Virus record (IMG/VR): IMGVR_UViG_3300027511_000001
Location: 1-46,160 of that record
Origin: a virus
Direction: 5' to 3' (one strand)
Length of the DNA: 46,160 bases
Shown here: positions 1 to 46,160 of the stretch, one piece after another
Layout of the letters: every line of letters starts with the position of its first letter
How positions within the stretch are numbered: the first letter of the stretch is position 1
The notes under the pieces: model-generated
The model's input: the letters and a program-made list of their open reading frames with translations, nothing else
What the model was told of the DNA's origin: nothing
The model's database searches: none
Translations under genes and position numbers: made by a program

Positions 1-33
<33 letters not shown>

Positions 34-80
34 CTAACAACAAACCTCCCACCCTAACTTTATGTGGTAGAAATGACACA

Positions 81-109
81 TTGACAAGGGGGACGGGGGG
101 TCGTATATT
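81..109 (+). promoter_or_regulatory. Sigma70-like promoter for the left arm
   Basis: A consensus -35 TTGACA (81-86) is followed by a 17-nt spacer and a -10 TATATT (104-109). The spacer is G-rich. It points into the left arm, about 130 nt before the first predicted gene at 240. The same hexamer pair and spacing occurs in the opposite orientation at 44272-44300, upstream of the right arm. Confidence 0.6.
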
Positions 110-110
110 G

Positions 111-224
111 GGAGAGGGAGAGGGGTCTAGCTAAGTCCTTGGGTCTTAAGTCCTTAGGTGCCGTCAAGGTCATAGATATCTAATAGAGACCACTTAGAAT
201 CGTAATAGAAACCTCAAAGAAACC
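111..224. repeat. Left arm of degenerate inverted terminal repeat
   Basis: Three blocks here recur in inverted orientation and colinear order near the right end: 111-136 matches 46070-46093 (about 22 of 26 with one 2-nt gap), 180-189 matches 46006-46015 exactly (10 nt), and 214-224 matches 45982-45992 exactly (11 nt). The sequence between blocks is diverged. Apart from the promoter at 81-109, I see no gene in 31-239. Confidence 0.5.
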
Positions 225-239
225 GAAAGTTTAAACAAA

Positions 240-362
240 ATGGCACATAAAATCAATCTTCTAAAAAAGCACGAGAATCACGACATGAAAGGCCCGACCG
301 GGCTTTTGCTTGGTATGAGTTTTGGCCTAGTAATTTGGGTTTGGATTTTGATACTTTTTTAA
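240..362 (+). CDS. 40-residue single-helix membrane protein
   Basis: The first plausible gene of the left arm encodes a short basic N-terminus (residues 1-17, several Lys and His) followed by one hydrophobic, Trp-containing helix reaching the C-terminus. The expected topology is N-in with a single transmembrane segment. An internal ATG at 285 would leave little more than the helix. The codons for GPTG form a GC-rich hairpin followed by TTTT, so the start of the gene could also act as a weak terminator. There is no clear Shine-Dalgarno sequence. I do not recognise the family. Confidence 0.4.
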   Translation: MAHKINLLKKHENHDMKGPTGLLLGMSFGLVIWVWILILF

Positions 363-381
363 ATTAGTTTAAATTAGTTTA

Positions 382-441
382 ATGCTAAATAATGAAGATG
401 ATTGGAAAGAGAAATTAAAAACGATTCAAGAAACAAAATAA
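382..441 (+). CDS. 19-residue leader peptide candidate
   Basis: A short open frame rich in Asp, Glu and Lys ends with a TAA that shares its last base with the ATG at 441 (TAATG). It is preceded by a tandem repeat (aaattagttt twice, 361-380). The overlap suggests translational coupling to the zinc-ribbon gene and supports 441 as that gene's start. No function is recognised. Confidence 0.25.
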   Translation: MLNNEDDWKEKLKTIQETK

Positions 442-935
442 TGAATCAACATTCTTTTGCCGTTCTGCCAGACGATTTCCCAATCGTAGATTCTGCAATC
501 GTCTTAGCTTTGAAAAATCGTAAGCGTATTGAAGCAGAGCGTTTGGTTTTTGAAGCTGAAAATGCAAAGATAGTCGAAATCAATTCTCTTACACAGGAAG
601 ATTTGATTCGTAATCAAGCAAATAATAAGCTTTATGCATCAAAGTTAATTAATCAAATTGTAGTCTGTCACCAAAAACATATTGACAATACTTCAATTTA
701 TAATTGCATTGAATGCAAACAAAATTTCATTGCAATTAAAAATGTTGGATTGATCCTTTCCGAATTGCCAGAATCCGAGCGATATTTTATCTGTAAGAAT
801 TGCTTCGATATCGCGTATGAAAAGTTTAAAGATGATACCGAAATTAAACCCACTGATTTGACAGGATGGGCCTTAGAAGCTTTTGGCCCGCGCCGATGCC
901 TCACGACCGGCCGATTAATTCTGCAAGATATTTAA
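441..935 (+). CDS. Zinc-ribbon protein of unknown function
   Basis: The product has 164 residues. The first half is Glu/Lys/Ala-rich and probably helical. The second half carries two CxxC knuckles (CIEC and CKNC) about 30 residues apart, consistent with one structural zinc site. The frame is open upstream to a TTG at 402, but ATG 441 is preferred because it overlaps the stop of a short upstream frame. It is the first sizeable gene of the left arm, a usual place for early host-takeover or regulatory proteins; that role is inferred from position only. Confidence 0.7.
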   Translation: MNQHSFAVLPDDFPIVDSAIVLALKNRKRIEAERLVFEAENAKIVEINSLTQEDLIRNQANNKLYASKLINQIVVCHQKHIDNTSIYNCIECKQNFIAIKNVGLILSELPESERYFICKNCFDIAYEKFKDDTEIKPTDLTGWALEAFGPRRCLTTGRLILQDI

Positions 936-948
936 TTTTATTTTTTGG

Positions 949-1010
949 TATCTACCTAAGCATTGGATTTCTTTACTAATTCTTAATTCCATGTAAGTCT
1001 TAGGTAGATA
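949..1010. repeat. 12-bp perfect inverted repeat with 38-nt loop
   Basis: The arm TATCTACCTAAG (949-960) is exactly complementary to CTTAGGTAGATA (999-1010). It lies just after the stop codon at 935. It could end the first transcript, protect an RNA 3' end, or be a protein-binding dyad. No T-run follows, so a classical intrinsic terminator is less likely. Confidence 0.5.
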
Positions 1011-1119
1011 TCTAAAAATGAAATTCGTTGATAGAAAGTGACTGACTCACCGGGTGATACGGTAGAAACTTTAAATGACGAATTACCCATCGCGGCGTAG
1101 CGTAAATTAACAAGATGTA

Positions 1120-1158
1120 CCGGGCCGGCTGAAGGTTTAGCAGACCGGCCCGGCTTTT
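1120..1158 (+). terminator. Terminator-like hairpin before the next gene
   Basis: CCGGGCCGG (1120-1128) pairs perfectly with CCGGCCCGG (1145-1153), with an extra CTG/CAG pairing inside, and is followed by CTTTTAA. It stands only 16 nt before the ATG at 1174, which has an AAGGA ribosome site. This is where an attenuator would sit. The preceding non-coding stretch 1011-1119 also contains a small hairpin (tcacc-g-ggtga near 1048). Confidence 0.6.
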
Positions 1159-1173
1159 AAAGGACAAGATAAA

Positions 1174-1329
1174 ATGTGCAAATACTGTTTAGACGACACG
1201 ATGGACATTAACCTAGAAAACATTGACGCAATCAATGAAGACAACGAAAAAGCAAAAGAGTATCTTGACCAATTGATCCTATCAGACGACCATTCATCCG
1301 ATGTTAACCCCGGAAATAATCAATCTTAG
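1174..1329 (+). CDS. Small acidic protein with N-terminal CxxC
   Basis: The product has 51 residues, starting MCKYC and otherwise acidic and Asn-rich. The ribosome site AAAGGA lies about 9 nt upstream of the ATG. Its 3' end overlaps the next gene by 29 nt in another frame. A single CxxC could be half of a zinc site formed with a partner or a dimer. Function is not recognised. Confidence 0.5.
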   Translation: MCKYCLDDTMDINLENIDAINEDNEKAKEYLDQLILSDDHSSDVNPGNNQS

Positions 1330-1942
1330 CGATCAGGCGATAGGCCACGATACACGATTAATATATCCGCATCAAAGTTATTTAACATGCCCATGCAATC
1401 ACGCACAATGGTTAAGAGAAAGATTTAAGAAATTGGAAAACGAAAAAGAATTAGGGCCGGCCCAGAAATTTCCTGAAATTCAGGAGATTATAGAGTTTGC
1501 CAAACCAAAGTTAAATGGTATTCTGAAGATGGATGAGGAAACAAAGAAAGAACGACGTATCAAACTCTTTCATGATCGTACATTCTTTGCTCGCGATTTG
1601 GTCACAATCAAAGAAGATGGGACAAAAAACTTCGACGATTTGATTGAGCATATCAAATTTCTTGAAGAATGCATTAAAGACCTGAAAACTGCGCATCAAG
1701 CGGCCGATTTGGCTAAGCTTCAATTTATTCAGGAAGCCACAGTCGCTGAACGTGAGAGAATCAAGGCGACTGATAAACAGTATAAGCCTGAATTTAAGGA
1801 GCGTGAGACAGCTAATAAAGAAAAGCTTACGATTCAGGAAAAGAAGATTCGAGACTTTGTAAAGCTTGGTCTTTCGCGTCAAGCGGCTGAGCAAATTATT
1901 TTTGGAAAAGACTTGAAGCAAAATCTAAAGAAAGAAAATTAA
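1301..1942 (+). CDS. Charged, mostly helical protein of unknown function
   Basis: The product has 213 residues, with a short CPC motif near residue 30. From about residue 40 onward it is strongly charged (Lys/Glu heptad-like, probable coiled coil). The C-terminal segment around residues 185-205 resembles a helix-turn-helix tail (RDFVKLGLSRQAAEQII). It overlaps the preceding small gene and is followed immediately by a zinc-ribbon micro-gene and the helicase gene, so it probably belongs to the replication operon. No family was recognised. Confidence 0.65.
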   Translation: MLTPEIINLSDQAIGHDTRLIYPHQSYLTCPCNHAQWLRERFKKLENEKELGPAQKFPEIQEIIEFAKPKLNGILKMDEETKKERRIKLFHDRTFFARDLVTIKEDGTKNFDDLIEHIKFLEECIKDLKTAHQAADLAKLQFIQEATVAERERIKATDKQYKPEFKERETANKEKLTIQEKKIRDFVKLGLSRQAAEQIIFGKDLKQNLKKEN

Positions 1943-1943
1943 A

Positions 1944-2066
1944 ATGTGCCACGGTTGTAACAAGCTAACATCTACGATTCGATACTACATTGATAACGAT
2001 GGCAATTTCTGGAGTCTTTGTCGAGTTTGCTTGCTAAGGTTTCTTGCGACTTATCTATCAAATTAG
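1944..2066 (+). CDS. 40-residue zinc-ribbon protein
   Basis: The sequence holds two CxxC pairs (CHGC at residues 2-5 and CRVC at 26-29), enough for one treble-clef or ribbon zinc site. It begins 2 nt after the previous stop and ends 10 nt before the helicase ATG. It belongs to the recurring set of tiny zinc proteins in this arm. Function unknown. Confidence 0.5.
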   Translation: MCHGCNKLTSTIRYYIDNDGNFWSLCRVCLLRFLATYLSN

Positions 2067-2075
2067 AAAATTTAA

Positions 2076-3668
2076 ATGCTCTCAAATATTCAAGATAAAA
2101 CAAAGTCTACGATCATTCGCAAAGCCTGTCCGTATTGTGGCAAGCTTGCGCATGAGAATTCTTTTTCTATTTCCGGTACAAAGAAAAAGGTAAAGCTAGA
2201 CTGCGGACATACAATTGTAACTTATCTTGAAGATACTTTTAAGAAATGGTCATGTGAAAGTTTAATGGGAAAGAGACCATTTCCCTATCAGTACAAGACT
2301 TTAGATTTCATAATCAACAGTAATTTCAGAACAGGAATCTTTCATCAACAGCGTGTTGGAAAAACAGTTTGCGCGTTGATGGCCGTAAAACGTTTTCCAG
2401 AAAAACTCATGCCATTTGCAGTGGTTTGTAAAGGTAGCCTACGCGCACAATGGTTCAAAGAGATTTTAGATTGGACCGGCCAGCCGGCACAAATCATTGT
2501 AAATGGGAATGATAAGCCATTCCCTGGAATTTTCAAGGCATTCATCCTATCCTATGACTTACTCCGCAACAAAGATTTATTTAAAGATTTGAATTTACAA
2601 TTGGTGATTTTAGATGAATGCCAACAAATCAAAAATTCACAAACAAAACGGACGCAAGCACTTAGACTTGCAGTTAGGGATATCCCCTATGTAATGGCAT
2701 TGAGTGGCACGCCAATTAAAAATCATGCGGGGGAGTATTTTCCCATCCTTAATATACTTAGGCCTGATCGTTTTGCATCCGAAACGCAATTTGAGCGTGA
2801 TTTCCTAGATTCCTATTTCACTGGCTATTCCTATAAAGTAGGTGGAATTAATCGGCACCAAACGGATAGATTCAAGGAATTAACACAAGACTTTACTATT
2901 CGATACATGCGCGATGATGTTCTACCAGATTTGCCTAAAACGTTTCGATCTAATTTCTTCGTTGAGTTAGGTCAAGAAGTCGAGCAAGCTTATAAGAAAG
3001 CCTATATCGAATTCCAAGAAGAATACCAGTCTGGAAATAATGAATTCGGGGATACGAGTAATCTTCTAGCAAAACTTAATCGTTTGCGTCATATCACCGG
3101 CCTGGCCAAAGTTTTACCCGTTACAGAATATGTTGAAGAATTCCTAGAAGACAACGATAGAAAAATCGTTTTATTCGTTCACCATCAAAACGTTGGCCTA
3201 GGACTTTATAACAACATACTTAACGTTACAAAGAAGCTAGGATTACACGCACCATTAATGTTAACATCGGCCAATGCCGGCTCGGACGAAGGTATTAGAA
3301 TCGACGAAGCATTTAAAACCGATCCTAATAAGCGCATTATGATCGCATCGACACTCTCCGCAGGAGAGGGTAAGAATTGGCAAATGTGCTCGGACCTAAT
3401 AATGGTAGAATTGCAATGGAATCCGGCCAATGAAGAACAAGCCGAAGATAGATTTCCTGGCATTGGTACGACGGCGAATAAAATTAATGCTACGTATGCA
3501 ATTGCTTTAGGAACGCCCGATGAATTTCTCACGGAGATTAAAGAGCGCAAGCGTGAGATTTGTAGAAAAACGATGGGCAACGAGGCCGTCCAATGGAATC
3601 AGACTAGCGTAATTAAAGAGATGGCTGAATTGCTCTTTGCTAAGGGTGGCAAAAAATGGGGATTGTAA
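2076..3668 (+). CDS. SNF2-type (superfamily 2) DNA helicase
   Basis: This 530-residue protein is an ATP-driven DNA translocase/helicase of the SNF2 branch, common in phage replication and recombination modules. An N-terminal zinc ribbon (CPYC near residues 18-21, then a Cys and a His) precedes the ATPase core. Visible core motifs are QRVGKT (motif I, about residues 92-97), DECQ (motif II, about 179-182) and LSGTPIKN (motif III, about 209-216). A second RecA-like domain ends with a motif VI-like AEDRFPGIG. Motif VI normally has QAxxRxxRxGQ, so the EDRFPGIG form is a variant. The start is the first ATG, closely behind a zinc-ribbon gene. Confidence 0.9.
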   Translation: MLSNIQDKTKSTIIRKACPYCGKLAHENSFSISGTKKKVKLDCGHTIVTYLEDTFKKWSCESLMGKRPFPYQYKTLDFIINSNFRTGIFHQQRVGKTVCALMAVKRFPEKLMPFAVVCKGSLRAQWFKEILDWTGQPAQIIVNGNDKPFPGIFKAFILSYDLLRNKDLFKDLNLQLVILDECQQIKNSQTKRTQALRLAVRDIPYVMALSGTPIKNHAGEYFPILNILRPDRFASETQFERDFLDSYFTGYSYKVGGINRHQTDRFKELTQDFTIRYMRDDVLPDLPKTFRSNFFVELGQEVEQAYKKAYIEFQEEYQSGNNEFGDTSNLLAKLNRLRHITGLAKVLPVTEYVEEFLEDNDRKIVLFVHHQNVGLGLYNNILNVTKKLGLHAPLMLTSANAGSDEGIRIDEAFKTDPNKRIMIASTLSAGEGKNWQMCSDLIMVELQWNPANEEQAEDRFPGIGTTANKINATYAIALGTPDEFLTEIKERKREICRKTMGNEAVQWNQTSVIKEMAELLFAKGGKKWGL

Positions 3669-3736
3669 TTTTTGCTTTTTTACTTGGACTTGCCGTAGGT
3701 TATCTCGATAGTTATCTTGATAAAATGAGCAAATAA
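3656..3736 (+). CDS. 26-residue single-helix membrane peptide
   Basis: The ATG lies inside the last codons of the helicase gene in a different frame, and the stop is 1 nt before the next ATG. The peptide is a hydrophobic helix followed by a short charged tail (DSYLDKMSK). It is one of several such peptides in this operon that are coupled to the previous stop. Confidence 0.4.
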   Translation: MGIVIFAFLLGLAVGYLDSYLDKMSK

Positions 3737-3737
3737 A

Positions 3738-3998
3738 ATGATTATTGAAATTCTATCCGAAGCAAGAATACCAAAAGAAACAAAAGATTCAATCAACTTG
3801 TATGCAACAAAGCGAATTCATCCTGGTGGTTTTCTAATGGCCGTCTTTGAGAATAATCTAATTTCAGCAGTCGCTAGAGGCGACAATGAAAATTTGCTCG
3901 CATTGCCAGCAATCGTAATTTACATTACTTGCCATGTTCCTACTATGTGCTACGGTAGCGTTACCAAAGTAGAAAGATGGCTAAATAATGTTATCTAA
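3738..3998 (+). CDS. Conserved small phage-type protein of unknown function
   Basis: This is an 86-residue protein with the segment RIHPGGFLMAVFENNLISAVARGD near its middle and a Trp/Asn C-terminus. The overall pattern (Pro-Gly-Gly-Phe followed by a helix and an alternating hydrophobic strand) resembles small hypothetical proteins often found in phage replication modules, but I cannot name the function. It starts 1 nt after the preceding membrane peptide and overlaps the next one. Confidence 0.65.
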   Translation: MIIEILSEARIPKETKDSINLYATKRIHPGGFLMAVFENNLISAVARGDNENLLALPAIVIYITCHVPTMCYGSVTKVERWLNNVI

Positions 3999-4080
3999 AT
4001 ACAAAGACGATCTGATTGATGGGGCCATTCTATTCTTTCTATTCTTTATTTTAGGATACGTAATTAAGAACGGTATTTAA
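3988..4080 (+). CDS. 30-residue single-helix membrane peptide
   Basis: It starts 11 nt inside the end of the preceding gene. It has a charged N-terminus (MLSKYKDDLID), then a Phe/Leu/Ile-rich helix, then KNGI. The predicted topology is one transmembrane segment. Function unknown. Confidence 0.4.
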   Translation: MLSKYKDDLIDGAILFFLFFILGYVIKNGI

Positions 4081-4084
4081 GCAA

Positions 4085-4246
4085 GTGGAATTAGTAAAGC
4101 TTTGCGATCAATGCGGCCGACACTTTCCATACAATTCTGAACTATTGGATATGTGTGATTGGTGCGGGGAGGATGTTTGCATTTACTGTGAGCCGCATCA
4201 TGATTGCATCGAAATTAAATATATTAAAAAAGAAAACAAGAAATGA
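4085..4246 (+). CDS. 53-residue Cys/His-rich zinc protein
   Basis: It reads from a GTG at 4085 and ends with a TGA overlapping the next ATG (ATGA at 4243). It contains CDQC, CDWC, C-x2-YC and a HHDC segment, enough ligands for two zinc ions in a FYVE- or RING-like cross-brace arrangement. The coupling and the dense Cys pattern argue that it is real. Function unknown. Confidence 0.5.
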   Translation: MELVKLCDQCGRHFPYNSELLDMCDWCGEDVCIYCEPHHDCIEIKYIKKENKK

Positions 4247-4677
4247 AAAAGTTTAGTCTCGCACTCTTCCTAATAAATTTAGGCTGTAGCCCGCCGACCG
4301 GCCCGACCAATCCCGAATATATTCCATTGCCGTCTATGAAAGTCAAGCCGGTCGATGCAAATTTGCAGGCAATTGCAGAGCATTGGTGGCCGATTCAAGC
4401 TGCATGCGTTGGTGTTGAGTTTAAAGTTATTGGATCTTCCTATCCTATCAATGTATATGAAGAGGCAATTGATTGCTCCGGCATTAAGGCCGCAGGATGC
4501 ATGCAATACACTTCTATCTCTGTGGTACGTCGTTGGTTTGAAGCTGCGCTTTCGCACGAATTTATCCATTTCGCATTGTGGAAAAAGGGTGGTGAGGAAC
4601 TAGGACATAGCAATCCATATTTTGCAAAGTGTGATACGTTGAATTATCGCGCGTCGCATCAAATTGACGTTGAATAA
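4243..4677 (+). CDS. Lipoprotein-like protein with HExxH metalloprotease motif
   Basis: The product has 144 residues. The N-terminus is a lipoprotein-type signal with a hydrophobic stretch ending INLGC (Cys15); position -3 is Asn, slightly off consensus. A zinc-protease motif HEFIH lies at residues 105-109, followed by LGHSNPYF with His122 as a possible third ligand. Four further Cys residues could form disulfides in the periplasm. If exported, it would be tethered to a membrane of the infected cell. It is followed by another lipoprotein gene, so the two may work together at the cell surface. The catalytic reading rests on the motif alone. Confidence 0.65.
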   Translation: MKKFSLALFLINLGCSPPTGPTNPEYIPLPSMKVKPVDANLQAIAEHWWPIQAACVGVEFKVIGSSYPINVYEEAIDCSGIKAAGCMQYTSISVVRRWFEAALSHEFIHFALWKKGGEELGHSNPYFAKCDTLNYRASHQIDVE

Positions 4678-4693
4678 CAAAGAGCTAACCAGT

Positions 4694-4710
4694 TCGGACA
4701 TGGTGTCCGA
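4694..4710 (+). promoter_or_regulatory. Small hairpin between two lipoprotein genes
   Basis: TCGGACA (4694-4700) and TGTCCGA (4704-4710) are perfectly complementary around a 3-nt loop. No T-run follows. It lies 20 nt before the ATG at 4731 and may influence translation or mRNA stability. Confidence 0.4.
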
Positions 4711-4730
4711 TCATAAGAAAGAAAATAAAA

Positions 4731-5885
4731 ATGAAGAGGGTGTTCGTTCTTGGCGGTCTGCTTTTCGTGATTGGTTGTAATAGCAAGGGTAGTGGATCTA
4801 TTACTGGTGCAACTCCAGTCGAGATTCCAAAGATTGAGACTTCGGCTTCGGCTTCTACGTCCTATTCCATTTCAGCATACAATTGGAAACTAAAGCAGCA
4901 CATTACTGCAACGATTGGCGCCGATGGCCAGTCGGTTAATGGAACGGTTTTCAATCCTACTGGTGAAAAGATTGGGCCGTTTTTCATTCTCGTGTTCAAC
5001 TCGAATCAGGAGCCACAGCATCTGTTGGGCTATGGCGGGCCATTCTTTGTTGACTCGAATCAAACCAAGACTTTCAATGTTAAGTTTGAAGGTTGCGGTT
5101 ATTGGTTGCAGGTTGATTTTTATCTGTCTGATTCAATCTCACCTGAAATGACAAATAATCAGCTTCATGGCAATAACATGCTGGACTCTGAGGGTTTGTC
5201 GTCTCCCGGTTGCTCGACCGAAACTCGTAAGGATGTTTGCGAAAATCTTCGTGGCCTGCAAACTGTTGTGCCGCAGGGATATCATGCAGACGGTACCTAT
5301 TGCTATCAGGATGAAGAGCCTACCGACGTTTGCCCTAACATCGAAGGCTTGCAGCTTGTCTTGCCTGAAGGTTTGATTTTCGACGAAATTGGAAATTGCG
5401 TTACTCCTCCCGTTGATTTCTGTCCCAATATTGTTGGCAATCAAGAAGTGGTCCCTGAGGGATTGATTCTCGATGAATCTGGTAATTGCGTTGAGCCACC
5501 TTTCGATGCTTGCCCTAATCTTGAAGGAAATCAGCCGATTGTCCCACCCGGGCTAGTTGTTGACGAGGCTGGAAATTGTCTGCCGCCGGGCCCGCCGTCG
5601 GACTCCTGCCCCAATATTCCTGGACTTCAAGCTTCGGTGCCTGAAGGGCTTGTAATTGATGAATTCGGAAATTGCGTTGCAGCTGAGCCCGATACTTGTT
5701 TTTATAACATTACGGGTAACCCAGCATTTAAGGCTACCAAGTGTAATGCATTGTCTGGTCTTGGAGCAAATTGGAATGGTACGGAAAATCATTGCGAGAT
5801 TCCTTTCCCTGGAGTTGCGATTGATGGTTTCAATCTGACGCCGGGCCAATCTGATACGGGTTGTTTGCGTAAGCAGGATCAGTAA
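4731..5885 (+). CDS. Lipoprotein with five Cys-rich CPN repeats
   Basis: The 384-residue product has a clear lipoprotein signal (FVIGC, Cys16), a Ser/Thr linker, a beta-rich domain (about 45-160), then five repeats of 30-32 residues. The repeats begin at Cys170, 201, 231, 261 and 293 and follow the plan C-P-N-[IL]-x-G-x-Q-x3-P-x-G-[LY]-x-D-x-x-G-N-C. Each repeat has a Cys near both ends, suggesting one disulfide or small metal site per unit. A further Cys-containing domain ends the protein. I recall similar CPN-type repeats in surface proteins of uncultured bacteria, so display at the cell surface is plausible. Role in infection is unknown; adhesion or blocking of competing phages are possibilities. 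Codons are more GC-rich than in its neighbours. Confidence 0.75.
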   Translation: MKRVFVLGGLLFVIGCNSKGSGSITGATPVEIPKIETSASASTSYSISAYNWKLKQHITATIGADGQSVNGTVFNPTGEKIGPFFILVFNSNQEPQHLLGYGGPFFVDSNQTKTFNVKFEGCGYWLQVDFYLSDSISPEMTNNQLHGNNMLDSEGLSSPGCSTETRKDVCENLRGLQTVVPQGYHADGTYCYQDEEPTDVCPNIEGLQLVLPEGLIFDEIGNCVTPPVDFCPNIVGNQEVVPEGLILDESGNCVEPPFDACPNLEGNQPIVPPGLVVDEAGNCLPPGPPSDSCPNIPGLQASVPEGLVIDEFGNCVAAEPDTCFYNITGNPAFKATKCNALSGLGANWNGTENHCEIPFPGVAIDGFNLTPGQSDTGCLRKQDQ

Positions 5886-5901
5886 TTTCTTAAGGTGATG
5901 G

Positions 5902-5921
5902 AATGGGGCTTCGGCCCCATT
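5902..5921 (+). terminator. Hairpin with UUCG loop after the repeat lipoprotein gene
   Basis: AATGGGGC (5902-5909) and GCCCCATT (5914-5921) form an 8-bp stem closed by the very stable TTCG tetraloop, 16 nt after the stop. The T-run is short, so it may act as a partial terminator or mRNA 3' stabiliser. Confidence 0.65.
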
Positions 5922-5930
5922 TAAACCACG

Positions 5931-5950
5931 GTCTGGTCCAAAGTCCAGAC
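5931..5950 (+). promoter_or_regulatory. Stem-loop just upstream of a ribosome site
   Basis: GTCTGG (5931-5936) pairs with CCAGAC (5945-5950), with an 8-nt loop. The AGGAG ribosome site of the next gene follows immediately (5951-5955). The position suggests control of translation of the small membrane gene at 5962. Confidence 0.35.
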
Positions 5951-5961
5951 AGGAGAATTTT

Positions 5962-6036
5962 ATGAAAGAGACACGAGTAGTTTTTGCATTACTTTTTTGT
6001 TTGGCTTGGGCATTTGTCATTGCTCTATTTGTTTAA
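5962..6036 (+). CDS. 24-residue single-helix membrane peptide
   Basis: ATG with a good AGGAG ribosome site (5951-5955). It encodes MKETR followed by an uninterrupted hydrophobic helix. Because the gene stands free of overlap and has its own strong ribosome site, it is among the better supported of the membrane micro-genes. Confidence 0.5.
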   Translation: MKETRVVFALLFCLAWAFVIALFV

Positions 6037-6045
6037 TTAAATCAA

Positions 6046-6231
6046 ATGAAACCAGATAAGATTGCAACTCTCAAACGTTTAATGGGCGATGCATCGGATA
6101 TGAAAAATCATTTTGATTTGATTATCTACGATCATTCACTCACTGAAGAGACAGTAGATTTTTATCTTCGGAAGATCGTACACAAATGCGATTATATCTC
6201 AAATGAATTGGAGAAAGAATTTAAAAAGTGA
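6046..6231 (+). CDS. 61-residue helical protein
   Basis: A charged, predicted all-helical protein with no recognised domain. Its stop overlaps the GTG start of the nuclease gene (GTGA at 6228), so the two are probably translationally coupled. Confidence 0.6.
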   Translation: MKPDKIATLKRLMGDASDMKNHFDLIIYDHSLTEETVDFYLRKIVHKCDYISNELEKEFKK

Positions 6232-7061
6232 TCCTAACAATTAGCCCGTCGGGGCTTAATACAGCGCAAGAATGCCCAACGAAATATAATTTTTCGTCCA
6301 TTCGACGTCTGTCCCAAATTGGTGCGAAGCGTGATAAGATGGATCAAGGATCTCTCTTTCATGAAATGCTTGAAATGCATTACAATCTCATAATTTCTCA
6401 GAAAGAGAATCCAGAGCTAGCTCTCAATGAAATTATCATGGCAGTTACCGAGTTGGCCCGTGAGAAGAATCGTAATGATGAATACGACCATGAAATCGTT
6501 GAGGCATGTATTCGTAATTATCAAGAGTATGCTGTATATTATGCAGACGATGGGTGGTCTCCCCTTAAGGTTGAGACTCCATTTACCAAAGAGATATTTA
6601 AGAACGATCAGCATACAATAGTAATGGAAGGCATCATAGATTTAATTACGGAGAATCTAAACAGTAAAGCTTTTCCCGTAGATCACAAAACAGAATCCAA
6701 GATTTCATACCCTACGATTTTATCCAACCAATTCACCTGCTATGCATGGGCAACTGAGTCAGACACGATCGTTAAAAATAGAATCGGATTTCAAACAAGT
6801 AAAGGGCCGGGCGATAGGTTCCACCGCGATGTTTTGTCCTATACAAAAGAGCATATTGAAGAATGGCGTGAGTCTGTAATCTATCATTCAATGGAATTAA
6901 TTCGATTCATCGAAAAAGATTATTTTCCCATGCGCGAAGTGAATTGCTGGAATTGCTGGTTCAAGAAAATTTGTGAAGCAACGCCTGACGCCAGAGAATA
7001 TACAATCATACGTGATTTTACAGTGCGTGCTCCACATAATATCTATGATAAGCGTACATAA
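6228..7061 (+). CDS. Cas4/RecB-like PD-(D/E)XK nuclease
   Basis: The 277-residue protein starts at GTG. It has the layout of Cas4/AddB-type exonucleases. An early Cys (QECP, Cys16) and a C-terminal cluster CWNC-x5-C (about 239-249) together could bind an iron-sulfur cluster. The nuclease core shows GSLFHEMLE (RecB-like helix), GIIDL (Asp about 136) and FPVDHKT (D-x-K, about 150-155), followed by a QFTCYAWA helix. Such enzymes resect DNA ends in phage recombination. The Sak4-like ATPase about 1.3 kb downstream supports a joint recombination role. Confidence 0.85.
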   Translation: MILTISPSGLNTAQECPTKYNFSSIRRLSQIGAKRDKMDQGSLFHEMLEMHYNLIISQKENPELALNEIIMAVTELAREKNRNDEYDHEIVEACIRNYQEYAVYYADDGWSPLKVETPFTKEIFKNDQHTIVMEGIIDLITENLNSKAFPVDHKTESKISYPTILSNQFTCYAWATESDTIVKNRIGFQTSKGPGDRFHRDVLSYTKEHIEEWRESVIYHSMELIRFIEKDYFPMREVNCWNCWFKKICEATPDAREYTIIRDFTVRAPHNIYDKRT

Positions 7062-7063
7062 TA

Positions 7064-7339
7064 ATGGCACACGAAATTCATAAATATAAGAGAGTAGATA
7101 TCGGTAGGGATAAAGATAATCCCTATTATGTCTACCGATGTTTGCTACCTAACTGCAATCATTACATCCCTGAGAAGTTAATCCTAGGGCGTACTTCAAT
7201 TTGTTGGTCTTGTTTAAATGAATTTGTAATTACAGTTCCTAAAAAGTTAAAGCCAATTTGTGTGTCTTGCAAAAATAAAAAGTTTGGTAAAGATGGAGAG
7301 ACAGAGCGGATACTACGCTCAATTGGGATAATTAAATAA
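7064..7339 (+). CDS. Small zinc-ribbon protein
   Basis: The product has 91 residues with three Cys pairs: C-x4-C (CLLPNC), CWSC and CVSC. It is basic overall. It starts 2 nt after the nuclease stop. This may be a nucleic-acid-binding accessory protein, inferred only from charge and zinc ligands. Confidence 0.6.
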   Translation: MAHEIHKYKRVDIGRDKDNPYYVYRCLLPNCNHYIPEKLILGRTSICWSCLNEFVITVPKKLKPICVSCKNKKFGKDGETERILRSIGIIK

Positions 7340-7594
7340 ATGATTAAAGATGAAACGTCGTTGACGTTTGAGTCAAAAATTGATCGTTTAGGCATTTGTG
7401 CCAATTGCGATTCTACTAGATTGATAACCAAGCTTTGGCAATGTGCAACATGTGGTAGTAATTCAATAATGATAATTGATGGAAGACATGCAAAAGATAT
7501 GCGAACTATGCGAAATTCGCTACTTGAAAGAAGACCAGTTCGTTTGCTCAGATTGTTACCCGAGATTCAAAAAAGTAATGCTAAAGTTCGCTAA
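7340..7594 (+). CDS. Small zinc-ribbon protein, overlapped by another frame
   Basis: The product has 84 residues with CANC and CATC knuckles (residues about 20-38) and an Arg-rich C-terminus. It starts directly after the previous stop. The last 107 nt are overlapped in another frame by a second zinc-knuckle frame (7488-7622), so only the first 50 residues look constrained by this frame alone. Confidence 0.55.
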   Translation: MIKDETSLTFESKIDRLGICANCDSTRLITKLWQCATCGSNSIMIIDGRHAKDMRTMRNSLLERRPVRLLRLLPEIQKSNAKVR

Positions 7595-7622
7595 GAAATT
7601 TTGGGAAAGGAAACTAGAATGA
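7488..7622 (+). CDS. 44-residue zinc-knuckle protein nested in the preceding gene
   Basis: MQKICELCEIRYL followed by CSDC gives two CxxC pairs 12 residues apart, then a basic helix. Its TGA overlaps the ATG at 7619 (ATGA), the coupling pattern used throughout this operon. The overlap with the gene at 7340 is unusually long at 107 nt. Either the two are true overlapping genes or one of them is mis-called. Confidence 0.45.
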   Translation: MQKICELCEIRYLKEDQFVCSDCYPRFKKVMLKFAKKFWERKLE

Positions 7623-7999
7623 TTCCTGGTACTATTTCAAATAATTCTGATGATCTTTGTAGTTGTATTCGAGTTAAGTATTTAGATTTAGTTACTGAAT
7701 TAGATAAGCTAAAAATCCAAGTTACATTGTTAGAAACACTGCGAGACTTTGATAGACAACGTTATTACGTTAGTATCGGGTCCTCAAAGACTTACAACTC
7801 TAAGCATTTACCTCAACCACCATTTGGTAAAAGTTTGGCGTTTGATTTGGCAGTAACAGAGTATATGACTCTAAAGAATTGGAATCCAAAAGGCCCACTT
7901 TGGGAAAAGATTAGAGAAGTCTCCCGATCGTTAGGTCTAATTTGCAATATTCCGTGGGACAAGCCGCATCATCAGCTTAATGAATGTGAATGCAAGTGA
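7619..7999 (+). CDS. Hypothetical protein, 126 residues
   Basis: The start chosen is ATG 7619, with AAAGGA at about 7606-7611 as ribosome site and an ATGA overlap with the preceding frame. A TTG six codons upstream is less likely. It contains CSCIRVKYLDLVTELDKLKIQ, a probable short coiled coil, and a C-terminus ending CECK. No family recognised. Confidence 0.6.
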   Translation: MIPGTISNNSDDLCSCIRVKYLDLVTELDKLKIQVTLLETLRDFDRQRYYVSIGSSKTYNSKHLPQPPFGKSLAFDLAVTEYMTLKNWNPKGPLWEKIREVSRSLGLICNIPWDKPHHQLNECECK

Positions 8000-8061
8000 T
8001 TATATTTTTAGTTGCATCAGTCGGTTTCTTTTTATTTATCTCTATTTATAAGAGAAGATAA
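7996..8061 (+). CDS. 21-residue membrane peptide (GTG start)
   Basis: GTGA overlap with the preceding stop (7996-7999) and TAATG overlap with the following start (8059-8063). It encodes one hydrophobic helix ending YKRR. The double overlap is suggestive, but the length makes it uncertain. Confidence 0.35.
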   Translation: MIIFLVASVGFFLFISIYKRR

Positions 8062-8252
8062 TGGATAACGGCCCGAAGAAAAGCTATAATGGTTTCTCTC
8101 AATTGCGACGTTATGATAAAACAGGTGAAGTTTTAAAAGGTAGAATCCTAGAATCAATCAATGAATTACGTGATGTAGATCGAGATGGCTGGAAACCTTA
8201 TTTGAATTATAATCATGGAGAGAATAAGTTTAGACCGAGAGGCAATCAGTGA
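8061..8252 (+). CDS. 63-residue polar protein of unknown function
   Basis: A polar, Asn/Arg-rich protein (NGFSQLRRYDKTGEVLKGR near the start). The ATG overlaps the preceding TAA. No domain recognised. Confidence 0.55.
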   Translation: MDNGPKKSYNGFSQLRRYDKTGEVLKGRILESINELRDVDRDGWKPYLNYNHGENKFRPRGNQ

Positions 8253-8380
8253 ATGAAGCACTTGGGTCTCCTTATTTTTATATTGGTTTTTGGAGCCTAA
8301 TTAATTCACGACTTGATAATATTACAATCTTATTAGCCCGTGTCGAAAAGGAATTGAAGATAAATAATGCCAAGCATTAA
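8249..8380 (+). CDS. 43-residue hypothetical protein (GTG start)
   Basis: The frame starts at a GTG overlapping the preceding TGA (GTGA) and ends 14 nt inside the Sak4-like gene. It has an aromatic N-terminal half (PYFYIGFWS) and a helical C-terminal half (LDNITILLARVEKELK). A competing 15-residue frame from ATG 8253 is less convincing. Confidence 0.4.
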   Translation: MNEALGSPYFYIGFWSLINSRLDNITILLARVEKELKINNAKH

Positions 8381-9137
8381 AGACATTAAGATTGGTGGTA
8401 AGCAATTTAACTTATTTATTGGCCCGCCGGGGTCTGGAAAAAGTATTGCAGCCGCGAGCTATCCCTCTCCAATCTTTTTCTTTGACTTAGATAAACGTAT
8501 TGATGCAGTAGCACCGATGTTTCCAGGCCGGGCCGACATTGAGTATGAGAGTTATGGACCAGATGATTATGAAAGACTCTGGAATAAAATCACACAAATT
8601 CGGGCAGGAAATTCGCCATTCAAAACTTACGTGTTAGATTCTCTAACTTCTTTAGCAAGAATGGCAATTAACTATTCAATCTCAATGCGTTCCGGAAAGG
8701 GTCTCTCCAAAGGCGTCATCCAAATGACACAGGTTGATGACTTCAATGGTGAATCGCGCGTACTCTCAGTAATGATGGATGCATTTCGTGGAACTAACTT
8801 TAAATCAAACTTCATCCTGACTGCACACCTTGTAGAGACGAGTAGTAAAAAGCTAAACGAGGATGATGTAATCCAGCAAAGATTGCTCACCGGAGGCAAG
8901 ACTATTGCGGCCGAGATCCCAGGTTATTTCAACGAAATTTATCTATTCTCCCGGCGAACGGGATTTGATTCTAAACCCAAATACTTTATGTCAACAGTAG
9001 ATAAAGGCGCTGGAATTAATACAAAGACAATTTTGCCGTTACCTAGCGAATTAGAATTTACTATGAAGCCGGGCGAGCCGGGCCTATTTCAAAAAATCCA
9101 GGCAGCTTGTAAGCTTCTAGGAGTTGACGTAGGATGA
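8367..9137 (+). CDS. Sak4-like RecA-fold ATPase (phage recombinase)
   Basis: The product has 256 residues. Walker A is GPPGSGKS at residues 19-26, followed by a Walker B-like strand ending TYVLDSLTS (about 89-97). A strand ending in ILTAHLVE fits the sensor region. This is the arrangement of AAA_24/Sak4 proteins, which promote single-strand annealing in phage recombination with a cognate single-strand-binding protein. The nearby Cas4-like nuclease and the DUF669-like gene fit that pathway. The start is the ATG at 8367, 14 nt inside the preceding small frame. Confidence 0.85.
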   Translation: MPSIKDIKIGGKQFNLFIGPPGSGKSIAAASYPSPIFFFDLDKRIDAVAPMFPGRADIEYESYGPDDYERLWNKITQIRAGNSPFKTYVLDSLTSLARMAINYSISMRSGKGLSKGVIQMTQVDDFNGESRVLSVMMDAFRGTNFKSNFILTAHLVETSSKKLNEDDVIQQRLLTGGKTIAAEIPGYFNEIYLFSRRTGFDSKPKYFMSTVDKGAGINTKTILPLPSELEFTMKPGEPGLFQKIQAACKLLGVDVG

Positions 9138-9304
9138 TCTATTATTTTCTAGTGGGATTCCTTATTGGCTTTGTCTTGGGTTCGGCCAATGCAATTATAT
9201 CTTTACTTAAAGGAGATATTAAAATTGAATTCGTTAGAAGTGATCGGACTACTTCTCTTGCTTATAGCCGGCCGAATAATTTGGATAGTTTTAAACAGGA
9301 CTAA
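9134..9304 (+). CDS. 56-residue membrane-anchored protein
   Basis: ATGA overlap with the preceding stop. The N-terminal 25 residues form a Gly-containing transmembrane helix (FLVGFLIGFVLGSANAI). A polar tail follows, starting LLKGDIKIEFV. No function recognised. Confidence 0.5.
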   Translation: MIYYFLVGFLIGFVLGSANAIISLLKGDIKIEFVRSDRTTSLAYSRPNNLDSFKQD

Positions 9305-9350
9305 AAGAGATGACGTGTCCAAACTGCAAGAAAGAGACAGAAATTTATAA
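9225..9350 (+). CDS. 41-residue membrane peptide (TTG start)
   Basis: A TTG at 9225 is preceded by AAAGGAG (9208-9214). It encodes one Leu/Ile-rich helix followed by a charged tail (RTKRDDVSKLQERDR). It overlaps the previous gene by 80 nt and the next by 41 nt in other frames, so it is only tentatively called. Confidence 0.3.
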   Translation: MNSLEVIGLLLLLIAGRIIWIVLNRTKRDDVSKLQERDRNL

Positions 9351-9522
9351 TACTCGTAAGCAAGATACAGTAGTTTGGCGCCGTCGTCGATGTCTTATAT
9401 GCAAGTTTCGATTTAGTACGCATGAAAGGATGGTGAAATTAAAACCAGGCCGGCCTGAAGTAGATGACATTACATTAGATCAATTACTTGATAAGGTAAT
9501 TGAAGCATACGAACGAAGATAA
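9310..9522 (+). CDS. NrdR-like zinc-ribbon protein without ATP-cone
   Basis: The product has 70 residues, starting MTCPNCKKET, then VVWRRRRCLICKFRFSTHER, which closely follows the N-terminal zinc ribbon of NrdR (CPxC, RRRR-x-C, RF-[ST]-T-x-E). NrdR represses ribonucleotide reductase genes in bacteria through this ribbon plus an ATP-cone. Here the ATP-cone is missing and only a short helical tail follows. It may bind NrdR boxes or mimic the host protein; this is inference. The ATG at 9310 is the natural start. Confidence 0.7.
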   Translation: MTCPNCKKETEIYNTRKQDTVVWRRRRCLICKFRFSTHERMVKLKPGRPEVDDITLDQLLDKVIEAYERR

Positions 9523-9539
9523 GAAAGAAAGAGAAATAA

Positions 9540-9935
9540 ATGGCTCTATTTGATTTTACCGCTGAAGATGTTGCTCGTGGTACAGTTCTTCAACCGGGTT
9601 GGTATCCGATTGAAGTCAAGAAGGTTGAAGATGGTATTGCTAAGTCTACGGGTAAGCCGAAGGTTACGATTTCCTTCGTCTGTCTCGAAGGCACCGCATC
9701 GGATGGAAGTCTAGTACAAAACGTTCCGCTAGCTTCTACGTTTTCGCCTGAGTATCCTTCATTTATCATTAACTTCGCAAAGGCTTGCGGCGCTGAGATT
9801 CCGAAGCAAGGTCTCAAGGGCCTGCGAATTGATGATGAGACATTGAAGGGTAAGAAGCTGTCTGGTTACGTAAAGAACCAAGAGTATGAGGGTCGTACTG
9901 TAAACAACCTTGCGGATTATCGCCCGCTAGAGTAG
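9540..9935 (+). CDS. DUF669-like protein, probable ssDNA-binding
   Basis: The product has 131 residues, starting MALFDFTAEDVARG, with an all-beta pattern (LQPGWYPIEVKKVEDGIA, KVTISFVCLEG, KLSGYVKNQEYEGRTVNNLADYRPLE). This resembles DUF669/single-strand-binding-like proteins that accompany Sak4-type recombinases in phages. It is the last gene before a strong terminator. Codon use is slightly more GC-rich than the flanking small genes, as might be expected of an abundant protein. The single-strand-binding role comes from family context, not from residues I can point to. Confidence 0.7.
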   Translation: MALFDFTAEDVARGTVLQPGWYPIEVKKVEDGIAKSTGKPKVTISFVCLEGTASDGSLVQNVPLASTFSPEYPSFIINFAKACGAEIPKQGLKGLRIDDETLKGKKLSGYVKNQEYEGRTVNNLADYRPLE

Positions 9936-9949
9936 TTCAAAATAAATTC

Positions 9950-9981
9950 GGTGGGGGGTGTAAAAGCCCCCCACCTTTTTT
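9950..9981 (+). terminator. Strong intrinsic terminator
   Basis: GGTGGGGGG and CCCCCCACC form a 9-bp GC-rich stem with an 8-nt loop, followed directly by six T residues. It lies 14 nt after the DUF669-like gene and divides the left arm into two parts. Confidence 0.9.
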
Positions 9982-9998
9982 GAGATTGAATATAATAT

Positions 9999-10400
9999 AT
10001 GGCTATGCAAATTTATATTTGTGGTCATGATATGCTTGAACATGTAAGTGAATATGGGTATGGAGTCTGTCATTGTATAAATGATTTTTGCCCATATATT
10101 AAATTCAATCCCAAAAATGTGACCGTGGCGGAACAGGCAGACGCAGCAGACTTAAAATCTGCCGAGGATAAACCTCGTGAGAGTTCGATTCTCTCCGGTC
10201 ACACCACTTATAAACCTGGAAAAGTTATAGAACCGTTTCCAACATATCGAGAAGAAAGAATAAAAATTCTTGAGCAACAGGAAGGTGTCATGGAAGATTA
10301 TCTACAAATGAAAGTAGATAATAAAGATTGGCATGGCGTGCAAGATGCGGCTTCTGATTTGCGAGATATTGAATCAGAATTGAAAGGTTTAAAATCGTGA
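9999..10400 (+). CDS. Open frame running through the tRNA gene
   Basis: The 133-residue frame has two unlike parts. Residues 1-40 are a small Cys/His protein (ICGHDM, VCHC, CPYIKF). Residues from about 70 to the end are a charged helical module (IKILEQQEGVMEDYLQMKV ... LRDIESELKGLKS) resembling small phage helical proteins. The segment between them (about residues 41-68) is the tRNA-Leu read as protein. The two parts may be separate genes that happen to be linked in frame by the tRNA, or a true fusion whose mRNA is destroyed when the tRNA is processed. There is no good ribosome site before 9999. Confidence 0.45.
   Translation: MAMQIYICGHDMLEHVSEYGYGVCHCINDFCPYIKFNPKNVTVAEQADAADLKSAEDKPRESSILSGHTTYKPGKVIEPFPTYREERIKILEQQEGVMEDYLQMKVDNKDWHGVQDAASDLRDIESELKGLKS
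10119..10206 (+). tRNA. tRNA-Leu (anticodon UAA) with encoded CCA
   Basis: The acceptor stem GTGACCG (10119-10125) pairs perfectly with CGGTCAC (10196-10202), followed by A and an encoded CCA (10203-10206). The anticodon stem GCAGA/TCTGC encloses loop CTTAAAA, giving anticodon TAA (10153-10155). The T-arm GAGAG-TTCGATT-CTCTC is intact. The long variable arm (GAGGATAAACCTC) is as expected for a class II leucine tRNA. UUA is a common codon in this AT-rich genome, so the tRNA probably supports translation of phage genes. Confidence 0.93.
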
Positions 10401-10549
10401 ATCAAAAAGATGCAGTCGATCTAGCAAATAGAATCGTCGAAAATGTAGCAAAAAAATGGTATTACGCTGGATCACCAATGGTCCATAGGCCCGACATAAT
10501 CATTTCGTTACGAGCTATAGTTTTGGAAACTTTATTGAAGGAAAAATGA
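10397..10549 (+). CDS. 50-residue helical protein (GTG start)
   Basis: The frame starts at GTG overlapping the preceding TGA (GTGA) and ends overlapping the next ATG (ATGA). It encodes a helical protein beginning MNQKDAVDLANRIVENVAKKW. No family recognised. The two-sided coupling supports the call. Confidence 0.5.
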   Translation: MNQKDAVDLANRIVENVAKKWYYAGSPMVHRPDIIISLRAIVLETLLKEK

Positions 10550-10827
10550 TCTGCCAATTTTGTGGCAAAGAAAGCCGAGAGACATGGCAAGAAATAACTC
10601 AAAGGCTCGGCCGGTTTCACGAGTCAAAGCAAAAAGCGTTAGGCATAGCAAAGCCGGGCCGAAAGAAAAACGGGTGGTCACTTTACGATTCCGCAAGGGA
10701 ATTAAAGGTAAGCCCAACATTAATGGGAACAATTTGGATATTGTATCGCGCGGCAAAAGAAAGCCCGGCAATATTCCGAATAGAGAGAATGGCATCAGCG
10801 ATAAGCCACGTGAGACGTACGAAATAA
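10546..10827 (+). CDS. Zinc-knuckle plus helix-turn-helix protein
   Basis: The 93-residue product begins MICQFCGKES (one CxxC). Residues about 45-85 resemble a helix-turn-helix: SLYDSARELKVSPTLMGTI, then LYRAAKESPAIFRIERM. This makes it a candidate DNA-binding regulator, one of very few in this window. The DUF1599-like frame overlaps its last 94 or more nt, and if the longer start is used, most of the gene. Confidence 0.5.
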   Translation: MICQFCGKESRETWQEITQRLGRFHESKQKALGIAKPGRKKNGWSLYDSARELKVSPTLMGTIWILYRAAKESPAIFRIERMASAISHVRRTK

Positions 10828-11138
10828 AACCAATTCCAACAAAGTTTAGCCTACTTTTAGAGCAAATGGCTAAGATTCATGCTAGTAAAAGCGCAGACTA
10901 TTCAAAGGCGGCCGATCCTTATTCTAACTTTAAGTATGCAGCACAAGTTGCAGATGTACCAATCTATAAAGTGTATCTCGTATTGCTTGGAGTCAAATTC
11001 GCTAGAATCTTACAACTTCTAGAGAGTGGTCAGACACCCAACAATGAAAGCATTAACGATACATTTCTTGATTCAGCTACTTACGCGGCTATCATGTCTT
11101 CTCATTTGATGGAGGATTCAGTTGGCGCAAAAGTTTAA
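10734..11138 (+). CDS. DUF1599-like small protein
   Basis: The conserved part runs from about 10842: FSLLLEQMAKIHASKSADYSKAAD, then PYSNFKYAA, with a helical tail. This resembles DUF1599-type proteins of phages (a nucleotide-modification-associated family) with the pattern H-x2-K-x2-DYS...DP-x-x-NF. The start is unclear. The frame is open from 10560, but 10560-10827 is also the coding frame of the helix-turn-helix gene. The ATG at 10866 would cut into the conserved helix. TTG 10734 is used here as a compromise. A -1 frameshift from the preceding gene is another possibility. The stop is certain. Confidence 0.6.
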   Translation: MDIVSRGKRKPGNIPNRENGISDKPRETYEIKPIPTKFSLLLEQMAKIHASKSADYSKAADPYSNFKYAAQVADVPIYKVYLVLLGVKFARILQLLESGQTPNNESINDTFLDSATYAAIMSSHLMEDSVGAKV

Positions 11139-11313
11139 GACATACGTGTTGCCGATTCTACTAGGAATTTTAGGAGTATTCCTATCTCTATTTGCTTTAC
11201 ACACTTATCAAGATCACCAAGTATTTCATGCGATAGTAAATATCGAAGCGCAAAGGCAAGGAAAGATTCCAAATCCACAGCCTGCGCCCAAACCAGAGGA
11301 GCCAGCCAAATGA
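11122..11313 (+). CDS. 63-residue membrane protein with Pro-rich tail
   Basis: The TTG at 11122 has a strong GGAGG ribosome site (11111-11115). Residues 7-28 form a transmembrane helix (YVLPILLGILGVFLSLFAL). The C-terminus is Pro-rich (NPQPAPKPEEPAK). It overlaps the end of the preceding gene by 17 nt. A small membrane protein with a Pro-rich periplasmic tail could belong to lysis functions, but nothing else supports that. Confidence 0.5.
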   Translation: MAQKFKTYVLPILLGILGVFLSLFALHTYQDHQVFHAIVNIEAQRQGKIPNPQPAPKPEEPAK

Positions 11314-11741
11314 ATAAATGGCAAGCCGACATGGTTAAATTTCACGAGAAATTTGGTTTAGAATCTATCCATGTACCCCAATTACCAACAATAGCAACCA
11401 GATTATTGCGTATCTCTCTAATTGAAGAGGAAGTTAGAGAGACAGTTGATGGAATTCATAGAGATAATCTAGTTGATATTGCAGATGGTATCGTCGATTC
11501 AATTTACGTTCTTATTGGTACAGCAGTATCATATGGTATAGATTTGAATCCTCTATGGAAAGAAGTACACAGAACAAATATGTTGAAGGATAACGGGCCG
11601 GTCCGGGGCGATGGAAAGGTATTAAAACCTGAGGGTTGGCAGCCACCACGAATTAAAGAGTTATTAATTAAACAAGGCGCAGATGCGGATCAATTTAAAC
11701 CTATTGCGGAAGACGGCGATGAGAAGCCAGAGACAGCATAG
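11310..11741 (+). CDS. MazG-like nucleoside triphosphate pyrophosphohydrolase
   Basis: The product has 143 residues of the all-alpha NTP-PPase superfamily (MazG/HisE/dUTPase-like), which split NTPs into NMP and pyrophosphate. Metal-binding acidic motifs are visible: EEEVRE (about residues 38-43) and DIADGIVDSIYV (about 56-67), then GIDLNPLWKEVHRTNMLK, the usual end of the fold. Such phage enzymes clean or tune the nucleotide pool. It is next to a deaminase-like gene, consistent with a nucleotide-metabolism pair. The start ATG overlaps the preceding stop. Confidence 0.8.
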   Translation: MNKWQADMVKFHEKFGLESIHVPQLPTIATRLLRISLIEEEVRETVDGIHRDNLVDIADGIVDSIYVLIGTAVSYGIDLNPLWKEVHRTNMLKDNGPVRGDGKVLKPEGWQPPRIKELLIKQGADADQFKPIAEDGDEKPETA

Positions 11742-12012
11742 GCACGCTTCGATTGTTTTTAGACGTGGCAATCCCATTGCTGGTGGGTATAATGATGGAG
11801 AAGAGCACGCCGAAGCAAATGCTATTCATGGCGTAGATAGAGTTACAACACGGCCAAAGAATTTGGTAATGGTCAACATCAGATTAACAAAAGCAGGCAA
11901 AATTGGTTTGGCAAAGCCATGTCCTGCATGTCTCGATCTACTTAAAGAAAAGAAATTCAGAAAAGTAATTTACTCTACAAATGCTGGAACCTTTGAGGAG
12001 ATTTATCTGTGA
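11719..12012 (+). CDS. Cytidine/dCMP deaminase-like protein
   Basis: The 97-residue product from ATG 11719 contains HAEANAI (HAE zinc/catalytic motif) and PCPAC (PCxxC zinc ligands), the signature of the cytidine-deaminase fold. It is shorter than typical dCMP deaminases (about 130-180 residues) and may lack some peripheral helices. The frame is open upstream to 11683, but 11719 follows a GGAAG ribosome site with a smaller overlap (23 nt) with the MazG-like gene. The likely substrate is a free cytosine nucleotide or nucleoside; the sequence does not decide which. Confidence 0.7.
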   Translation: MRSQRQHRHASIVFRRGNPIAGGYNDGEEHAEANAIHGVDRVTTRPKNLVMVNIRLTKAGKIGLAKPCPACLDLLKEKKFRKVIYSTNAGTFEEIYL

Positions 12013-12173
12013 AGAAATTGAATTGCACAGTCAAAGATTGCAAGAGAATTTTTTGGACACGTCGGCCGGGCCCGTGCCGAAAGCATAAACCTAAGATCCC
12101 TCTAGCAATCACGATTGAATTTAAACCAAAAGTCTACGGTTCAATGTCTGCACCTACCAAGAAAATAAAATGA
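12009..12173 (+). CDS. 54-residue basic Cys-containing protein (GTG start)
   Basis: GTGA overlap with the deaminase stop and ATGA overlap with the next gene. It contains C-x4-C (CTVKDC) and PCRKH, enough for one zinc site, and is otherwise Lys-rich. Function unknown. Confidence 0.45.
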   Translation: MKKLNCTVKDCKRIFWTRRPGPCRKHKPKIPLAITIEFKPKVYGSMSAPTKKIK

Positions 12174-12307
12174 AAATTTTTGAAAGACTTGTTGTATTTA
12201 TCTCTGGAATAGCTTTACTAGTATATGGCGATGGTAATGGATATAGCATTCTAGGATTCGTATTAGTAATAGCGAGTGTATTGATGATTTGGCAGAGTCA
12301 AGACTAA
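12170..12307 (+). CDS. 45-residue two-helix membrane protein
   Basis: Two short hydrophobic helices (VVFISGIALLVYG and ILGFVLVIASVLMIW) are separated by DGNGYS. Its ATG overlaps the preceding TGA, and its TAA overlaps the polymerase ATG (TAATG at 12305-12309). Function unknown. Confidence 0.45.
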   Translation: MKIFERLVVFISGIALLVYGDGNGYSILGFVLVIASVLMIWQSQD

Positions 12308-14775
12308 TGAATTTCAAAACCGTACTCGGACATGGCAACTCCAATGCTAAACTTATGGTCATTGGAGAAGCTCCTGGCTATAATGAAATACAAGCCGTAT
12401 GCAAATGCAATGGTACCGAGCATGGTTTGCCATTCATTGGCAAGTCTGGTGAGATGTTGGACAAGATGTTATCTTCAGCGGGGATTTCAAGGTCCGAAGT
12501 CTTCGTGGATAACGTTGTTCCAATCCAGCCACCAGATAATAAGATTAGACGATTGAAAGAACTCGGCGTAACCGAGGAAGATTTTTATCCACGCATTACT
12601 AAAGTAATTAATGCGATTAAACCTAATGTTATTTTAGCCCTAGGCAATACCCCGCTAAAGTTTCTGACGGGAAAAAACGGTATCACGAAATATCGTGGAT
12701 CAATTCTACTTTCCCCGAATACAGGATGCAAAGTAGTCTCAACAATCCATCCTGCATTCTTGTTTCATTCAGAATCAGAAGACGATGAGGGAGGATCACA
12801 CAAATATTCGACCCGATATTACATGCAGCTTGATGTAAACCGAGCGGTACAGGAATCTAAATATAAAGAGTACAAGGTTCCTCAGAGAAACGTTAAGATT
12901 ATCAAAGATTCTCTGGCGCTCTACGAATTTATTAAACAATTCGCAGGGCATAAACGTTATGCATTGGACATTGAGACCAGAAAATCCATCCCAGTTTGTT
13001 TAGGCATCGCCCCAAATCCAGACTTCGGTGTGTCAATTCAGCTTGTGAATATTGAGGAATCAGATTATAGGATTCCATATCGTGAATTGGCAGAGATGTA
13101 TAAACTCTTGGATGTATTTCTATCCGATCCAGAGAAAGAGTTTATCGGACAGAACTTTAAGTTTGACGATCAGAAATTAGAATCAGTATCCGGCCTGCAT
13201 ATCCACCACCTTTTTGCTGATATCATGCTATTGCAGGGAATCGTAAATCCTGAGTTCCCGAAAGGTCTAGATTTTATCGCGTCGATCTACACACGCGAAC
13301 CATATTATAAGGATGAAGGCCGGGAATTCCGATACGATAAAGACCCAATTGACCAACTCTTTACGTATAACGTCAAAGATGCATGTGTTACATTTGAAGC
13401 GTACAATGCTTTAATCTCTGATGCCAAAGAATATGGGCTTCTAAACTATTTTGACTTTAAGATGCGGCTCCATGAATTTTACATGGGGATAGAAGCTGAG
13501 GGATTTCAAGTAAATGAAAAACTTTGGTCAGAATTAATCATTAAGTACAAAGATCAGGCGGATAAGAATTCAAAACGTCTCCAAGAATTGGCCGGCTTCG
13601 ACATAAACGTTCGATCCAATCCTCAGGTTTTCAACCTGATTACAAAAGATTTGCATCTGCCCGTTAAAGTTTCTTCGATAACTAAAAAAGGAGAAGAGCG
13701 TGGCTCAGTTGGGGAGGAAACACTAGTCGCGCTTTTAGGAAATCATGCGAAAGATGCACGTACAAAAGAAATTATCAATATCATCATTGACAACCGACGG
13801 GTTCTTAAAACCCTCTCCACCTATCTTAGCGCCTACCCCGACGGAGACGGTAGAATGCGAACGTCCTATCGCATTATCGGCACAGAAACGGGACGAAGTA
13901 GTACCTCAAAATGTGACCCACCCGTCCGGCCGGTCAAAGGTTTTGGGCTCCCGTTCCAAGTAATGACCAAACATGGCATTATTGGGTCGGACGTTAGAAA
14001 AGCATTTGATGCCGACCCGGGCTATGTTATTTTTGAAGCTGACTTATCACAGGCTGAGGCGCGTATCGTTGCATTGCTCGCAAGAGATGATGAAACCCTC
14101 CATCTTTTCGACCATGAAGATATCCATACTGTCACATCTTCATGGATTTTTGGTTGCAAACCAATTAGAGATGTAGACAATGTAAGCGAAGATAAACGGT
14201 TTATCGGTAAGACATGCCGACATGCTGGAAATTATGGTGAAGGTAAGCGTAAATTGATGCTTACTGTCAACGCGGATGCTCGACGGTTTGGCATTCCTAT
14301 CTCTATTTCGGAGAAAAATGCCGGAGACATTCTAACAATTTTCCATGGCCGGACCCCGAAGATTAAGAAAGTATTTCACCTTGAAGTTCAAGCGGCATTG
14401 AAGCGTTTGAATCAGGTACTGACTAATCCATTCGGCCAGCGGAGGAAGTTTTGCGAGCGATGGTCTGATAAATTATTTAGAGAGGCTTATGCTTTTATAC
14501 CATCGTCTACGGTTAAGGATCATCTTAGCCACGCTGGACTTCGTATTAAAGACGATTTGCCGGGCCTGCGTATTCTTGTTGAATCTCACGATGCGTTTGC
14601 ATGCATGGTACGAGAAACTGAGATTGATTTGGTGGGGCGTGCATTCAAAAAGCACATGGAAACCCCAATAGATTTTTCGACGTGTTCACTTCCACGTGGT
14701 TTAATTAAGATTCCTTGCGAGGTTAAGATTGGTGGAAACTACAAGGAATTAAAGGATTATAAAATTGGAGAATGA
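12307..14775 (+). CDS. UDG-exonuclease-DNA polymerase (family A) fusion
   Basis: This is the replicative DNA polymerase, about 822 residues from ATG 12307 (chosen for its TAATG overlap; a TTG six codons upstream is less likely). Residues 1-190 are a uracil-DNA-glycosylase family 4/5-like domain: GEAPGYNE (20-27), PFIGKSG (42-48), PIQPPDN, and TIHPAF near 150. Next is a DnaQ-like 3'-5' exonuclease: LDIETRK (about 220-226), QNFKFDD and NVKDA. The polymerase domain follows: TETGRSS, motif A ADLSQAEARIV (about 577-590), motif B RFIGKTCRHAGNYGEG (about 631-646) and motif C VESHDAF (about 758-764). Motif B departs from the usual R-x3-K-x6-YG spacing by CRH, and motif C has SHDA rather than VHDE. 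Confidence 0.92.
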   Translation: MNFKTVLGHGNSNAKLMVIGEAPGYNEIQAVCKCNGTEHGLPFIGKSGEMLDKMLSSAGISRSEVFVDNVVPIQPPDNKIRRLKELGVTEEDFYPRITKVINAIKPNVILALGNTPLKFLTGKNGITKYRGSILLSPNTGCKVVSTIHPAFLFHSESEDDEGGSHKYSTRYYMQLDVNRAVQESKYKEYKVPQRNVKIIKDSLALYEFIKQFAGHKRYALDIETRKSIPVCLGIAPNPDFGVSIQLVNIEESDYRIPYRELAEMYKLLDVFLSDPEKEFIGQNFKFDDQKLESVSGLHIHHLFADIMLLQGIVNPEFPKGLDFIASIYTREPYYKDEGREFRYDKDPIDQLFTYNVKDACVTFEAYNALISDAKEYGLLNYFDFKMRLHEFYMGIEAEGFQVNEKLWSELIIKYKDQADKNSKRLQELAGFDINVRSNPQVFNLITKDLHLPVKVSSITKKGEERGSVGEETLVALLGNHAKDARTKEIINIIIDNRRVLKTLSTYLSAYPDGDGRMRTSYRIIGTETGRSSTSKCDPPVRPVKGFGLPFQVMTKHGIIGSDVRKAFDADPGYVIFEADLSQAEARIVALLARDDETLHLFDHEDIHTVTSSWIFGCKPIRDVDNVSEDKRFIGKTCRHAGNYGEGKRKLMLTVNADARRFGIPISISEKNAGDILTIFHGRTPKIKKVFHLEVQAALKRLNQVLTNPFGQRRKFCERWSDKLFREAYAFIPSSTVKDHLSHAGLRIKDDLPGLRILVESHDAFACMVRETEIDLVGRAFKKHMETPIDFSTCSLPRGLIKIPCEVKIGGNYKELKDYKIGE

Positions 14776-14971
14776 ACCTAAGTCGCGTAAATCAGATGGC
14801 ATTCTCTCTGCCATTATTGCTGCACATTACGATTCCGATCTTAAAGGTATGACATTTAGTTTTTTATTTGTACCAAATACTGCTGAACCTGCTGAAGTAG
14901 TTACATCTTTGCTACAATACCTTCAATCTATGGCACAACGTAAGGTCAAAGAAGAGGCAAAGAACAATTGA
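14765..14971 (+). CDS. 68-residue hypothetical protein (TTG start)
   Basis: The frame reads from TTG 14765, 11 nt inside the polymerase end. It has an alternating beta-alpha pattern (GMTFSFLFVPNT, then EVVTSLLQYLQSMAQRKVKEEAK). A competing 26-residue hydrophobic frame starts at ATG 14772. The longer frame looks more like a folded protein. Function unknown. Confidence 0.5.
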   Translation: MENEPKSRKSDGILSAIIAAHYDSDLKGMTFSFLFVPNTAEPAEVVTSLLQYLQSMAQRKVKEEAKNN

Positions 14972-15126
14972 AACCAATTACCCACGACCACATCTGTCCC
15001 AAATGTCATCGTAATTATGAATGTACAGAGTCGGTATGTGAGGATAAGACATGGGTTAAATGTTACAATTGTACAGAAGGTAAGTCGAATCGATTTGAGC
15101 CTAGTTTGAAATTGAAAGCCCAATGA
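14968..15126 (+). CDS. 52-residue zinc-ribbon protein (TTG start)
   Basis: It contains CPKC, C-x4-C and CYNC, enough Cys for at least one zinc site. The TTG overlaps the preceding TGA and its own TGA overlaps the ATG of the ATPase gene (ATGA at 15123). Directly before a primase/helicase-type gene, it could supply a detached zinc module, but that is speculation. Confidence 0.5.
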   Translation: MKPITHDHICPKCHRNYECTESVCEDKTWVKCYNCTEGKSNRFEPSLKLKAQ

Positions 15127-16304
15127 ATTTAATCGAATCCGTTTTGGACATGACGGATGAAATCGAAACACCTAGATCATACATTAAGTGGGCCGTCCTA
15201 GCTGCAATTTCAGCAGTAATTAAGAAAAAAGTTTGGACTGAGAAATACGCCTATCGCGTATATCCAAATATCTTTGTAATGCTTGTCGGCCCGCCCGGGA
15301 TTACAAAATCATATGCTACAGATATTTCAAAACGCATGGTCAACGCGGTAAATAATACCCGAATTATATCAGGAATGAACTCAATTGAGGGTATGATTCA
15401 TAAAATGTCGGAGGCGTATCTTGATGTTCAAGGTGTACCGGAGAAAGGGACTAACGTATTCATTGTGTCTAATGAGTTTACTAATCTCTTGCTGGATAAT
15501 CCACAGGCATTTTCGATCTTAACTGAATTATATGATTCTTGCTACGGTGATGAATGGAAAAAGACGCTAAAGTCTGGTTCTTTGGAACTTAAAGATCCAT
15601 ACATTACAATGATTACGGCTACGAATACCGCGCACTTTAATGACAAATTAAGACAAGTCGATTTGGAAGGTGGGTTCATCGGCCGGACCATGATTATTCT
15701 TGAAAAAGACAGACATCGAATTAATTCTCTAATTCGTAAACCTAAAAAGACATTTGATATAAATTTAATTAAACCAGAATTAGCTAGAATTGCAAAATTA
15801 AAGGGTGAATTTACGTGGGACCATGAAGATACTATGGTATTCTTTGAGGATTGGGACAAAGAATTTAAGACACAAACAAAGAATGATACAACTGGTATTT
15901 ACAAGCGGATGAATGACAGTGTAATTAAAGTTGCAATGTTAATGACGATGGCAGAAGGTGATGATTTAATTTTTACAAAGCCACGATTAGAACAAGCTAT
16001 CTTTACATGCGGACAAATCATTACAAATATTAAATCAGTCACAGCAGGCGTAGGCGGAGCGGCAAATAGTGCAGCAATCTATAAATTCATGCAAGATTTA
16101 ATCAATGCACCAGACCATAAAATGGAACATAGCGATGTATTAAAGCGTAACTATGCACACTTTGATACATATGAGTTAGCTAAGATTGTAGAGACTTTAG
16201 CCCAAGCTGCTGTAATTGAGATTCAGCCAGTTGGGAATAAAAAATACTATGTAATGACAGACGTTGCCATTACAAATTACATGAAAGAGAAGGGGACGAT
16301 ATGA
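15123..16304 (+). CDS. DUF3987-like replicative ATPase/helicase
   Basis: The 393-residue protein has Walker A GPPGITKS (about residues 56-63), a Walker B-like strand NVFIVSNEF (about 113-121), a sensor-like strand YITMITATNT (about 160-169) and GGFIGRTMII with an Arg-finger candidate. This matches DUF3987-type proteins, which combine a RecA-like helicase core with primase-associated functions in phages and plasmids. The C-terminal 80 residues look like a winged helix (KIVETLAQAAVIEIQPVGNKKYYV). No primase domain is visible here. Confidence 0.75.
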   Translation: MNLIESVLDMTDEIETPRSYIKWAVLAAISAVIKKKVWTEKYAYRVYPNIFVMLVGPPGITKSYATDISKRMVNAVNNTRIISGMNSIEGMIHKMSEAYLDVQGVPEKGTNVFIVSNEFTNLLLDNPQAFSILTELYDSCYGDEWKKTLKSGSLELKDPYITMITATNTAHFNDKLRQVDLEGGFIGRTMIILEKDRHRINSLIRKPKKTFDINLIKPELARIAKLKGEFTWDHEDTMVFFEDWDKEFKTQTKNDTTGIYKRMNDSVIKVAMLMTMAEGDDLIFTKPRLEQAIFTCGQIITNIKSVTAGVGGAANSAAIYKFMQDLINAPDHKMEHSDVLKRNYAHFDTYELAKIVETLAQAAVIEIQPVGNKKYYVMTDVAITNYMKEKGTI

Positions 16305-16465
16305 TTGTTCCAGATGATTTTGATTTAAATCAGCTCCCACAAGAAGAGCGTACAAATAATCCAATAAAGAATTTAATTGAGGCTCTTAAACATATAAAGC
16401 AACCTGAGAAAGAAGCTAGGACCCAGGTAGATTCACCTTCGGTAGATTCACCTTTGGAAACTTAA
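16301..16465 (+). CDS. Last gene of the left arm: 54-residue acidic protein
   Basis: The ATG overlaps the preceding stop and has AGGGGA nearby. It encodes an acidic helical protein (DDFDLNQLPQEER, NLIEALKHIKQPEKEA) ending with VDSP twice. The final 50 nt overlap, on the opposite strand, the end of the 1138-residue virion gene; a short DNA repeat there is translated in both directions. I see no terminator hairpin at the meeting point. Confidence 0.5.
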   Translation: MIVPDDFDLNQLPQEERTNNPIKNLIEALKHIKQPEKEARTQVDSPSVDSPLET

Positions 16466-19400
16466 CAATAGGTTGTTTCCCTTTACGCTCAACCGGAAAT
16501 AGATTCTCAGCTATCTTTCGCCCGGAGACAAATGGCGCAGGAAGATTTGAAACTAGATTCTTTAATGAACCACGGAAACGCCAATCTCCCTTTTCGACAC
16601 CTTTGGTTATATCCCCTCGAAGGTTCTCTGCTGTGTCAACTAAAAGACTCCCGGCCGGGCCAATTGGTACTTGCCAAAATTTCCCCGAAGCAGCTTTTTC
16701 TAGTACGTTTTGAAAGATCCCTAGCCCACCTACCATACTTAGATTTTGCACCGCTCGCCAACCTGGAGAAGAAATTGGAATTCTTTTCGACCGGGTCGCA
16801 GCTTGAAGTTTTTGTAGCCATTCCTTATCGTCGAAGTCTTCGTCTCCGGAAGCAGCTTCTAGCATTCTCTTTAAAACTTCGTCCTCTTCATCCTTCCCTG
16901 GAATTACGCTTTTTAAGACTTCGCGTAAATCGGCTACACCCTCACCGGCTAATAATCCAATTGCCGCAAACCGGGCAATCTGCCCAAAATTCTTGACAGG
17001 ATGTTTAAACATGTCACTTACAAACTTGGCGTGGGCATAAGCAAATGAGGAATACTGAGTTGCCATTTTTCCTAGTGGTGACGACGCCCATAGGGGTAGA
17101 TCCAAACTCCCGGTGCGAAATTGAGTTTTATCCGCAATTAAACGACCTGCCTCTGAAAGTAGTTTTGGATCATCTAACTTCAATCCTAGGCTTTCAATTT
17201 GTCGTTTTGCATAAGAGTTACCTTTTAACGCGTCTTGAGCTAACAGACGTCCAGCTACGTTAGCATGTACACGCATGACCTTATCCATTGTAGGCACGCC
17301 ATGCATATAGCCTTTATCGCCTAATGCTTTAGAAACCTCATGTGAGATATTGGGCCATAAAGCGCCTGTACGTGTAGCCTCTAGAACTTCTGGTTTAAAA
17401 TTCTTGAGAGTCTGCCATGCGGCACGGGTAGCACGTCTAAAGCCTACTGTAGAGGCAGTATGAGCCGCCTGAGCAGGTTGGTAAACGGCAGCGAAGGCAA
17501 GGTCACCCAACGCCGTTACCTTGCGTAGGCGGTCAGCAAAGCGCCCTGGCGTAGAGGACCTCTCTCGGCCCGTCACACGGCTTATAGCTTTTTCAACATA
17601 CTCCGCAGTTGGTTTTTCCCCCCTAAACTTCTTACCAGTTACCTTAGATAAATCCTTTCCAAGATATTTAACCTCAGCTACACGTCGGGTAGCCTCACTA
17701 ATATATTCTTCTAGAACTTTAAAGTCACGGCGGAAATCTAGCTTATTTCCTTGGCGTGATTTTTCAAGGTGACCTAATGGTTTGTTTTTTGTTCCGAAAG
17801 AACGGGGAGAAACTTCCCATTCCCATTGATTTTCATATTTCCTAGGAAAGTATCCCTGTCGATATCCAACCAAAACTTTGTTTGACTCTGCAATGTCGGC
17901 AATATTATCAAGTGTGGCTCGAAGCTTATCTGCAACTTGCTGTTCATGTGAATCAAGGGTGACTTTTTCTCCGTCCAGGAATCTAATAATTTTTTGTTCA
18001 CCTGCTTTATTAACTCCCTGAGTAGCTTCCCTTACATCTGCGATATTTTCAGAGGCAACCTTGGTATGGAAATCATCATAGGCTTTTACTCTCTTACCAA
18101 TACGAGGATTAGTCTTAGCTAGGTTGCGTAACGTAGGCAGGAACATGCGCTCTAAGACAGATAGAGTCTTTAATTTTCCGCCCTCTTTTTTCGGAGTCTT
18201 AGGTCCTTCCTCTTTTGGAATTTCAGTGGGAGGAATCGTGGGAGGGGGAGGTGTAGTAATTTGTGTAGGTTGAGACTCAATAGGTGGAGTTTGGAATTTA
18301 GGCGGAATCTCAGCCTTCGGAATTACATTCTCAGTCTTAGGAACCAAAGTTAACTTAGGAGATGGGGCTTTAACCGCAGCCAATTGTAATTCATCAAAGC
18401 TAGTTTTCTGTTCAGGCGTCATCTTTTGGCGCCAGGATTTATTCCCGTATTCTTGTTTAAGATCAGAAACAAAAGTAGCTAATTCTTCCTTAGGTGTAAA
18501 TTCAGGCCCGGTCTTAGTACGTTCAGGCAAAGCTAAATCTTCTAATCCAAGAGTTTCTAAAACTGAATCTAAACCTTTAGTCTCTAATGCTTGATTTAAA
18601 GTTGTATCGGCATTCTTAAAGGGTAGGACTTTTGATTCCGGAGCAATTTCAGGAGCCTGAACAACAGTAGGCTTAGGAGGCTCAACTGACATTACATCAA
18701 AAGGAACTTCTACGATTGGTGACTCACCGCCTAATTCTCTTAAAATGTCTTCAATACTTTGCCCTGTATCTTCAGCTTCATAAACATCAGCTTGAATTTC
18801 AGGTGCATCAACTGCGCGATTAACCCATTCATTAGGCAATACTGTATCGAATCGAGTAGGCTGCCCTAAACGTGCAGCTTCAGACCGACCTGCTTCGAAT
18901 ACTTCTAAGGGAATTGTAACTTTCTTTACATCTCCATAACTTGCTGCCCGGCTAGAATCAGTAGACCAAAAAGTTCCATCCCCACCAGAATAAACATCAA
19001 CCATTTCAGGCTGAACTTCTACAGGAGTAGGAGTCTCAACTCTTGGAGCCTCAACTTGTGGAGCTTGAATCTTAGTTGGAGCTTCTGCTTTGGGGCCAAA
19101 TTCTAAACTTGTATTGGGTGGAGTAATCGGAGTTGGAGTTTCAACCGTTGGCCCACCAGCGAAGCCAGATGCCGATAATCCACCAAATCCTACCCCCATT
19201 AAACCCTCAAGAATTTGTCCAAAGTTTTCAGGGTTAATACCCTGTTGAAAAATATTTTCCCCACCTTTATATAATTCTGGTAATCCACCAGCAAAGCCAG
19301 AAATAGCCCCCATACCAGCCAAGCCTTTTTCAATTCCTTGAGCCACTCGGCCGGCCAGGCCACCCGCCCCAACAAGAGCACCGGGAATATTTGTAGGATC

Positions 19401-19832
19401 TGACAATTCTTCTAAGGCTTCTCCACCAATTTTCTCAATAGCTTTTAAGGCATAAGGATTTGTGATTCCTGCTTCTTCTAAAGCAAGATCACGCAAAGAT
19501 CCACCGCCTAGCGTAGAAATACTAGGCGGCTGGACTTGAGGATTTAAAGCTTCTGGCAAATCGGAATAGTAACCAGCAGCAATATTTACTGGTTTCTGAG
19601 CCAAGCCAAATAGCTCATTAATTACGCCCGTACCAATCTTGCTCATTGGGCTAAATGGCGAGATCGGCCCGGCGGGCGTAGGTATCGTTAAATTAGAATA
19701 CCAAGGTTGTTCCTCGGTTTTATATTGTTCGATACCCTGAGTAAAAGGATTGACGAAAGCATTATAGACACTACCGCCAATGTCTGATCCAACTTGGCTA
19801 GCCCAATCTATTCCTTCGTCCCACCAACTCAT
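16416..19832 (-). CDS. Giant internal virion (ejection) protein, polyvalent-type
   Basis: The 1138-residue protein is the last gene of the virion operon, where podoviruses place proteins ejected with the DNA. Residues 1-230 contain Gly/Ala-rich, possibly membrane-active stretches. Residues about 230-275 and 500-560 are Pro/Thr/Lys linkers. Residues about 278-345 (VYSGGDGTFWSTDSSRAASYG ...) resemble the core of an ADP-ribosyltransferase-like fold as found in phage polyvalent proteins. The C-terminal half is long and helical (LERMFLPTLRNLAKTNPRIG onward) and resembles large polyvalent-protein-associated domains. It ends with the repeat KVNLP-KVNLP. The ejection role is from position and size; the enzymatic domain is a tentative reading. 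Confidence 0.7.
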   Translation of the reverse strand: MSWWDEGIDWASQVGSDIGGSVYNAFVNPFTQGIEQYKTEEQPWYSNLTIPTPAGPISPFSPMSKIGTGVINELFGLAQKPVNIAAGYYSDLPEALNPQVQPPSISTLGGGSLRDLALEEAGITNPYALKAIEKIGGEALEELSDPTNIPGALVGAGGLAGRVAQGIEKGLAGMGAISGFAGGLPELYKGGENIFQQGINPENFGQILEGLMGVGFGGLSASGFAGGPTVETPTPITPPNTSLEFGPKAEAPTKIQAPQVEAPRVETPTPVEVQPEMVDVYSGGDGTFWSTDSSRAASYGDVKKVTIPLEVFEAGRSEAARLGQPTRFDTVLPNEWVNRAVDAPEIQADVYEAEDTGQSIEDILRELGGESPIVEVPFDVMSVEPPKPTVVQAPEIAPESKVLPFKNADTTLNQALETKGLDSVLETLGLEDLALPERTKTGPEFTPKEELATFVSDLKQEYGNKSWRQKMTPEQKTSFDELQLAAVKAPSPKLTLVPKTENVIPKAEIPPKFQTPPIESQPTQITTPPPPTIPPTEIPKEEGPKTPKKEGGKLKTLSVLERMFLPTLRNLAKTNPRIGKRVKAYDDFHTKVASENIADVREATQGVNKAGEQKIIRFLDGEKVTLDSHEQQVADKLRATLDNIADIAESNKVLVGYRQGYFPRKYENQWEWEVSPRSFGTKNKPLGHLEKSRQGNKLDFRRDFKVLEEYISEATRRVAEVKYLGKDLSKVTGKKFRGEKPTAEYVEKAISRVTGRERSSTPGRFADRLRKVTALGDLAFAAVYQPAQAAHTASTVGFRRATRAAWQTLKNFKPEVLEATRTGALWPNISHEVSKALGDKGYMHGVPTMDKVMRVHANVAGRLLAQDALKGNSYAKRQIESLGLKLDDPKLLSEAGRLIADKTQFRTGSLDLPLWASSPLGKMATQYSSFAYAHAKFVSDMFKHPVKNFGQIARFAAIGLLAGEGVADLREVLKSVIPGKDEEDEVLKRMLEAASGDEDFDDKEWLQKLQAATRSKRIPISSPGWRAVQNLSMVGGLGIFQNVLEKAASGKFWQVPIGPAGSLLVDTAENLRGDITKGVEKGDWRFRGSLKNLVSNLPAPFVSGRKIAENLFPVERKGKQPIVKFPKVNLPKVNLPGS

Positions 19833-20752
19833 TTCATGATCCCAATCTTCTTATAGATTTCCTGTAAACGAGCCTGAGCTTCAGGTGGCATCTTACGAAT
19901 ATTTAGATTACCTCCAGAATCTAAATATTGTGAAAGAATAGGATCAGATTGAATTGCAGCACCAGCTTGTAATTCTAGCATGGCAGCGCTGGGTTGAGAC
20001 TGGTTATAATTTTGACCCATAGGCCCAAAAGGACTACGGCCAAAACTACCCATACCAGACATAATAGAGCCCAAATAACGCATAGGATCGCTAGCGGATT
20101 TTTGCTCAGTTTCAGCACGTAACCGTTGCGTCGCGGAATTATATTGCTCAACGCTAATTCTCTTCTCTTGTAATGCACGATCCAAAGCAGCTTGTTGCAT
20201 TTGGTTTTCTAGAATCTTGGTACGTAAATCTATATCTTGGCCCTTCAATCCCATTTCCTGCCCAAATTGGGAAGCTTGCTGACCAAGTTGTTCACGTTTA
20301 AATCCAAGTTCCTGTCCAAACTGCGTAGCTTGCCGCTCGTCTGCAGCAAATTGACGTTCTAATCCAAGTTTAACTTTTTCAATATCTGCACCACGAGCCA
20401 GATTTTCAGCTTTAAGTCTATAATCTTGTAGTGCCTGATTATACGGTAGATCCTGCATTTGCTGTACAAATTGGAATCCAGCACGTGGGTCTTTTTGAGT
20501 ATAGCCAGTGGCAATTCCACCAATTGCAGTTAGGATTTTCTGCCACAATGGCTGATTGAAATCTTCACGCTGTGGTGGAGCCTGCTGTAAGAAATCTAAA
20601 TAAGAGCTCTGGGCCGGCGTTGAATAGGATTGAGCCGGATTAAAATTGGAGAATTCCATTTGAGGCTGGTATAGCCTCAGCATGGAATTTCCTAATTGGT
20701 CATTCCTAAACTGTTCAACTGGAAATTCACTGCCAAAATCAAACAAGGCCAT
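19829..20752 (-). CDS. Gln-rich coiled-coil virion protein
   Basis: The product has 307 residues, overlapping the start of the next gene (ATGA). The middle (about residues 110-215) is a Gln/Glu/Arg-rich coiled coil with repeated phrases such as QATQFGQELGFKREQLGQ and QASQFGQEMGLKGQ, an internal duplication. The ends are Ser/Gly/Pro-rich. Composition and position next to the giant protein suggest an internal or ejected virion component. Confidence 0.65.
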   Translation of the reverse strand: MALFDFGSEFPVEQFRNDQLGNSMLRLYQPQMEFSNFNPAQSYSTPAQSSYLDFLQQAPPQREDFNQPLWQKILTAIGGIATGYTQKDPRAGFQFVQQMQDLPYNQALQDYRLKAENLARGADIEKVKLGLERQFAADERQATQFGQELGFKREQLGQQASQFGQEMGLKGQDIDLRTKILENQMQQAALDRALQEKRISVEQYNSATQRLRAETEQKSASDPMRYLGSIMSGMGSFGRSPFGPMGQNYNQSQPSAAMLELQAGAAIQSDPILSQYLDSGGNLNIRKMPPEAQARLQEIYKKIGIMK

Positions 20753-20754
20753 GG

Positions 20755-21531
20755 CTAGTCTCCAACATAATCAGGAAGTTTGATTTCTACGTAATTTATT
20801 AGTGCCGAAATGTTAGGAATAAAGGAAGCAACTTTAGGGCAAAATACAGTATTAGGTAAATCACGATCCATACAATGAGTACATACAGGGAAATAATCAG
20901 GATTAAACGTGATGTTCTTAAATTCTTTGTATCCATTAGTTTTATCGTATCGTCTTACATCGTACGGTACCTGGAACTCTTCAATATATTCCCAAATATC
21001 TTTGTCAGTAAAATTAGCTAGGGGGAATACTAAACCAGATTGTCTAGCAACCAATTTAACTTTACCAAGAATTGGATCAATGTCAGAACTCTTATGTCCA
21101 ATAAAAGTTAGATCCCACGGATAACCAAAAGATCCACGTGGTTTACCATATAGATCCAATAAACCACAAAGATAATCTTGGCCCGGCTCCCAATCTCTCA
21201 CTCCCGTAGGTAAATAGCATGTCCCATCTTTTACTTGATAGAAGTTAGCTATTTCTTTCATCTCACCGTTTACCACGAATCCAGTATTAAGTGGAGCATA
21301 ATCATAAACTACATAATTGTTTTCTAGGATGATACGATTAGCAAACTCATATTTAGCTGGAAAGAATGGCTCACGATGAAATAGAATTGGTAATTGAAGG
21401 TTACACTTTTTAATCAAATCAAGTAGAACCATGGAATCCTTACCAAAACTAGACATAACTATAGGATTCTTATATAGCTCTACTTGATCTTGGATTAACT
21501 TTTTTGCGTCTTCTACTAAAGCAATATTCAT
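20755..21531 (-). CDS. PAPS-reductase-like PP-loop protein
   Basis: The 258-residue protein of the adenine-nucleotide alpha-hydrolase family has a PP-loop SSFGKDS (about residues 27-33) and the downstream pattern DLTFIGHKSSD and NFTDKDIWEYIEEFQVPY, typical of PAPS reductase/CysH-like proteins. A late Cys pair (CTHC) and CPK could bind metal or take part in sulfur chemistry. Members transfer or reduce sulfur using an adenylated intermediate. Phage copies may act in sulfur metabolism or nucleic-acid modification; the sequence does not decide. It sits unusually between virion genes, coupled to its upstream neighbour by ATGA. Confidence 0.8.
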   Translation of the reverse strand: MNIALVEDAKKLIQDQVELYKNPIVMSSFGKDSMVLLDLIKKCNLQLPILFHREPFFPAKYEFANRIILENNYVVYDYAPLNTGFVVNGEMKEIANFYQVKDGTCYLPTGVRDWEPGQDYLCGLLDLYGKPRGSFGYPWDLTFIGHKSSDIDPILGKVKLVARQSGLVFPLANFTDKDIWEYIEEFQVPYDVRRYDKTNGYKEFKNITFNPDYFPVCTHCMDRDLPNTVFCPKVASFIPNISALINYVEIKLPDYVGD

Positions 21532-22301
21532 AAGGCAATAATTACGGGTGCAGCAACAGCAGCCCCTTGCATTACACGATCCATTCCACTAGGGCCTTGT
21601 GGACCTTGCCCCATTGCGCCTAATTGTCCCATATTTCCTAAACCAGCTTGAAGATACATTCCAACTTCACCGGGTACATCTGTACGTAAATTAGATAAAC
21701 CACCTAAAGTTTGTAATTGAAGCTGTGCAAGTTGTGCCGCAGAAGCGGCTGATCCAGCACGAGCACGTTGTGCAAGATTAGCCATCATTCCTTGTTTTTG
21801 TAAATTAAATGCAGCATTAGCCGCCGCAGCTTGAGCCGACTTTTCACCTAATTTAATTTCAGTATTTAATACAGCTTCCTGGCCTTGCTGAGCTTGTTCT
21901 CGTGCAAGCTTAGCCATCTGAGACGTAAAACCAGGATTATATCCACCCTGAATATTTTGGAGACGAGTTTGCTCGGCCTTGATTCTATCATAAAATCCAG
22001 GCAAAACAGACATTTCCCGTGTGCGGATATCACGTCCTAATTGGCCGGCCCATGGATTTCCAGGACCAGATAAGGCAGCGATGCCAGCTAAATTTGCACC
22101 ACCCCCACCGCCACCTCCGCCTCCACCAAAGCTACCAGATTGCAAATTTCCGAGAAGATTTTGATATCCACCAAAGGCAGCATCAAAAACCTGATTAGAG
22201 CGACCCTGAGATCCCTCAAGGTTATTCATAATATTGCTTTGCATTGCGGACTGCTGCGGCAATATTTGAGCTTGGGCTGGAGATTCTTTTTTGCCGCCCA
22301 T
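21528..22301 (-). CDS. Gly/Gln-rich virion protein, paralog A
   Basis: The start chosen is the internal ATG at 22301, with a GGGGAGG ribosome site just upstream; it falls right after the preceding gene's stop. The product has 257 residues. The first 60 residues are closely similar to the next gene upstream (both contain LEGSQGRSNQVFDAAFGGY). A run of nine Gly follows, then Ala/Gln-rich helices. A second match occurs near the C-terminus (PGE-x-x-MYLQAGL-x-NM). Probably a virion-associated protein. Confidence 0.65.
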   Translation of the reverse strand: MGGKKESPAQAQILPQQSAMQSNIMNNLEGSQGRSNQVFDAAFGGYQNLLGNLQSGSFGGGGGGGGGGANLAGIAALSGPGNPWAGQLGRDIRTREMSVLPGFYDRIKAEQTRLQNIQGGYNPGFTSQMAKLAREQAQQGQEAVLNTEIKLGEKSAQAAAANAAFNLQKQGMMANLAQRARAGSAASAAQLAQLQLQTLGGLSNLRTDVPGEVGMYLQAGLGNMGQLGAMGQGPQGPSGMDRVMQGAAVAAPVIIAL

Positions 22302-22302
22302 C

Positions 22303-22785
22303 TTATCCTCCCCACGAATAACGTTTAATGCCACCTTGGGGTAAAGTATAATTTTGTGCTTGAGATGCTTGTGGTGCCTGAGCCCCACGATTAGCCATCA
22401 TTTGTGCAAACATTGGATCCAATACACCAGCCATTCCAAACATTCTATCAGTTGTAGAAGGTTGTGGCGGGCCCTGCTGTTGTCTCTGTGGCCCCCGCAT
22501 GTTTGCTAAGCCAGCTTGTAAATACATATTAGCTTCGCCGGGCCTATCGGTTCTAAGTTTTTCCATATCGGCTAAGCCACGCAATTGTGCAGCAGGAAGC
22601 TGATTTTCAATCCCTTCACCGGCTTGCAGACCCTTTAGAAGATTGCCATATCCACCAAATGCCGCGTCAAAAACTTGGTTGGATCGGCCTTGCGAACCTT
22701 CAAGGTTCTGCATTATATTTTGTTGAAATGCCTGCTGTTGAGGCATCAACTGGTTTTGGAAGGCGTTATCTTTTGATCCACCCAT
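22303..22785 (-). CDS. Gln/Met-rich virion protein, paralog B
   Basis: The 160-residue product is a shortened relative of its downstream neighbour. It has the same N-terminal plan starting MGGSKDNAFQNQLMPQQQ and the same MYLQAGLANM motif, but lacks the poly-Gly and central helices. The pair looks like an in-place tandem duplication. The C-terminus is Gln/Ala/Tyr-rich. Confidence 0.65.
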   Translation of the reverse strand: MGGSKDNAFQNQLMPQQQAFQQNIMQNLEGSQGRSNQVFDAAFGGYGNLLKGLQAGEGIENQLPAAQLRGLADMEKLRTDRPGEANMYLQAGLANMRGPQRQQQGPPQPSTTDRMFGMAGVLDPMFAQMMANRGAQAPQASQAQNYTLPQGGIKRYSWGG

Positions 22786-22786
22786 C

Positions 22787-23158
22787 TTATAATCCTAAAT
22801 GCAAAACCGGGCCACGATCCTTCATGCCATACTTATCCATAAGTATCGACTTGAAATGATCGTCTAAGACTCCAACGTTTAATTCATCAAGACCAAAGCG
22901 TTTACAATCTCGAATTGCTTTATCCATCATTAACTTGAACGCTTTAGCTTGCTCAAACTTTGAATGTCCTTTATCAAGAAACATCAAAGCTTCAGCAAAC
23001 ATACGAGTCATACCATATCCAATTAGATGACCATTCTCAATTACTACATCAGTAATCAAAAATTTACGCGCTGGAATACCCAAATCACCTTTATGATATT
23101 TATTCCATAAAGCGTCGATTTGTGGCAAGTCTGATACTTTAAGCGAACGCTCAATCAT
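22787..23158 (-). CDS. GNAT-like acetyltransferase
   Basis: The product has 123 residues. The beginning (MIERSLKVSDLPQIDALW) is typical of GNAT N-acetyltransferases, and a strand ending VIENGHLIGYGMTRMF is followed by a helix where acetyl-CoA would bind (AFKLMMDKAIRDCKRFGLDELNVGV). The canonical Q/R-x-x-G-x-G/A loop is not obvious, so binding of acetyl-CoA is uncertain. Small GNAT-like proteins occur in virion operons of related environmental phages. Confidence 0.6.
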   Translation of the reverse strand: MIERSLKVSDLPQIDALWNKYHKGDLGIPARKFLITDVVIENGHLIGYGMTRMFAEALMFLDKGHSKFEQAKAFKLMMDKAIRDCKRFGLDELNVGVLDDHFKSILMDKYGMKDRGPVLHLGL

Positions 23159-23622
23159 TAGAACATCCTAGCTCTACGATTTCGTGGATCTTGCATTCCA
23201 GGGCGATTCATCATTCCTTGAGCTAAAGCTCCACCGCCTTGCATTCCACCACCTTTTGCAAGTTGGTTACCTAATTGGACCATCATTGGATTTGGGGCAC
23301 CTTGCTGCATTTGCCCACCACCCATTCCACCACGAATTCCACCTTGAGCGGCTTGCATCGCTCTTTCTCTCATTCCACCCATTTGTGATCCAGGCATGCC
23401 TGAAGCCATTTGTCCCATTTGTCCGCCACCCATCATTTGTTCAGGCCGGCCATATCCACCCATTCCAGACATTGCAGCGCCATTGCCACCACCAAATGGA
23501 TTTGGAAGACGATTTGCACCAGGCAGGCTTCCACCACCAAATCCAGCTGTAGCAGGATTTAGCATTTTTAGCGGATTACCACCGCCTGGGGTAATTTTTT
23601 GTAAGAAATCAAAGAAACCCAT
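23158..23622 (-). CDS. Gly/Met-rich low-complexity protein
   Basis: The product has 154 residues, starting MGFFDFLQKITPGGG and then dominated by Gly, Met, Gln, Arg and Pro with repeats such as GGGQMGQM and GGMGGGQMQQG. No folded domain is visible. The low-complexity composition resembles the other Gly/Gln-rich proteins in this cluster and suggests a flexible structural component. Confidence 0.6.
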   Translation of the reverse strand: MGFFDFLQKITPGGGNPLKMLNPATAGFGGGSLPGANRLPNPFGGGNGAAMSGMGGYGRPEQMMGGGQMGQMASGMPGSQMGGMRERAMQAAQGGIRGGMGGGQMQQGAPNPMMVQLGNQLAKGGGMQGGGALAQGMMNRPGMQDPRNRRARMF

Positions 23623-23631
23623 ATTTTTCTC

Positions 23632-24324
23632 CTAAAAAGCTGTTACTTCAGCCCAAGCCATTTGAACAGTTAAAATGCCCGTACCTGCAGCCGGCCAGAC
23701 TGTACGATTACGAATTACGATTCCTTCATTTTGAGCTAAGACAATTGGATGGTCCCCACCACCCATATCAAAATCCATTTCCATACCATCCATAGATGGC
23801 ATAACTACTTCTTCTGTAGCTGCTGCTGGGTTTACTCTATTGCCTTTTCTAATACTCTGAGCAAATGGATGGGGATCTAAAGTAACCGTTCCACCGCCTA
23901 GAGCAGCAGTAGTAGCAATTCTAAGATCAGTAAATAATGTAGTACCCATTGAAGCTCGCATTTTAAAACTATTGCCAGTAAGCGTCAATGCGGTCCCACC
24001 AGTATGTGATGCAGTAAATGTTCTACCAATAACACCATCAAAACTTGTATGATCTGTCAAGGTTGCCGCAGTAAATGGCGTTAATGGTAAAAATCTAGTT
24101 TTTAATTTTGTAATAATAGCTAATCTAGTTGCATCTCCCCAGCGCGCAGAAAACACTACAGCATTAGCAGCTAAGGCAGCAGCTAATGTACCAGTTACAA
24201 CTTGAAGTCTATAATGTCCTAAAGCTCCATAGGGTATAGGTTTAGCTGTAATATGTAATGGTACAGCAGCGCCTACGCCTACTTCAGTAAGGCTAGCAGA
24301 AACTCCGCCTTCAATTACAGCCAT
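23632..24324 (-). CDS. Beta-rich virion protein
   Basis: The product has 230 residues, largely Ala/Thr/Gly with alternating beta strands (VVFSARWGDATRLAIITKLKTRF; GTGILTVQMAWAEVTAF at the end). The ATG overlaps the preceding fibre gene's TAA. It may be a fibre tip, decoration or minor tail protein; no family recognised. Confidence 0.6.
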   Translation of the reverse strand: MAVIEGGVSASLTEVGVGAAVPLHITAKPIPYGALGHYRLQVVTGTLAAALAANAVVFSARWGDATRLAIITKLKTRFLPLTPFTAATLTDHTSFDGVIGRTFTASHTGGTALTLTGNSFKMRASMGTTLFTDLRIATTAALGGGTVTLDPHPFAQSIRKGNRVNPAAATEEVVMPSMDGMEMDFDMGGGDHPIVLAQNEGIVIRNRTVWPAAGTGILTVQMAWAEVTAF

Positions 24325-25547
24325 TAAAGCACCATATAATTAAATTTAACGTTACCACGAACCAGGCCAATTGGTCGTGCAAAATTACGGGTTCTAAAAT
24401 CATCCGCCGGATTATTAGCTGAAGCTAAAGTTATAGATAATCTATCAGTTCTAGACCATCGCTCAGGAACGGATGAAACATAACCCTGAACCTTCCAATA
24501 AACTCGGGCCGAGCCAGTTCCAGGATATGCAATAACAGAAATTAAATCCATTTCTGCTTCATCTGCCCTGGTGCCTTTGCCCGTATAGGGACCATTAGCT
24601 TGAGAAATTAGAATCTTAGATGTAGGAGAAATGGATGCATCAGTAATCGTAAAATGCCCCTGAGTAGCCAATACTGAGCCGAGATCTTTTTCAATATTTG
24701 TAGCAGAACCTGAACCAGATGGAGGCGCTGCAAACGTTCCATCAGCACGTAAGAAATTAGTAGTGCCACCACCTGATGCAGGAACTAAACCTTTTAAGGC
24801 TGACGTAAAAATATCTAAAATTGCAGTAGCTTGAGTTGCTGTTAAATCTGTAGGATCACCAGTTCCGGCACCAACTGCCCTGCCTTTAATTGTACCTTGG
24901 GCCATATCTCCCAGTTTAACATTCGAAATAGAATTATCAATGACATTGGCAGAAATAGTAGGGGTAGCATCATCATATACTAAATCAATTGTAGCTGTAT
25001 CAAGTAAAATATTACCAATCGCATCTTGAGCTAATTCATCGGTATATTGAGTAATAGAAGATGCAATTTGGCCACTAGCAATAGAAATACCAGAGCCAGC
25101 ACTTAATTCTTCAATATCTCCAGAAGCAGCAGTTGTACGCCCAAGAATTCTAGCAGTAGAAATATTTTGTATCTTACCAAACGTAACCTGATCGTTATTA
25201 ATATCAGCAGTATCTACTAATTTTGCTGCCGCATCTTCAGCTCCTGCCGTGATATGTCTAAATCCTGTGCCAGTTGGAGTTGATCCCCCACCAGAAGCAT
25301 TTAACGTAGTGCCAGTAATTGATAAATTAGTACCTAACGCTATTTCTTGTACATCACCAGCGCCAGAATCACCTCTACCTAATAATTTTGATGCGGCAGA
25401 TACATCTTGTATTTTAGCATAAGTAACCTGGGCATCACCAATATCAGACGTAACAATTGGTGCAGTAATAGCTGCGGCAACTGCTTCTTGTAGCTTACGA
25501 ATTGTTAAAGCAAACCAAGCAAAATTATTGGGCACGTAATTTACCAC
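24324..25547 (-). CDS. Tail fibre protein
   Basis: The 407-residue product from GTG contains repeated fibre units of the type DxQVTY[AG]KIQ[DN][VI]S, followed by [KR][IL]LGR and GDxxE[IL] (about residues 35-95 and 110-165). A Gly/Ser hinge precedes a C-terminal beta domain (about 285-407). Such repeats are common in trimeric phage tail fibres and long collagen-like or triple-beta shafts. It is the likeliest receptor-binding candidate in this part of the operon. Confidence 0.75.
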   Translation of the reverse strand: MVNYVPNNFAWFALTIRKLQEAVAAAITAPIVTSDIGDAQVTYAKIQDVSAASKLLGRGDSGAGDVQEIALGTNLSITGTTLNASGGGSTPTGTGFRHITAGAEDAAAKLVDTADINNDQVTFGKIQNISTARILGRTTAASGDIEELSAGSGISIASGQIASSITQYTDELAQDAIGNILLDTATIDLVYDDATPTISANVIDNSISNVKLGDMAQGTIKGRAVGAGTGDPTDLTATQATAILDIFTSALKGLVPASGGGTTNFLRADGTFAAPPSGSGSATNIEKDLGSVLATQGHFTITDASISPTSKILISQANGPYTGKGTRADEAEMDLISVIAYPGTGSARVYWKVQGYVSSVPERWSRTDRLSITLASANNPADDFRTRNFARPIGLVRGNVKFNYMVL

Positions 25548-25872
25548 TTATTCCAAAGGACAAAGTAGCCAACGTAGCATAGACACGAATAACATCACCA
25601 GCATTTGCTAAATATTTTTCAGATGTATATATGTCATTTGCAGTAATTGGTGTATCATAAGCTTTGTATTGCTCATTAGAATCAGCAGCACCGCCAATTG
25701 CTAGACTCCATCTAAACGATGTAGCTATTGCAGAACGATTAACCACGGTAACAATAAATTCAAAAGTATTACCGCTAGGTACAGTATAAACGTCCGTTAA
25801 AGTAGTAGCAGATGGATTGGTCTGATCGTCTACTACAATTTCTTTCGGTAATAATGCAAAGCTATTAGACAC
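25525..25872 (-). CDS. Small beta-sandwich virion protein, paralog of neighbour
   Basis: The 115-residue product from GTG matches the C-terminal 100 residues of the gene immediately upstream (about 58 of 100 identical by my alignment; shared phrases include TVVNRS, ATSFR and RVYATLATL). A beta-sandwich, head- or tail-decoration role is plausible. It overlaps both neighbours. Confidence 0.65.
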   Translation of the reverse strand: MSNSFALLPKEIVVDDQTNPSATTLTDVYTVPSGNTFEFIVTVVNRSAIATSFRWSLAIGGAADSNEQYKAYDTPITANDIYTSEKYLANAGDVIRVYATLATLSFGISGKLRAQ

Positions 25873-26605
25873 GTTCTATACCAGTAATATTAAATGTTAG
25901 GGTAGCCAAAGTTGCATAAACTCGAACTACGTCCGCAGCGTCAATAAAGAATTCTGAGGATTCATAAACGTTATTGCCACTAATAGGAACATCATAAGCA
26001 ATATATTGTGAATTTGCATCCGCAGCTCCATTAGGCGCTAAACTAATTCTAAAGCTAGTTGCAGTCGAAGAACGATTTACTACGATTACCTTTCCTCTAA
26101 ATTGCGTAGAAGTTGGAACGGTATAAGCATCAGTTAAGGTAGCAGCAGATGGATTGCTTTGTGCAAGTTTATTGATTTCAAGGGGTAAAGGGGCCGTAAT
26201 AATTTTAATATTTCCATCTTTGTCAATTACTCTAAAGCCTTCGCCATCATTGTATTGTAACGTATCATCTAAATCTAATACAGTCTTTAAAATAATTCTC
26301 GTCGTTACGTCATCAACAAATCGAACCGTTACAGTTGTTGAAGCAGCATTAGGATTATAAATGCTTAAAGATTTAAGCTGTCTCGTTAACGCGGTATCAG
26401 AAGGTGGGCTTAAAATTACTACTGGTGTTGTTCCATTTGAAGTTCCAGATTGATTCTCTGGTGAAATTTCCTGTTGTGGATCATTAAATTCTACGAAAGA
26501 AGTTAGAAATGTTAACGTAGAAACTGAGGCTCCGCCTAAAAGAAAATCTAAATATTCCCCCGCATCTGGTACACTTAAATCTTCGGCCCGGTCTAGAATA
26601 ATCAT
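25865..26605 (-). CDS. Virion protein with duplicated beta domain
   Basis: The product has 246 residues. The N-terminal part (about 1-145) contains an unrecognised beta-rich domain with a VTVRFVDDVTTR strand. The C-terminal 100 residues are the same domain as the separate downstream gene. This is a clear gene or domain duplication within the operon. Probably a tail or baseplate-like component. Confidence 0.65.
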   Translation of the reverse strand: MIILDRAEDLSVPDAGEYLDFLLGGASVSTLTFLTSFVEFNDPQQEISPENQSGTSNGTTPVVILSPPSDTALTRQLKSLSIYNPNAASTTVTVRFVDDVTTRIILKTVLDLDDTLQYNDGEGFRVIDKDGNIKIITAPLPLEINKLAQSNPSAATLTDAYTVPTSTQFRGKVIVVNRSSTATSFRISLAPNGAADANSQYIAYDVPISGNNVYESSEFFIDAADVVRVYATLATLTFNITGIERV

Positions 26606-26832
26606 TAAATTCTCAAAGAGACCCGTTTCATAACCACGTAAATATTTACAACTCCATTAATACCGCCAGACGCTGAGACAAATGATGCTAATAATTTACT
26701 TACATCTTCAAGAGTATTATCAACTCCATCAATCTCTTTAATCATCGCATTGAGTAAATCATAAAGCGTAGACTCTTTACGTGGTATTCGATTGAGTAAA
26801 CCAGTAATGGTTAATTCGTTTTTTAATGCCAT
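26605..26832 (-). CDS. 75-residue virion-operon protein
   Basis: A helical N-terminal half (LYDLLNAMIKEIDGVDNTLEDVSKLLASF) and a short beta C-terminus. The ATG overlaps the preceding TAA. It may be a chaperone or small structural protein; no family recognised. Confidence 0.6.
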   Translation of the reverse strand: MALKNELTITGLLNRIPRKESTLYDLLNAMIKEIDGVDNTLEDVSKLLASFVSASGGINGVVNIYVVMKRVSLRI

Positions 26833-29165
26833 TATGCTGGTCTCTCAGTCCAAATTTCTTGACCATAAATCCACATCTTAGAAATAATAAATCTAGAATC
26901 TAATGCATTATCTTTTATTAGAGAAATACTAGCTTCATCTTCTACGAAATTTATTTTTTCTAAAATATTAGCCCGCGCGGGGCTTGGTATATCAATACTT
27001 GGAAATGACTCAACTACTGTATCTTCTGGGCCAATTAAAGCAACTAATAAAGTACATGGACCTTGTACTTCTAATCTAAATCCAGTAACTTGAGTTACAC
27101 CACCAACTTGAGAAAATGAGCCAGGATAGGTTCGGAAGAATGCATCAATACCAGTATCATCTTGGCTATCATTATATCGAGTATGTGTTAATGAGAAGAA
27201 ATAAACATTATCATCACTAGACCCAAGATGGAATCTTGTAGCATCAGCTTCTAAATTTGATTCAATGGAAGAAAAGATAGAAGTTGGTGCAATTGCAATA
27301 GGAGTAGGATCACATTCAGGCTCTTCATCTCCACCGCAAGGCTCACCTTGTGTTGGTTTGTAAACTTCCCATGGGCACCATCTAACGGTATCCCAATTTA
27401 ATCCACGAGAATAATCCATCATATAGATTAACGTTGGGCCATCTATATCTGGATTACCAGGTAATAAAATTAACATTACTTTATTTTGTGGATCAACTGC
27501 TAATTCTACAAACCTAAAATTACCTGTTGCAAGACCATCCCAAACTTCTTTAATTTTCCAAGAAAGTGGTAAATCCCCATACGTTCCGGTAAAGAGATAT
27601 AGGCCGGAACGGGAGGCAACGAATAATAAATCCTGTTGTGCTGAATCAGAGCCAAGAGAAACGCTAACTGAATGCGGTTCTGCTCCAATTGAATTGTCGA
27701 TTCCATCGACTTCCCAGGTACTAGGTAAGTCACCATTATCTTGCGTGACATATGTTCTATTTGATTTATATGCATAAATAAGAGTGCGATATTCTGCTAA
27801 ATTTTTAAGACCTTCCCCACCAGGTTTGATAATTACGAATCCATCAGTCTTAGAAAAACTTTCAGGCTCGCCACCTTTTGAAGCAAAGATTACAGTGTTA
27901 TTAGATAGCTCATCGTTATCAGCATCGCCAACTACTGAAGTAGAATTTAAACCACAGATTAAAAGCCGGCCCGTAGATGTTGATAATAACGCGACTCCAG
28001 CGGGGACTTGCGACATGTTATCTTTAAGGAAGTCTGCTGAATCAACGAGGTCTGCATCAAAGAAGTTAATCGTAGCAGAAGTTTGCCCAACAGGAATAAT
28101 TCCACCAGACGTATCAGGAATGAAAAATAATTCATATTGATTTGGATCACCAGAATATCGACTCTTTACAATTGCTTTCGAAGAAAGAATATGAATTTTA
28201 GTCGTACCAGCAGGAGGGCTAGCAGGAATACCTGAAACAGTTAATGCTCGACCTGCCTTAGTAGTTAAAAATACAGCAAAGTTAGTTCCAGTTGCAGTGG
28301 CCGGACCGGGCGATGTGATGAAACCAGATTCAGTCTCATATGCAATTGCGATAATATGATAGCCTTTTTCGATTTTTCCGGGCGGCTTACCAGTTACTTC
28401 AATTTTGAACGTACCACCAGCACCAGCAAGTGCAGAGATTGTAGCAGATGTAATCTCAGACCAAATCTCAAAAGTGGTAAAAGTTGTCGGGCCGGCACTC
28501 TTTACTTTATTTACATAAGTTTCAGTTTGAGCTTCTCCTGCCGCATCTTTTCCTACAATTACTAAAGTAAATCCAGTTACAGCACCACCAGTTTGTGTGA
28601 ATTTAAGAGTAGATGGTGTAGGTGGAATGTAGGGTGATGTAGTTAAAGTTAATGCACCATTGGCCGGCGCCACAGGTGCAACTACGTCGGCAAGAGCAAC
28701 AGTTGGAGTTAAAGTTGCAACAGTTAATTCAAAATCACTAGGTGGATCACCCGCTGCAATACGTGCAGTTGCTGCAACGCTAGGGTCGTAAACATATAAA
28801 GGAGTATCTTGTAAACCCTCGATACCATCATTTGGAGAAATATACGCCCGACCATATAATGATACCGCAGCAAAATCAGTCATTCCAACAATTGTAAGAA
28901 TAGGAGTGACTACGCTTACTGTAGCATCATATAAAGTACCACCAGTTGTTAGAACGAGAACATGGTCATCTTCTCCAGGAATCTCGTAACGTTTAACACG
29001 TAAAATATCAGCAATCGGGAATTCTAAAATAAAACCACGTCGGGACTGAATAGACGAATCAATAAATTGTATATTTAAAGCATCAATCCAATGATTAGGC
29101 GGAACAAGATTCTTGTCTATATTCTTATAAACGCCACCAAAGTCGTCGATTAATTGAGATTCCAT
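26832..29165 (-). CDS. Large tail-tube-like (nozzle) protein
   Basis: The 777-residue protein begins FGGVYKNIDKNLVPPNHWIDALN, a pattern seen at the N-terminus of podovirus tail-stabilisation/nozzle-type proteins (bringing the chain to the tail axis). An immunoglobulin-like insertion follows (about residues 145-290) and then a beta-propeller-like body (LLICGLNSTS, LLFVASRSGLYLFTG, VMLILLPG). The length and its place after the adaptor and beta-helix genes suit the distal tail tube. The assignment is by overall plan rather than a diagnostic motif. Confidence 0.65.
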   Translation of the reverse strand: MESQLIDDFGGVYKNIDKNLVPPNHWIDALNIQFIDSSIQSRRGFILEFPIADILRVKRYEIPGEDDHVLVLTTGGTLYDATVSVVTPILTIVGMTDFAAVSLYGRAYISPNDGIEGLQDTPLYVYDPSVAATARIAAGDPPSDFELTVATLTPTVALADVVAPVAPANGALTLTTSPYIPPTPSTLKFTQTGGAVTGFTLVIVGKDAAGEAQTETYVNKVKSAGPTTFTTFEIWSEITSATISALAGAGGTFKIEVTGKPPGKIEKGYHIIAIAYETESGFITSPGPATATGTNFAVFLTTKAGRALTVSGIPASPPAGTTKIHILSSKAIVKSRYSGDPNQYELFFIPDTSGGIIPVGQTSATINFFDADLVDSADFLKDNMSQVPAGVALLSTSTGRLLICGLNSTSVVGDADNDELSNNTVIFASKGGEPESFSKTDGFVIIKPGGEGLKNLAEYRTLIYAYKSNRTYVTQDNGDLPSTWEVDGIDNSIGAEPHSVSVSLGSDSAQQDLLFVASRSGLYLFTGTYGDLPLSWKIKEVWDGLATGNFRFVELAVDPQNKVMLILLPGNPDIDGPTLIYMMDYSRGLNWDTVRWCPWEVYKPTQGEPCGGDEEPECDPTPIAIAPTSIFSSIESNLEADATRFHLGSSDDNVYFFSLTHTRYNDSQDDTGIDAFFRTYPGSFSQVGGVTQVTGFRLEVQGPCTLLVALIGPEDTVVESFPSIDIPSPARANILEKINFVEDEASISLIKDNALDSRFIISKMWIYGQEIWTERPA

Positions 29166-29170
29166 GATTT

Positions 29171-29203
29171 AAAATTTGGGGGGCTGTTAACCCCCCAAAA
29201 ATT
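29171..29203 (-). terminator. Intrinsic terminator between tail genes
   Basis: Six G-C pairs (29178-29183 with 29191-29196) extended by A-T pairs, with runs of A and T on both flanks, so it could work in both directions. It lies directly after the beta-helix gene and before the nozzle-like gene, and probably tunes the ratio of the two products. Confidence 0.75.
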
Positions 29204-30159
29204 TAGCTAGGCTGCGCCGTTGAAATACCGCCCGTGTGGAAGTTACCTACCCAAATTACTTTTGTTGAAACTAGATTCTTGCCAGAGTTAATTGCACTAG
29301 GCATTTGAATTCCAGCAACAACTCCACTATTAGCATTGTTTCCATTTAATGAAAACCACTTAGTTGGAGCAGTACCAGCCTCATCATTCTCAAAAATACA
29401 ATTTTGTACATTCAAGCCAAAGAACGTGACAGCAGCCGAACCACCAGAGCCAACATTTTCACCAATTGATTCTGCGGTTAGATCATGAAATCTGCATCCA
29501 CGAATATAGATTTGAGTTGCACCCCCGAAATCTGTGCCTTGAAGTACAATTCCTTCTGTACCCCAACAAATTTCGCAATCCTCAAATAGAGCGTCTCCGC
29601 CTCTTCCTTCGGTATCAGCAGCTTCTGTAGCTACCGTGCCGGGCCCGATTAATACCTGTCTTAAACCACCCTCAAACTTACAACCATACGCGCGGAAACG
29701 TGATCCCGTTACGGTTAGTGCAACCGCTGAAGTTTCATCTTCACCAGCAACACCAACGTTAATTAAAGTAACATCGTCAGCGTTTACAACCATACCACCA
29801 GCATCTTCAGTAGTAGGCTCAATATACGCTGATCCACGACCACGATATCCGATAATTGTTAGCCCGGATAAAGTACGTGGAATCGTAACGGTTTCATCAT
29901 ACTGGCCCGGCCCTAGCAGAATATAAGCATTTGTAAGATCGGACCGACCTTCTAAAAGAGTTAGCGCTTGTGAAATTGTAGCTAAAGCAACTCCCTGAGA
30001 AGCCCCACTTCCCTGGTCATTTCCATTAACTGGATCTACCCAAAAAAGCTCAACTCCACCAACGCCTAATAGACTTAATGCACCTTGGTTGTCAAATAAT
30101 CCGTGGAGAAAAGCCCATAAATTCTTTTGACCACCATACGCCGGAAATCCATTACCCAT
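29203..30159 (-). CDS. Right-handed beta-helix protein (tailspike-like)
   Basis: The product has 318 residues. It begins with a head-binding-like segment, then VDPVNGNDQGSG and LATISQALTLLEG, a pattern of proteins with pectate-lyase-like folds (DxxxGxDxxxGxxxxPfxTixxAl). Beta-helix coils follow (LTIIGYRG, VVNADDVTLINVGVAG, FRAYGCKFEGG, ALFEDCEICWG, IYIRGCRFHDL). Such proteins often bind or cut surface polysaccharide. I see no clear catalytic triad, so it may only bind. Confidence 0.75.
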   Translation of the reverse strand: MGNGFPAYGGQKNLWAFLHGLFDNQGALSLLGVGGVELFWVDPVNGNDQGSGASQGVALATISQALTLLEGRSDLTNAYILLGPGQYDETVTIPRTLSGLTIIGYRGRGSAYIEPTTEDAGGMVVNADDVTLINVGVAGEDETSAVALTVTGSRFRAYGCKFEGGLRQVLIGPGTVATEAADTEGRGGDALFEDCEICWGTEGIVLQGTDFGGATQIYIRGCRFHDLTAESIGENVGSGGSAAVTFFGLNVQNCIFENDEAGTAPTKWFSLNGNNANSGVVAGIQMPSAINSGKNLVSTKVIWVGNFHTGGISTAQPS

Positions 30160-30194
30160 TTTATTCTCCTATTTCAGCCGTTAGGCCAGCGATC

Positions 30195-30884
30195 TTATGA
30201 TCGCCAAAATAAGCGACTGCCATAACGAAATGCACGAAACGGTCTACGTCTTACAGGTAAAGCTTGTCTATTTTTTACCGCAGTTGAAATTAAAACTTCT
30301 AAAGCACTATTAGCATCGCCTGACAAAGTACCAGCTTTTTCAGCATTTCCACCAATTGAGAATGCAGCCAAAGCAGCAGTACGTGCAGCTAGAAATGTTT
30401 CAGAATCTAGAATTGGAATGTTTGTAGTTTCATCAGCAATTACCGATAAACTACCCCAATATCTAACTCTAATCTCAACAATTCCAACTGCACCTATGAA
30501 AAACATGGTATTTGATTCACGCCACGACCAATATTGAAGTCTATCAGATGGAGTTAAATCAGGAGTCCATGTCCTCTCTTCCATCTTTCTGTATTCAGTA
30601 TCTGATTCATTTTGGAATTTCTCATGAACCATGATCGGATAAAGTAAATTTTCAGGAAGATCGTTAGCACCAGCTCCAATAGATATCTCTATAGTATTTG
30701 CAGGTACTTCAATTTCAGCAGTTTGCTCACGCGCTACAGATACACCATTATCTACTAATTGCTGCTGTAATTCCCGATAAGCTTTCTTAAGCGCAGGCAA
30801 TAAAACTGTATTTGTATACAGCTTTGCTCCTACGTCATTAAGTAAGAATCTTGCTTCGTCAAGAGCTATAGAAGCTAAAGGCAT
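30195..30884 (-). CDS. Head-tail adaptor protein
   Basis: The 229-residue product has helical N- and C-terminal regions (ALDEARFLLNDVGAKLYTN and ALLPALKKAYRELQQQL-type helices) around a central beta part (TIEISIGAG, ENLLYPIMVHEK, VRYWGSL). This resembles the connector/adaptor proteins that sit below the portal (gp6/tail-tubular-A type). An acidic DETTNIPILD segment precedes the last helices. Its position, shortly after the capsid gene, supports the call. A small hairpin (30189-30204) overlaps its stop codon. Confidence 0.7.
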   Translation of the reverse strand: MPLASIALDEARFLLNDVGAKLYTNTVLLPALKKAYRELQQQLVDNGVSVAREQTAEIEVPANTIEISIGAGANDLPENLLYPIMVHEKFQNESDTEYRKMEERTWTPDLTPSDRLQYWSWRESNTMFFIGAVGIVEIRVRYWGSLSVIADETTNIPILDSETFLAARTAALAAFSIGGNAEKAGTLSGDANSALEVLISTAVKNRQALPVRRRPFRAFRYGSRLFWRS

Positions 30885-31565
30885 TTACTTAGTTCCTTGA
30901 GATACTGGTTGAGCGGCTTTTAAAGCTACAACAGATAATGAATCACGATAGGCTTTGAGGCCGGACGGGTTAATCTCTGTTTTGCAGTTCAAGCAAATTA
31001 AAGCTGAAGATGGAATCATATAGCCGCACGCAAAGCAAGCTACAAGGTTTGCAACTACAGCAGTTAGATATTCACGATTCAAACCTAAATATTTAGCGGC
31101 AAAACGCTGTAGATCAGAGATTGAACGTTGCCTTCCACGAGCATTAGGATCAGACCAAACGTCGTCAGCTAATTTAACGATGTTTACGAACCAACGCTTT
31201 TGGGCCGCAAGTAAGCCTTCTAGTAGATCGGGAAAATTCTTTTTGATACTCTCTTTATCGTGCTTACCTGAAATCGCCTTGATTCCAGGATAAGCATCTT
31301 CAGAGACACCATGCGTTCCCATGATATGATCGCGTGCAATTGATCCGGCGACTTCAATACCAGAGATCATACGTGAGAGGCTATGGCCATCAAGCGTTGG
31401 AACGTGATTAATGCAATCGGTAATATGAGTTACCGTGAAATCATCTTTTTCTGTTGCCTTAGGAATTAAGAATACCGAAGGCAATAAGCCTGGCTTGGGT
31501 TCTGCAACGTCATATGGTAGAAAAGAGATAACCGTAGCAGATACGGGAAATTCACTTGCTTCCAT
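30885..31565 (-). CDS. Virion-operon protein with zinc ribbon
   Basis: The 226-residue product shows a helical middle (FPDLLEGLLAAQKRWFVNIVKLADDVW) and a late ribbon CFACGYMI ... CLNCKTE (about 171-194). A zinc ribbon in a virion-operon protein is unusual. Function unknown. It sits between the capsid cluster and the head-tail adaptor. Confidence 0.6.
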   Translation of the reverse strand: MEASEFPVSATVISFLPYDVAEPKPGLLPSVFLIPKATEKDDFTVTHITDCINHVPTLDGHSLSRMISGIEVAGSIARDHIMGTHGVSEDAYPGIKAISGKHDKESIKKNFPDLLEGLLAAQKRWFVNIVKLADDVWSDPNARGRQRSISDLQRFAAKYLGLNREYLTAVVANLVACFACGYMIPSSALICLNCKTEINPSGLKAYRDSLSVVALKAAQPVSQGTK

Positions 31566-31566
31566 T

Positions 31567-32082
31567 TTACCCTCTTGGAATATTCAGTCCGGCTAGAGAT
31601 ACACCTTCCTGCGAATGCAGGGCGTCAGATTGAGTTGGATTCCCACCTAACAACTCATAGAATTTCTCGTATTCTTTCTGCATACGTTCTTCATCGGAGA
31701 GTTGCGATTGTGGACCCTTCAATGCGGATTCGATAAGAAAGAGTACAGCATTCAAATTAGGTTTCTGGTATCCACCAGTTTTAGGATCTATGAAAGCCCA
31801 AAGGGGCTCATATGTATGACGAGTCGTAAGTTCAGTATTACTTGTGTAAAATAATTTTTCAAGAATCCAATGATCTTCAGGGATATAATTGTACTTTGGG
31901 ACTTCGATTACGCCAACTTCTTCGCGAATAAAAATATGACCATAGAAGACAGAATATTTGCCCTGTCTCTTTTCTGTTAAAGCTTTAGTATTCTGTACTA
32001 AGCGATACATCGGTAAAGAAAGCTCTGTATCTCTACCATACTTCTTTACCAATTCTTTATTAATGATCTTGTAGTACTCCAT
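31567..32082 (-). CDS. Virion-operon protein of unknown function
   Basis: The 171-residue product is helical with a central beta segment (YSVFYGHIFIREEVGVIEVPKY). A C-terminal acidic helix (DEERMQKEYEKFYELL) precedes a flexible tail. No family recognised. The ATG overlaps the stop of the small basic gene upstream. Confidence 0.6.
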   Translation of the reverse strand: MEYYKIINKELVKKYGRDTELSLPMYRLVQNTKALTEKRQGKYSVFYGHIFIREEVGVIEVPKYNYIPEDHWILEKLFYTSNTELTTRHTYEPLWAFIDPKTGGYQKPNLNAVLFLIESALKGPQSQLSDEERMQKEYEKFYELLGGNPTQSDALHSQEGVSLAGLNIPRG

Positions 32083-32219
32083 TACTTTTTTCTCTTTTTC
32101 GTACGACGACTTTGGGATAAAGCAATTGCAACAGCTTGATCATGAGGCCGGCCAGACGCTTGCAATTCTTTAATATTGCTAGAAATTGTCTTCTGACTCG
32201 AACCCTTTTTTAGTGGCAT
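32082..32219 (-). CDS. DUF6496-like small basic protein
   Basis: The start chosen is the internal ATG at 32219 (MPLKKGSSQKTISSNIKEL), because this is where the family begins. The longer frame to 32309 reads into the capsid gene. The 45-residue product with GRPHDQAVAIALSQSRRTKKRKK closely matches the short basic DUF6496-type proteins found near capsid genes in many environmental phages. Role unknown, perhaps DNA or capsid binding. Confidence 0.75.
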   Translation of the reverse strand: MPLKKGSSQKTISSNIKELQASGRPHDQAVAIALSQSRRTKKRKK

Positions 32220-32229
32220 AAAATCAACC

Positions 32230-32256
32230 TTGGCCGTTTTTAATTGGAACGGCCAA
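32230..32256 (-). terminator. Hairpin after the major capsid gene
   Basis: TTGGCCGTT and AACGGCCAA form a perfect 9-bp stem with a 9-nt loop, 11 nt after the capsid stop. The T-run on the transcribed side is short (ATTTT after a gap). It probably limits readthrough from the highly expressed capsid gene. Confidence 0.65.
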
Positions 32257-32266
32257 ACCAACGCGA

Positions 32267-33553
32267 TTAGTAACCAGTCGGAATCGTTAGACCAGAAATG
32301 TAGCTGCAAACCGCAGGATTGGAAACGAAGAAGTTAAAGCTAGCCACAATGTAGAAGATTTCAGCGGCTGCGATACCACCTGATCCACCACGAAGTGGGA
32401 ACATACGCTTGCCATCACGAGTCTCGTAGAAGTCAGCAGCGTGCATTTCTGCACGACCCCAAACTTCATTCACAACGAAGTCAATACGAGTCTTGTCCCA
32501 AGAATACGAAGTCTTAACAGGCGCGCCAGCCATCTGTAAACCATCACCAAAATAAAGATCAAGGCTTTCTTCCTTGGCCTGTTTCTGGATAATGGAAACT
32601 AGCTGACCAACTTCTTCATACGCTTGTTTCTGGCAAGGGTGCATCCATGCGGTCGTTTTACGAATCTGGTTGATACCAACGCGATCACCAATCTTGTTGA
32701 TTGCTAAACGAGCAAAAGGTAGAGCAAACGCTCCACCAGCAACAACTTGGTTTGCACGAATAGCAGGAACATCAGCGCGATTTAAACCAAGCCACGTACC
32801 CGTTGAAGCCGCGTTGTGGTGATAAGGTACGCCAAAGACCCAAACAGGAGGAGTCGAAGTTGGGCCGGAAACAACAATTTTATCCCCGGCTACTAAGCCA
32901 GCAGCGGTACCGTTGAAACGTACCTGTTTGTTCTGTAGATCATAGAGGTCGATAGGCGCCTCGCCCGCTGGTACGTTTGCAGGAGTACCAGTAAAAACCC
33001 GACGAGTCGTAAGAGTTGAGTTATACACCGAATACGTATGGTCGTCACGAAGTAAGCGAACGCCAAAGCCATCGCCTACCGCGTTTGCAGTAATCGTATC
33101 TTTGCCACCCGCAGTCGAAACTGCGGAAACGGTAGCAAAAACTCCAGTACCATCAGTCATAGCTGAGGAGTCAACGTTGCGTCGGAACTCCGCCATAGCC
33201 TTTGCAAGCAAATGTCGGAATGTCTGAACTACGGCCTTTCTCGAATCATCGGTAGCCCAATCCGACTTTTTGGTCCACTCAACAGCATGACGCATGTCAA
33301 TAGTTGAGATGACCGCCTTGTCGAAGGTTGGTCCCGAACCGCGTCCCAAATCTCCGCCGTTTGAATCAAAACCTCCAAAGCGGCCGCCCGGCCGTACTTC
33401 GAGAGGAATTCTCATATCCCGGGCAGAGACTTTTTCTACATCACGTTTCTCGATTGTCGAGAAAAACGTGTCATCGAAATCAAAGAGAGTCGGCACGTTT
33501 GGCCGAACTCGCTCCATTTCGTTTGCGACTACTTGAGATTCAGTTAACGCCAT
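32267..33553 (-). CDS. Major capsid protein (HK97-fold-like)
   Basis: The 428-residue product follows the scaffold gene. The N-arm and spine helix-like segment contains EKRDVEKVSARDMRIPLEVRPGGRFGGFD; the P-domain runs to about residue 130. A beta-rich insert (about 140-235) and the C-terminal portion (about 260-428, including TTAWMHPCQKQAYEEVGQL) follow. Position, length and the codon bias towards GC-rich, preferred codons (as in highly expressed genes) support the call. There is a ribosome site GGAG shortly before the ATG. Confidence 0.88.
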   Translation of the reverse strand: MALTESQVVANEMERVRPNVPTLFDFDDTFFSTIEKRDVEKVSARDMRIPLEVRPGGRFGGFDSNGGDLGRGSGPTFDKAVISTIDMRHAVEWTKKSDWATDDSRKAVVQTFRHLLAKAMAEFRRNVDSSAMTDGTGVFATVSAVSTAGGKDTITANAVGDGFGVRLLRDDHTYSVYNSTLTTRRVFTGTPANVPAGEAPIDLYDLQNKQVRFNGTAAGLVAGDKIVVSGPTSTPPVWVFGVPYHHNAASTGTWLGLNRADVPAIRANQVVAGGAFALPFARLAINKIGDRVGINQIRKTTAWMHPCQKQAYEEVGQLVSIIQKQAKEESLDLYFGDGLQMAGAPVKTSYSWDKTRIDFVVNEVWGRAEMHAADFYETRDGKRMFPLRGGSGGIAAAEIFYIVASFNFFVSNPAVCSYISGLTIPTGY

Positions 33554-33556
33554 GGC

Positions 33557-34768
33557 CTAGGCTCCATTAATAATGTCCATCTCGCTAAGTCTTTTTTGCT
33601 TTGCTTCCTTAGGTGTAATAACTTTAGACTTAGTACGTGATGGCGCTGAGTTAGTTGGTACGATCGTCTTCCCTTTTACTTTAGGCACTGTGCCAATTGC
33701 TTCTGCATACAGTTTAGATTTGATTCCGGGGAGTATCATTTTAGCGCGGCCTAGGAACGCGCGTTTAATACTAGGCTTTAAATCATCCCTAAAACCATTT
33801 TTGGCAGCATTTGCCCAATGCGACTGAAATAATTTCTTTGATGCAGGATCTTTTGCAATTCTTTGATTTGTACTTACGATAATTTCTTCAATTAATTTAT
33901 TCTTTGTAAATTGAGTAAGCTTATTCTCAGGGTCTAAATCTTTTTCAATTTCAGCCTTTAGCAATTTATAAGTATCTTCTTTGACTGAAGATTCAAAGTT
34001 GCTAGCTTGCTGAATCACTAAATTGTTACGTTCATCTTCAAGCTGTTTTACTTTAGGATCTTCTCGATACATTGTAGCCGGATCTTCCTTTGGAATCCCG
34101 GCCGGCCCATAAATGAAGTTTGCCATTACAATCGCGGCATTCTTCAGATTATCGTCTTTAATCTCTCCAGCCTTGTTTACCGCTGTCTGCAACAGAGTAC
34201 GGAATACAGGATTTATCGCCCTGATATATAATTGCGGATTGGCCTCACCAAGCATTGGCAAAATCGTATCGGCGACCTTAGTCAAAGCATTGGGATTGGT
34301 ACTCTTAATCGCATTAATAACTTCCCCAAGTTCACCCTGGGTTACAGATTCATCAAATGTATCAAAAATTTCAGACTTACGCGCGGCCGTTTCTGCATCT
34401 TCTACCGTTGGGAAATACTCTGCATACTTTTCGGCCTTGAAAAAATTCGCTTGAATCTGAGGATACTTCTTAAAAACTTCGGGGAATTCTTTACGTAACT
34501 GATTGAATGGAGGAGTGTTTGGTGATAATTCTTTCTCCTCGTCTTCAGACTCTTCAGTCTCTTCTGATTCCTCTTCATCGGTTACTTCAGGTTTTTCATC
34601 AGATTCCTCAGTTTCTTCTACGGTCTCTTCATTTTCATCTGGCGGAGTTTCATCTTCAGACGTTTCCGAGGTCTCGCCTGCATTTAAAATGTCCGCTTCT
34701 TTGCCTGAAACCCCATCAAAATCAGGACTGTTTGGGGGGTTGACTGTCGGAAGGTTTTCCTCCGCCAT
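33557..34768 (-). CDS. Scaffold protein
   Basis: The product has 403 residues. A strongly acidic N-terminal part (about 30-80; runs of Glu, Asp, Ser and Thr) is followed by a long helical part and a basic C-terminus (KGKTIVPTNSAPSRTKSKVITPKEAKQKRL), the layout of scaffold proteins whose basic tail binds the capsid. The ATG lies 46 nt inside the portal gene with GGAG upstream. The opposite strand of the acidic region gives a spurious Ser-rich frame. Confidence 0.8.
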   Translation of the reverse strand: MAEENLPTVNPPNSPDFDGVSGKEADILNAGETSETSEDETPPDENEETVEETEESDEKPEVTDEEESEETEESEDEEKELSPNTPPFNQLRKEFPEVFKKYPQIQANFFKAEKYAEYFPTVEDAETAARKSEIFDTFDESVTQGELGEVINAIKSTNPNALTKVADTILPMLGEANPQLYIRAINPVFRTLLQTAVNKAGEIKDDNLKNAAIVMANFIYGPAGIPKEDPATMYREDPKVKQLEDERNNLVIQQASNFESSVKEDTYKLLKAEIEKDLDPENKLTQFTKNKLIEEIIVSTNQRIAKDPASKKLFQSHWANAAKNGFRDDLKPSIKRAFLGRAKMILPGIKSKLYAEAIGTVPKVKGKTIVPTNSAPSRTKSKVITPKEAKQKRLSEMDIINGA

Positions 34769-37019
34769 TTACATTCTCCATTTGTGCTTGCTGCAATGCA
34801 GCTTGCATAGCTTTTTCTTGAATACGCATTTGATGCTCTTGTAAGTGGAGCATCACATTTTGATAACCTTCTGGATTAGATTGCTTAAGATACTGGCCTG
34901 AATCTGAGACTAAAAATGCCTGCGCTGTTTCTGAATGAATTTCGTCTACGTCTACTTCTTCGATTGGAACGGATGAGACCATAATGGGTTGTTGAGTTTC
35001 AGAATCAAATTCCTGGCCCGGCATCGGAGCCGAGACCATTAATTGTAGATTCTCAACGAGTTGTTTATTTCTCTGGTCATCACCAGGGATATAAAGCTGT
35101 CCCATTCCAACGAGTCGTGCGATTGACCCAATATTCTCTGGGTGTCGTAAAATTCCACCAATGAATTCATTTCCACCGTTAATAAATTCCATAACGAGAC
35201 TGCGCTTCTGAGCGTCAGAAATTGGAAATTGATCTGACGATTCAGCTTCTACTTCTCCGACACGACCTTGCAATTCAGCTTTTTTGATCCAAACATTAAT
35301 ATAAGAATTGCCATTACGTTGAGCATACGACTCATCAAATTGTAGATTACGAGCATACTCTTTGCAAGCCTTGAAGGTAGTATCTTTCCACCAAATATTG
35401 AGCATCTTCCAAATCAAACTCAAACGTTGTAGAGCCTGGTTACGTGAAGATTCATACTCTTTATAGGTTCCAGAGCCGCCTTCTAAGCTGCCACCATAAA
35501 TTGAAGGAAATGCGCCAGAAACGAATTGGCCCGCCTGAGTTAATCTGTCACCGAATGAATCTACTTCACGAGACAAAGTAGCAGTTTTAACTGTATGGAA
35601 CATTCCTGTGAGATTTTGGCCGGGTTGAACTTTGGCAGGATAAACCATACCAGGTTCAGATGGAGTTTCTGAGAATTTATCCCAATCAATCGCGTTAGCT
35701 TCAGCGAATGTCATAGGGATTCCATAAAGAATCGTTCGCAAAGTTAGATTGTACATATCATTGGTCATCTCTTGAATATCAATCAAGGTTCGACCAATGG
35801 GCGCCGCGTGAATATAGGTGCTCGTTGGGCTTTGTGAAATAGTCCAATGATCGTCCATATTTTCCGGGCACGCTTCTGCGAATAAATCATTTAGGAATAG
35901 AATGTATACTCCGTTAGGATATTTTTCCTGAAATTCCTCCCGCATTGCATTGTCTTGGAGCATCCAATATGCCCAAGGCCGGAGCCAAATACGTCTAAAC
36001 GTAACCAAATCTAATGATTGGGTTTCAAACGCTTCGCTCGGCTGCCGGGCCCAACGCTCATACGATGAATAAGAATTTTCAGCTGTAATTTTTTTGTCAA
36101 GATGTGGAAACAAAGCTTTTGCTAGAGAGACATGATGTTCCGACTCAAGGATTAAGTATGGCGTATTCTTAATATCTGAAATATAAAAGGGAACCTGTAC
36201 GTTCATTGGGCCATAAAGCTCAATGATTTCTCGAGATTTGGGATAATCTTCATAAGTAGGAATTAAGACTTTTTCAGTTTGATTAATAATTTCAGGCGTG
36301 ACCATCTGCATACAAGTTGGGCACGTCTTTGTGATACTTTCTTCTGAATATACATCATCTTCTACTTCATCAAGGGCTTCGCCGCAGTTGGGACAAACTT
36401 CATGCGCAACTTCTTGCTCGGTCTCAACTGTTTTAGGAGTCTTGACCGTACCATACTCTGGTGAAGTGTGATGATAGTTATATGCTGCAACGAATGACTG
36501 GTTAAATAAAATAAATAAAGCTTTTATGAAAAGCGATGATGCATTGTTATGAATGTGGATTAAATTGGCGATTTTTCCATAGGCTTTCGCAGTAGAGATA
36601 TCATCAGGATTGTCAGCATTATCAGGAGCAAATCGTACACCAGGTAAAGTAGCAGAAAGACCAGCAATGATTGATTCGCCATAAGAACGATAAACGTTGA
36701 TAACACGGCCAATGTCGTTAGCAGACATATTACTATCGTCGTCTTCGACACCATCTTCAAACGGTCGCCAATCATTTGCAGCTTCAGAGAAGAAAATATT
36801 TTGAAGACTCTGCCAGTAATAATCATTTTTTTTCCACTCCATGATATTAGCTTGGCGAATCGTCTTCTGCTGTTTTTCTAGATCAGAGATAATATCACTT
36901 AAAGCTTTACGTAAATCCTCTGGATAATCCTCTTCATATTTAAGTAGAGCAAGCTCTTCTTTAGAAAGCTGTGCTAAAGCTTCAACTTCTTCGACCGGGG
37001 GGAGATTAACAATACTCAT
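34722..37019 (-). CDS. Portal protein, with an inserted zinc ribbon
   Basis: The 765-residue product is the largest of the head cluster and lies between terminase and scaffold genes, as expected of the dodecameric portal through which DNA passes. It has a helical N-terminal region (EEDYPEDLRKALSDIISDLEKQQKTIRQANI), a beta-rich wing with EWKKNDYYWQSLQNIF, and a C-terminal Gln/Met-rich helix. An unusual zinc ribbon is inserted around residues 210-245 (CPNCGEALDE ... CPTCMQMV). The start ATG overlaps the stop of the preceding gene. Confidence 0.8.
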   Translation of the reverse strand: MSIVNLPPVEEVEALAQLSKEELALLKYEEDYPEDLRKALSDIISDLEKQQKTIRQANIMEWKKNDYYWQSLQNIFFSEAANDWRPFEDGVEDDDSNMSANDIGRVINVYRSYGESIIAGLSATLPGVRFAPDNADNPDDISTAKAYGKIANLIHIHNNASSLFIKALFILFNQSFVAAYNYHHTSPEYGTVKTPKTVETEQEVAHEVCPNCGEALDEVEDDVYSEESITKTCPTCMQMVTPEIINQTEKVLIPTYEDYPKSREIIELYGPMNVQVPFYISDIKNTPYLILESEHHVSLAKALFPHLDKKITAENSYSSYERWARQPSEAFETQSLDLVTFRRIWLRPWAYWMLQDNAMREEFQEKYPNGVYILFLNDLFAEACPENMDDHWTISQSPTSTYIHAAPIGRTLIDIQEMTNDMYNLTLRTILYGIPMTFAEANAIDWDKFSETPSEPGMVYPAKVQPGQNLTGMFHTVKTATLSREVDSFGDRLTQAGQFVSGAFPSIYGGSLEGGSGTYKEYESSRNQALQRLSLIWKMLNIWWKDTTFKACKEYARNLQFDESYAQRNGNSYINVWIKKAELQGRVGEVEAESSDQFPISDAQKRSLVMEFINGGNEFIGGILRHPENIGSIARLVGMGQLYIPGDDQRNKQLVENLQLMVSAPMPGQEFDSETQQPIMVSSVPIEEVDVDEIHSETAQAFLVSDSGQYLKQSNPEGYQNVMLHLQEHQMRIQEKAMQAALQQAQMENVNGGGKPSDSQPPKQS

Positions 37020-37426
37020 CTAAATAAACCCGGTGCCATACCTTCAAACATACCAGACATACCAGACATAAAGTTACCAAAAGAAGGATTTGAAGACGTT
37101 TGATCCGGAACGAACGACTGATCACCCGTAATATTAGCTAAAAGATTTTGAACACCAGGCACGGATTTGGAAAGTTCATTCATACCTAATGCACCAGCAC
37201 CGACTAAACCAACTCCAGGAGCAATTGCTCTTTTATACCAAGGCGCATTAGGTCCAAACTGTTCACCAAATTGAGCCATTTGCATATAACGATCAATTGG
37301 TGATAATTCTTGCTGGCTCATTCCAAATAAACGTGGATCTTGTGCAATTCCAGCTCGATGTGCATCAACGTTTTGAAAAGCCTGGGCCGGCCCGCCCATA
37401 CTCCACATTAAATCACGATAATCCAT
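37016..37426 (-). CDS. Small Gly/Met-rich protein before the portal gene
   Basis: The product has 136 residues with a mixed helical middle (AIAPGVGLVGAGALGMNELSKSV) and a Met/Gly/Ser-rich C-terminus (GNFMSGMSGMFEGMAPG). It overlaps both neighbours. The composition is like that of the Gly/Met-rich proteins at the end of the operon. Function unknown. Confidence 0.55.
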   Translation of the reverse strand: MDYRDLMWSMGGPAQAFQNVDAHRAGIAQDPRLFGMSQQELSPIDRYMQMAQFGEQFGPNAPWYKRAIAPGVGLVGAGALGMNELSKSVPGVQNLLANITGDQSFVPDQTSSNPSFGNFMSGMSGMFEGMAPGLFR

Positions 37427-37596
37427 TATCGTTCTCTAGCTTTCTTACGTGATTGCATTTCTAAAACGTGTCTTATTTGGCCTTGCGTCCTAAATCTAAA
37501 AGCATCAATTGGCTTTTGTTCACCATGCTGTACGGGTACTGCATCTTTAACAGGTTTTAGAAGATGAATAATCTCTTCCAACTTTTCAAAAAGCAT
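37426..37596 (-). CDS. Small basic protein after the large terminase gene
   Basis: The start chosen is the internal ATG at 37596 (MLFEKLEEIIHLL), since the longer frame (to 37698) overlaps the terminase by almost 100 nt. The 56-residue product has a helical N-terminus and a basic C-terminus (RFRTQGQIRHVLEMQSRKKARER). Function unknown. Confidence 0.5.
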   Translation of the reverse strand: MLFEKLEEIIHLLKPVKDAVPVQHGEQKPIDAFRFRTQGQIRHVLEMQSRKKARER

Positions 37597-37600
37597 TTCA

Positions 37601-39181
37601 TTAGTGATAGAGCTTGACTCCACCTCGATGAAATCTCTTTTCTTCGAACTTTTCCATCTGTTGATAAAATGCAAACTGATTTCCCGTAGATTCAACATCT
37701 TGCAAAATCCTCGCCAATTCTTTGTGCTTCTCAGCTTCTCGATCCAAACCGTTTAAGTAACGATCAACAGCCTTCATTAGATAACGGCAGCCATCAATCG
37801 GGTCGTCTCCGTCAAACTCTTTGATATCTTCTTTGTTCTTTTCGTCGTATACGCAGTTTGGAATCGTGTCGATTAAAACTTTGCAATTAGCGAAGATTTG
37901 AAGCCTTGGGATATTTGTTTCAGGCGGATCAGGTTGAAAAATACTTTCATATTCTTTGAAACGCTTTGGCCCATAAATACGCATGATACGATTCGCTGTC
38001 TCTAAATTATAACCCTCAGGAGGGATATATTTTGGAGGCCGCGGTTTCCAACGTAGCATTTCCTGAAGTAACATTTTTCCGCCAACGCGATCATTATCGG
38101 CCCGGTGTGGCATTATTCCTGAATGCTTTTGGAATTGTTGTGCAATCGTCTCTTCATCTCCGCGTTGATTCCAGGCAGAAGGATCTAATTCAAAAGTTTT
38201 AAGTTGCTCTTTGCCAAGATCACGTTTGAAGTCAGCAGCCCACTCAGAAATATATTTCCCTTTCTGACAATATTCATAGTAGATGAATACTCGCATGTCG
38301 GGAGATATTGCAGCTTTGCCAATCCATGTATTTGCAGCGAATCCCCAATCGCCTGCGGCAATACGAGGCCACCATTCAGGGATTGTAAATGGATCAATTA
38401 CGTGTAAAGCATTTAATGGCTCGTCTTTGTAACGATGTTCTCTGAAATCAGGAAATACCTGGCCCTCGAATGCTGACCAATTTCCTTCTGCCTTAGCTTC
38501 ATACTCACGTTCGCCTAACATACGGAGACGATTTATATAGTTAGGATCTGATTCAAGAAGTTTAGGATTATCCTGCATCTTAGCAGGAATAAAAATTGAT
38601 TTCGAGACCAGATGTCCCTTTACTTTATAATGAATAGGGGTTCGTCCATCTGGTGACGGATCAATAAAACGCTTTTTTACCCACGCATGACCTTCTCCGC
38701 CCGGGTTTGATCCCGAGCGCATAATGGTTGGTAATCCAGTTTGTTTGTGTGCTGATCTGCAACGTGTTGAAAGGTACGTATACATACGTTCGGTAAAGTG
38801 GGTTAGCTCGTCCCATCCAATATAGTTGTATGCAGCACCATCATGCTTATAAACGTCAGCATCCGAGTCAATGTAGCCTAGACGTTGTGTAGCTCCGGAT
38901 GGAAAGTACCAAATATGTTTAGTTTCGTTGTACTTGCCCCCAACAAGAGGATAATATTCTCTTGTCTTAGGGATAACATGTTCCTCAAGTTGGGGGAAAG
39001 TACGCCGAAAAATGATCCCATTGTAATGTTTGTTGAGATGGAAACCACGAGTAATTGGAAGCATTACTAAGCCTTCGGTTTTTCCACCACCTAAGGCTCC
39101 GCCATAAAACGCTTCAAAGAAATCATCGGGCAAGCTAAGAAATTCTTCTTGCCGGCCCGGGTTTGGTCTCCATTCCAACAT
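37601..39181 (-). CDS. Terminase large subunit (packaging ATPase-nuclease)
   Basis: The 526-residue motor protein cuts concatemeric DNA and pumps it into the head. From ATG 39181, Walker A is GGALGGGKT (residues 27-35) and the Walker B-like strand is YNYIGWDEL. The RNase H-like nuclease is marked by IAAGDWGF, with conserved Asp, and later DPSAWNQRGDEE and DDPIDGCRYLMKA. The family looks like the large terminases of short-tailed and related phages. A TTG ten codons upstream could be used instead, overlapping the preceding gene. Confidence 0.92.
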   Translation of the reverse strand: MLEWRPNPGRQEEFLSLPDDFFEAFYGGALGGGKTEGLVMLPITRGFHLNKHYNGIIFRRTFPQLEEHVIPKTREYYPLVGGKYNETKHIWYFPSGATQRLGYIDSDADVYKHDGAAYNYIGWDELTHFTERMYTYLSTRCRSAHKQTGLPTIMRSGSNPGGEGHAWVKKRFIDPSPDGRTPIHYKVKGHLVSKSIFIPAKMQDNPKLLESDPNYINRLRMLGEREYEAKAEGNWSAFEGQVFPDFREHRYKDEPLNALHVIDPFTIPEWWPRIAAGDWGFAANTWIGKAAISPDMRVFIYYEYCQKGKYISEWAADFKRDLGKEQLKTFELDPSAWNQRGDEETIAQQFQKHSGIMPHRADNDRVGGKMLLQEMLRWKPRPPKYIPPEGYNLETANRIMRIYGPKRFKEYESIFQPDPPETNIPRLQIFANCKVLIDTIPNCVYDEKNKEDIKEFDGDDPIDGCRYLMKAVDRYLNGLDREAEKHKELARILQDVESTGNQFAFYQQMEKFEEKRFHRGGVKLYH

Positions 39182-39186
39182 TTTAA

Positions 39187-39543
39187 TTACGAAGTGTAGC
39201 TCGGATACCAAAGTCCCTGCGATGGTACATAAGTAAGGAAAAGTACCTTACCAACAACCGCAGTAAATGCCAGACCAATTGCCTTAGAGTTTCCAGAGGC
39301 AACTCCACCAGTCGCGCCAGTGAAAATGCCAGTAGGAATTAAAGCAATAGTTCCAGCGAAGCCTTCATACGGCAGATCAACTAAAACTTGGGCAGCCGTA
39401 CCAGAGACTCTATGAAGATAATTGGTAATAGCTAAACTCGTACCAGCTGAAGAAGCTAAAAGTGCTCCTTCAATACCCTGAGTCGAGCCGCCAGGTGTAG
39501 TCAGCCCAAAACGTTTCGATTCAAAATCTGAAGCAGCAGACAT
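39187..39543 (-). CDS. Small beta-rich protein before the terminase gene
   Basis: The start ATG 39543 is chosen because the longer frame runs into the holin-like gene. The 118-residue product is Ala/Gly/Thr-rich with beta strands (VLVDLPYEGFAGTIALIPTG, GKVLFLTYVPSQGLWYPS). No signal peptide. It could be a capsid decoration or head-fibre protein; not recognised. Confidence 0.5.
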   Translation of the reverse strand: MSAASDFESKRFGLTTPGGSTQGIEGALLASSAGTSLAITNYLHRVSGTAAQVLVDLPYEGFAGTIALIPTGIFTGATGGVASGNSKAIGLAFTAVVGKVLFLTYVPSQGLWYPSYTS

Positions 39544-39544
39544 T

Positions 39545-39859
39545 CTAGTTCTCCCCGTTCTTTTTAGCTTCTTGCTCCTGTGCAAGTTTGTTTAAAGTAG
39601 TCTTATCGACCATGCCCTGTGCAACTTTTTGCCTAAAATCTGAATCTAAGATACCAGCCCCGGTTAAGAATGAACCTAAGTTCGTCATTAGTATGCTAAA
39701 TCTAGCACAATGGGTTTCTAAACCAGGACAGCCAAAGTTCCAGACATAGACACCGACTAGTCCGAAAACTAAACCTACCCACATCTTATTACGTTTTAGG
39801 AAATCCACGTTTTTGTACCTTTTCCCTACTTGACGTAGTAAAATATTTTTAAATCCCAA
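39545..39859 (-). CDS. Holin-like membrane protein
   Basis: The product has 104 residues with two hydrophobic segments (MWVGLVFGLVGVYVWNFG, about 26-43; SILMTNLGSFLTGAGIL, about 55-71), a basic N-terminus and a charged C-terminal tail rich in Gln, Glu and Lys. This two-helix plan is that of class II holins, which open the inner membrane at lysis. No endolysin gene is recognised nearby, so the role is only a candidate. A Cys on each side of the loop (C44, C52) is notable. Confidence 0.5.
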   Translation of the reverse strand: MGFKNILLRQVGKRYKNVDFLKRNKMWVGLVFGLVGVYVWNFGCPGLETHCARFSILMTNLGSFLTGAGILDSDFRQKVAQGMVDKTTLNKLAQEQEAKKNGEN

Positions 39860-40424
39860 CGACGATTCCTACTCTTATGAGTGAGGATTGGCCACCGAGA
39901 ATTGCGTCTCCTTTAAGGGAAAGCTTCGCATCTTTGTAATTATAAAGCTTTACCATACCTACGATATGTCCAGTAAAAACATAAAGCCCGTTGGGGTCTA
40001 ATCTTTGGTCTGGTCCACCGCCGACATATAAATATGATGCTCTATTTTTTGTGGAGAATCTAACTCCGCCCGTAAAATATTTTGCAGCATTAACTCGTGG
40101 TTGGTCGTCGCCAGGTAATCTCGAAGCGATTCCAAATCCCAAATAAAGTTTTGGATAGATTGCCGGGATGCCTTGTTCAAGGCCGGCCTCGAATTCAACG
40201 CTTTTGAAACTTCGTGCATTAGTAACCTCCAAATCACTTTCGGGCAATGACGATAAATCTACCCGAACGTTTAGATCAGGAGTATAATTATATTCTGAAG
40301 TCTCACCATAAACGGAGATTGATGCGGTCGGCGCAATTATATAGGAATCTTGGGAGCCAAGAGAATTAATGGCTCCGGCTACGATTGAAACTTTAAGAGC
40401 TTGGGCTAAGAGAAAGATAAGCAT
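39849..40424 (-). CDS. Outer-membrane-barrel-like exported protein
   Basis: The 191-residue product has an N-terminal hydrophobic signal-like segment and then many amphipathic strands (FKSVEFEAGLEQG, PKLYLGFGIAS, YFTGGVRFST, ASYLYVGGG, VFTGHIVGMVKLY). It ends in strand-like RVGIVVGI. This is the look of a small outer-membrane beta-barrel, although the usual C-terminal Phe is replaced by Ile. A phage-encoded outer-membrane protein would be unusual. The ATG overlaps the preceding TAA. Confidence 0.5.
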   Translation of the reverse strand: MLIFLLAQALKVSIVAGAINSLGSQDSYIIAPTASISVYGETSEYNYTPDLNVRVDLSSLPESDLEVTNARSFKSVEFEAGLEQGIPAIYPKLYLGFGIASRLPGDDQPRVNAAKYFTGGVRFSTKNRASYLYVGGGPDQRLDPNGLYVFTGHIVGMVKLYNYKDAKLSLKGDAILGGQSSLIRVGIVVGI

Positions 40425-40840
40425 TAGCTAACCTTAAAAGTCTCAGAATCACACTTGCCTTCAACACAAGCTTCGATTCTGCAATCTCCAACTTTCTCAC
40501 CTTTAACCGTTGTTACAAATTCCTCTTCATCTCTAATTGAGCAAGCATCTGAATGAGTCCATTTAACTCCAGATTTAATATCACAATCAGGATCACGAGG
40601 TTTATTATCTTTATCTTTTGGAGTTACATCAATTCTTTCGGACTGACCAACAGCTAGTGATGCAGGGAATGCAGAAATATTAACTTTAGCTACTTCTGCA
40701 CAAGTTCCATTTGTAAATCCATCGGGTCTTCCACCATCTGCAAGGGAAACAATTTGAGTTACAGTAACTGTCACATCAGGTGCAGTAGGAGGATTACACG
40801 CAATTAATGCTAGGGCTAAAATTAAAATAAAATATTTCAT
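40424..40840 (-). CDS. Lipoprotein with immunoglobulin-like domain
   Basis: The product has 138 residues with a short hydrophobic signal ending LIAC (Cys15, good lipobox) and a GAAGGA ribosome site. The body has strand patterns of a bacterial Ig-like domain (VNISAFPASLAVGQSERIDVTPKDKDN) and several Cys pairs. It probably ends on the periplasmic face of a host membrane. It could be an exclusion protein or an outer spanin-like factor, but length and sequence do not match a typical spanin. Confidence 0.6.
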   Translation of the reverse strand: MKYFILILALALIACNPPTAPDVTVTVTQIVSLADGGRPDGFTNGTCAEVAKVNISAFPASLAVGQSERIDVTPKDKDNKPRDPDCDIKSGVKWTHSDACSIRDEEEFVTTVKGEKVGDCRIEACVEGKCDSETFKVS

Positions 40841-40933
40841 TTGTCCTTCTATGTTTTCTTACAAAAAATGACTTTAATAAAGGCAGAACGATTATCAAAA
40901 GAAGTGCCAGTAAATGTTTGTGCTGCAACTGTA

Positions 40934-43003
40934 TTAAGGATGCAACCAAACAATTGCTGCGTTGTTAGCGCCGCCTGATACAGTTCCAATTGTTGTAGGC
41001 GGTACACCAGCCGCACTAGATGTAGAGCTTGTTCCGGTAATTACGAAATCAGCATTAACCAGCGTAGTAAACACGGAAGCTATGGATTCTCCAGCCACAA
41101 CTACGGATCCATTGTCGCAAGTGAAACCAAGCCAATAGACGCTAGGATACAGAGTAACAGGCGTTCCTAACGTGGTGCTTTTTGCGCCAGTGCTGGTAGT
41201 CACTACGGCTCCGGTAGTAATTAAGCGAGTAGTGCCCAGAGCATCATAGATAGCTGCCCCACAATTAGATGCGGCTTGAGCAGTTGTTACCGAGAAGACG
41301 ACTTTAGTGACTTTTAGGGTGTACTCCAGAGTAAACTGATGAACATTCATCGCGTTGGCACCTGGATTATTCCAGGTATCTCCATCTGCTGCTATATAAG
41401 GATTGCCTGCGGGCGCAAGGAATCCTCCAACGTTAGTAGTAGTGAGTCTTGCTCCCGCTCCACCAGTCGCACTATCCGGAAAAGTTGTCAACACTTCACC
41501 TACTGTTCCAGACCCAGCTTTTGCACCTCCAGCAAGATTGAGGTTTCCGCCATTCGCATTTCCAACAGTTCCGTCTCCAGCGGAAAGTGTAAATGCTGCG
41601 CCGGCTACACCTGAGGTTGTCGAATCTCCGCCTTTCAATTCATATGCTGTAGCTGTTCCTGCATCTGAACCAAATTGAATAATTGCGGCAGATTCTCTAC
41701 AATGCCACGTATCAACAGCAGCACCAACAGCAGTGCCCACTGAAATACATCCTGGGCTTTCAGTAAATCCACTGATAGCACCAAATACTTTAGTTCCACC
41801 AACAGCTAAGGCAGTTGTTGTTCCACCAGTATCAAATAATGCATAAGTACCATCATGACTAACACTAGTCCATTGAGTTGTGCTTTGCGCTGCAGAATGA
41901 ACGAATAAAGTTGGATCAGTAGTCGCAGCATGTGCAAAATCAAATGCATCATCTTGACGTTCAGCAATTACCCAATGATTTGATACCGTGCCCGTTAAGA
42001 GCATTCCCGTATCAACAGTCTGAACCGTATTAAAAGAAATACCTGGCCGGGTATCTCCTACAGTAGTTCCAAGATTTAAGATAATATCATTGTTGAATGC
42101 AAAAGTTCCAGATACAACTGCTGCGGCACCACCATCTGCATATTGAAATACTAGAGTAGTATTATCATACAGCTCAAAAATATTGGCTGTAGTCGTAGAA
42201 TTGCTGGCGCCTAATGCAGCTTTACCTGTTAGAAAATTGAAAAATCCAGTAGTATCTACGTCGGCAGATGCACCAGTTAATTCATCAATTTTAAAGAATC
42301 CACCATAAGCTACAGTTGGAGTCGCAGTACCCTGAGCCGCGCCGTAAACTCCAGCCCATTTATCTCCAGCACCTCCACCATCTCCACCAATACGACCCAA
42401 CATTCCAATACCACCAACCGTTGGGTTTGATGCTGCTTTTCCACCTCCGCCAATGCAAACGTTTCCAGTGCAATCAGCAGATCCAAAAACTGCAACGTTA
42501 TTACTAATTAATGTTCCAGCTGCCGCACCAGTATGTGAGCCAAAGATTGCAACTGAGTTAGATCCACCAGTATAGCCTGGTAATAATCTAACACGCATTC
42601 CATAGCGATCACCAGATGCAGTAGATCCGGAACCTGTAATTTCAGCTAAAATACCTTGAGCAGCACCAGCTGTAACTACTGGTAAAGTTCCAGTAATATT
42701 TAAGAAGTTAGAAGTTGAAGATGCCCCAGACATGGTACGACGAAATTCAAATACTGCATCTCCAAGACCGGAGTCAGCATACAGTAATTTCGATGAATCA
42801 CATTGCAGGATTCCAGATGCATCAGAATATGCAACGCAATCTGTACCAGTCGTAAAAATTGTAACGCCTGGTTCTAATTCTGTCGCAGGGCCAGAACTTG
42901 CAGACGGAGCTACAGGAAAAATCTTATTATTGTTGCTTTGTAGATACGCTGTACCTACAAAACAAAAAAGAAGATAAGCCGTAATAATAAGTTTGCGTTT
43001 CAA
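40934..43003 (-). CDS. Large exported fibre- or adhesin-like protein
   Basis: The 689-residue product from TTG (TTGA overlap with the preceding stop) begins MKRKLIITAYLLFCFVGTAYLQ, which looks like a Sec signal peptide. The rest is Gly/Ala/Thr/Ser-rich beta structure with repeated fibre-like phrases such as TGTLPVVTAG, TGAAAGTLISNNVAVFGS and GGTTTALAVGGTKVFGAISG. A signal peptide is unexpected for a virion fibre and fits a protein displayed on the host surface or secreted at lysis. Confidence 0.6.
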   Translation of the reverse strand: MKRKLIITAYLLFCFVGTAYLQSNNNKIFPVAPSASSGPATELEPGVTIFTTGTDCVAYSDASGILQCDSSKLLYADSGLGDAVFEFRRTMSGASSTSNFLNITGTLPVVTAGAAQGILAEITGSGSTASGDRYGMRVRLLPGYTGGSNSVAIFGSHTGAAAGTLISNNVAVFGSADCTGNVCIGGGGKAASNPTVGGIGMLGRIGGDGGGAGDKWAGVYGAAQGTATPTVAYGGFFKIDELTGASADVDTTGFFNFLTGKAALGASNSTTTANIFELYDNTTLVFQYADGGAAAVVSGTFAFNNDIILNLGTTVGDTRPGISFNTVQTVDTGMLLTGTVSNHWVIAERQDDAFDFAHAATTDPTLFVHSAAQSTTQWTSVSHDGTYALFDTGGTTTALAVGGTKVFGAISGFTESPGCISVGTAVGAAVDTWHCRESAAIIQFGSDAGTATAYELKGGDSTTSGVAGAAFTLSAGDGTVGNANGGNLNLAGGAKAGSGTVGEVLTTFPDSATGGAGARLTTTNVGGFLAPAGNPYIAADGDTWNNPGANAMNVHQFTLEYTLKVTKVVFSVTTAQAASNCGAAIYDALGTTRLITTGAVVTTSTGAKSTTLGTPVTLYPSVYWLGFTCDNGSVVVAGESIASVFTTLVNADFVITGTSSTSSAAGVPPTTIGTVSGGANNAAIVWLHP

Positions 43004-43368
43004 TTCTGCACCGATACCGCGTTAATAATGTAGGTGGTTGATACGGCGGCAGCAGTTACTAAAGTTACAGTAGTTTGAGCTGTAGCAGAGCTAGTAAGAT
43101 TTAGGCAGTATTCACGGCCCGGCGCGATGGCAAAAACTTTTGTATCGTCTGTATCAGTTGGGGTCGTGCCATCTAAGGTCGCATAGAGATTATTTGTAGC
43201 CCCAGAATTTAAGATACAGACGCTGGCCGGACCGAATGGCGTTGCAGTTGATCCAACTATGTAGGCATCAGAGGTTGAATCTTGTGTGCCTCTTTTATGC
43301 CAAGTCTTCGGGCCGGCCTGGGCTACTGTCGCAAATAAGAGAAGCAATACTAAAGCAAGTCGTTTCAT
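43000..43368 (-). CDS. Secreted small beta protein
   Basis: The product has 122 residues with an excellent Sec signal peptide (MKRLALVLLLLFATVAQA, cleavage after AQA). The mature part is Thr/Ala/Asn-rich with beta strands. Its stop overlaps the start of the large exported protein, so they may be partners. Function unknown. Confidence 0.6.
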   Translation of the reverse strand: MKRLALVLLLLFATVAQAGPKTWHKRGTQDSTSDAYIVGSTATPFGPASVCILNSGATNNLYATLDGTTPTDTDDTKVFAIAPGREYCLNLTSSATAQTTVTLVTAAAVSTTYIINAVSVQN

Positions 43369-43754
43369 TTCTTAACACACCCACACTTAGTAGAAGACCA
43401 GTAGCCAGTATGGGAGCAATTTTCTGAATGACGACCGTATTGTTGCTCCATCTGATAAACATTCTGACAGGTAAAATCAACTGAATGATTTTGGTGAGGG
43501 GGCTGATCCGCGTTAAATAGAATATAACCTAAACCTTTGGTATTTAAACCAGTGAGTTTGCACATACCTTTTTCAGGTTCGACAGGTTTTGATACCTTCG
43601 GTGCCTCTACTGGTTTATTAATTACGGGGGGTTTAGGGATTTCTACAAGAGGTTTAGCAGCAGGCTTAGGATCTGGGATAATTGGCACAGGCTTCTTCCT
43701 CTTTTTGGGCTTGGGTTTCGGCTTCGGTTTAATCTTGACCTTAGCCTTAGCCAT
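43365..43754 (-). CDS. Lys/Pro-rich protein with C-terminal Cys domain
   Basis: The 129-residue product has residues 1-62 as a Lys/Pro-rich tail-like extension (KVKIKPKPKPKPKKRKK, then PVI, PEAP and PKP repeats). A compact Cys/Trp/Tyr domain follows (CKLTGL, TCQNVYQMEQQYG, NCSHTGYWSSTKCGC) with five Cys. It overlaps both neighbours (TAATG with the small terminase gene, ATGA with the secreted gene). Function unknown; a Pro/Lys-rich linker would suit binding of DNA or cell wall. Confidence 0.55.
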   Translation of the reverse strand: MAKAKVKIKPKPKPKPKKRKKPVPIIPDPKPAAKPLVEIPKPPVINKPVEAPKVSKPVEPEKGMCKLTGLNTKGLGYILFNADQPPHQNHSVDFTCQNVYQMEQQYGRHSENCSHTGYWSSTKCGCVKK

Positions 43755-44236
43755 TATCCCACTCTTTCAATTACCTTGACATCAGTAAAATCAGATTCGG
43801 ATTTAAGTTGTGGGGCATAGATAACGACTTGATTATTAGCTTGTGGGGCAATCTTTTCACCAGTCTTCTCAACAATTACTGCCATATTCTTGGCTACTGA
43901 TAATGCTCCCTTAACGCTCAGCTTTCTAATCTTATCATCCGTAATTACGCCCATCGCAGCTAGCATTTTATCTAGAGCCTGATCTTTTACGGCCTCTAAC
44001 CTTTTCTGAATTTTGTCATGTACTTCAGGCTGAGATCGAGACTCTTTTGCGAGATGGGCCGTGATTGGAGCAATGCCAAAATTTTCCGCGACATCCGCAG
44101 CCTTTTCAAAATGCGCCGAATATCCAATGATCTCGCGGAGTTTATCAGGGATATTTTTGACACCATTGCCCCGGCCGGCCGTATTCTTAACGTGACCTAA
44201 TCGAATTTCTAGCTCGGATTCAGTTATAATTGCCAT
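43754..44236 (-). CDS. Putative terminase small subunit
   Basis: From ATG 44236 the 160-residue product shows helical segments with a helix-turn-helix-like part (KAADVAENFGIAPITAHLAKES) and a helical oligomerisation-like segment (VHDKIQKRLEAVKDQALDKMLAAMG), the plan of small terminases that recognise packaging sites. It is the first gene of the virion operon, but it is separated from the large terminase by about 4.5 kb of exported-protein genes. An alternative is a late regulator. A GGGACCC element overlaps its start codon, where a ribosome site would be expected. Confidence 0.6.
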   Translation of the reverse strand: MAIITESELEIRLGHVKNTAGRGNGVKNIPDKLREIIGYSAHFEKAADVAENFGIAPITAHLAKESRSQPEVHDKIQKRLEAVKDQALDKMLAAMGVITDDKIRKLSVKGALSVAKNMAVIVEKTGEKIAPQANNQVVIYAPQLKSESDFTDVKVIERVG

Positions 44237-44271
44237 GGGACCCAATAAATAGTAAGGTACACCCTGCGTAG

Positions 44272-44300
44272 AATATAGGATAGATGGGACCCTTTGTCAA
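44272..44300 (-). promoter_or_regulatory. Strong sigma70-like promoter of the virion operon
   Basis: On the - strand, TTGACA (44300-44295), a 17-nt spacer and TATATT (44277-44272). The spacer contains GGGTCCCAT (44292-44284), one of four copies of that element. Transcription would start about 30 nt before the small terminase ATG. Confidence 0.7.
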
Positions 44301-44344
44301 CCCCCCATTTCAACCCATCTTGGGTCAATTGTTTACCTTGGATT

Positions 44345-44373
44345 ATTATTAATTGAATGGGACCCTTTTTAAA
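44345..44373 (-). promoter_or_regulatory. Second, weaker promoter of the same design
   Basis: On the - strand, TTTAAA (44373-44368), 17 nt, then AATAAT (44350-44345). The spacer again contains GGGTCCCAT (44365-44357) at the same offset as in the first promoter. The -35 box is only 4/6 consensus. Confidence 0.45.
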
Positions 44374-44419
44374 ACTGAAGTAGAAAACAAATGACAAACA
44401 CATATGATAGCTACAGTGA

Positions 44420-44432
44420 CCCCCCTGGGGGG
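44420..44432. repeat. Perfect C6-T-G6 dyad
   Basis: Six C, one T, six G form a perfect short palindrome directly before the fourth ATGGGACCC copy. It could be a protein site, a barrier or a terminator arm for rightward transcription. Confidence 0.5.
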
Positions 44433-44572
44433 AAATGGGACCCATAAAAATTGAGGGGTGGGGGGTGGGTATCGTTCATATATGTACAGTATAGCCCAAG
44501 TTTTTTTATACTCATATATGTTGAGCATCATGCACTCATACACCTTACACTCTTAACAAGTGGACATGTCTT

Positions 44573-44592
44573 ATAATCAGACGTCCGATTAT
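44573..44592. promoter_or_regulatory. 20-bp palindrome on a -10-like TATAAT
   Basis: ATAATCAGACGTCCGATTAT matches its own reverse complement at 18 of 20 positions and overlaps TATAAT (44572-44577). It lies about 100 nt before the rightward gene at 44690. No good -35 box is spaced correctly, so an activator may be needed. It is a candidate operator. Confidence 0.5.
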
Positions 44593-44689
44593 GTCCGGTT
44601 TCATGACAGTGATTGAGACGAGGCCTCATGTTTAAACGAGTTAGCTCATGGCACGGGCGATGCATATATGTTGGGTAGGAGGATAGGAT

Positions 44690-44869
44690 ATGGTAGCATG
44701 GAAGGTCGGCCGGCTTAGAGAAAAGGGTAAGCTTAAAGTTTACGTTGCCTTCGGCCACTATCGAGGTTCACACTTCGTTACCAAATCAGTTTGCGTCCCA
44801 GACCGGCCTTGGTCTGCCGAATTCTTTGACATGCTCAGCGACAGAATCGAGATTGAAGGGAAAAAGTAA
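44690..44869 (+). CDS. 59-residue protein with strong ribosome site
   Basis: The ATG is preceded by a perfect AGGAGG (44677-44682) at ideal spacing. The protein is basic with an all-beta start (LKVYVAFGHYRGSHFVTKSVCVP) and a helix (WSAEFFDMLSDRIEIE). Codons are more GC-rich than in the rest of the genome. It is the first rightward gene of the right-end control region, and a strong ribosome site suggests immediate high expression after infection. No family recognised. It could be a host-takeover or regulatory protein. Confidence 0.6.
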   Translation: MVAWKVGRLREKGKLKVYVAFGHYRGSHFVTKSVCVPDRPWSAEFFDMLSDRIEIEGKK

Positions 44870-45018
44870 AAAGTAGACAAACGCGCGCGAGATTGCGGTC
44901 TAAACTCCGCATCCTCACCTAGACCCCTAGACCTACCCTGGACCTTAACCCCCCAGGATAGATCTAAGGACCTAACCAAAGTGGTAAAGATAACACAGTA
45001 TAAGGATAGAATTAGACC

Positions 45019-45046
45019 TTGACAGGATTGGGAAAGAGCCTACCTT
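45019..45046 (+). promoter_or_regulatory. Candidate promoter upstream of the 155-residue gene
   Basis: TTGACA (45019-45024), 16 nt, then TACCTT (45041-45046; 3 of 6, with the key T-A...T positions kept). It would drive the gene at 45112. The stretch 44870-45018 before it shows no gene. Confidence 0.4.
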
Positions 45047-45083
45047 ATGCTTACAAGCTTCGGCAATGATGCTGGAGGTTAGC

Positions 45084-45188
45084 ATGAGAAAGAAAGAAAG
45101 AAGGAAAGCAAATGTCGAGTATCAGTCGCGAGGAATTGAAGGATTCGGACGGAGAGGTTATCGGCGAAGTGGACGTCGAAACTCTTGA
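45084..45188 (+). CDS. 34-residue basic leader frame (tentative)
   Basis: The ATG has GGAGG (45074-45078) 5 nt upstream. The frame encodes an Arg/Lys-rich peptide overlapping the start of the larger gene in another frame. It could be a leader that adjusts translation of the following gene, or chance. Confidence 0.25.
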   Translation: MRKKERRKANVEYQSRGIEGFGRRGYRRSGRRNS

Positions 45189-45579
45189 CGCCGTGGCTTT
45201 CGAGCCGTCTGAGGCACTGTCGGAGGCTATCAAGGTCGGCAGCGTCAAAACTTCGCAGCGTGTCGTCGAGGTTTTCGCAAAGAATAAGGCTGGCGACGTG
45301 ACGCGAGTCTATCGCCAGTCTTACACGAAGTGCACCGCTGAAAACGAGGCAGGGGCTCTAGCCCTTCCCGGCGTTGATGGTGACGAATCCAAAATTTGGG
45401 ATTTCGTCTCGGCACGCGCGGATAGCAACGTTTATCAGCCGATTTACGTTCGTCTTCGTAACGCCGCTCAGGGACCGGAAAAGGCCGTGGCCCGCATGGC
45501 CAAGCTTTTCGAGGGACTTACGCCGTCGCAGCGTGAGGCGGCTCGTGAAGCGCTCAAGGCTGCTGGAGTTCTTGACTAA
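45112..45579 (+). CDS. 155-residue acidic/helical protein, GC-rich codons
   Basis: It starts MSSISREELKDSDGEVIGEVDVETLDAV and ends MAKLFEGLTPSQREAAREALKAAG, a helical C-terminus. The body is mixed alpha-beta. AAGGA lies before the ATG. The gene is clearly more GC-rich than the rest, especially at third positions, which points to highly expressed codon usage or a different origin. I do not recognise the family. The position near a predicted promoter suggests an early, abundant protein. Confidence 0.65.
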   Translation: MSSISREELKDSDGEVIGEVDVETLDAVAFEPSEALSEAIKVGSVKTSQRVVEVFAKNKAGDVTRVYRQSYTKCTAENEAGALALPGVDGDESKIWDFVSARADSNVYQPIYVRLRNAAQGPEKAVARMAKLFEGLTPSQREAAREALKAAGVLD

Positions 45580-45607
45580 GCTTCGCTCACAACGTAATGT
45601 AAATTTG

Positions 45608-45679
45608 TACCTTTAAATTCTACCGGGGTTTGGAATTCATCAAAATTCATAAACCCAAACCTCGGTAGCCTTAAAGGTA
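45608..45679 (+). ncRNA. 72-nt long hairpin between two genes
   Basis: The outer arm TACCTTTAA (45608-45616) pairs with TTAAAGGTA (45671-45679). After a small internal loop, TACCGGGGTTTGG (45621-45633) pairs with CCAAACCTCGGTA (45655-45667) with a single G-U. The terminal loop is 21 nt. There is no T-run. It may be an RNase III processing site, a regulatory RNA element for the gene at 45713, or a DNA cruciform. Confidence 0.65.
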
Positions 45680-45712
45680 GCAAATAAATGACCTAAAGGA
45701 GCAAAGACAAAA

Positions 45713-45970
45713 ATGAATAAAGAAAAGAAAAGCAAGCTAATTGAATACAAGAATATTTATGTAGTCATATTGCCAGATGAATGCCATATCATTTGTATGG
45801 GTTCCGATGGTAAATGGGACGACAGCTACAACTACAAGTACAACTACTACAGCTATACCTACAACTACTACAACTGTAACTACTACAGCTACAACTACAA
45901 CTACTACAGCTACAAGTACAACTACTACCAAGCCGATATCTCTAATTTTGAGCCTATTTTCACAAAGTAG
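45713..45970 (+). CDS. Tyr/Asn-rich repeat protein
   Basis: The 85-residue product has an AAAGGAG ribosome site. Residues 1-37 look like an ordinary small domain (LIEYKNIYVVILPDECHIICMGSDG). Residues about 38-72 are almost only Tyr, Asn, Ser, Lys and Thr in near-repeats such as YNYYSYNYNYYSY. The repeat DNA is a run of related TAC/AAC triplets, so its length may vary. Such Tyr-rich sequences can self-associate. In another frame the same DNA is Thr-rich; the ribosome site supports the Tyr frame. Confidence 0.55.
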   Translation: MNKEKKSKLIEYKNIYVVILPDECHIICMGSDGKWDDSYNYKYNYYSYTYNYYNCNYYSYNYNYYSYKYNYYQADISNFEPIFTK

Positions 45971-45981
45971 TTTCAATTTTA

Positions 45982-46093
45982 GGTTTCTTTGAATTCTCAG
46001 CGACTTCTCTATTAGGTCTCTAAGCGGTCCCTACGGGACTTTTAGGGGTTAACCCTAACTAGATCAGTCACTTAGCCTGACCCCTCCCTCTCC
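45982..46093. repeat. Right arm of degenerate inverted terminal repeat
   Basis: Blocks 45982-45992, 46006-46015 and 46070-46093 are inverted copies, in order, of blocks at 214-224, 180-189 and 111-136. From 46094 to the end I see only G-rich runs and no gene. Confidence 0.5.
46027..46043 (+). terminator. Intrinsic terminator near the right end
   Basis: GTCCC-TAC-GGGAC followed by TTTT, 57 nt after the last rightward gene. The stem is short at 5 bp. It lies inside the right-end repeat region. Confidence 0.55.
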
Positions 46094-46160
46094 CCCCGAA
46101 TCGGTAGGGGGGTGTCTAGGGGGTGATTTGGGGGTGTTTAGATGTAGTTTGTTTATTCTT

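Follow-up and report, generated by a model that had tools for sequence, protein, structure and literature searches.

Organization of the locus

The DNA stretch analyzed in this study (the window) comprises a 46,160-bp virus record. Its replication arm lies on the plus strand (about 1-16,400) and encodes a helicase, an exonuclease, a Sak4-like annealing protein, SSB, a polymerase, and a primase, and the structural arm lies on the minus strand (16,416-44,245). Since the capsid protein has no match among 50,697 phage records, the virus belongs to a lineage without a representative among isolates; known phages have only remote matches to its terminase and polymerase. A search for the host via the capsid protein gave no match in 240 Patescibacteria genomes and, in 235 Myxococcota genomes, a single match that was weak and partial.

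The two adjacent open reading frames reported in the replication arm by the first-pass annotation, P0001 (4243-4677, plus strand, 144 aa) and P0002 (4731-5885, plus strand, 384 aa), are confirmed. The ATG of P0001 overlaps the stop codon of the preceding gene (ATGA), and a gap of 53 bp containing an RNA hairpin (4694-4710, plus strand, z -2.0) separates it from P0002. A strong UUCG hairpin just 3' of P0002 (5901-5922, plus strand; z -3.3 for the whole stretch 5886-5962) is a possible transcript end or processing site, followed by a short U tract only. Small ORFs, each with one hydrophobic segment, surround the two genes at 3656-3736 (26 aa), 3988-4080 (30 aa), and 5962-6036 (24 aa, plus strand, AGGAG upstream), and possibly form an island of small membrane proteins.

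Both products had been described as lipoproteins. Export is supported for both, as the N-terminus of P0001 is signal-like and that of P0002 is of the signal type; the lipoprotein assignment is well founded for only one of them. P0002 has a canonical lipobox (VIGC, Cys16) matching the PROSITE-type pattern, which is also matched by a third protein of the window (40424-40840), and its lipidation is well supported. The lipobox of P0001 (NLGC, Cys15) fails this pattern, having Asn at position -3, and P0001 is a possible lipoprotein with a relaxed lipobox. Mature P0001 and P0002 contain 4 and 16 further cysteines, respectively, and these even numbers fit the expectation for exported disulfide proteins.

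The CPN modules of P0002

P0002 consists of an N-terminal domain, five CPN modules, and a Cys-rich C-terminal domain. As noticed originally, the modules have a cysteine at each end and recur with a period of 30-32 residues. Four copies are canonical, at 5331-5399 (residues 201-223), 5421-5489 (231-253), 5511-5579 (261-283), and 5607-5675 (293-315), and the first, at 5238-5303 (residues 170-191), is degenerate; all are on the plus strand. When the module was written as a degenerate DNA pattern, the window gave four matches and 100 shuffled versions gave none, which places the repeats beyond chance. Between copies 2-5, protein identity is 58-75% but identity at third codon positions only 29-54%; the repeats are accordingly of old origin and maintained by selection at the protein level.

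The structure prediction proposed for the repeat gave confident modules. AlphaFold2, applied to five modules with 22 natural relatives, produced well-formed beads of short β hairpins (pLDDT 94.1) whose relative orientation is uncertain (pTM 0.50). Because the cysteines are invariant, a disulfide within each bead is likely. Comparison of the fold with PDB gave no match better than E 0.08 (regions of LRP2). Matches to adenovirus fibre shafts in a viral fold library (E about 1e-3) had an rmsd over 10 Å and were discarded as shape noise.

No family for the repeat was found in Pfam, NCBIfam, PHROGs, or PADLOC, and neither whole P0002 nor whole P0001 had a homologue in any collection searched. The N-terminal domain of P0002 has no match in 259 Patescibacteria genomes, nor has its CPN stretch in a tblastn search of phages and plasmids. 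A WD40 match of whole P0002 among PDB sequences was attributed to chance.

Distribution of the CPN module

An iterated profile collected 117 copies of the module in about 45 proteins, with the consensus CPNIPGVQATVPDGYILDESGNCV. The motif spans 24 residues from Cys to Cys, CPN[IL]xGxQxx[VI]PxG...D..GNC, and is found as tandem copies in proteins that are secreted or anchored; its invariant residues C, N, Q, P, and C are all present in P0002. A pattern scan of one genome per species in 84,980 species detected 42 loci, 33 of them in Patescibacteria (Saccharibacteria, Nomurabacteria, and others). The remaining loci belong to Chloroflexota and Anaerolineae, one Myxococcales, one Thermoleophilia, one other bacterium, and one contig labelled Sumerlaeota, where the protein start resembles an Anaerolineales one. 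In samples drawn evenly by phylum, and apart from the anchor genome of each phylum, the module was found in 12 of 286 Patescibacteria genomes but in none of 187 Myxococcota or 199 Chloroflexota genomes.

Among the other CPN proteins, 35 have their 5' end present, and a simple hydropathy test assigned an opening signal or membrane segment to 31 of these; in two of the four exceptions the first Met had been taken inside the repeats. The family includes histidine kinases, proteins with Ig-like or carboxypeptidase-regulatory domains, and C-terminally anchored proteins. For instance, in six histidine-kinase-like proteins of Saccharibacteria (L023, L034, L037, L040, L048, and L058) four CPN modules stand in tandem in the N-terminal, outward-facing part, and these proteins form a possible conserved surface sensor; the Pfam HATPase domain, tested in L048 only, was matched there. 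P0002 differs from the cellular proteins, which are sensor kinases, adhesin-like, or anchored and mostly not lipoproteins, and its domains outside the modules match none of them. Judged from sequence, CPN is a widespread exported module, apparently without a database name, and naming it would aid envelope annotation of uncultured bacteria.

The module was also found in three other viral contigs. L015 encodes a 279-aa lipoprotein with one CPN module, located near HTH regulators beyond the lysis genes, whereas L016 and L064 encode secreted CPN proteins, the latter with an anchor-like C-terminal end. A phage lipoprotein using a widespread unnamed surface module is real and mildly interesting. The useful result is the repeat itself, which is compact, confidently modelled, and recurrent on surface proteins of Patescibacteria and also in phages.

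Conservation of the gene pair

The replication gene order of the window is the same in a syntenic phage of 45.6 kb, G004 (terminase 75% identical), and in the more distant L012-L014. G004 retains the genes flanking the P0001-P0002 slot (counterparts of 4085-4246 and 6046-6231), but neither P0001 nor P0002 is present between them; its slot of about 670 bp holds different small genes, one of them DUF5658-like (E 0.004, below the cut-off). We therefore consider the slot accessory and the pair not part of the lineage core.

The first-pass annotation suggested a search for the gene pair in other phages and named a lack of co-occurrence as evidence against its proposal. The pair was found in no syntenic phage, and the data searched contain no second genome with both genes. 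No P0001-like gene neighbors the CPN genes of L015, L016, and L064, and none of the proteins with the P0001 motif adjoins another CPN gene. A HELMHH protein near the L064 CPN gene was rejected as a case of co-occurrence, as it has neither a signal sequence nor the GH motif. That the pair is absent elsewhere in these data speaks against a conserved system of two genes; an envelope role of either gene is unaffected by it.

The exported HExxH protein P0001

The HEFIH motif of P0001 (residues 105-109; 4555-4569, plus strand), a putative zinc-binding helix, and the GH described downstream of it are both present. The latter (G121-H122; 4603-4608, plus strand) lies 11 residues after HEFIH, within GHSNPYFAKC, and provides a candidate third zinc ligand. 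The arrangement of HExxH, a downstream His, and a Phe a few residues later is that of SprT-like and minigluzincin metallopeptidases, and we take the spacing of the third His to be SprT/YgjP-like. SprT-like proteins are intracellular, whereas P0001 looks exported.

No relatives of P0001 were identified in viral contigs, either by a peptide-based scan or by two degenerate patterns for HExxH-GH. Tblastn searches of phages and plasmids, and of 282 Myxococcota genomes, gave no match, and in 259 Patescibacteria genomes there was none above chance; two hits with E 0.004 and 0.01 per genome are at chance level across so many genomes. PDB sequences, NCBIfam, and PADLOC also contained no match.

Possible function of P0001 and P0002

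We suggest, with a probability of about one in three, that P0001 and P0002 are accessory, envelope-directed genes, that P0002 displays its C-terminal domain on a beaded stalk, and that superinfection exclusion is the likeliest outcome. The two genes would form a moron-like insert in the replication arm whose products go to the infected cell's envelope. P0002, lipidated at Cys16, would have a membrane-near domain and, beyond it, five CPN beads stapled by disulfides, a stalk that would hold the Cys-rich C-terminal domain off the membrane. This domain or the stalk most likely would bind an envelope component such as the phage receptor and thereby block or alter surface traffic, with superinfection exclusion as the likeliest single result. 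P0001 would probably be a zincin-like metallopeptidase exported to the same compartment, without having to be a partner.

The envelope assignment is supported by the canonical lipobox of P0002, the signal or membrane starts of the other CPN proteins, the confident bead model, the L015 phage lipoprotein, and the flanking ORFs with single transmembrane segments; the accessory assignment is supported by the other small genes in the G004 slot. The probable effect of the two proteins is a change in the infected cell's envelope. Lipidation, disulfides, zinc binding, and a binding function are predicted, and early expression is likewise predicted from the position in the plus-strand replication arm. 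Superinfection exclusion, which the first-pass annotation had offered as an example, is plausible by analogy with T5 Llp and Ltp; by itself the idea is ordinary for phages. CPN modules on a phage lipoprotein suggest a surface contact that merits testing.

Llp of phage T5 is an early expressed, phage-encoded envelope lipoprotein with an intramolecular disulfide (PMC9586334). Like P0002, it and the Cor proteins of T1 and phi80 are phage-encoded lipoproteins, but Llp is a small periplasmic protein without repeats that jams FhuA, and no sequence relation to P0002 was found. Ltp of Streptococcus thermophilus phage TP-J34 consists of a lipid anchor, a spacer, and a repeat domain and has a moron-like distribution (PMC3952083). 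It resembles P0002 in being a phage lipoprotein with a repeat domain and differs in being expressed from a prophage in Gram-positive hosts, in having two repeats of another type, and in targeting the tape measure protein. Apart from being phage lipoproteins, Llp and Ltp have no visible feature in common with P0002.

The two genes could also be unrelated passengers, P0002 being host-type surface cargo for adhesion, mimicry, or host conversion and P0001 an independent exported protein. That the CPN modules are mainly cellular, the pair is not conserved, and the slot varies between relatives agrees with this explanation, which we consider about as probable as the envelope-directed one. It accounts less well for two genes that adjoin on the same strand within an island with other small membrane ORFs, and for their third-position GC, which matches that of the neighboring plus-arm genes and so gives no sign of recent import.

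A further possibility, compatible with either explanation of P0002 and rather doubtful in our judgment, is that HEFIH occurs by chance, P0001 being no metal enzyme. In the 13,925 aa of the window 0.23 HExxH motifs are expected by chance, and the second one observed, HEDIH, is inside the family A DNA polymerase, so HExxH alone is a weak indication. The Pfam SprT-like profile matches P0001 below the cut-off (E 0.025; 14.9 bits against 25.6), and the structure of P0001, modelled from a single sequence since no relative was found, is uninformative on the zinc site (pLDDT 30). On the other hand, the context ALSHEFIHFALW...GHSNPYF resembles a zincin helix with a third His, and the SprT-like match, which alone among the profile matches has a plausible meaning, spans residues 100-131, exactly the HEFIH...GH segment. 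From motif and context we therefore rate a zinc enzyme as somewhat probable; as neither a homologue nor a usable model was obtained, the zinc protease proposed originally is retained as a lead only.

A protease and its lipoprotein partner, with P0001 cleaving or being restrained by P0002 and the pair weakening or remodelling the envelope, for example to aid lysis, have precedents. In Listeria, a secreted HExxH protease gene of phage origin, mtz, is followed by the lipoprotein gene tim, and the two sensitise cells to phage lysis (PMC8235301). This phage-derived exported protease beside a lipoprotein is the closest precedent, with the same gene order and kind as P0001-P0002. Similarly, an extracytoplasmic protein with lipoproteins among its homologues neutralises the type VI secretion metallopeptidase VgrG2b (PMC6899460), and of the window proteins scanned none was recognised as a separate endolysin or holin. 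However, Mtz is a metzincin and Tim is TIMP-like, relations that neither P0001 nor P0002 showed. The Listeria genes travel as a pair, whereas P0001 and P0002 occur together in no second genome searched, and CPN proteins elsewhere lack a P0001-like neighbor. In addition, the genes belong to the replication arm rather than a late lysis cassette and are separated by 53 bp and a hairpin, making such a partnership improbable.

P0002 is very unlikely to be a virion protein (tail or capsid decoration), for although extended disulfide beads could form a fibre, as the non-significant fibre shaft matches would have it, the protein has a lipobox and no significant fold match, and its gene lies among replication genes outside the minus-strand structural arm. 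We give as little credence to a new two-component exclusion system, in which a surface module captured from an uncultured, possibly Patescibacteria-like host would serve a beaded lipoprotein that, with an exported metallopeptidase, reseals or disguises the cell surface.

Other features of the window

The family A DNA polymerase (12289-14775, plus strand) carries an N-terminal uracil-DNA-glycosylase-like stretch in addition to its non-zincin HEDIH. The clearest terminator of the replication arm, a strong GC hairpin followed by TTTTTT, is at 9950-9975. Third-position GC is 0.15-0.24 in several minus-strand genes (26832-29165, 40424-43003), compared with 0.34-0.43 in plus-arm genes; the capsid gene (0.42) is an exception among minus-strand genes.

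The structural arm contains two internal duplications (21528-22785 and 25525-26605, minus strand), in which adjoining genes share stretches that are 71% and 59% identical, respectively, and a gene with a PAPS reductase domain (20755-21531, minus strand) that is unmatched in the syntenic G004. Finally, a third lipoprotein (LIAC-NPPTAP, compare GC-SPPTGP in P0001) adjoins a protein resembling a small outer-membrane barrel (39849-40840, minus strand), and both are kept in the relatives L003 and L004.

Follow-up and report, generated by a model that had tools for sequence, protein, structure and literature searches.

The window analysed here, a single IMG/VR virus record, is a stretch of viral DNA of 46,160 bases in which divergent early and late operons are separated by a long intergenic gap. 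The early genes on the + strand encode a helicase, a PD-(D/E)XK nuclease, a DNA polymerase and a primase, and the virion operon on the - strand includes the large terminase (TerL; 37601-39211, -; phrog_979 terminase large subunit, E 6.3e-45) and a T7-like internal virion protein (16416-19832). The first gene of the virion operon (43754-44236, -) encodes a small-terminase-like protein (TerS) of 160 aa with a helix-turn-helix (HTH) plus long helices, of which there is one homologue per genome. In the gap, at the 5' end of the virion operon, ATGGGACCC occurs as four exact copies within 209 nt, all on the + strand, and is found nowhere else on either strand of the window; dinucleotide shuffles of the window (n=100) gave a mean of 0.20 copies of the word and a maximum of two, never four. 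The four exact copies that the first-pass annotation had reported as the only ones in the window are thus confirmed by count and lie far from chance. The shorter string GGGACCC likewise has no additional exact copy in the window. As the virion operon lies on the - strand, the word is best read as GGGTCCCAT, its form on the strand that encodes TerS and the other virion genes.

The copy that is 5'-most on the coding strand (copy 1, or R0; 44435-44443, -) lies at -207 from the TerS start, in a conserved position within a block that recurs in the relatives L004 and L005. This core block (44389-44466, -) comprises a C-rich tract, GGGTCCCATTTCC, a G-run and CACTGTAGCTA. A GC dyad, CCCCCC-T-GGGGGG, adjoins copy 1 (44420-44432) and is a weak candidate for a cleavage region (p 0.03 in the window). 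Copy 2 (44357-44365, -; -129) is an accessory copy flanked by TTTAAA and AATAAT, at a position not common to L004 and L005. Copy 3 (44284-44292, -; -56) lies within the 17-nt spacer of the TerS promoter, an overlap unique to this phage, and copy 4 (44235-44243, -) overlaps the TerS start codon, as had been noted at first pass, covering two bases of the ATG (44236-44234). The promoter of the virion operon is sigma70-like (44272-44300, -), with TTGACA at 44300-44295, the 17-nt spacer and TATATT at 44277-44272, and is kept in relatives that do not have the repeat there. The first-pass annotation had placed two copies within promoter spacers; this holds for the copy at 44284, whereas the TTTAAA/AATAAT pair around copy 2 is a poor match to a promoter.

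The call of 43754-44236 as a small terminase, also made in the first-pass annotation, is supported by synteny. In 15 of 66 loci the gap between the end of the homologue and TerL is 20-300 nt, and in the others it reaches up to 5.2 kb; their closeness to TerL identifies the gene as the small terminase by position. Homology adds less. The predicted structure of the protein (pLDDT 79.6) shows the helix-turn-helix plus long helices, and several TerS-like members match HTH families. A six-member profile had as its best PDB matches 4zc3 and 3zqp (SF6 TerS), with weak E values of 0.05-0.09, and 4 of 47 members matched the TerS PHROG phrog_2538 (best 2.7e-4); none of these hits passed the curated cut-offs. 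When a larger profile (A7) was run against the PDB, it retrieved only HTH repressors and a designed protein, and no TerS; fold searches with the TerS-like protein gave general HTH matches only, with no E below 0.001, cultured TerS proteins gave no alignment with it, and no family library named it confidently as TerS. The TerS identity of the gene is therefore well supported by synteny and weakly by homology.

The nearest relatives by TerL are L004 (76% identity) and L005 (75%), whose TerS proteins are 52% and 59% identical, respectively, to that of the window. Both have GGGTCCC copies ahead of the homologous TerS gene, oriented as in the window. The window aligns with L005 at 44389-44466 (85% identity over 81 nt), the rest of the intergenic region not aligning, and with L004 at 44357-44463 (79% identity). 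The copy at 44435 sits within this best-conserved non-coding block; the remaining three have no positions in common with the relatives, and at the place of copy 4 L004 carries a degenerate GGTCTCAT and L005 has nothing. Scanning DNA for the pattern of the conserved core gave matches only in the three nearest relatives.

A wider set of loci, all of them uncultured contigs with predicted TerS starts, was fetched through TerL, so that it represents a sample. Deeper TerL alignments yielded about 115 further loci, many on contigs of 44-50 kb, and a profile of the window's TerS-like protein found one homologue in most of them; most of these TerS proteins are 16-32% identical to that of the window. 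After removal of near-duplicates at 95% TerS identity, 68 non-redundant loci were left, in which the zone from -1000 to +300 of the TerS start (82 kb) was compared with the remainder (870 kb). On the TerS strand, GGGTCCC had 111 copies near TerS starts and 21 elsewhere, whereas in the reverse orientation (GGGACCC) there were 2 near TerS and 11 elsewhere; the shift in orientation was significant (Fisher test, p 7e-7). GGGTCCC was the top enriched 7-mer in the first 47 loci (81 copies near, 14 elsewhere), and 22 loci added later, which had no part in defining the pattern, exhibited the same enrichment. The consensus from the 81 copies is GGGTCCCAT, with A in 61 and T in 69. Counted genome-wide and in relatives, the word that the first-pass annotation had seen only in the window is a family-wide one, kept near TerS, and the array is very unlikely to be due to chance and is widespread outside this phage.

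At loci with enough upstream sequence, at least one copy was present in 50 of 64 and at least two in 36 of 64. There are one to four copies per locus, the first at a median of -274 from the TerS start and the second often 57-83 nt beyond it; spacing is irregular, with no helical phasing of the copies. On near-complete contigs the array is usually the sole cluster. The association with TerS holds for TerS-TerL gaps from 20 nt to 5.2 kb. The word was missing near TerS in 14 of the 64 loci, where a search found no clear replacement repeat, and its presence and absence on the TerS tree requires 10 changes, indicating that it has been repeatedly lost or replaced. Among cultured phages, 50,697 phage records contained no TerS match, and six phages with a TerL about 30% identical had no GGGTCCC cluster at TerS, with phage M6 carrying three scattered GGGTCCC copies upstream of TerS. 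A search of the literature for GGGTCCC in phages turned up nothing but a Staphylococcus att site, which is unrelated. In one relative, L106, two GGGACCC copies lie 11 nt apart (1407-1424) with none in the usual orientation, the only such case near TerS.

The TerS gene itself holds twelve of the 111 near-TerS copies, distributed over two reading frames. In the group of L045, L057, L058, L059 and L063 the frame is 0 and the word encodes Gly-Ser-His (GSH); in L055, L081, L097, L124 and L125 it falls in another frame and encodes Gly-Pro-Ile (GPI). Since the same nine bases are kept in different frames, selection appears to act on the DNA, and these copies point to a DNA site and not to a protein-coding constraint. 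The orientation bias of 111:2 in turn means that, for all the near-palindromic form of GGGTCCC, the site functions in one direction only.

The first-pass annotation had regarded the array as operators built into the virion promoter. In 36 of 64 loci a strong sigma70-like promoter (TTGACA-N16-18-TATAAT, with at most two mismatches) is found at about -160 to 0 of TerS; with a background of 0.086 per kb, this promoter counts as real and conserved, and it suggests that the late genes are transcribed by host RNA polymerase. The repeats do not follow this promoter. Copies in promoter-like spacers numbered 2 of 89, both belonging to the window's own sequence (the near-identical sister contig L116 being counted as such), where 3.3 were expected by position. 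Overlap of a copy with the start codon is rare as well, and was seen apart from the window only in L073. The annotation had held that relatives keeping the promoter and not the repeats would speak against its idea, and such relatives exist: TTGACA-N17-TATATT stands in front of TerS in both L005, where it is intact, and L004, where it is degraded, and neither spacer contains a repeat. With the count in spacers below expectation, the geometry noted at first pass is most likely a chance property of this phage. A promoter-embedded operator was accordingly rejected as a conserved design, the copies having no fixed position relative to -35 and -10.

What the survey establishes is that the word exists, that it is biased in orientation and tied to TerS but not to the promoter, and that it occurs in coding DNA in different frames. 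Judged from sequence comparison, we think it somewhat probable that the array is a cis-acting packaging recognition site of a family of uncultured tailed phages of 44-50 kb, either resembling a pac or forming the cosB portion of a cos. A side remark of the first-pass annotation had raised a possible packaging role, and it is borne out to the extent that the repeats follow TerS, keep a single orientation and continue into the coding sequence of TerS. In such a model GGGTCCCAT would serve as a directional binding word, with one copy fixed in the conserved core about 270 nt before the TerS start and one to three accessory copies downstream of it, some within TerS. The HTH small terminase, the gene of which starts at or inside the array, would bind several copies together as a ring or other oligomer; TerS is the presumed binder of the word on the basis of their linkage. 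Bound TerS would then bring TerL to nick the concatemer, presumably nearby, and the direction of loading would thereby be set. A fixed core copy with movable accessory copies would fit a cleavage-proximal site plus loading sites.

Cutting may be headful or at fixed ends, pac and cos not being separable from these contigs. The near-complete contigs have their ends at scattered positions, and relative to the window G004 has a circular map, which would fit circularly permuted, terminally redundant virion DNA and also intracellular circles or concatemers. Among the array-holding contigs examined, none ended at the core; all read through it, and no fixed genome end is evident there. A cosN-like dyad beside the first copy was no stronger than in shuffles in most loci, and the GC dyad was rejected as a general cosN, reaching significance (p<0.05) in about 12% of loci only. 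As the dyad is strong in a few phages (the window, L045, L113 and L118) and absent in most relatives, no cosN is claimed.

Several observations stand against a packaging site. The word is lacking near TerS at the 14 of 64 loci mentioned above, with no obvious substitute, and the TerS call itself comes mainly from synteny. In L084 TerS lies 3.8 kb downstream, yet the sole GGGTCCCA of the 44.7-kb contig, which also reads GGGTCCCAT, remains near the late-operon promoter, and in L079 and L091 one gene intervenes between array and TerS. These three loci, in which the array stays at the start of the operon and not beside TerS, instead favor the main rival, an operator array of the late (virion) operon through which the TerS-like HTH protein or another phage regulator would repress or time transcription, the copies in the first gene acting as auxiliary operators. 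The position of the array at the 5' end of the late operon would suit such a role, as would a first copy 7-28 nt downstream of a strong promoter in L045, L052, L057, L058, L059 and L063, and the HTH domain is as similar to phage repressors as to TerS proteins. We nevertheless consider an operator array unlikely. The copies have no fixed position against the conserved TerS promoter, the two in spacers being the window's own; L004 and L005 keep the promoter and lose the overlapping copies; and no copies are found at early promoters. Dimeric operators are usually symmetric, whereas this word is strictly directional. The two roles may also be combined: binding of TerS to its own promoter region, with a dual role, is compatible with all the data.

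The remaining two candidates, origin iterons and an RNA signal, have a lower probability than the late-operon operator. As replication-origin iterons in the intergenic region of the divergent early and late operons, the copies would be expected as same-orientation direct repeats in one cluster per genome, as they are, and the array does coincide with the cumulative GC skew minimum between the operons. The skew at the array tracks gene orientation, however, and the word hugs TerS and enters it in several lineages while most of the long intergenic region is without it; with irregular spacing out of helical phase, and with no initiator recognised among the early proteins scanned (part of the early genes), we regard an origin as improbable. 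Very improbable is an RNA-level signal in the late mRNA leader, such as a regulatory hairpin or binding site working in the sense orientation only, which would account for the strict orientation and for the GC-rich inverted repeat beside the first copy in some phages, but which matches no Rfam family, finds no general dyad, and places its first copy upstream of the TerS-nearest promoter in most loci, where it may not be co-transcribed.

The packaging-site reading can be set against known systems. Direct repeats covering the promoter(s) and the beginning of the gene for the small terminase, together with an HTH TerS (gp1), are also found in the pac of Bacillus phages SPP1 and SF6, whose headful packaging would fit the scattered contig ends of the window family (PMC4737164), and the SPP1-type layout, with repeats running from the promoter into TerS, is present here. 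There is no sequence kinship between the sites, and SF6, although closely related to SPP1, does not have the boxA repeats of SPP1; the family of the window, in contrast, retains one 9-bp word across divergent TerS proteins. In the cos of lambda, N15 and 21, in which the R sites of cosB adjoin cosN, a variable number (1-3) of TerS-binding R sites likewise lies just upstream of TerS, as core and accessory sites; lambda cosB has three TerS sites and N15 has one (PMC4669245), which parallels the one to four copies of the array. These copies present a cosB-like geometry and copy number ahead of TerS and may be putative R sites, although the word is shorter than in lambda-type cos and extends into TerS, the GC dyad is inconsistent, and the contigs share no fixed ends. 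P22 pac is an asymmetric 22-bp recognition sequence within the TerS gene (PMC9611059), comparable to an array within or next to TerS, but it is a single site and the array is multi-copy. Operators of phage repressors and the iterons of plasmids and phages are also short repeated words in an intergenic control region; the array, in contrast, is strictly directional, independent of promoters and present in coding DNA as well.

Recognition of viral DNA by small terminases has been described as unclear and controversial (PMC9611059), the SPP1/SF6 repeats being poorly bound by TerS and not conserved between close relatives, and the DNA-binding domain of SF6 TerS having little preference for pac repeats in vitro (PMC4737164). 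With its one-way markers at the same place in dozens of relatives, the array described here would most likely be the tag that marks DNA for the packaging machine. If so, comparison and mutation would offer a direct test of DNA recognition in packaging, given a short, strictly directional word kept beside TerS proteins whose identity has fallen to about 16-32%, and a packaging site would be readable from metagenomic phage genomes without a cultured member. More tentatively, the word may be lineage-wide in function: dozens of divergent phages would share a 9-bp directional TerS recognition sequence, so that their terminases could cross-recognise DNA, and the same contact between TerS and array might switch off the overlapped late promoter, which would link the close of late expression to the onset of packaging.

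Further features were observed around the array and elsewhere in the window. An inverted repeat of the GTTC-N7-GAAC type (for example TGTTCATCGGGCGAAC and GTGTTCTACGCGCGAAC) recurs near the array, in L026 at 6590-6615, in L085 at 380-400, and between the second and third copies in L045, L057, L058, L059 and L063; it is possibly the operator of a different regulator. The long intergenic region contains a 155-aa ORF (45112-45579) that has 73% DNA identity over 260 nt in G004 and no family match, and a small ORF at 45713-45970 has a repeated Tyr/Asn-rich stretch from CTACAACTACTAC-type repeats. The first 30 bases of the window are all T, the sister contig G001 breaks 22 nt past the window's other end (46160), and the break in G004 (45.6 kb) falls elsewhere, at a TA-rich site; these differing break points indicate a circular map with breaks in low-complexity DNA. 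Between early genes, a 27-nt inverted repeat (934-960 and 999-1025; 89% complementary, 38-nt loop) is a possible terminator or regulatory hairpin, and a tRNA-Leu (TAA) is predicted at 10119-10206, within the ORF region 9999-10400.
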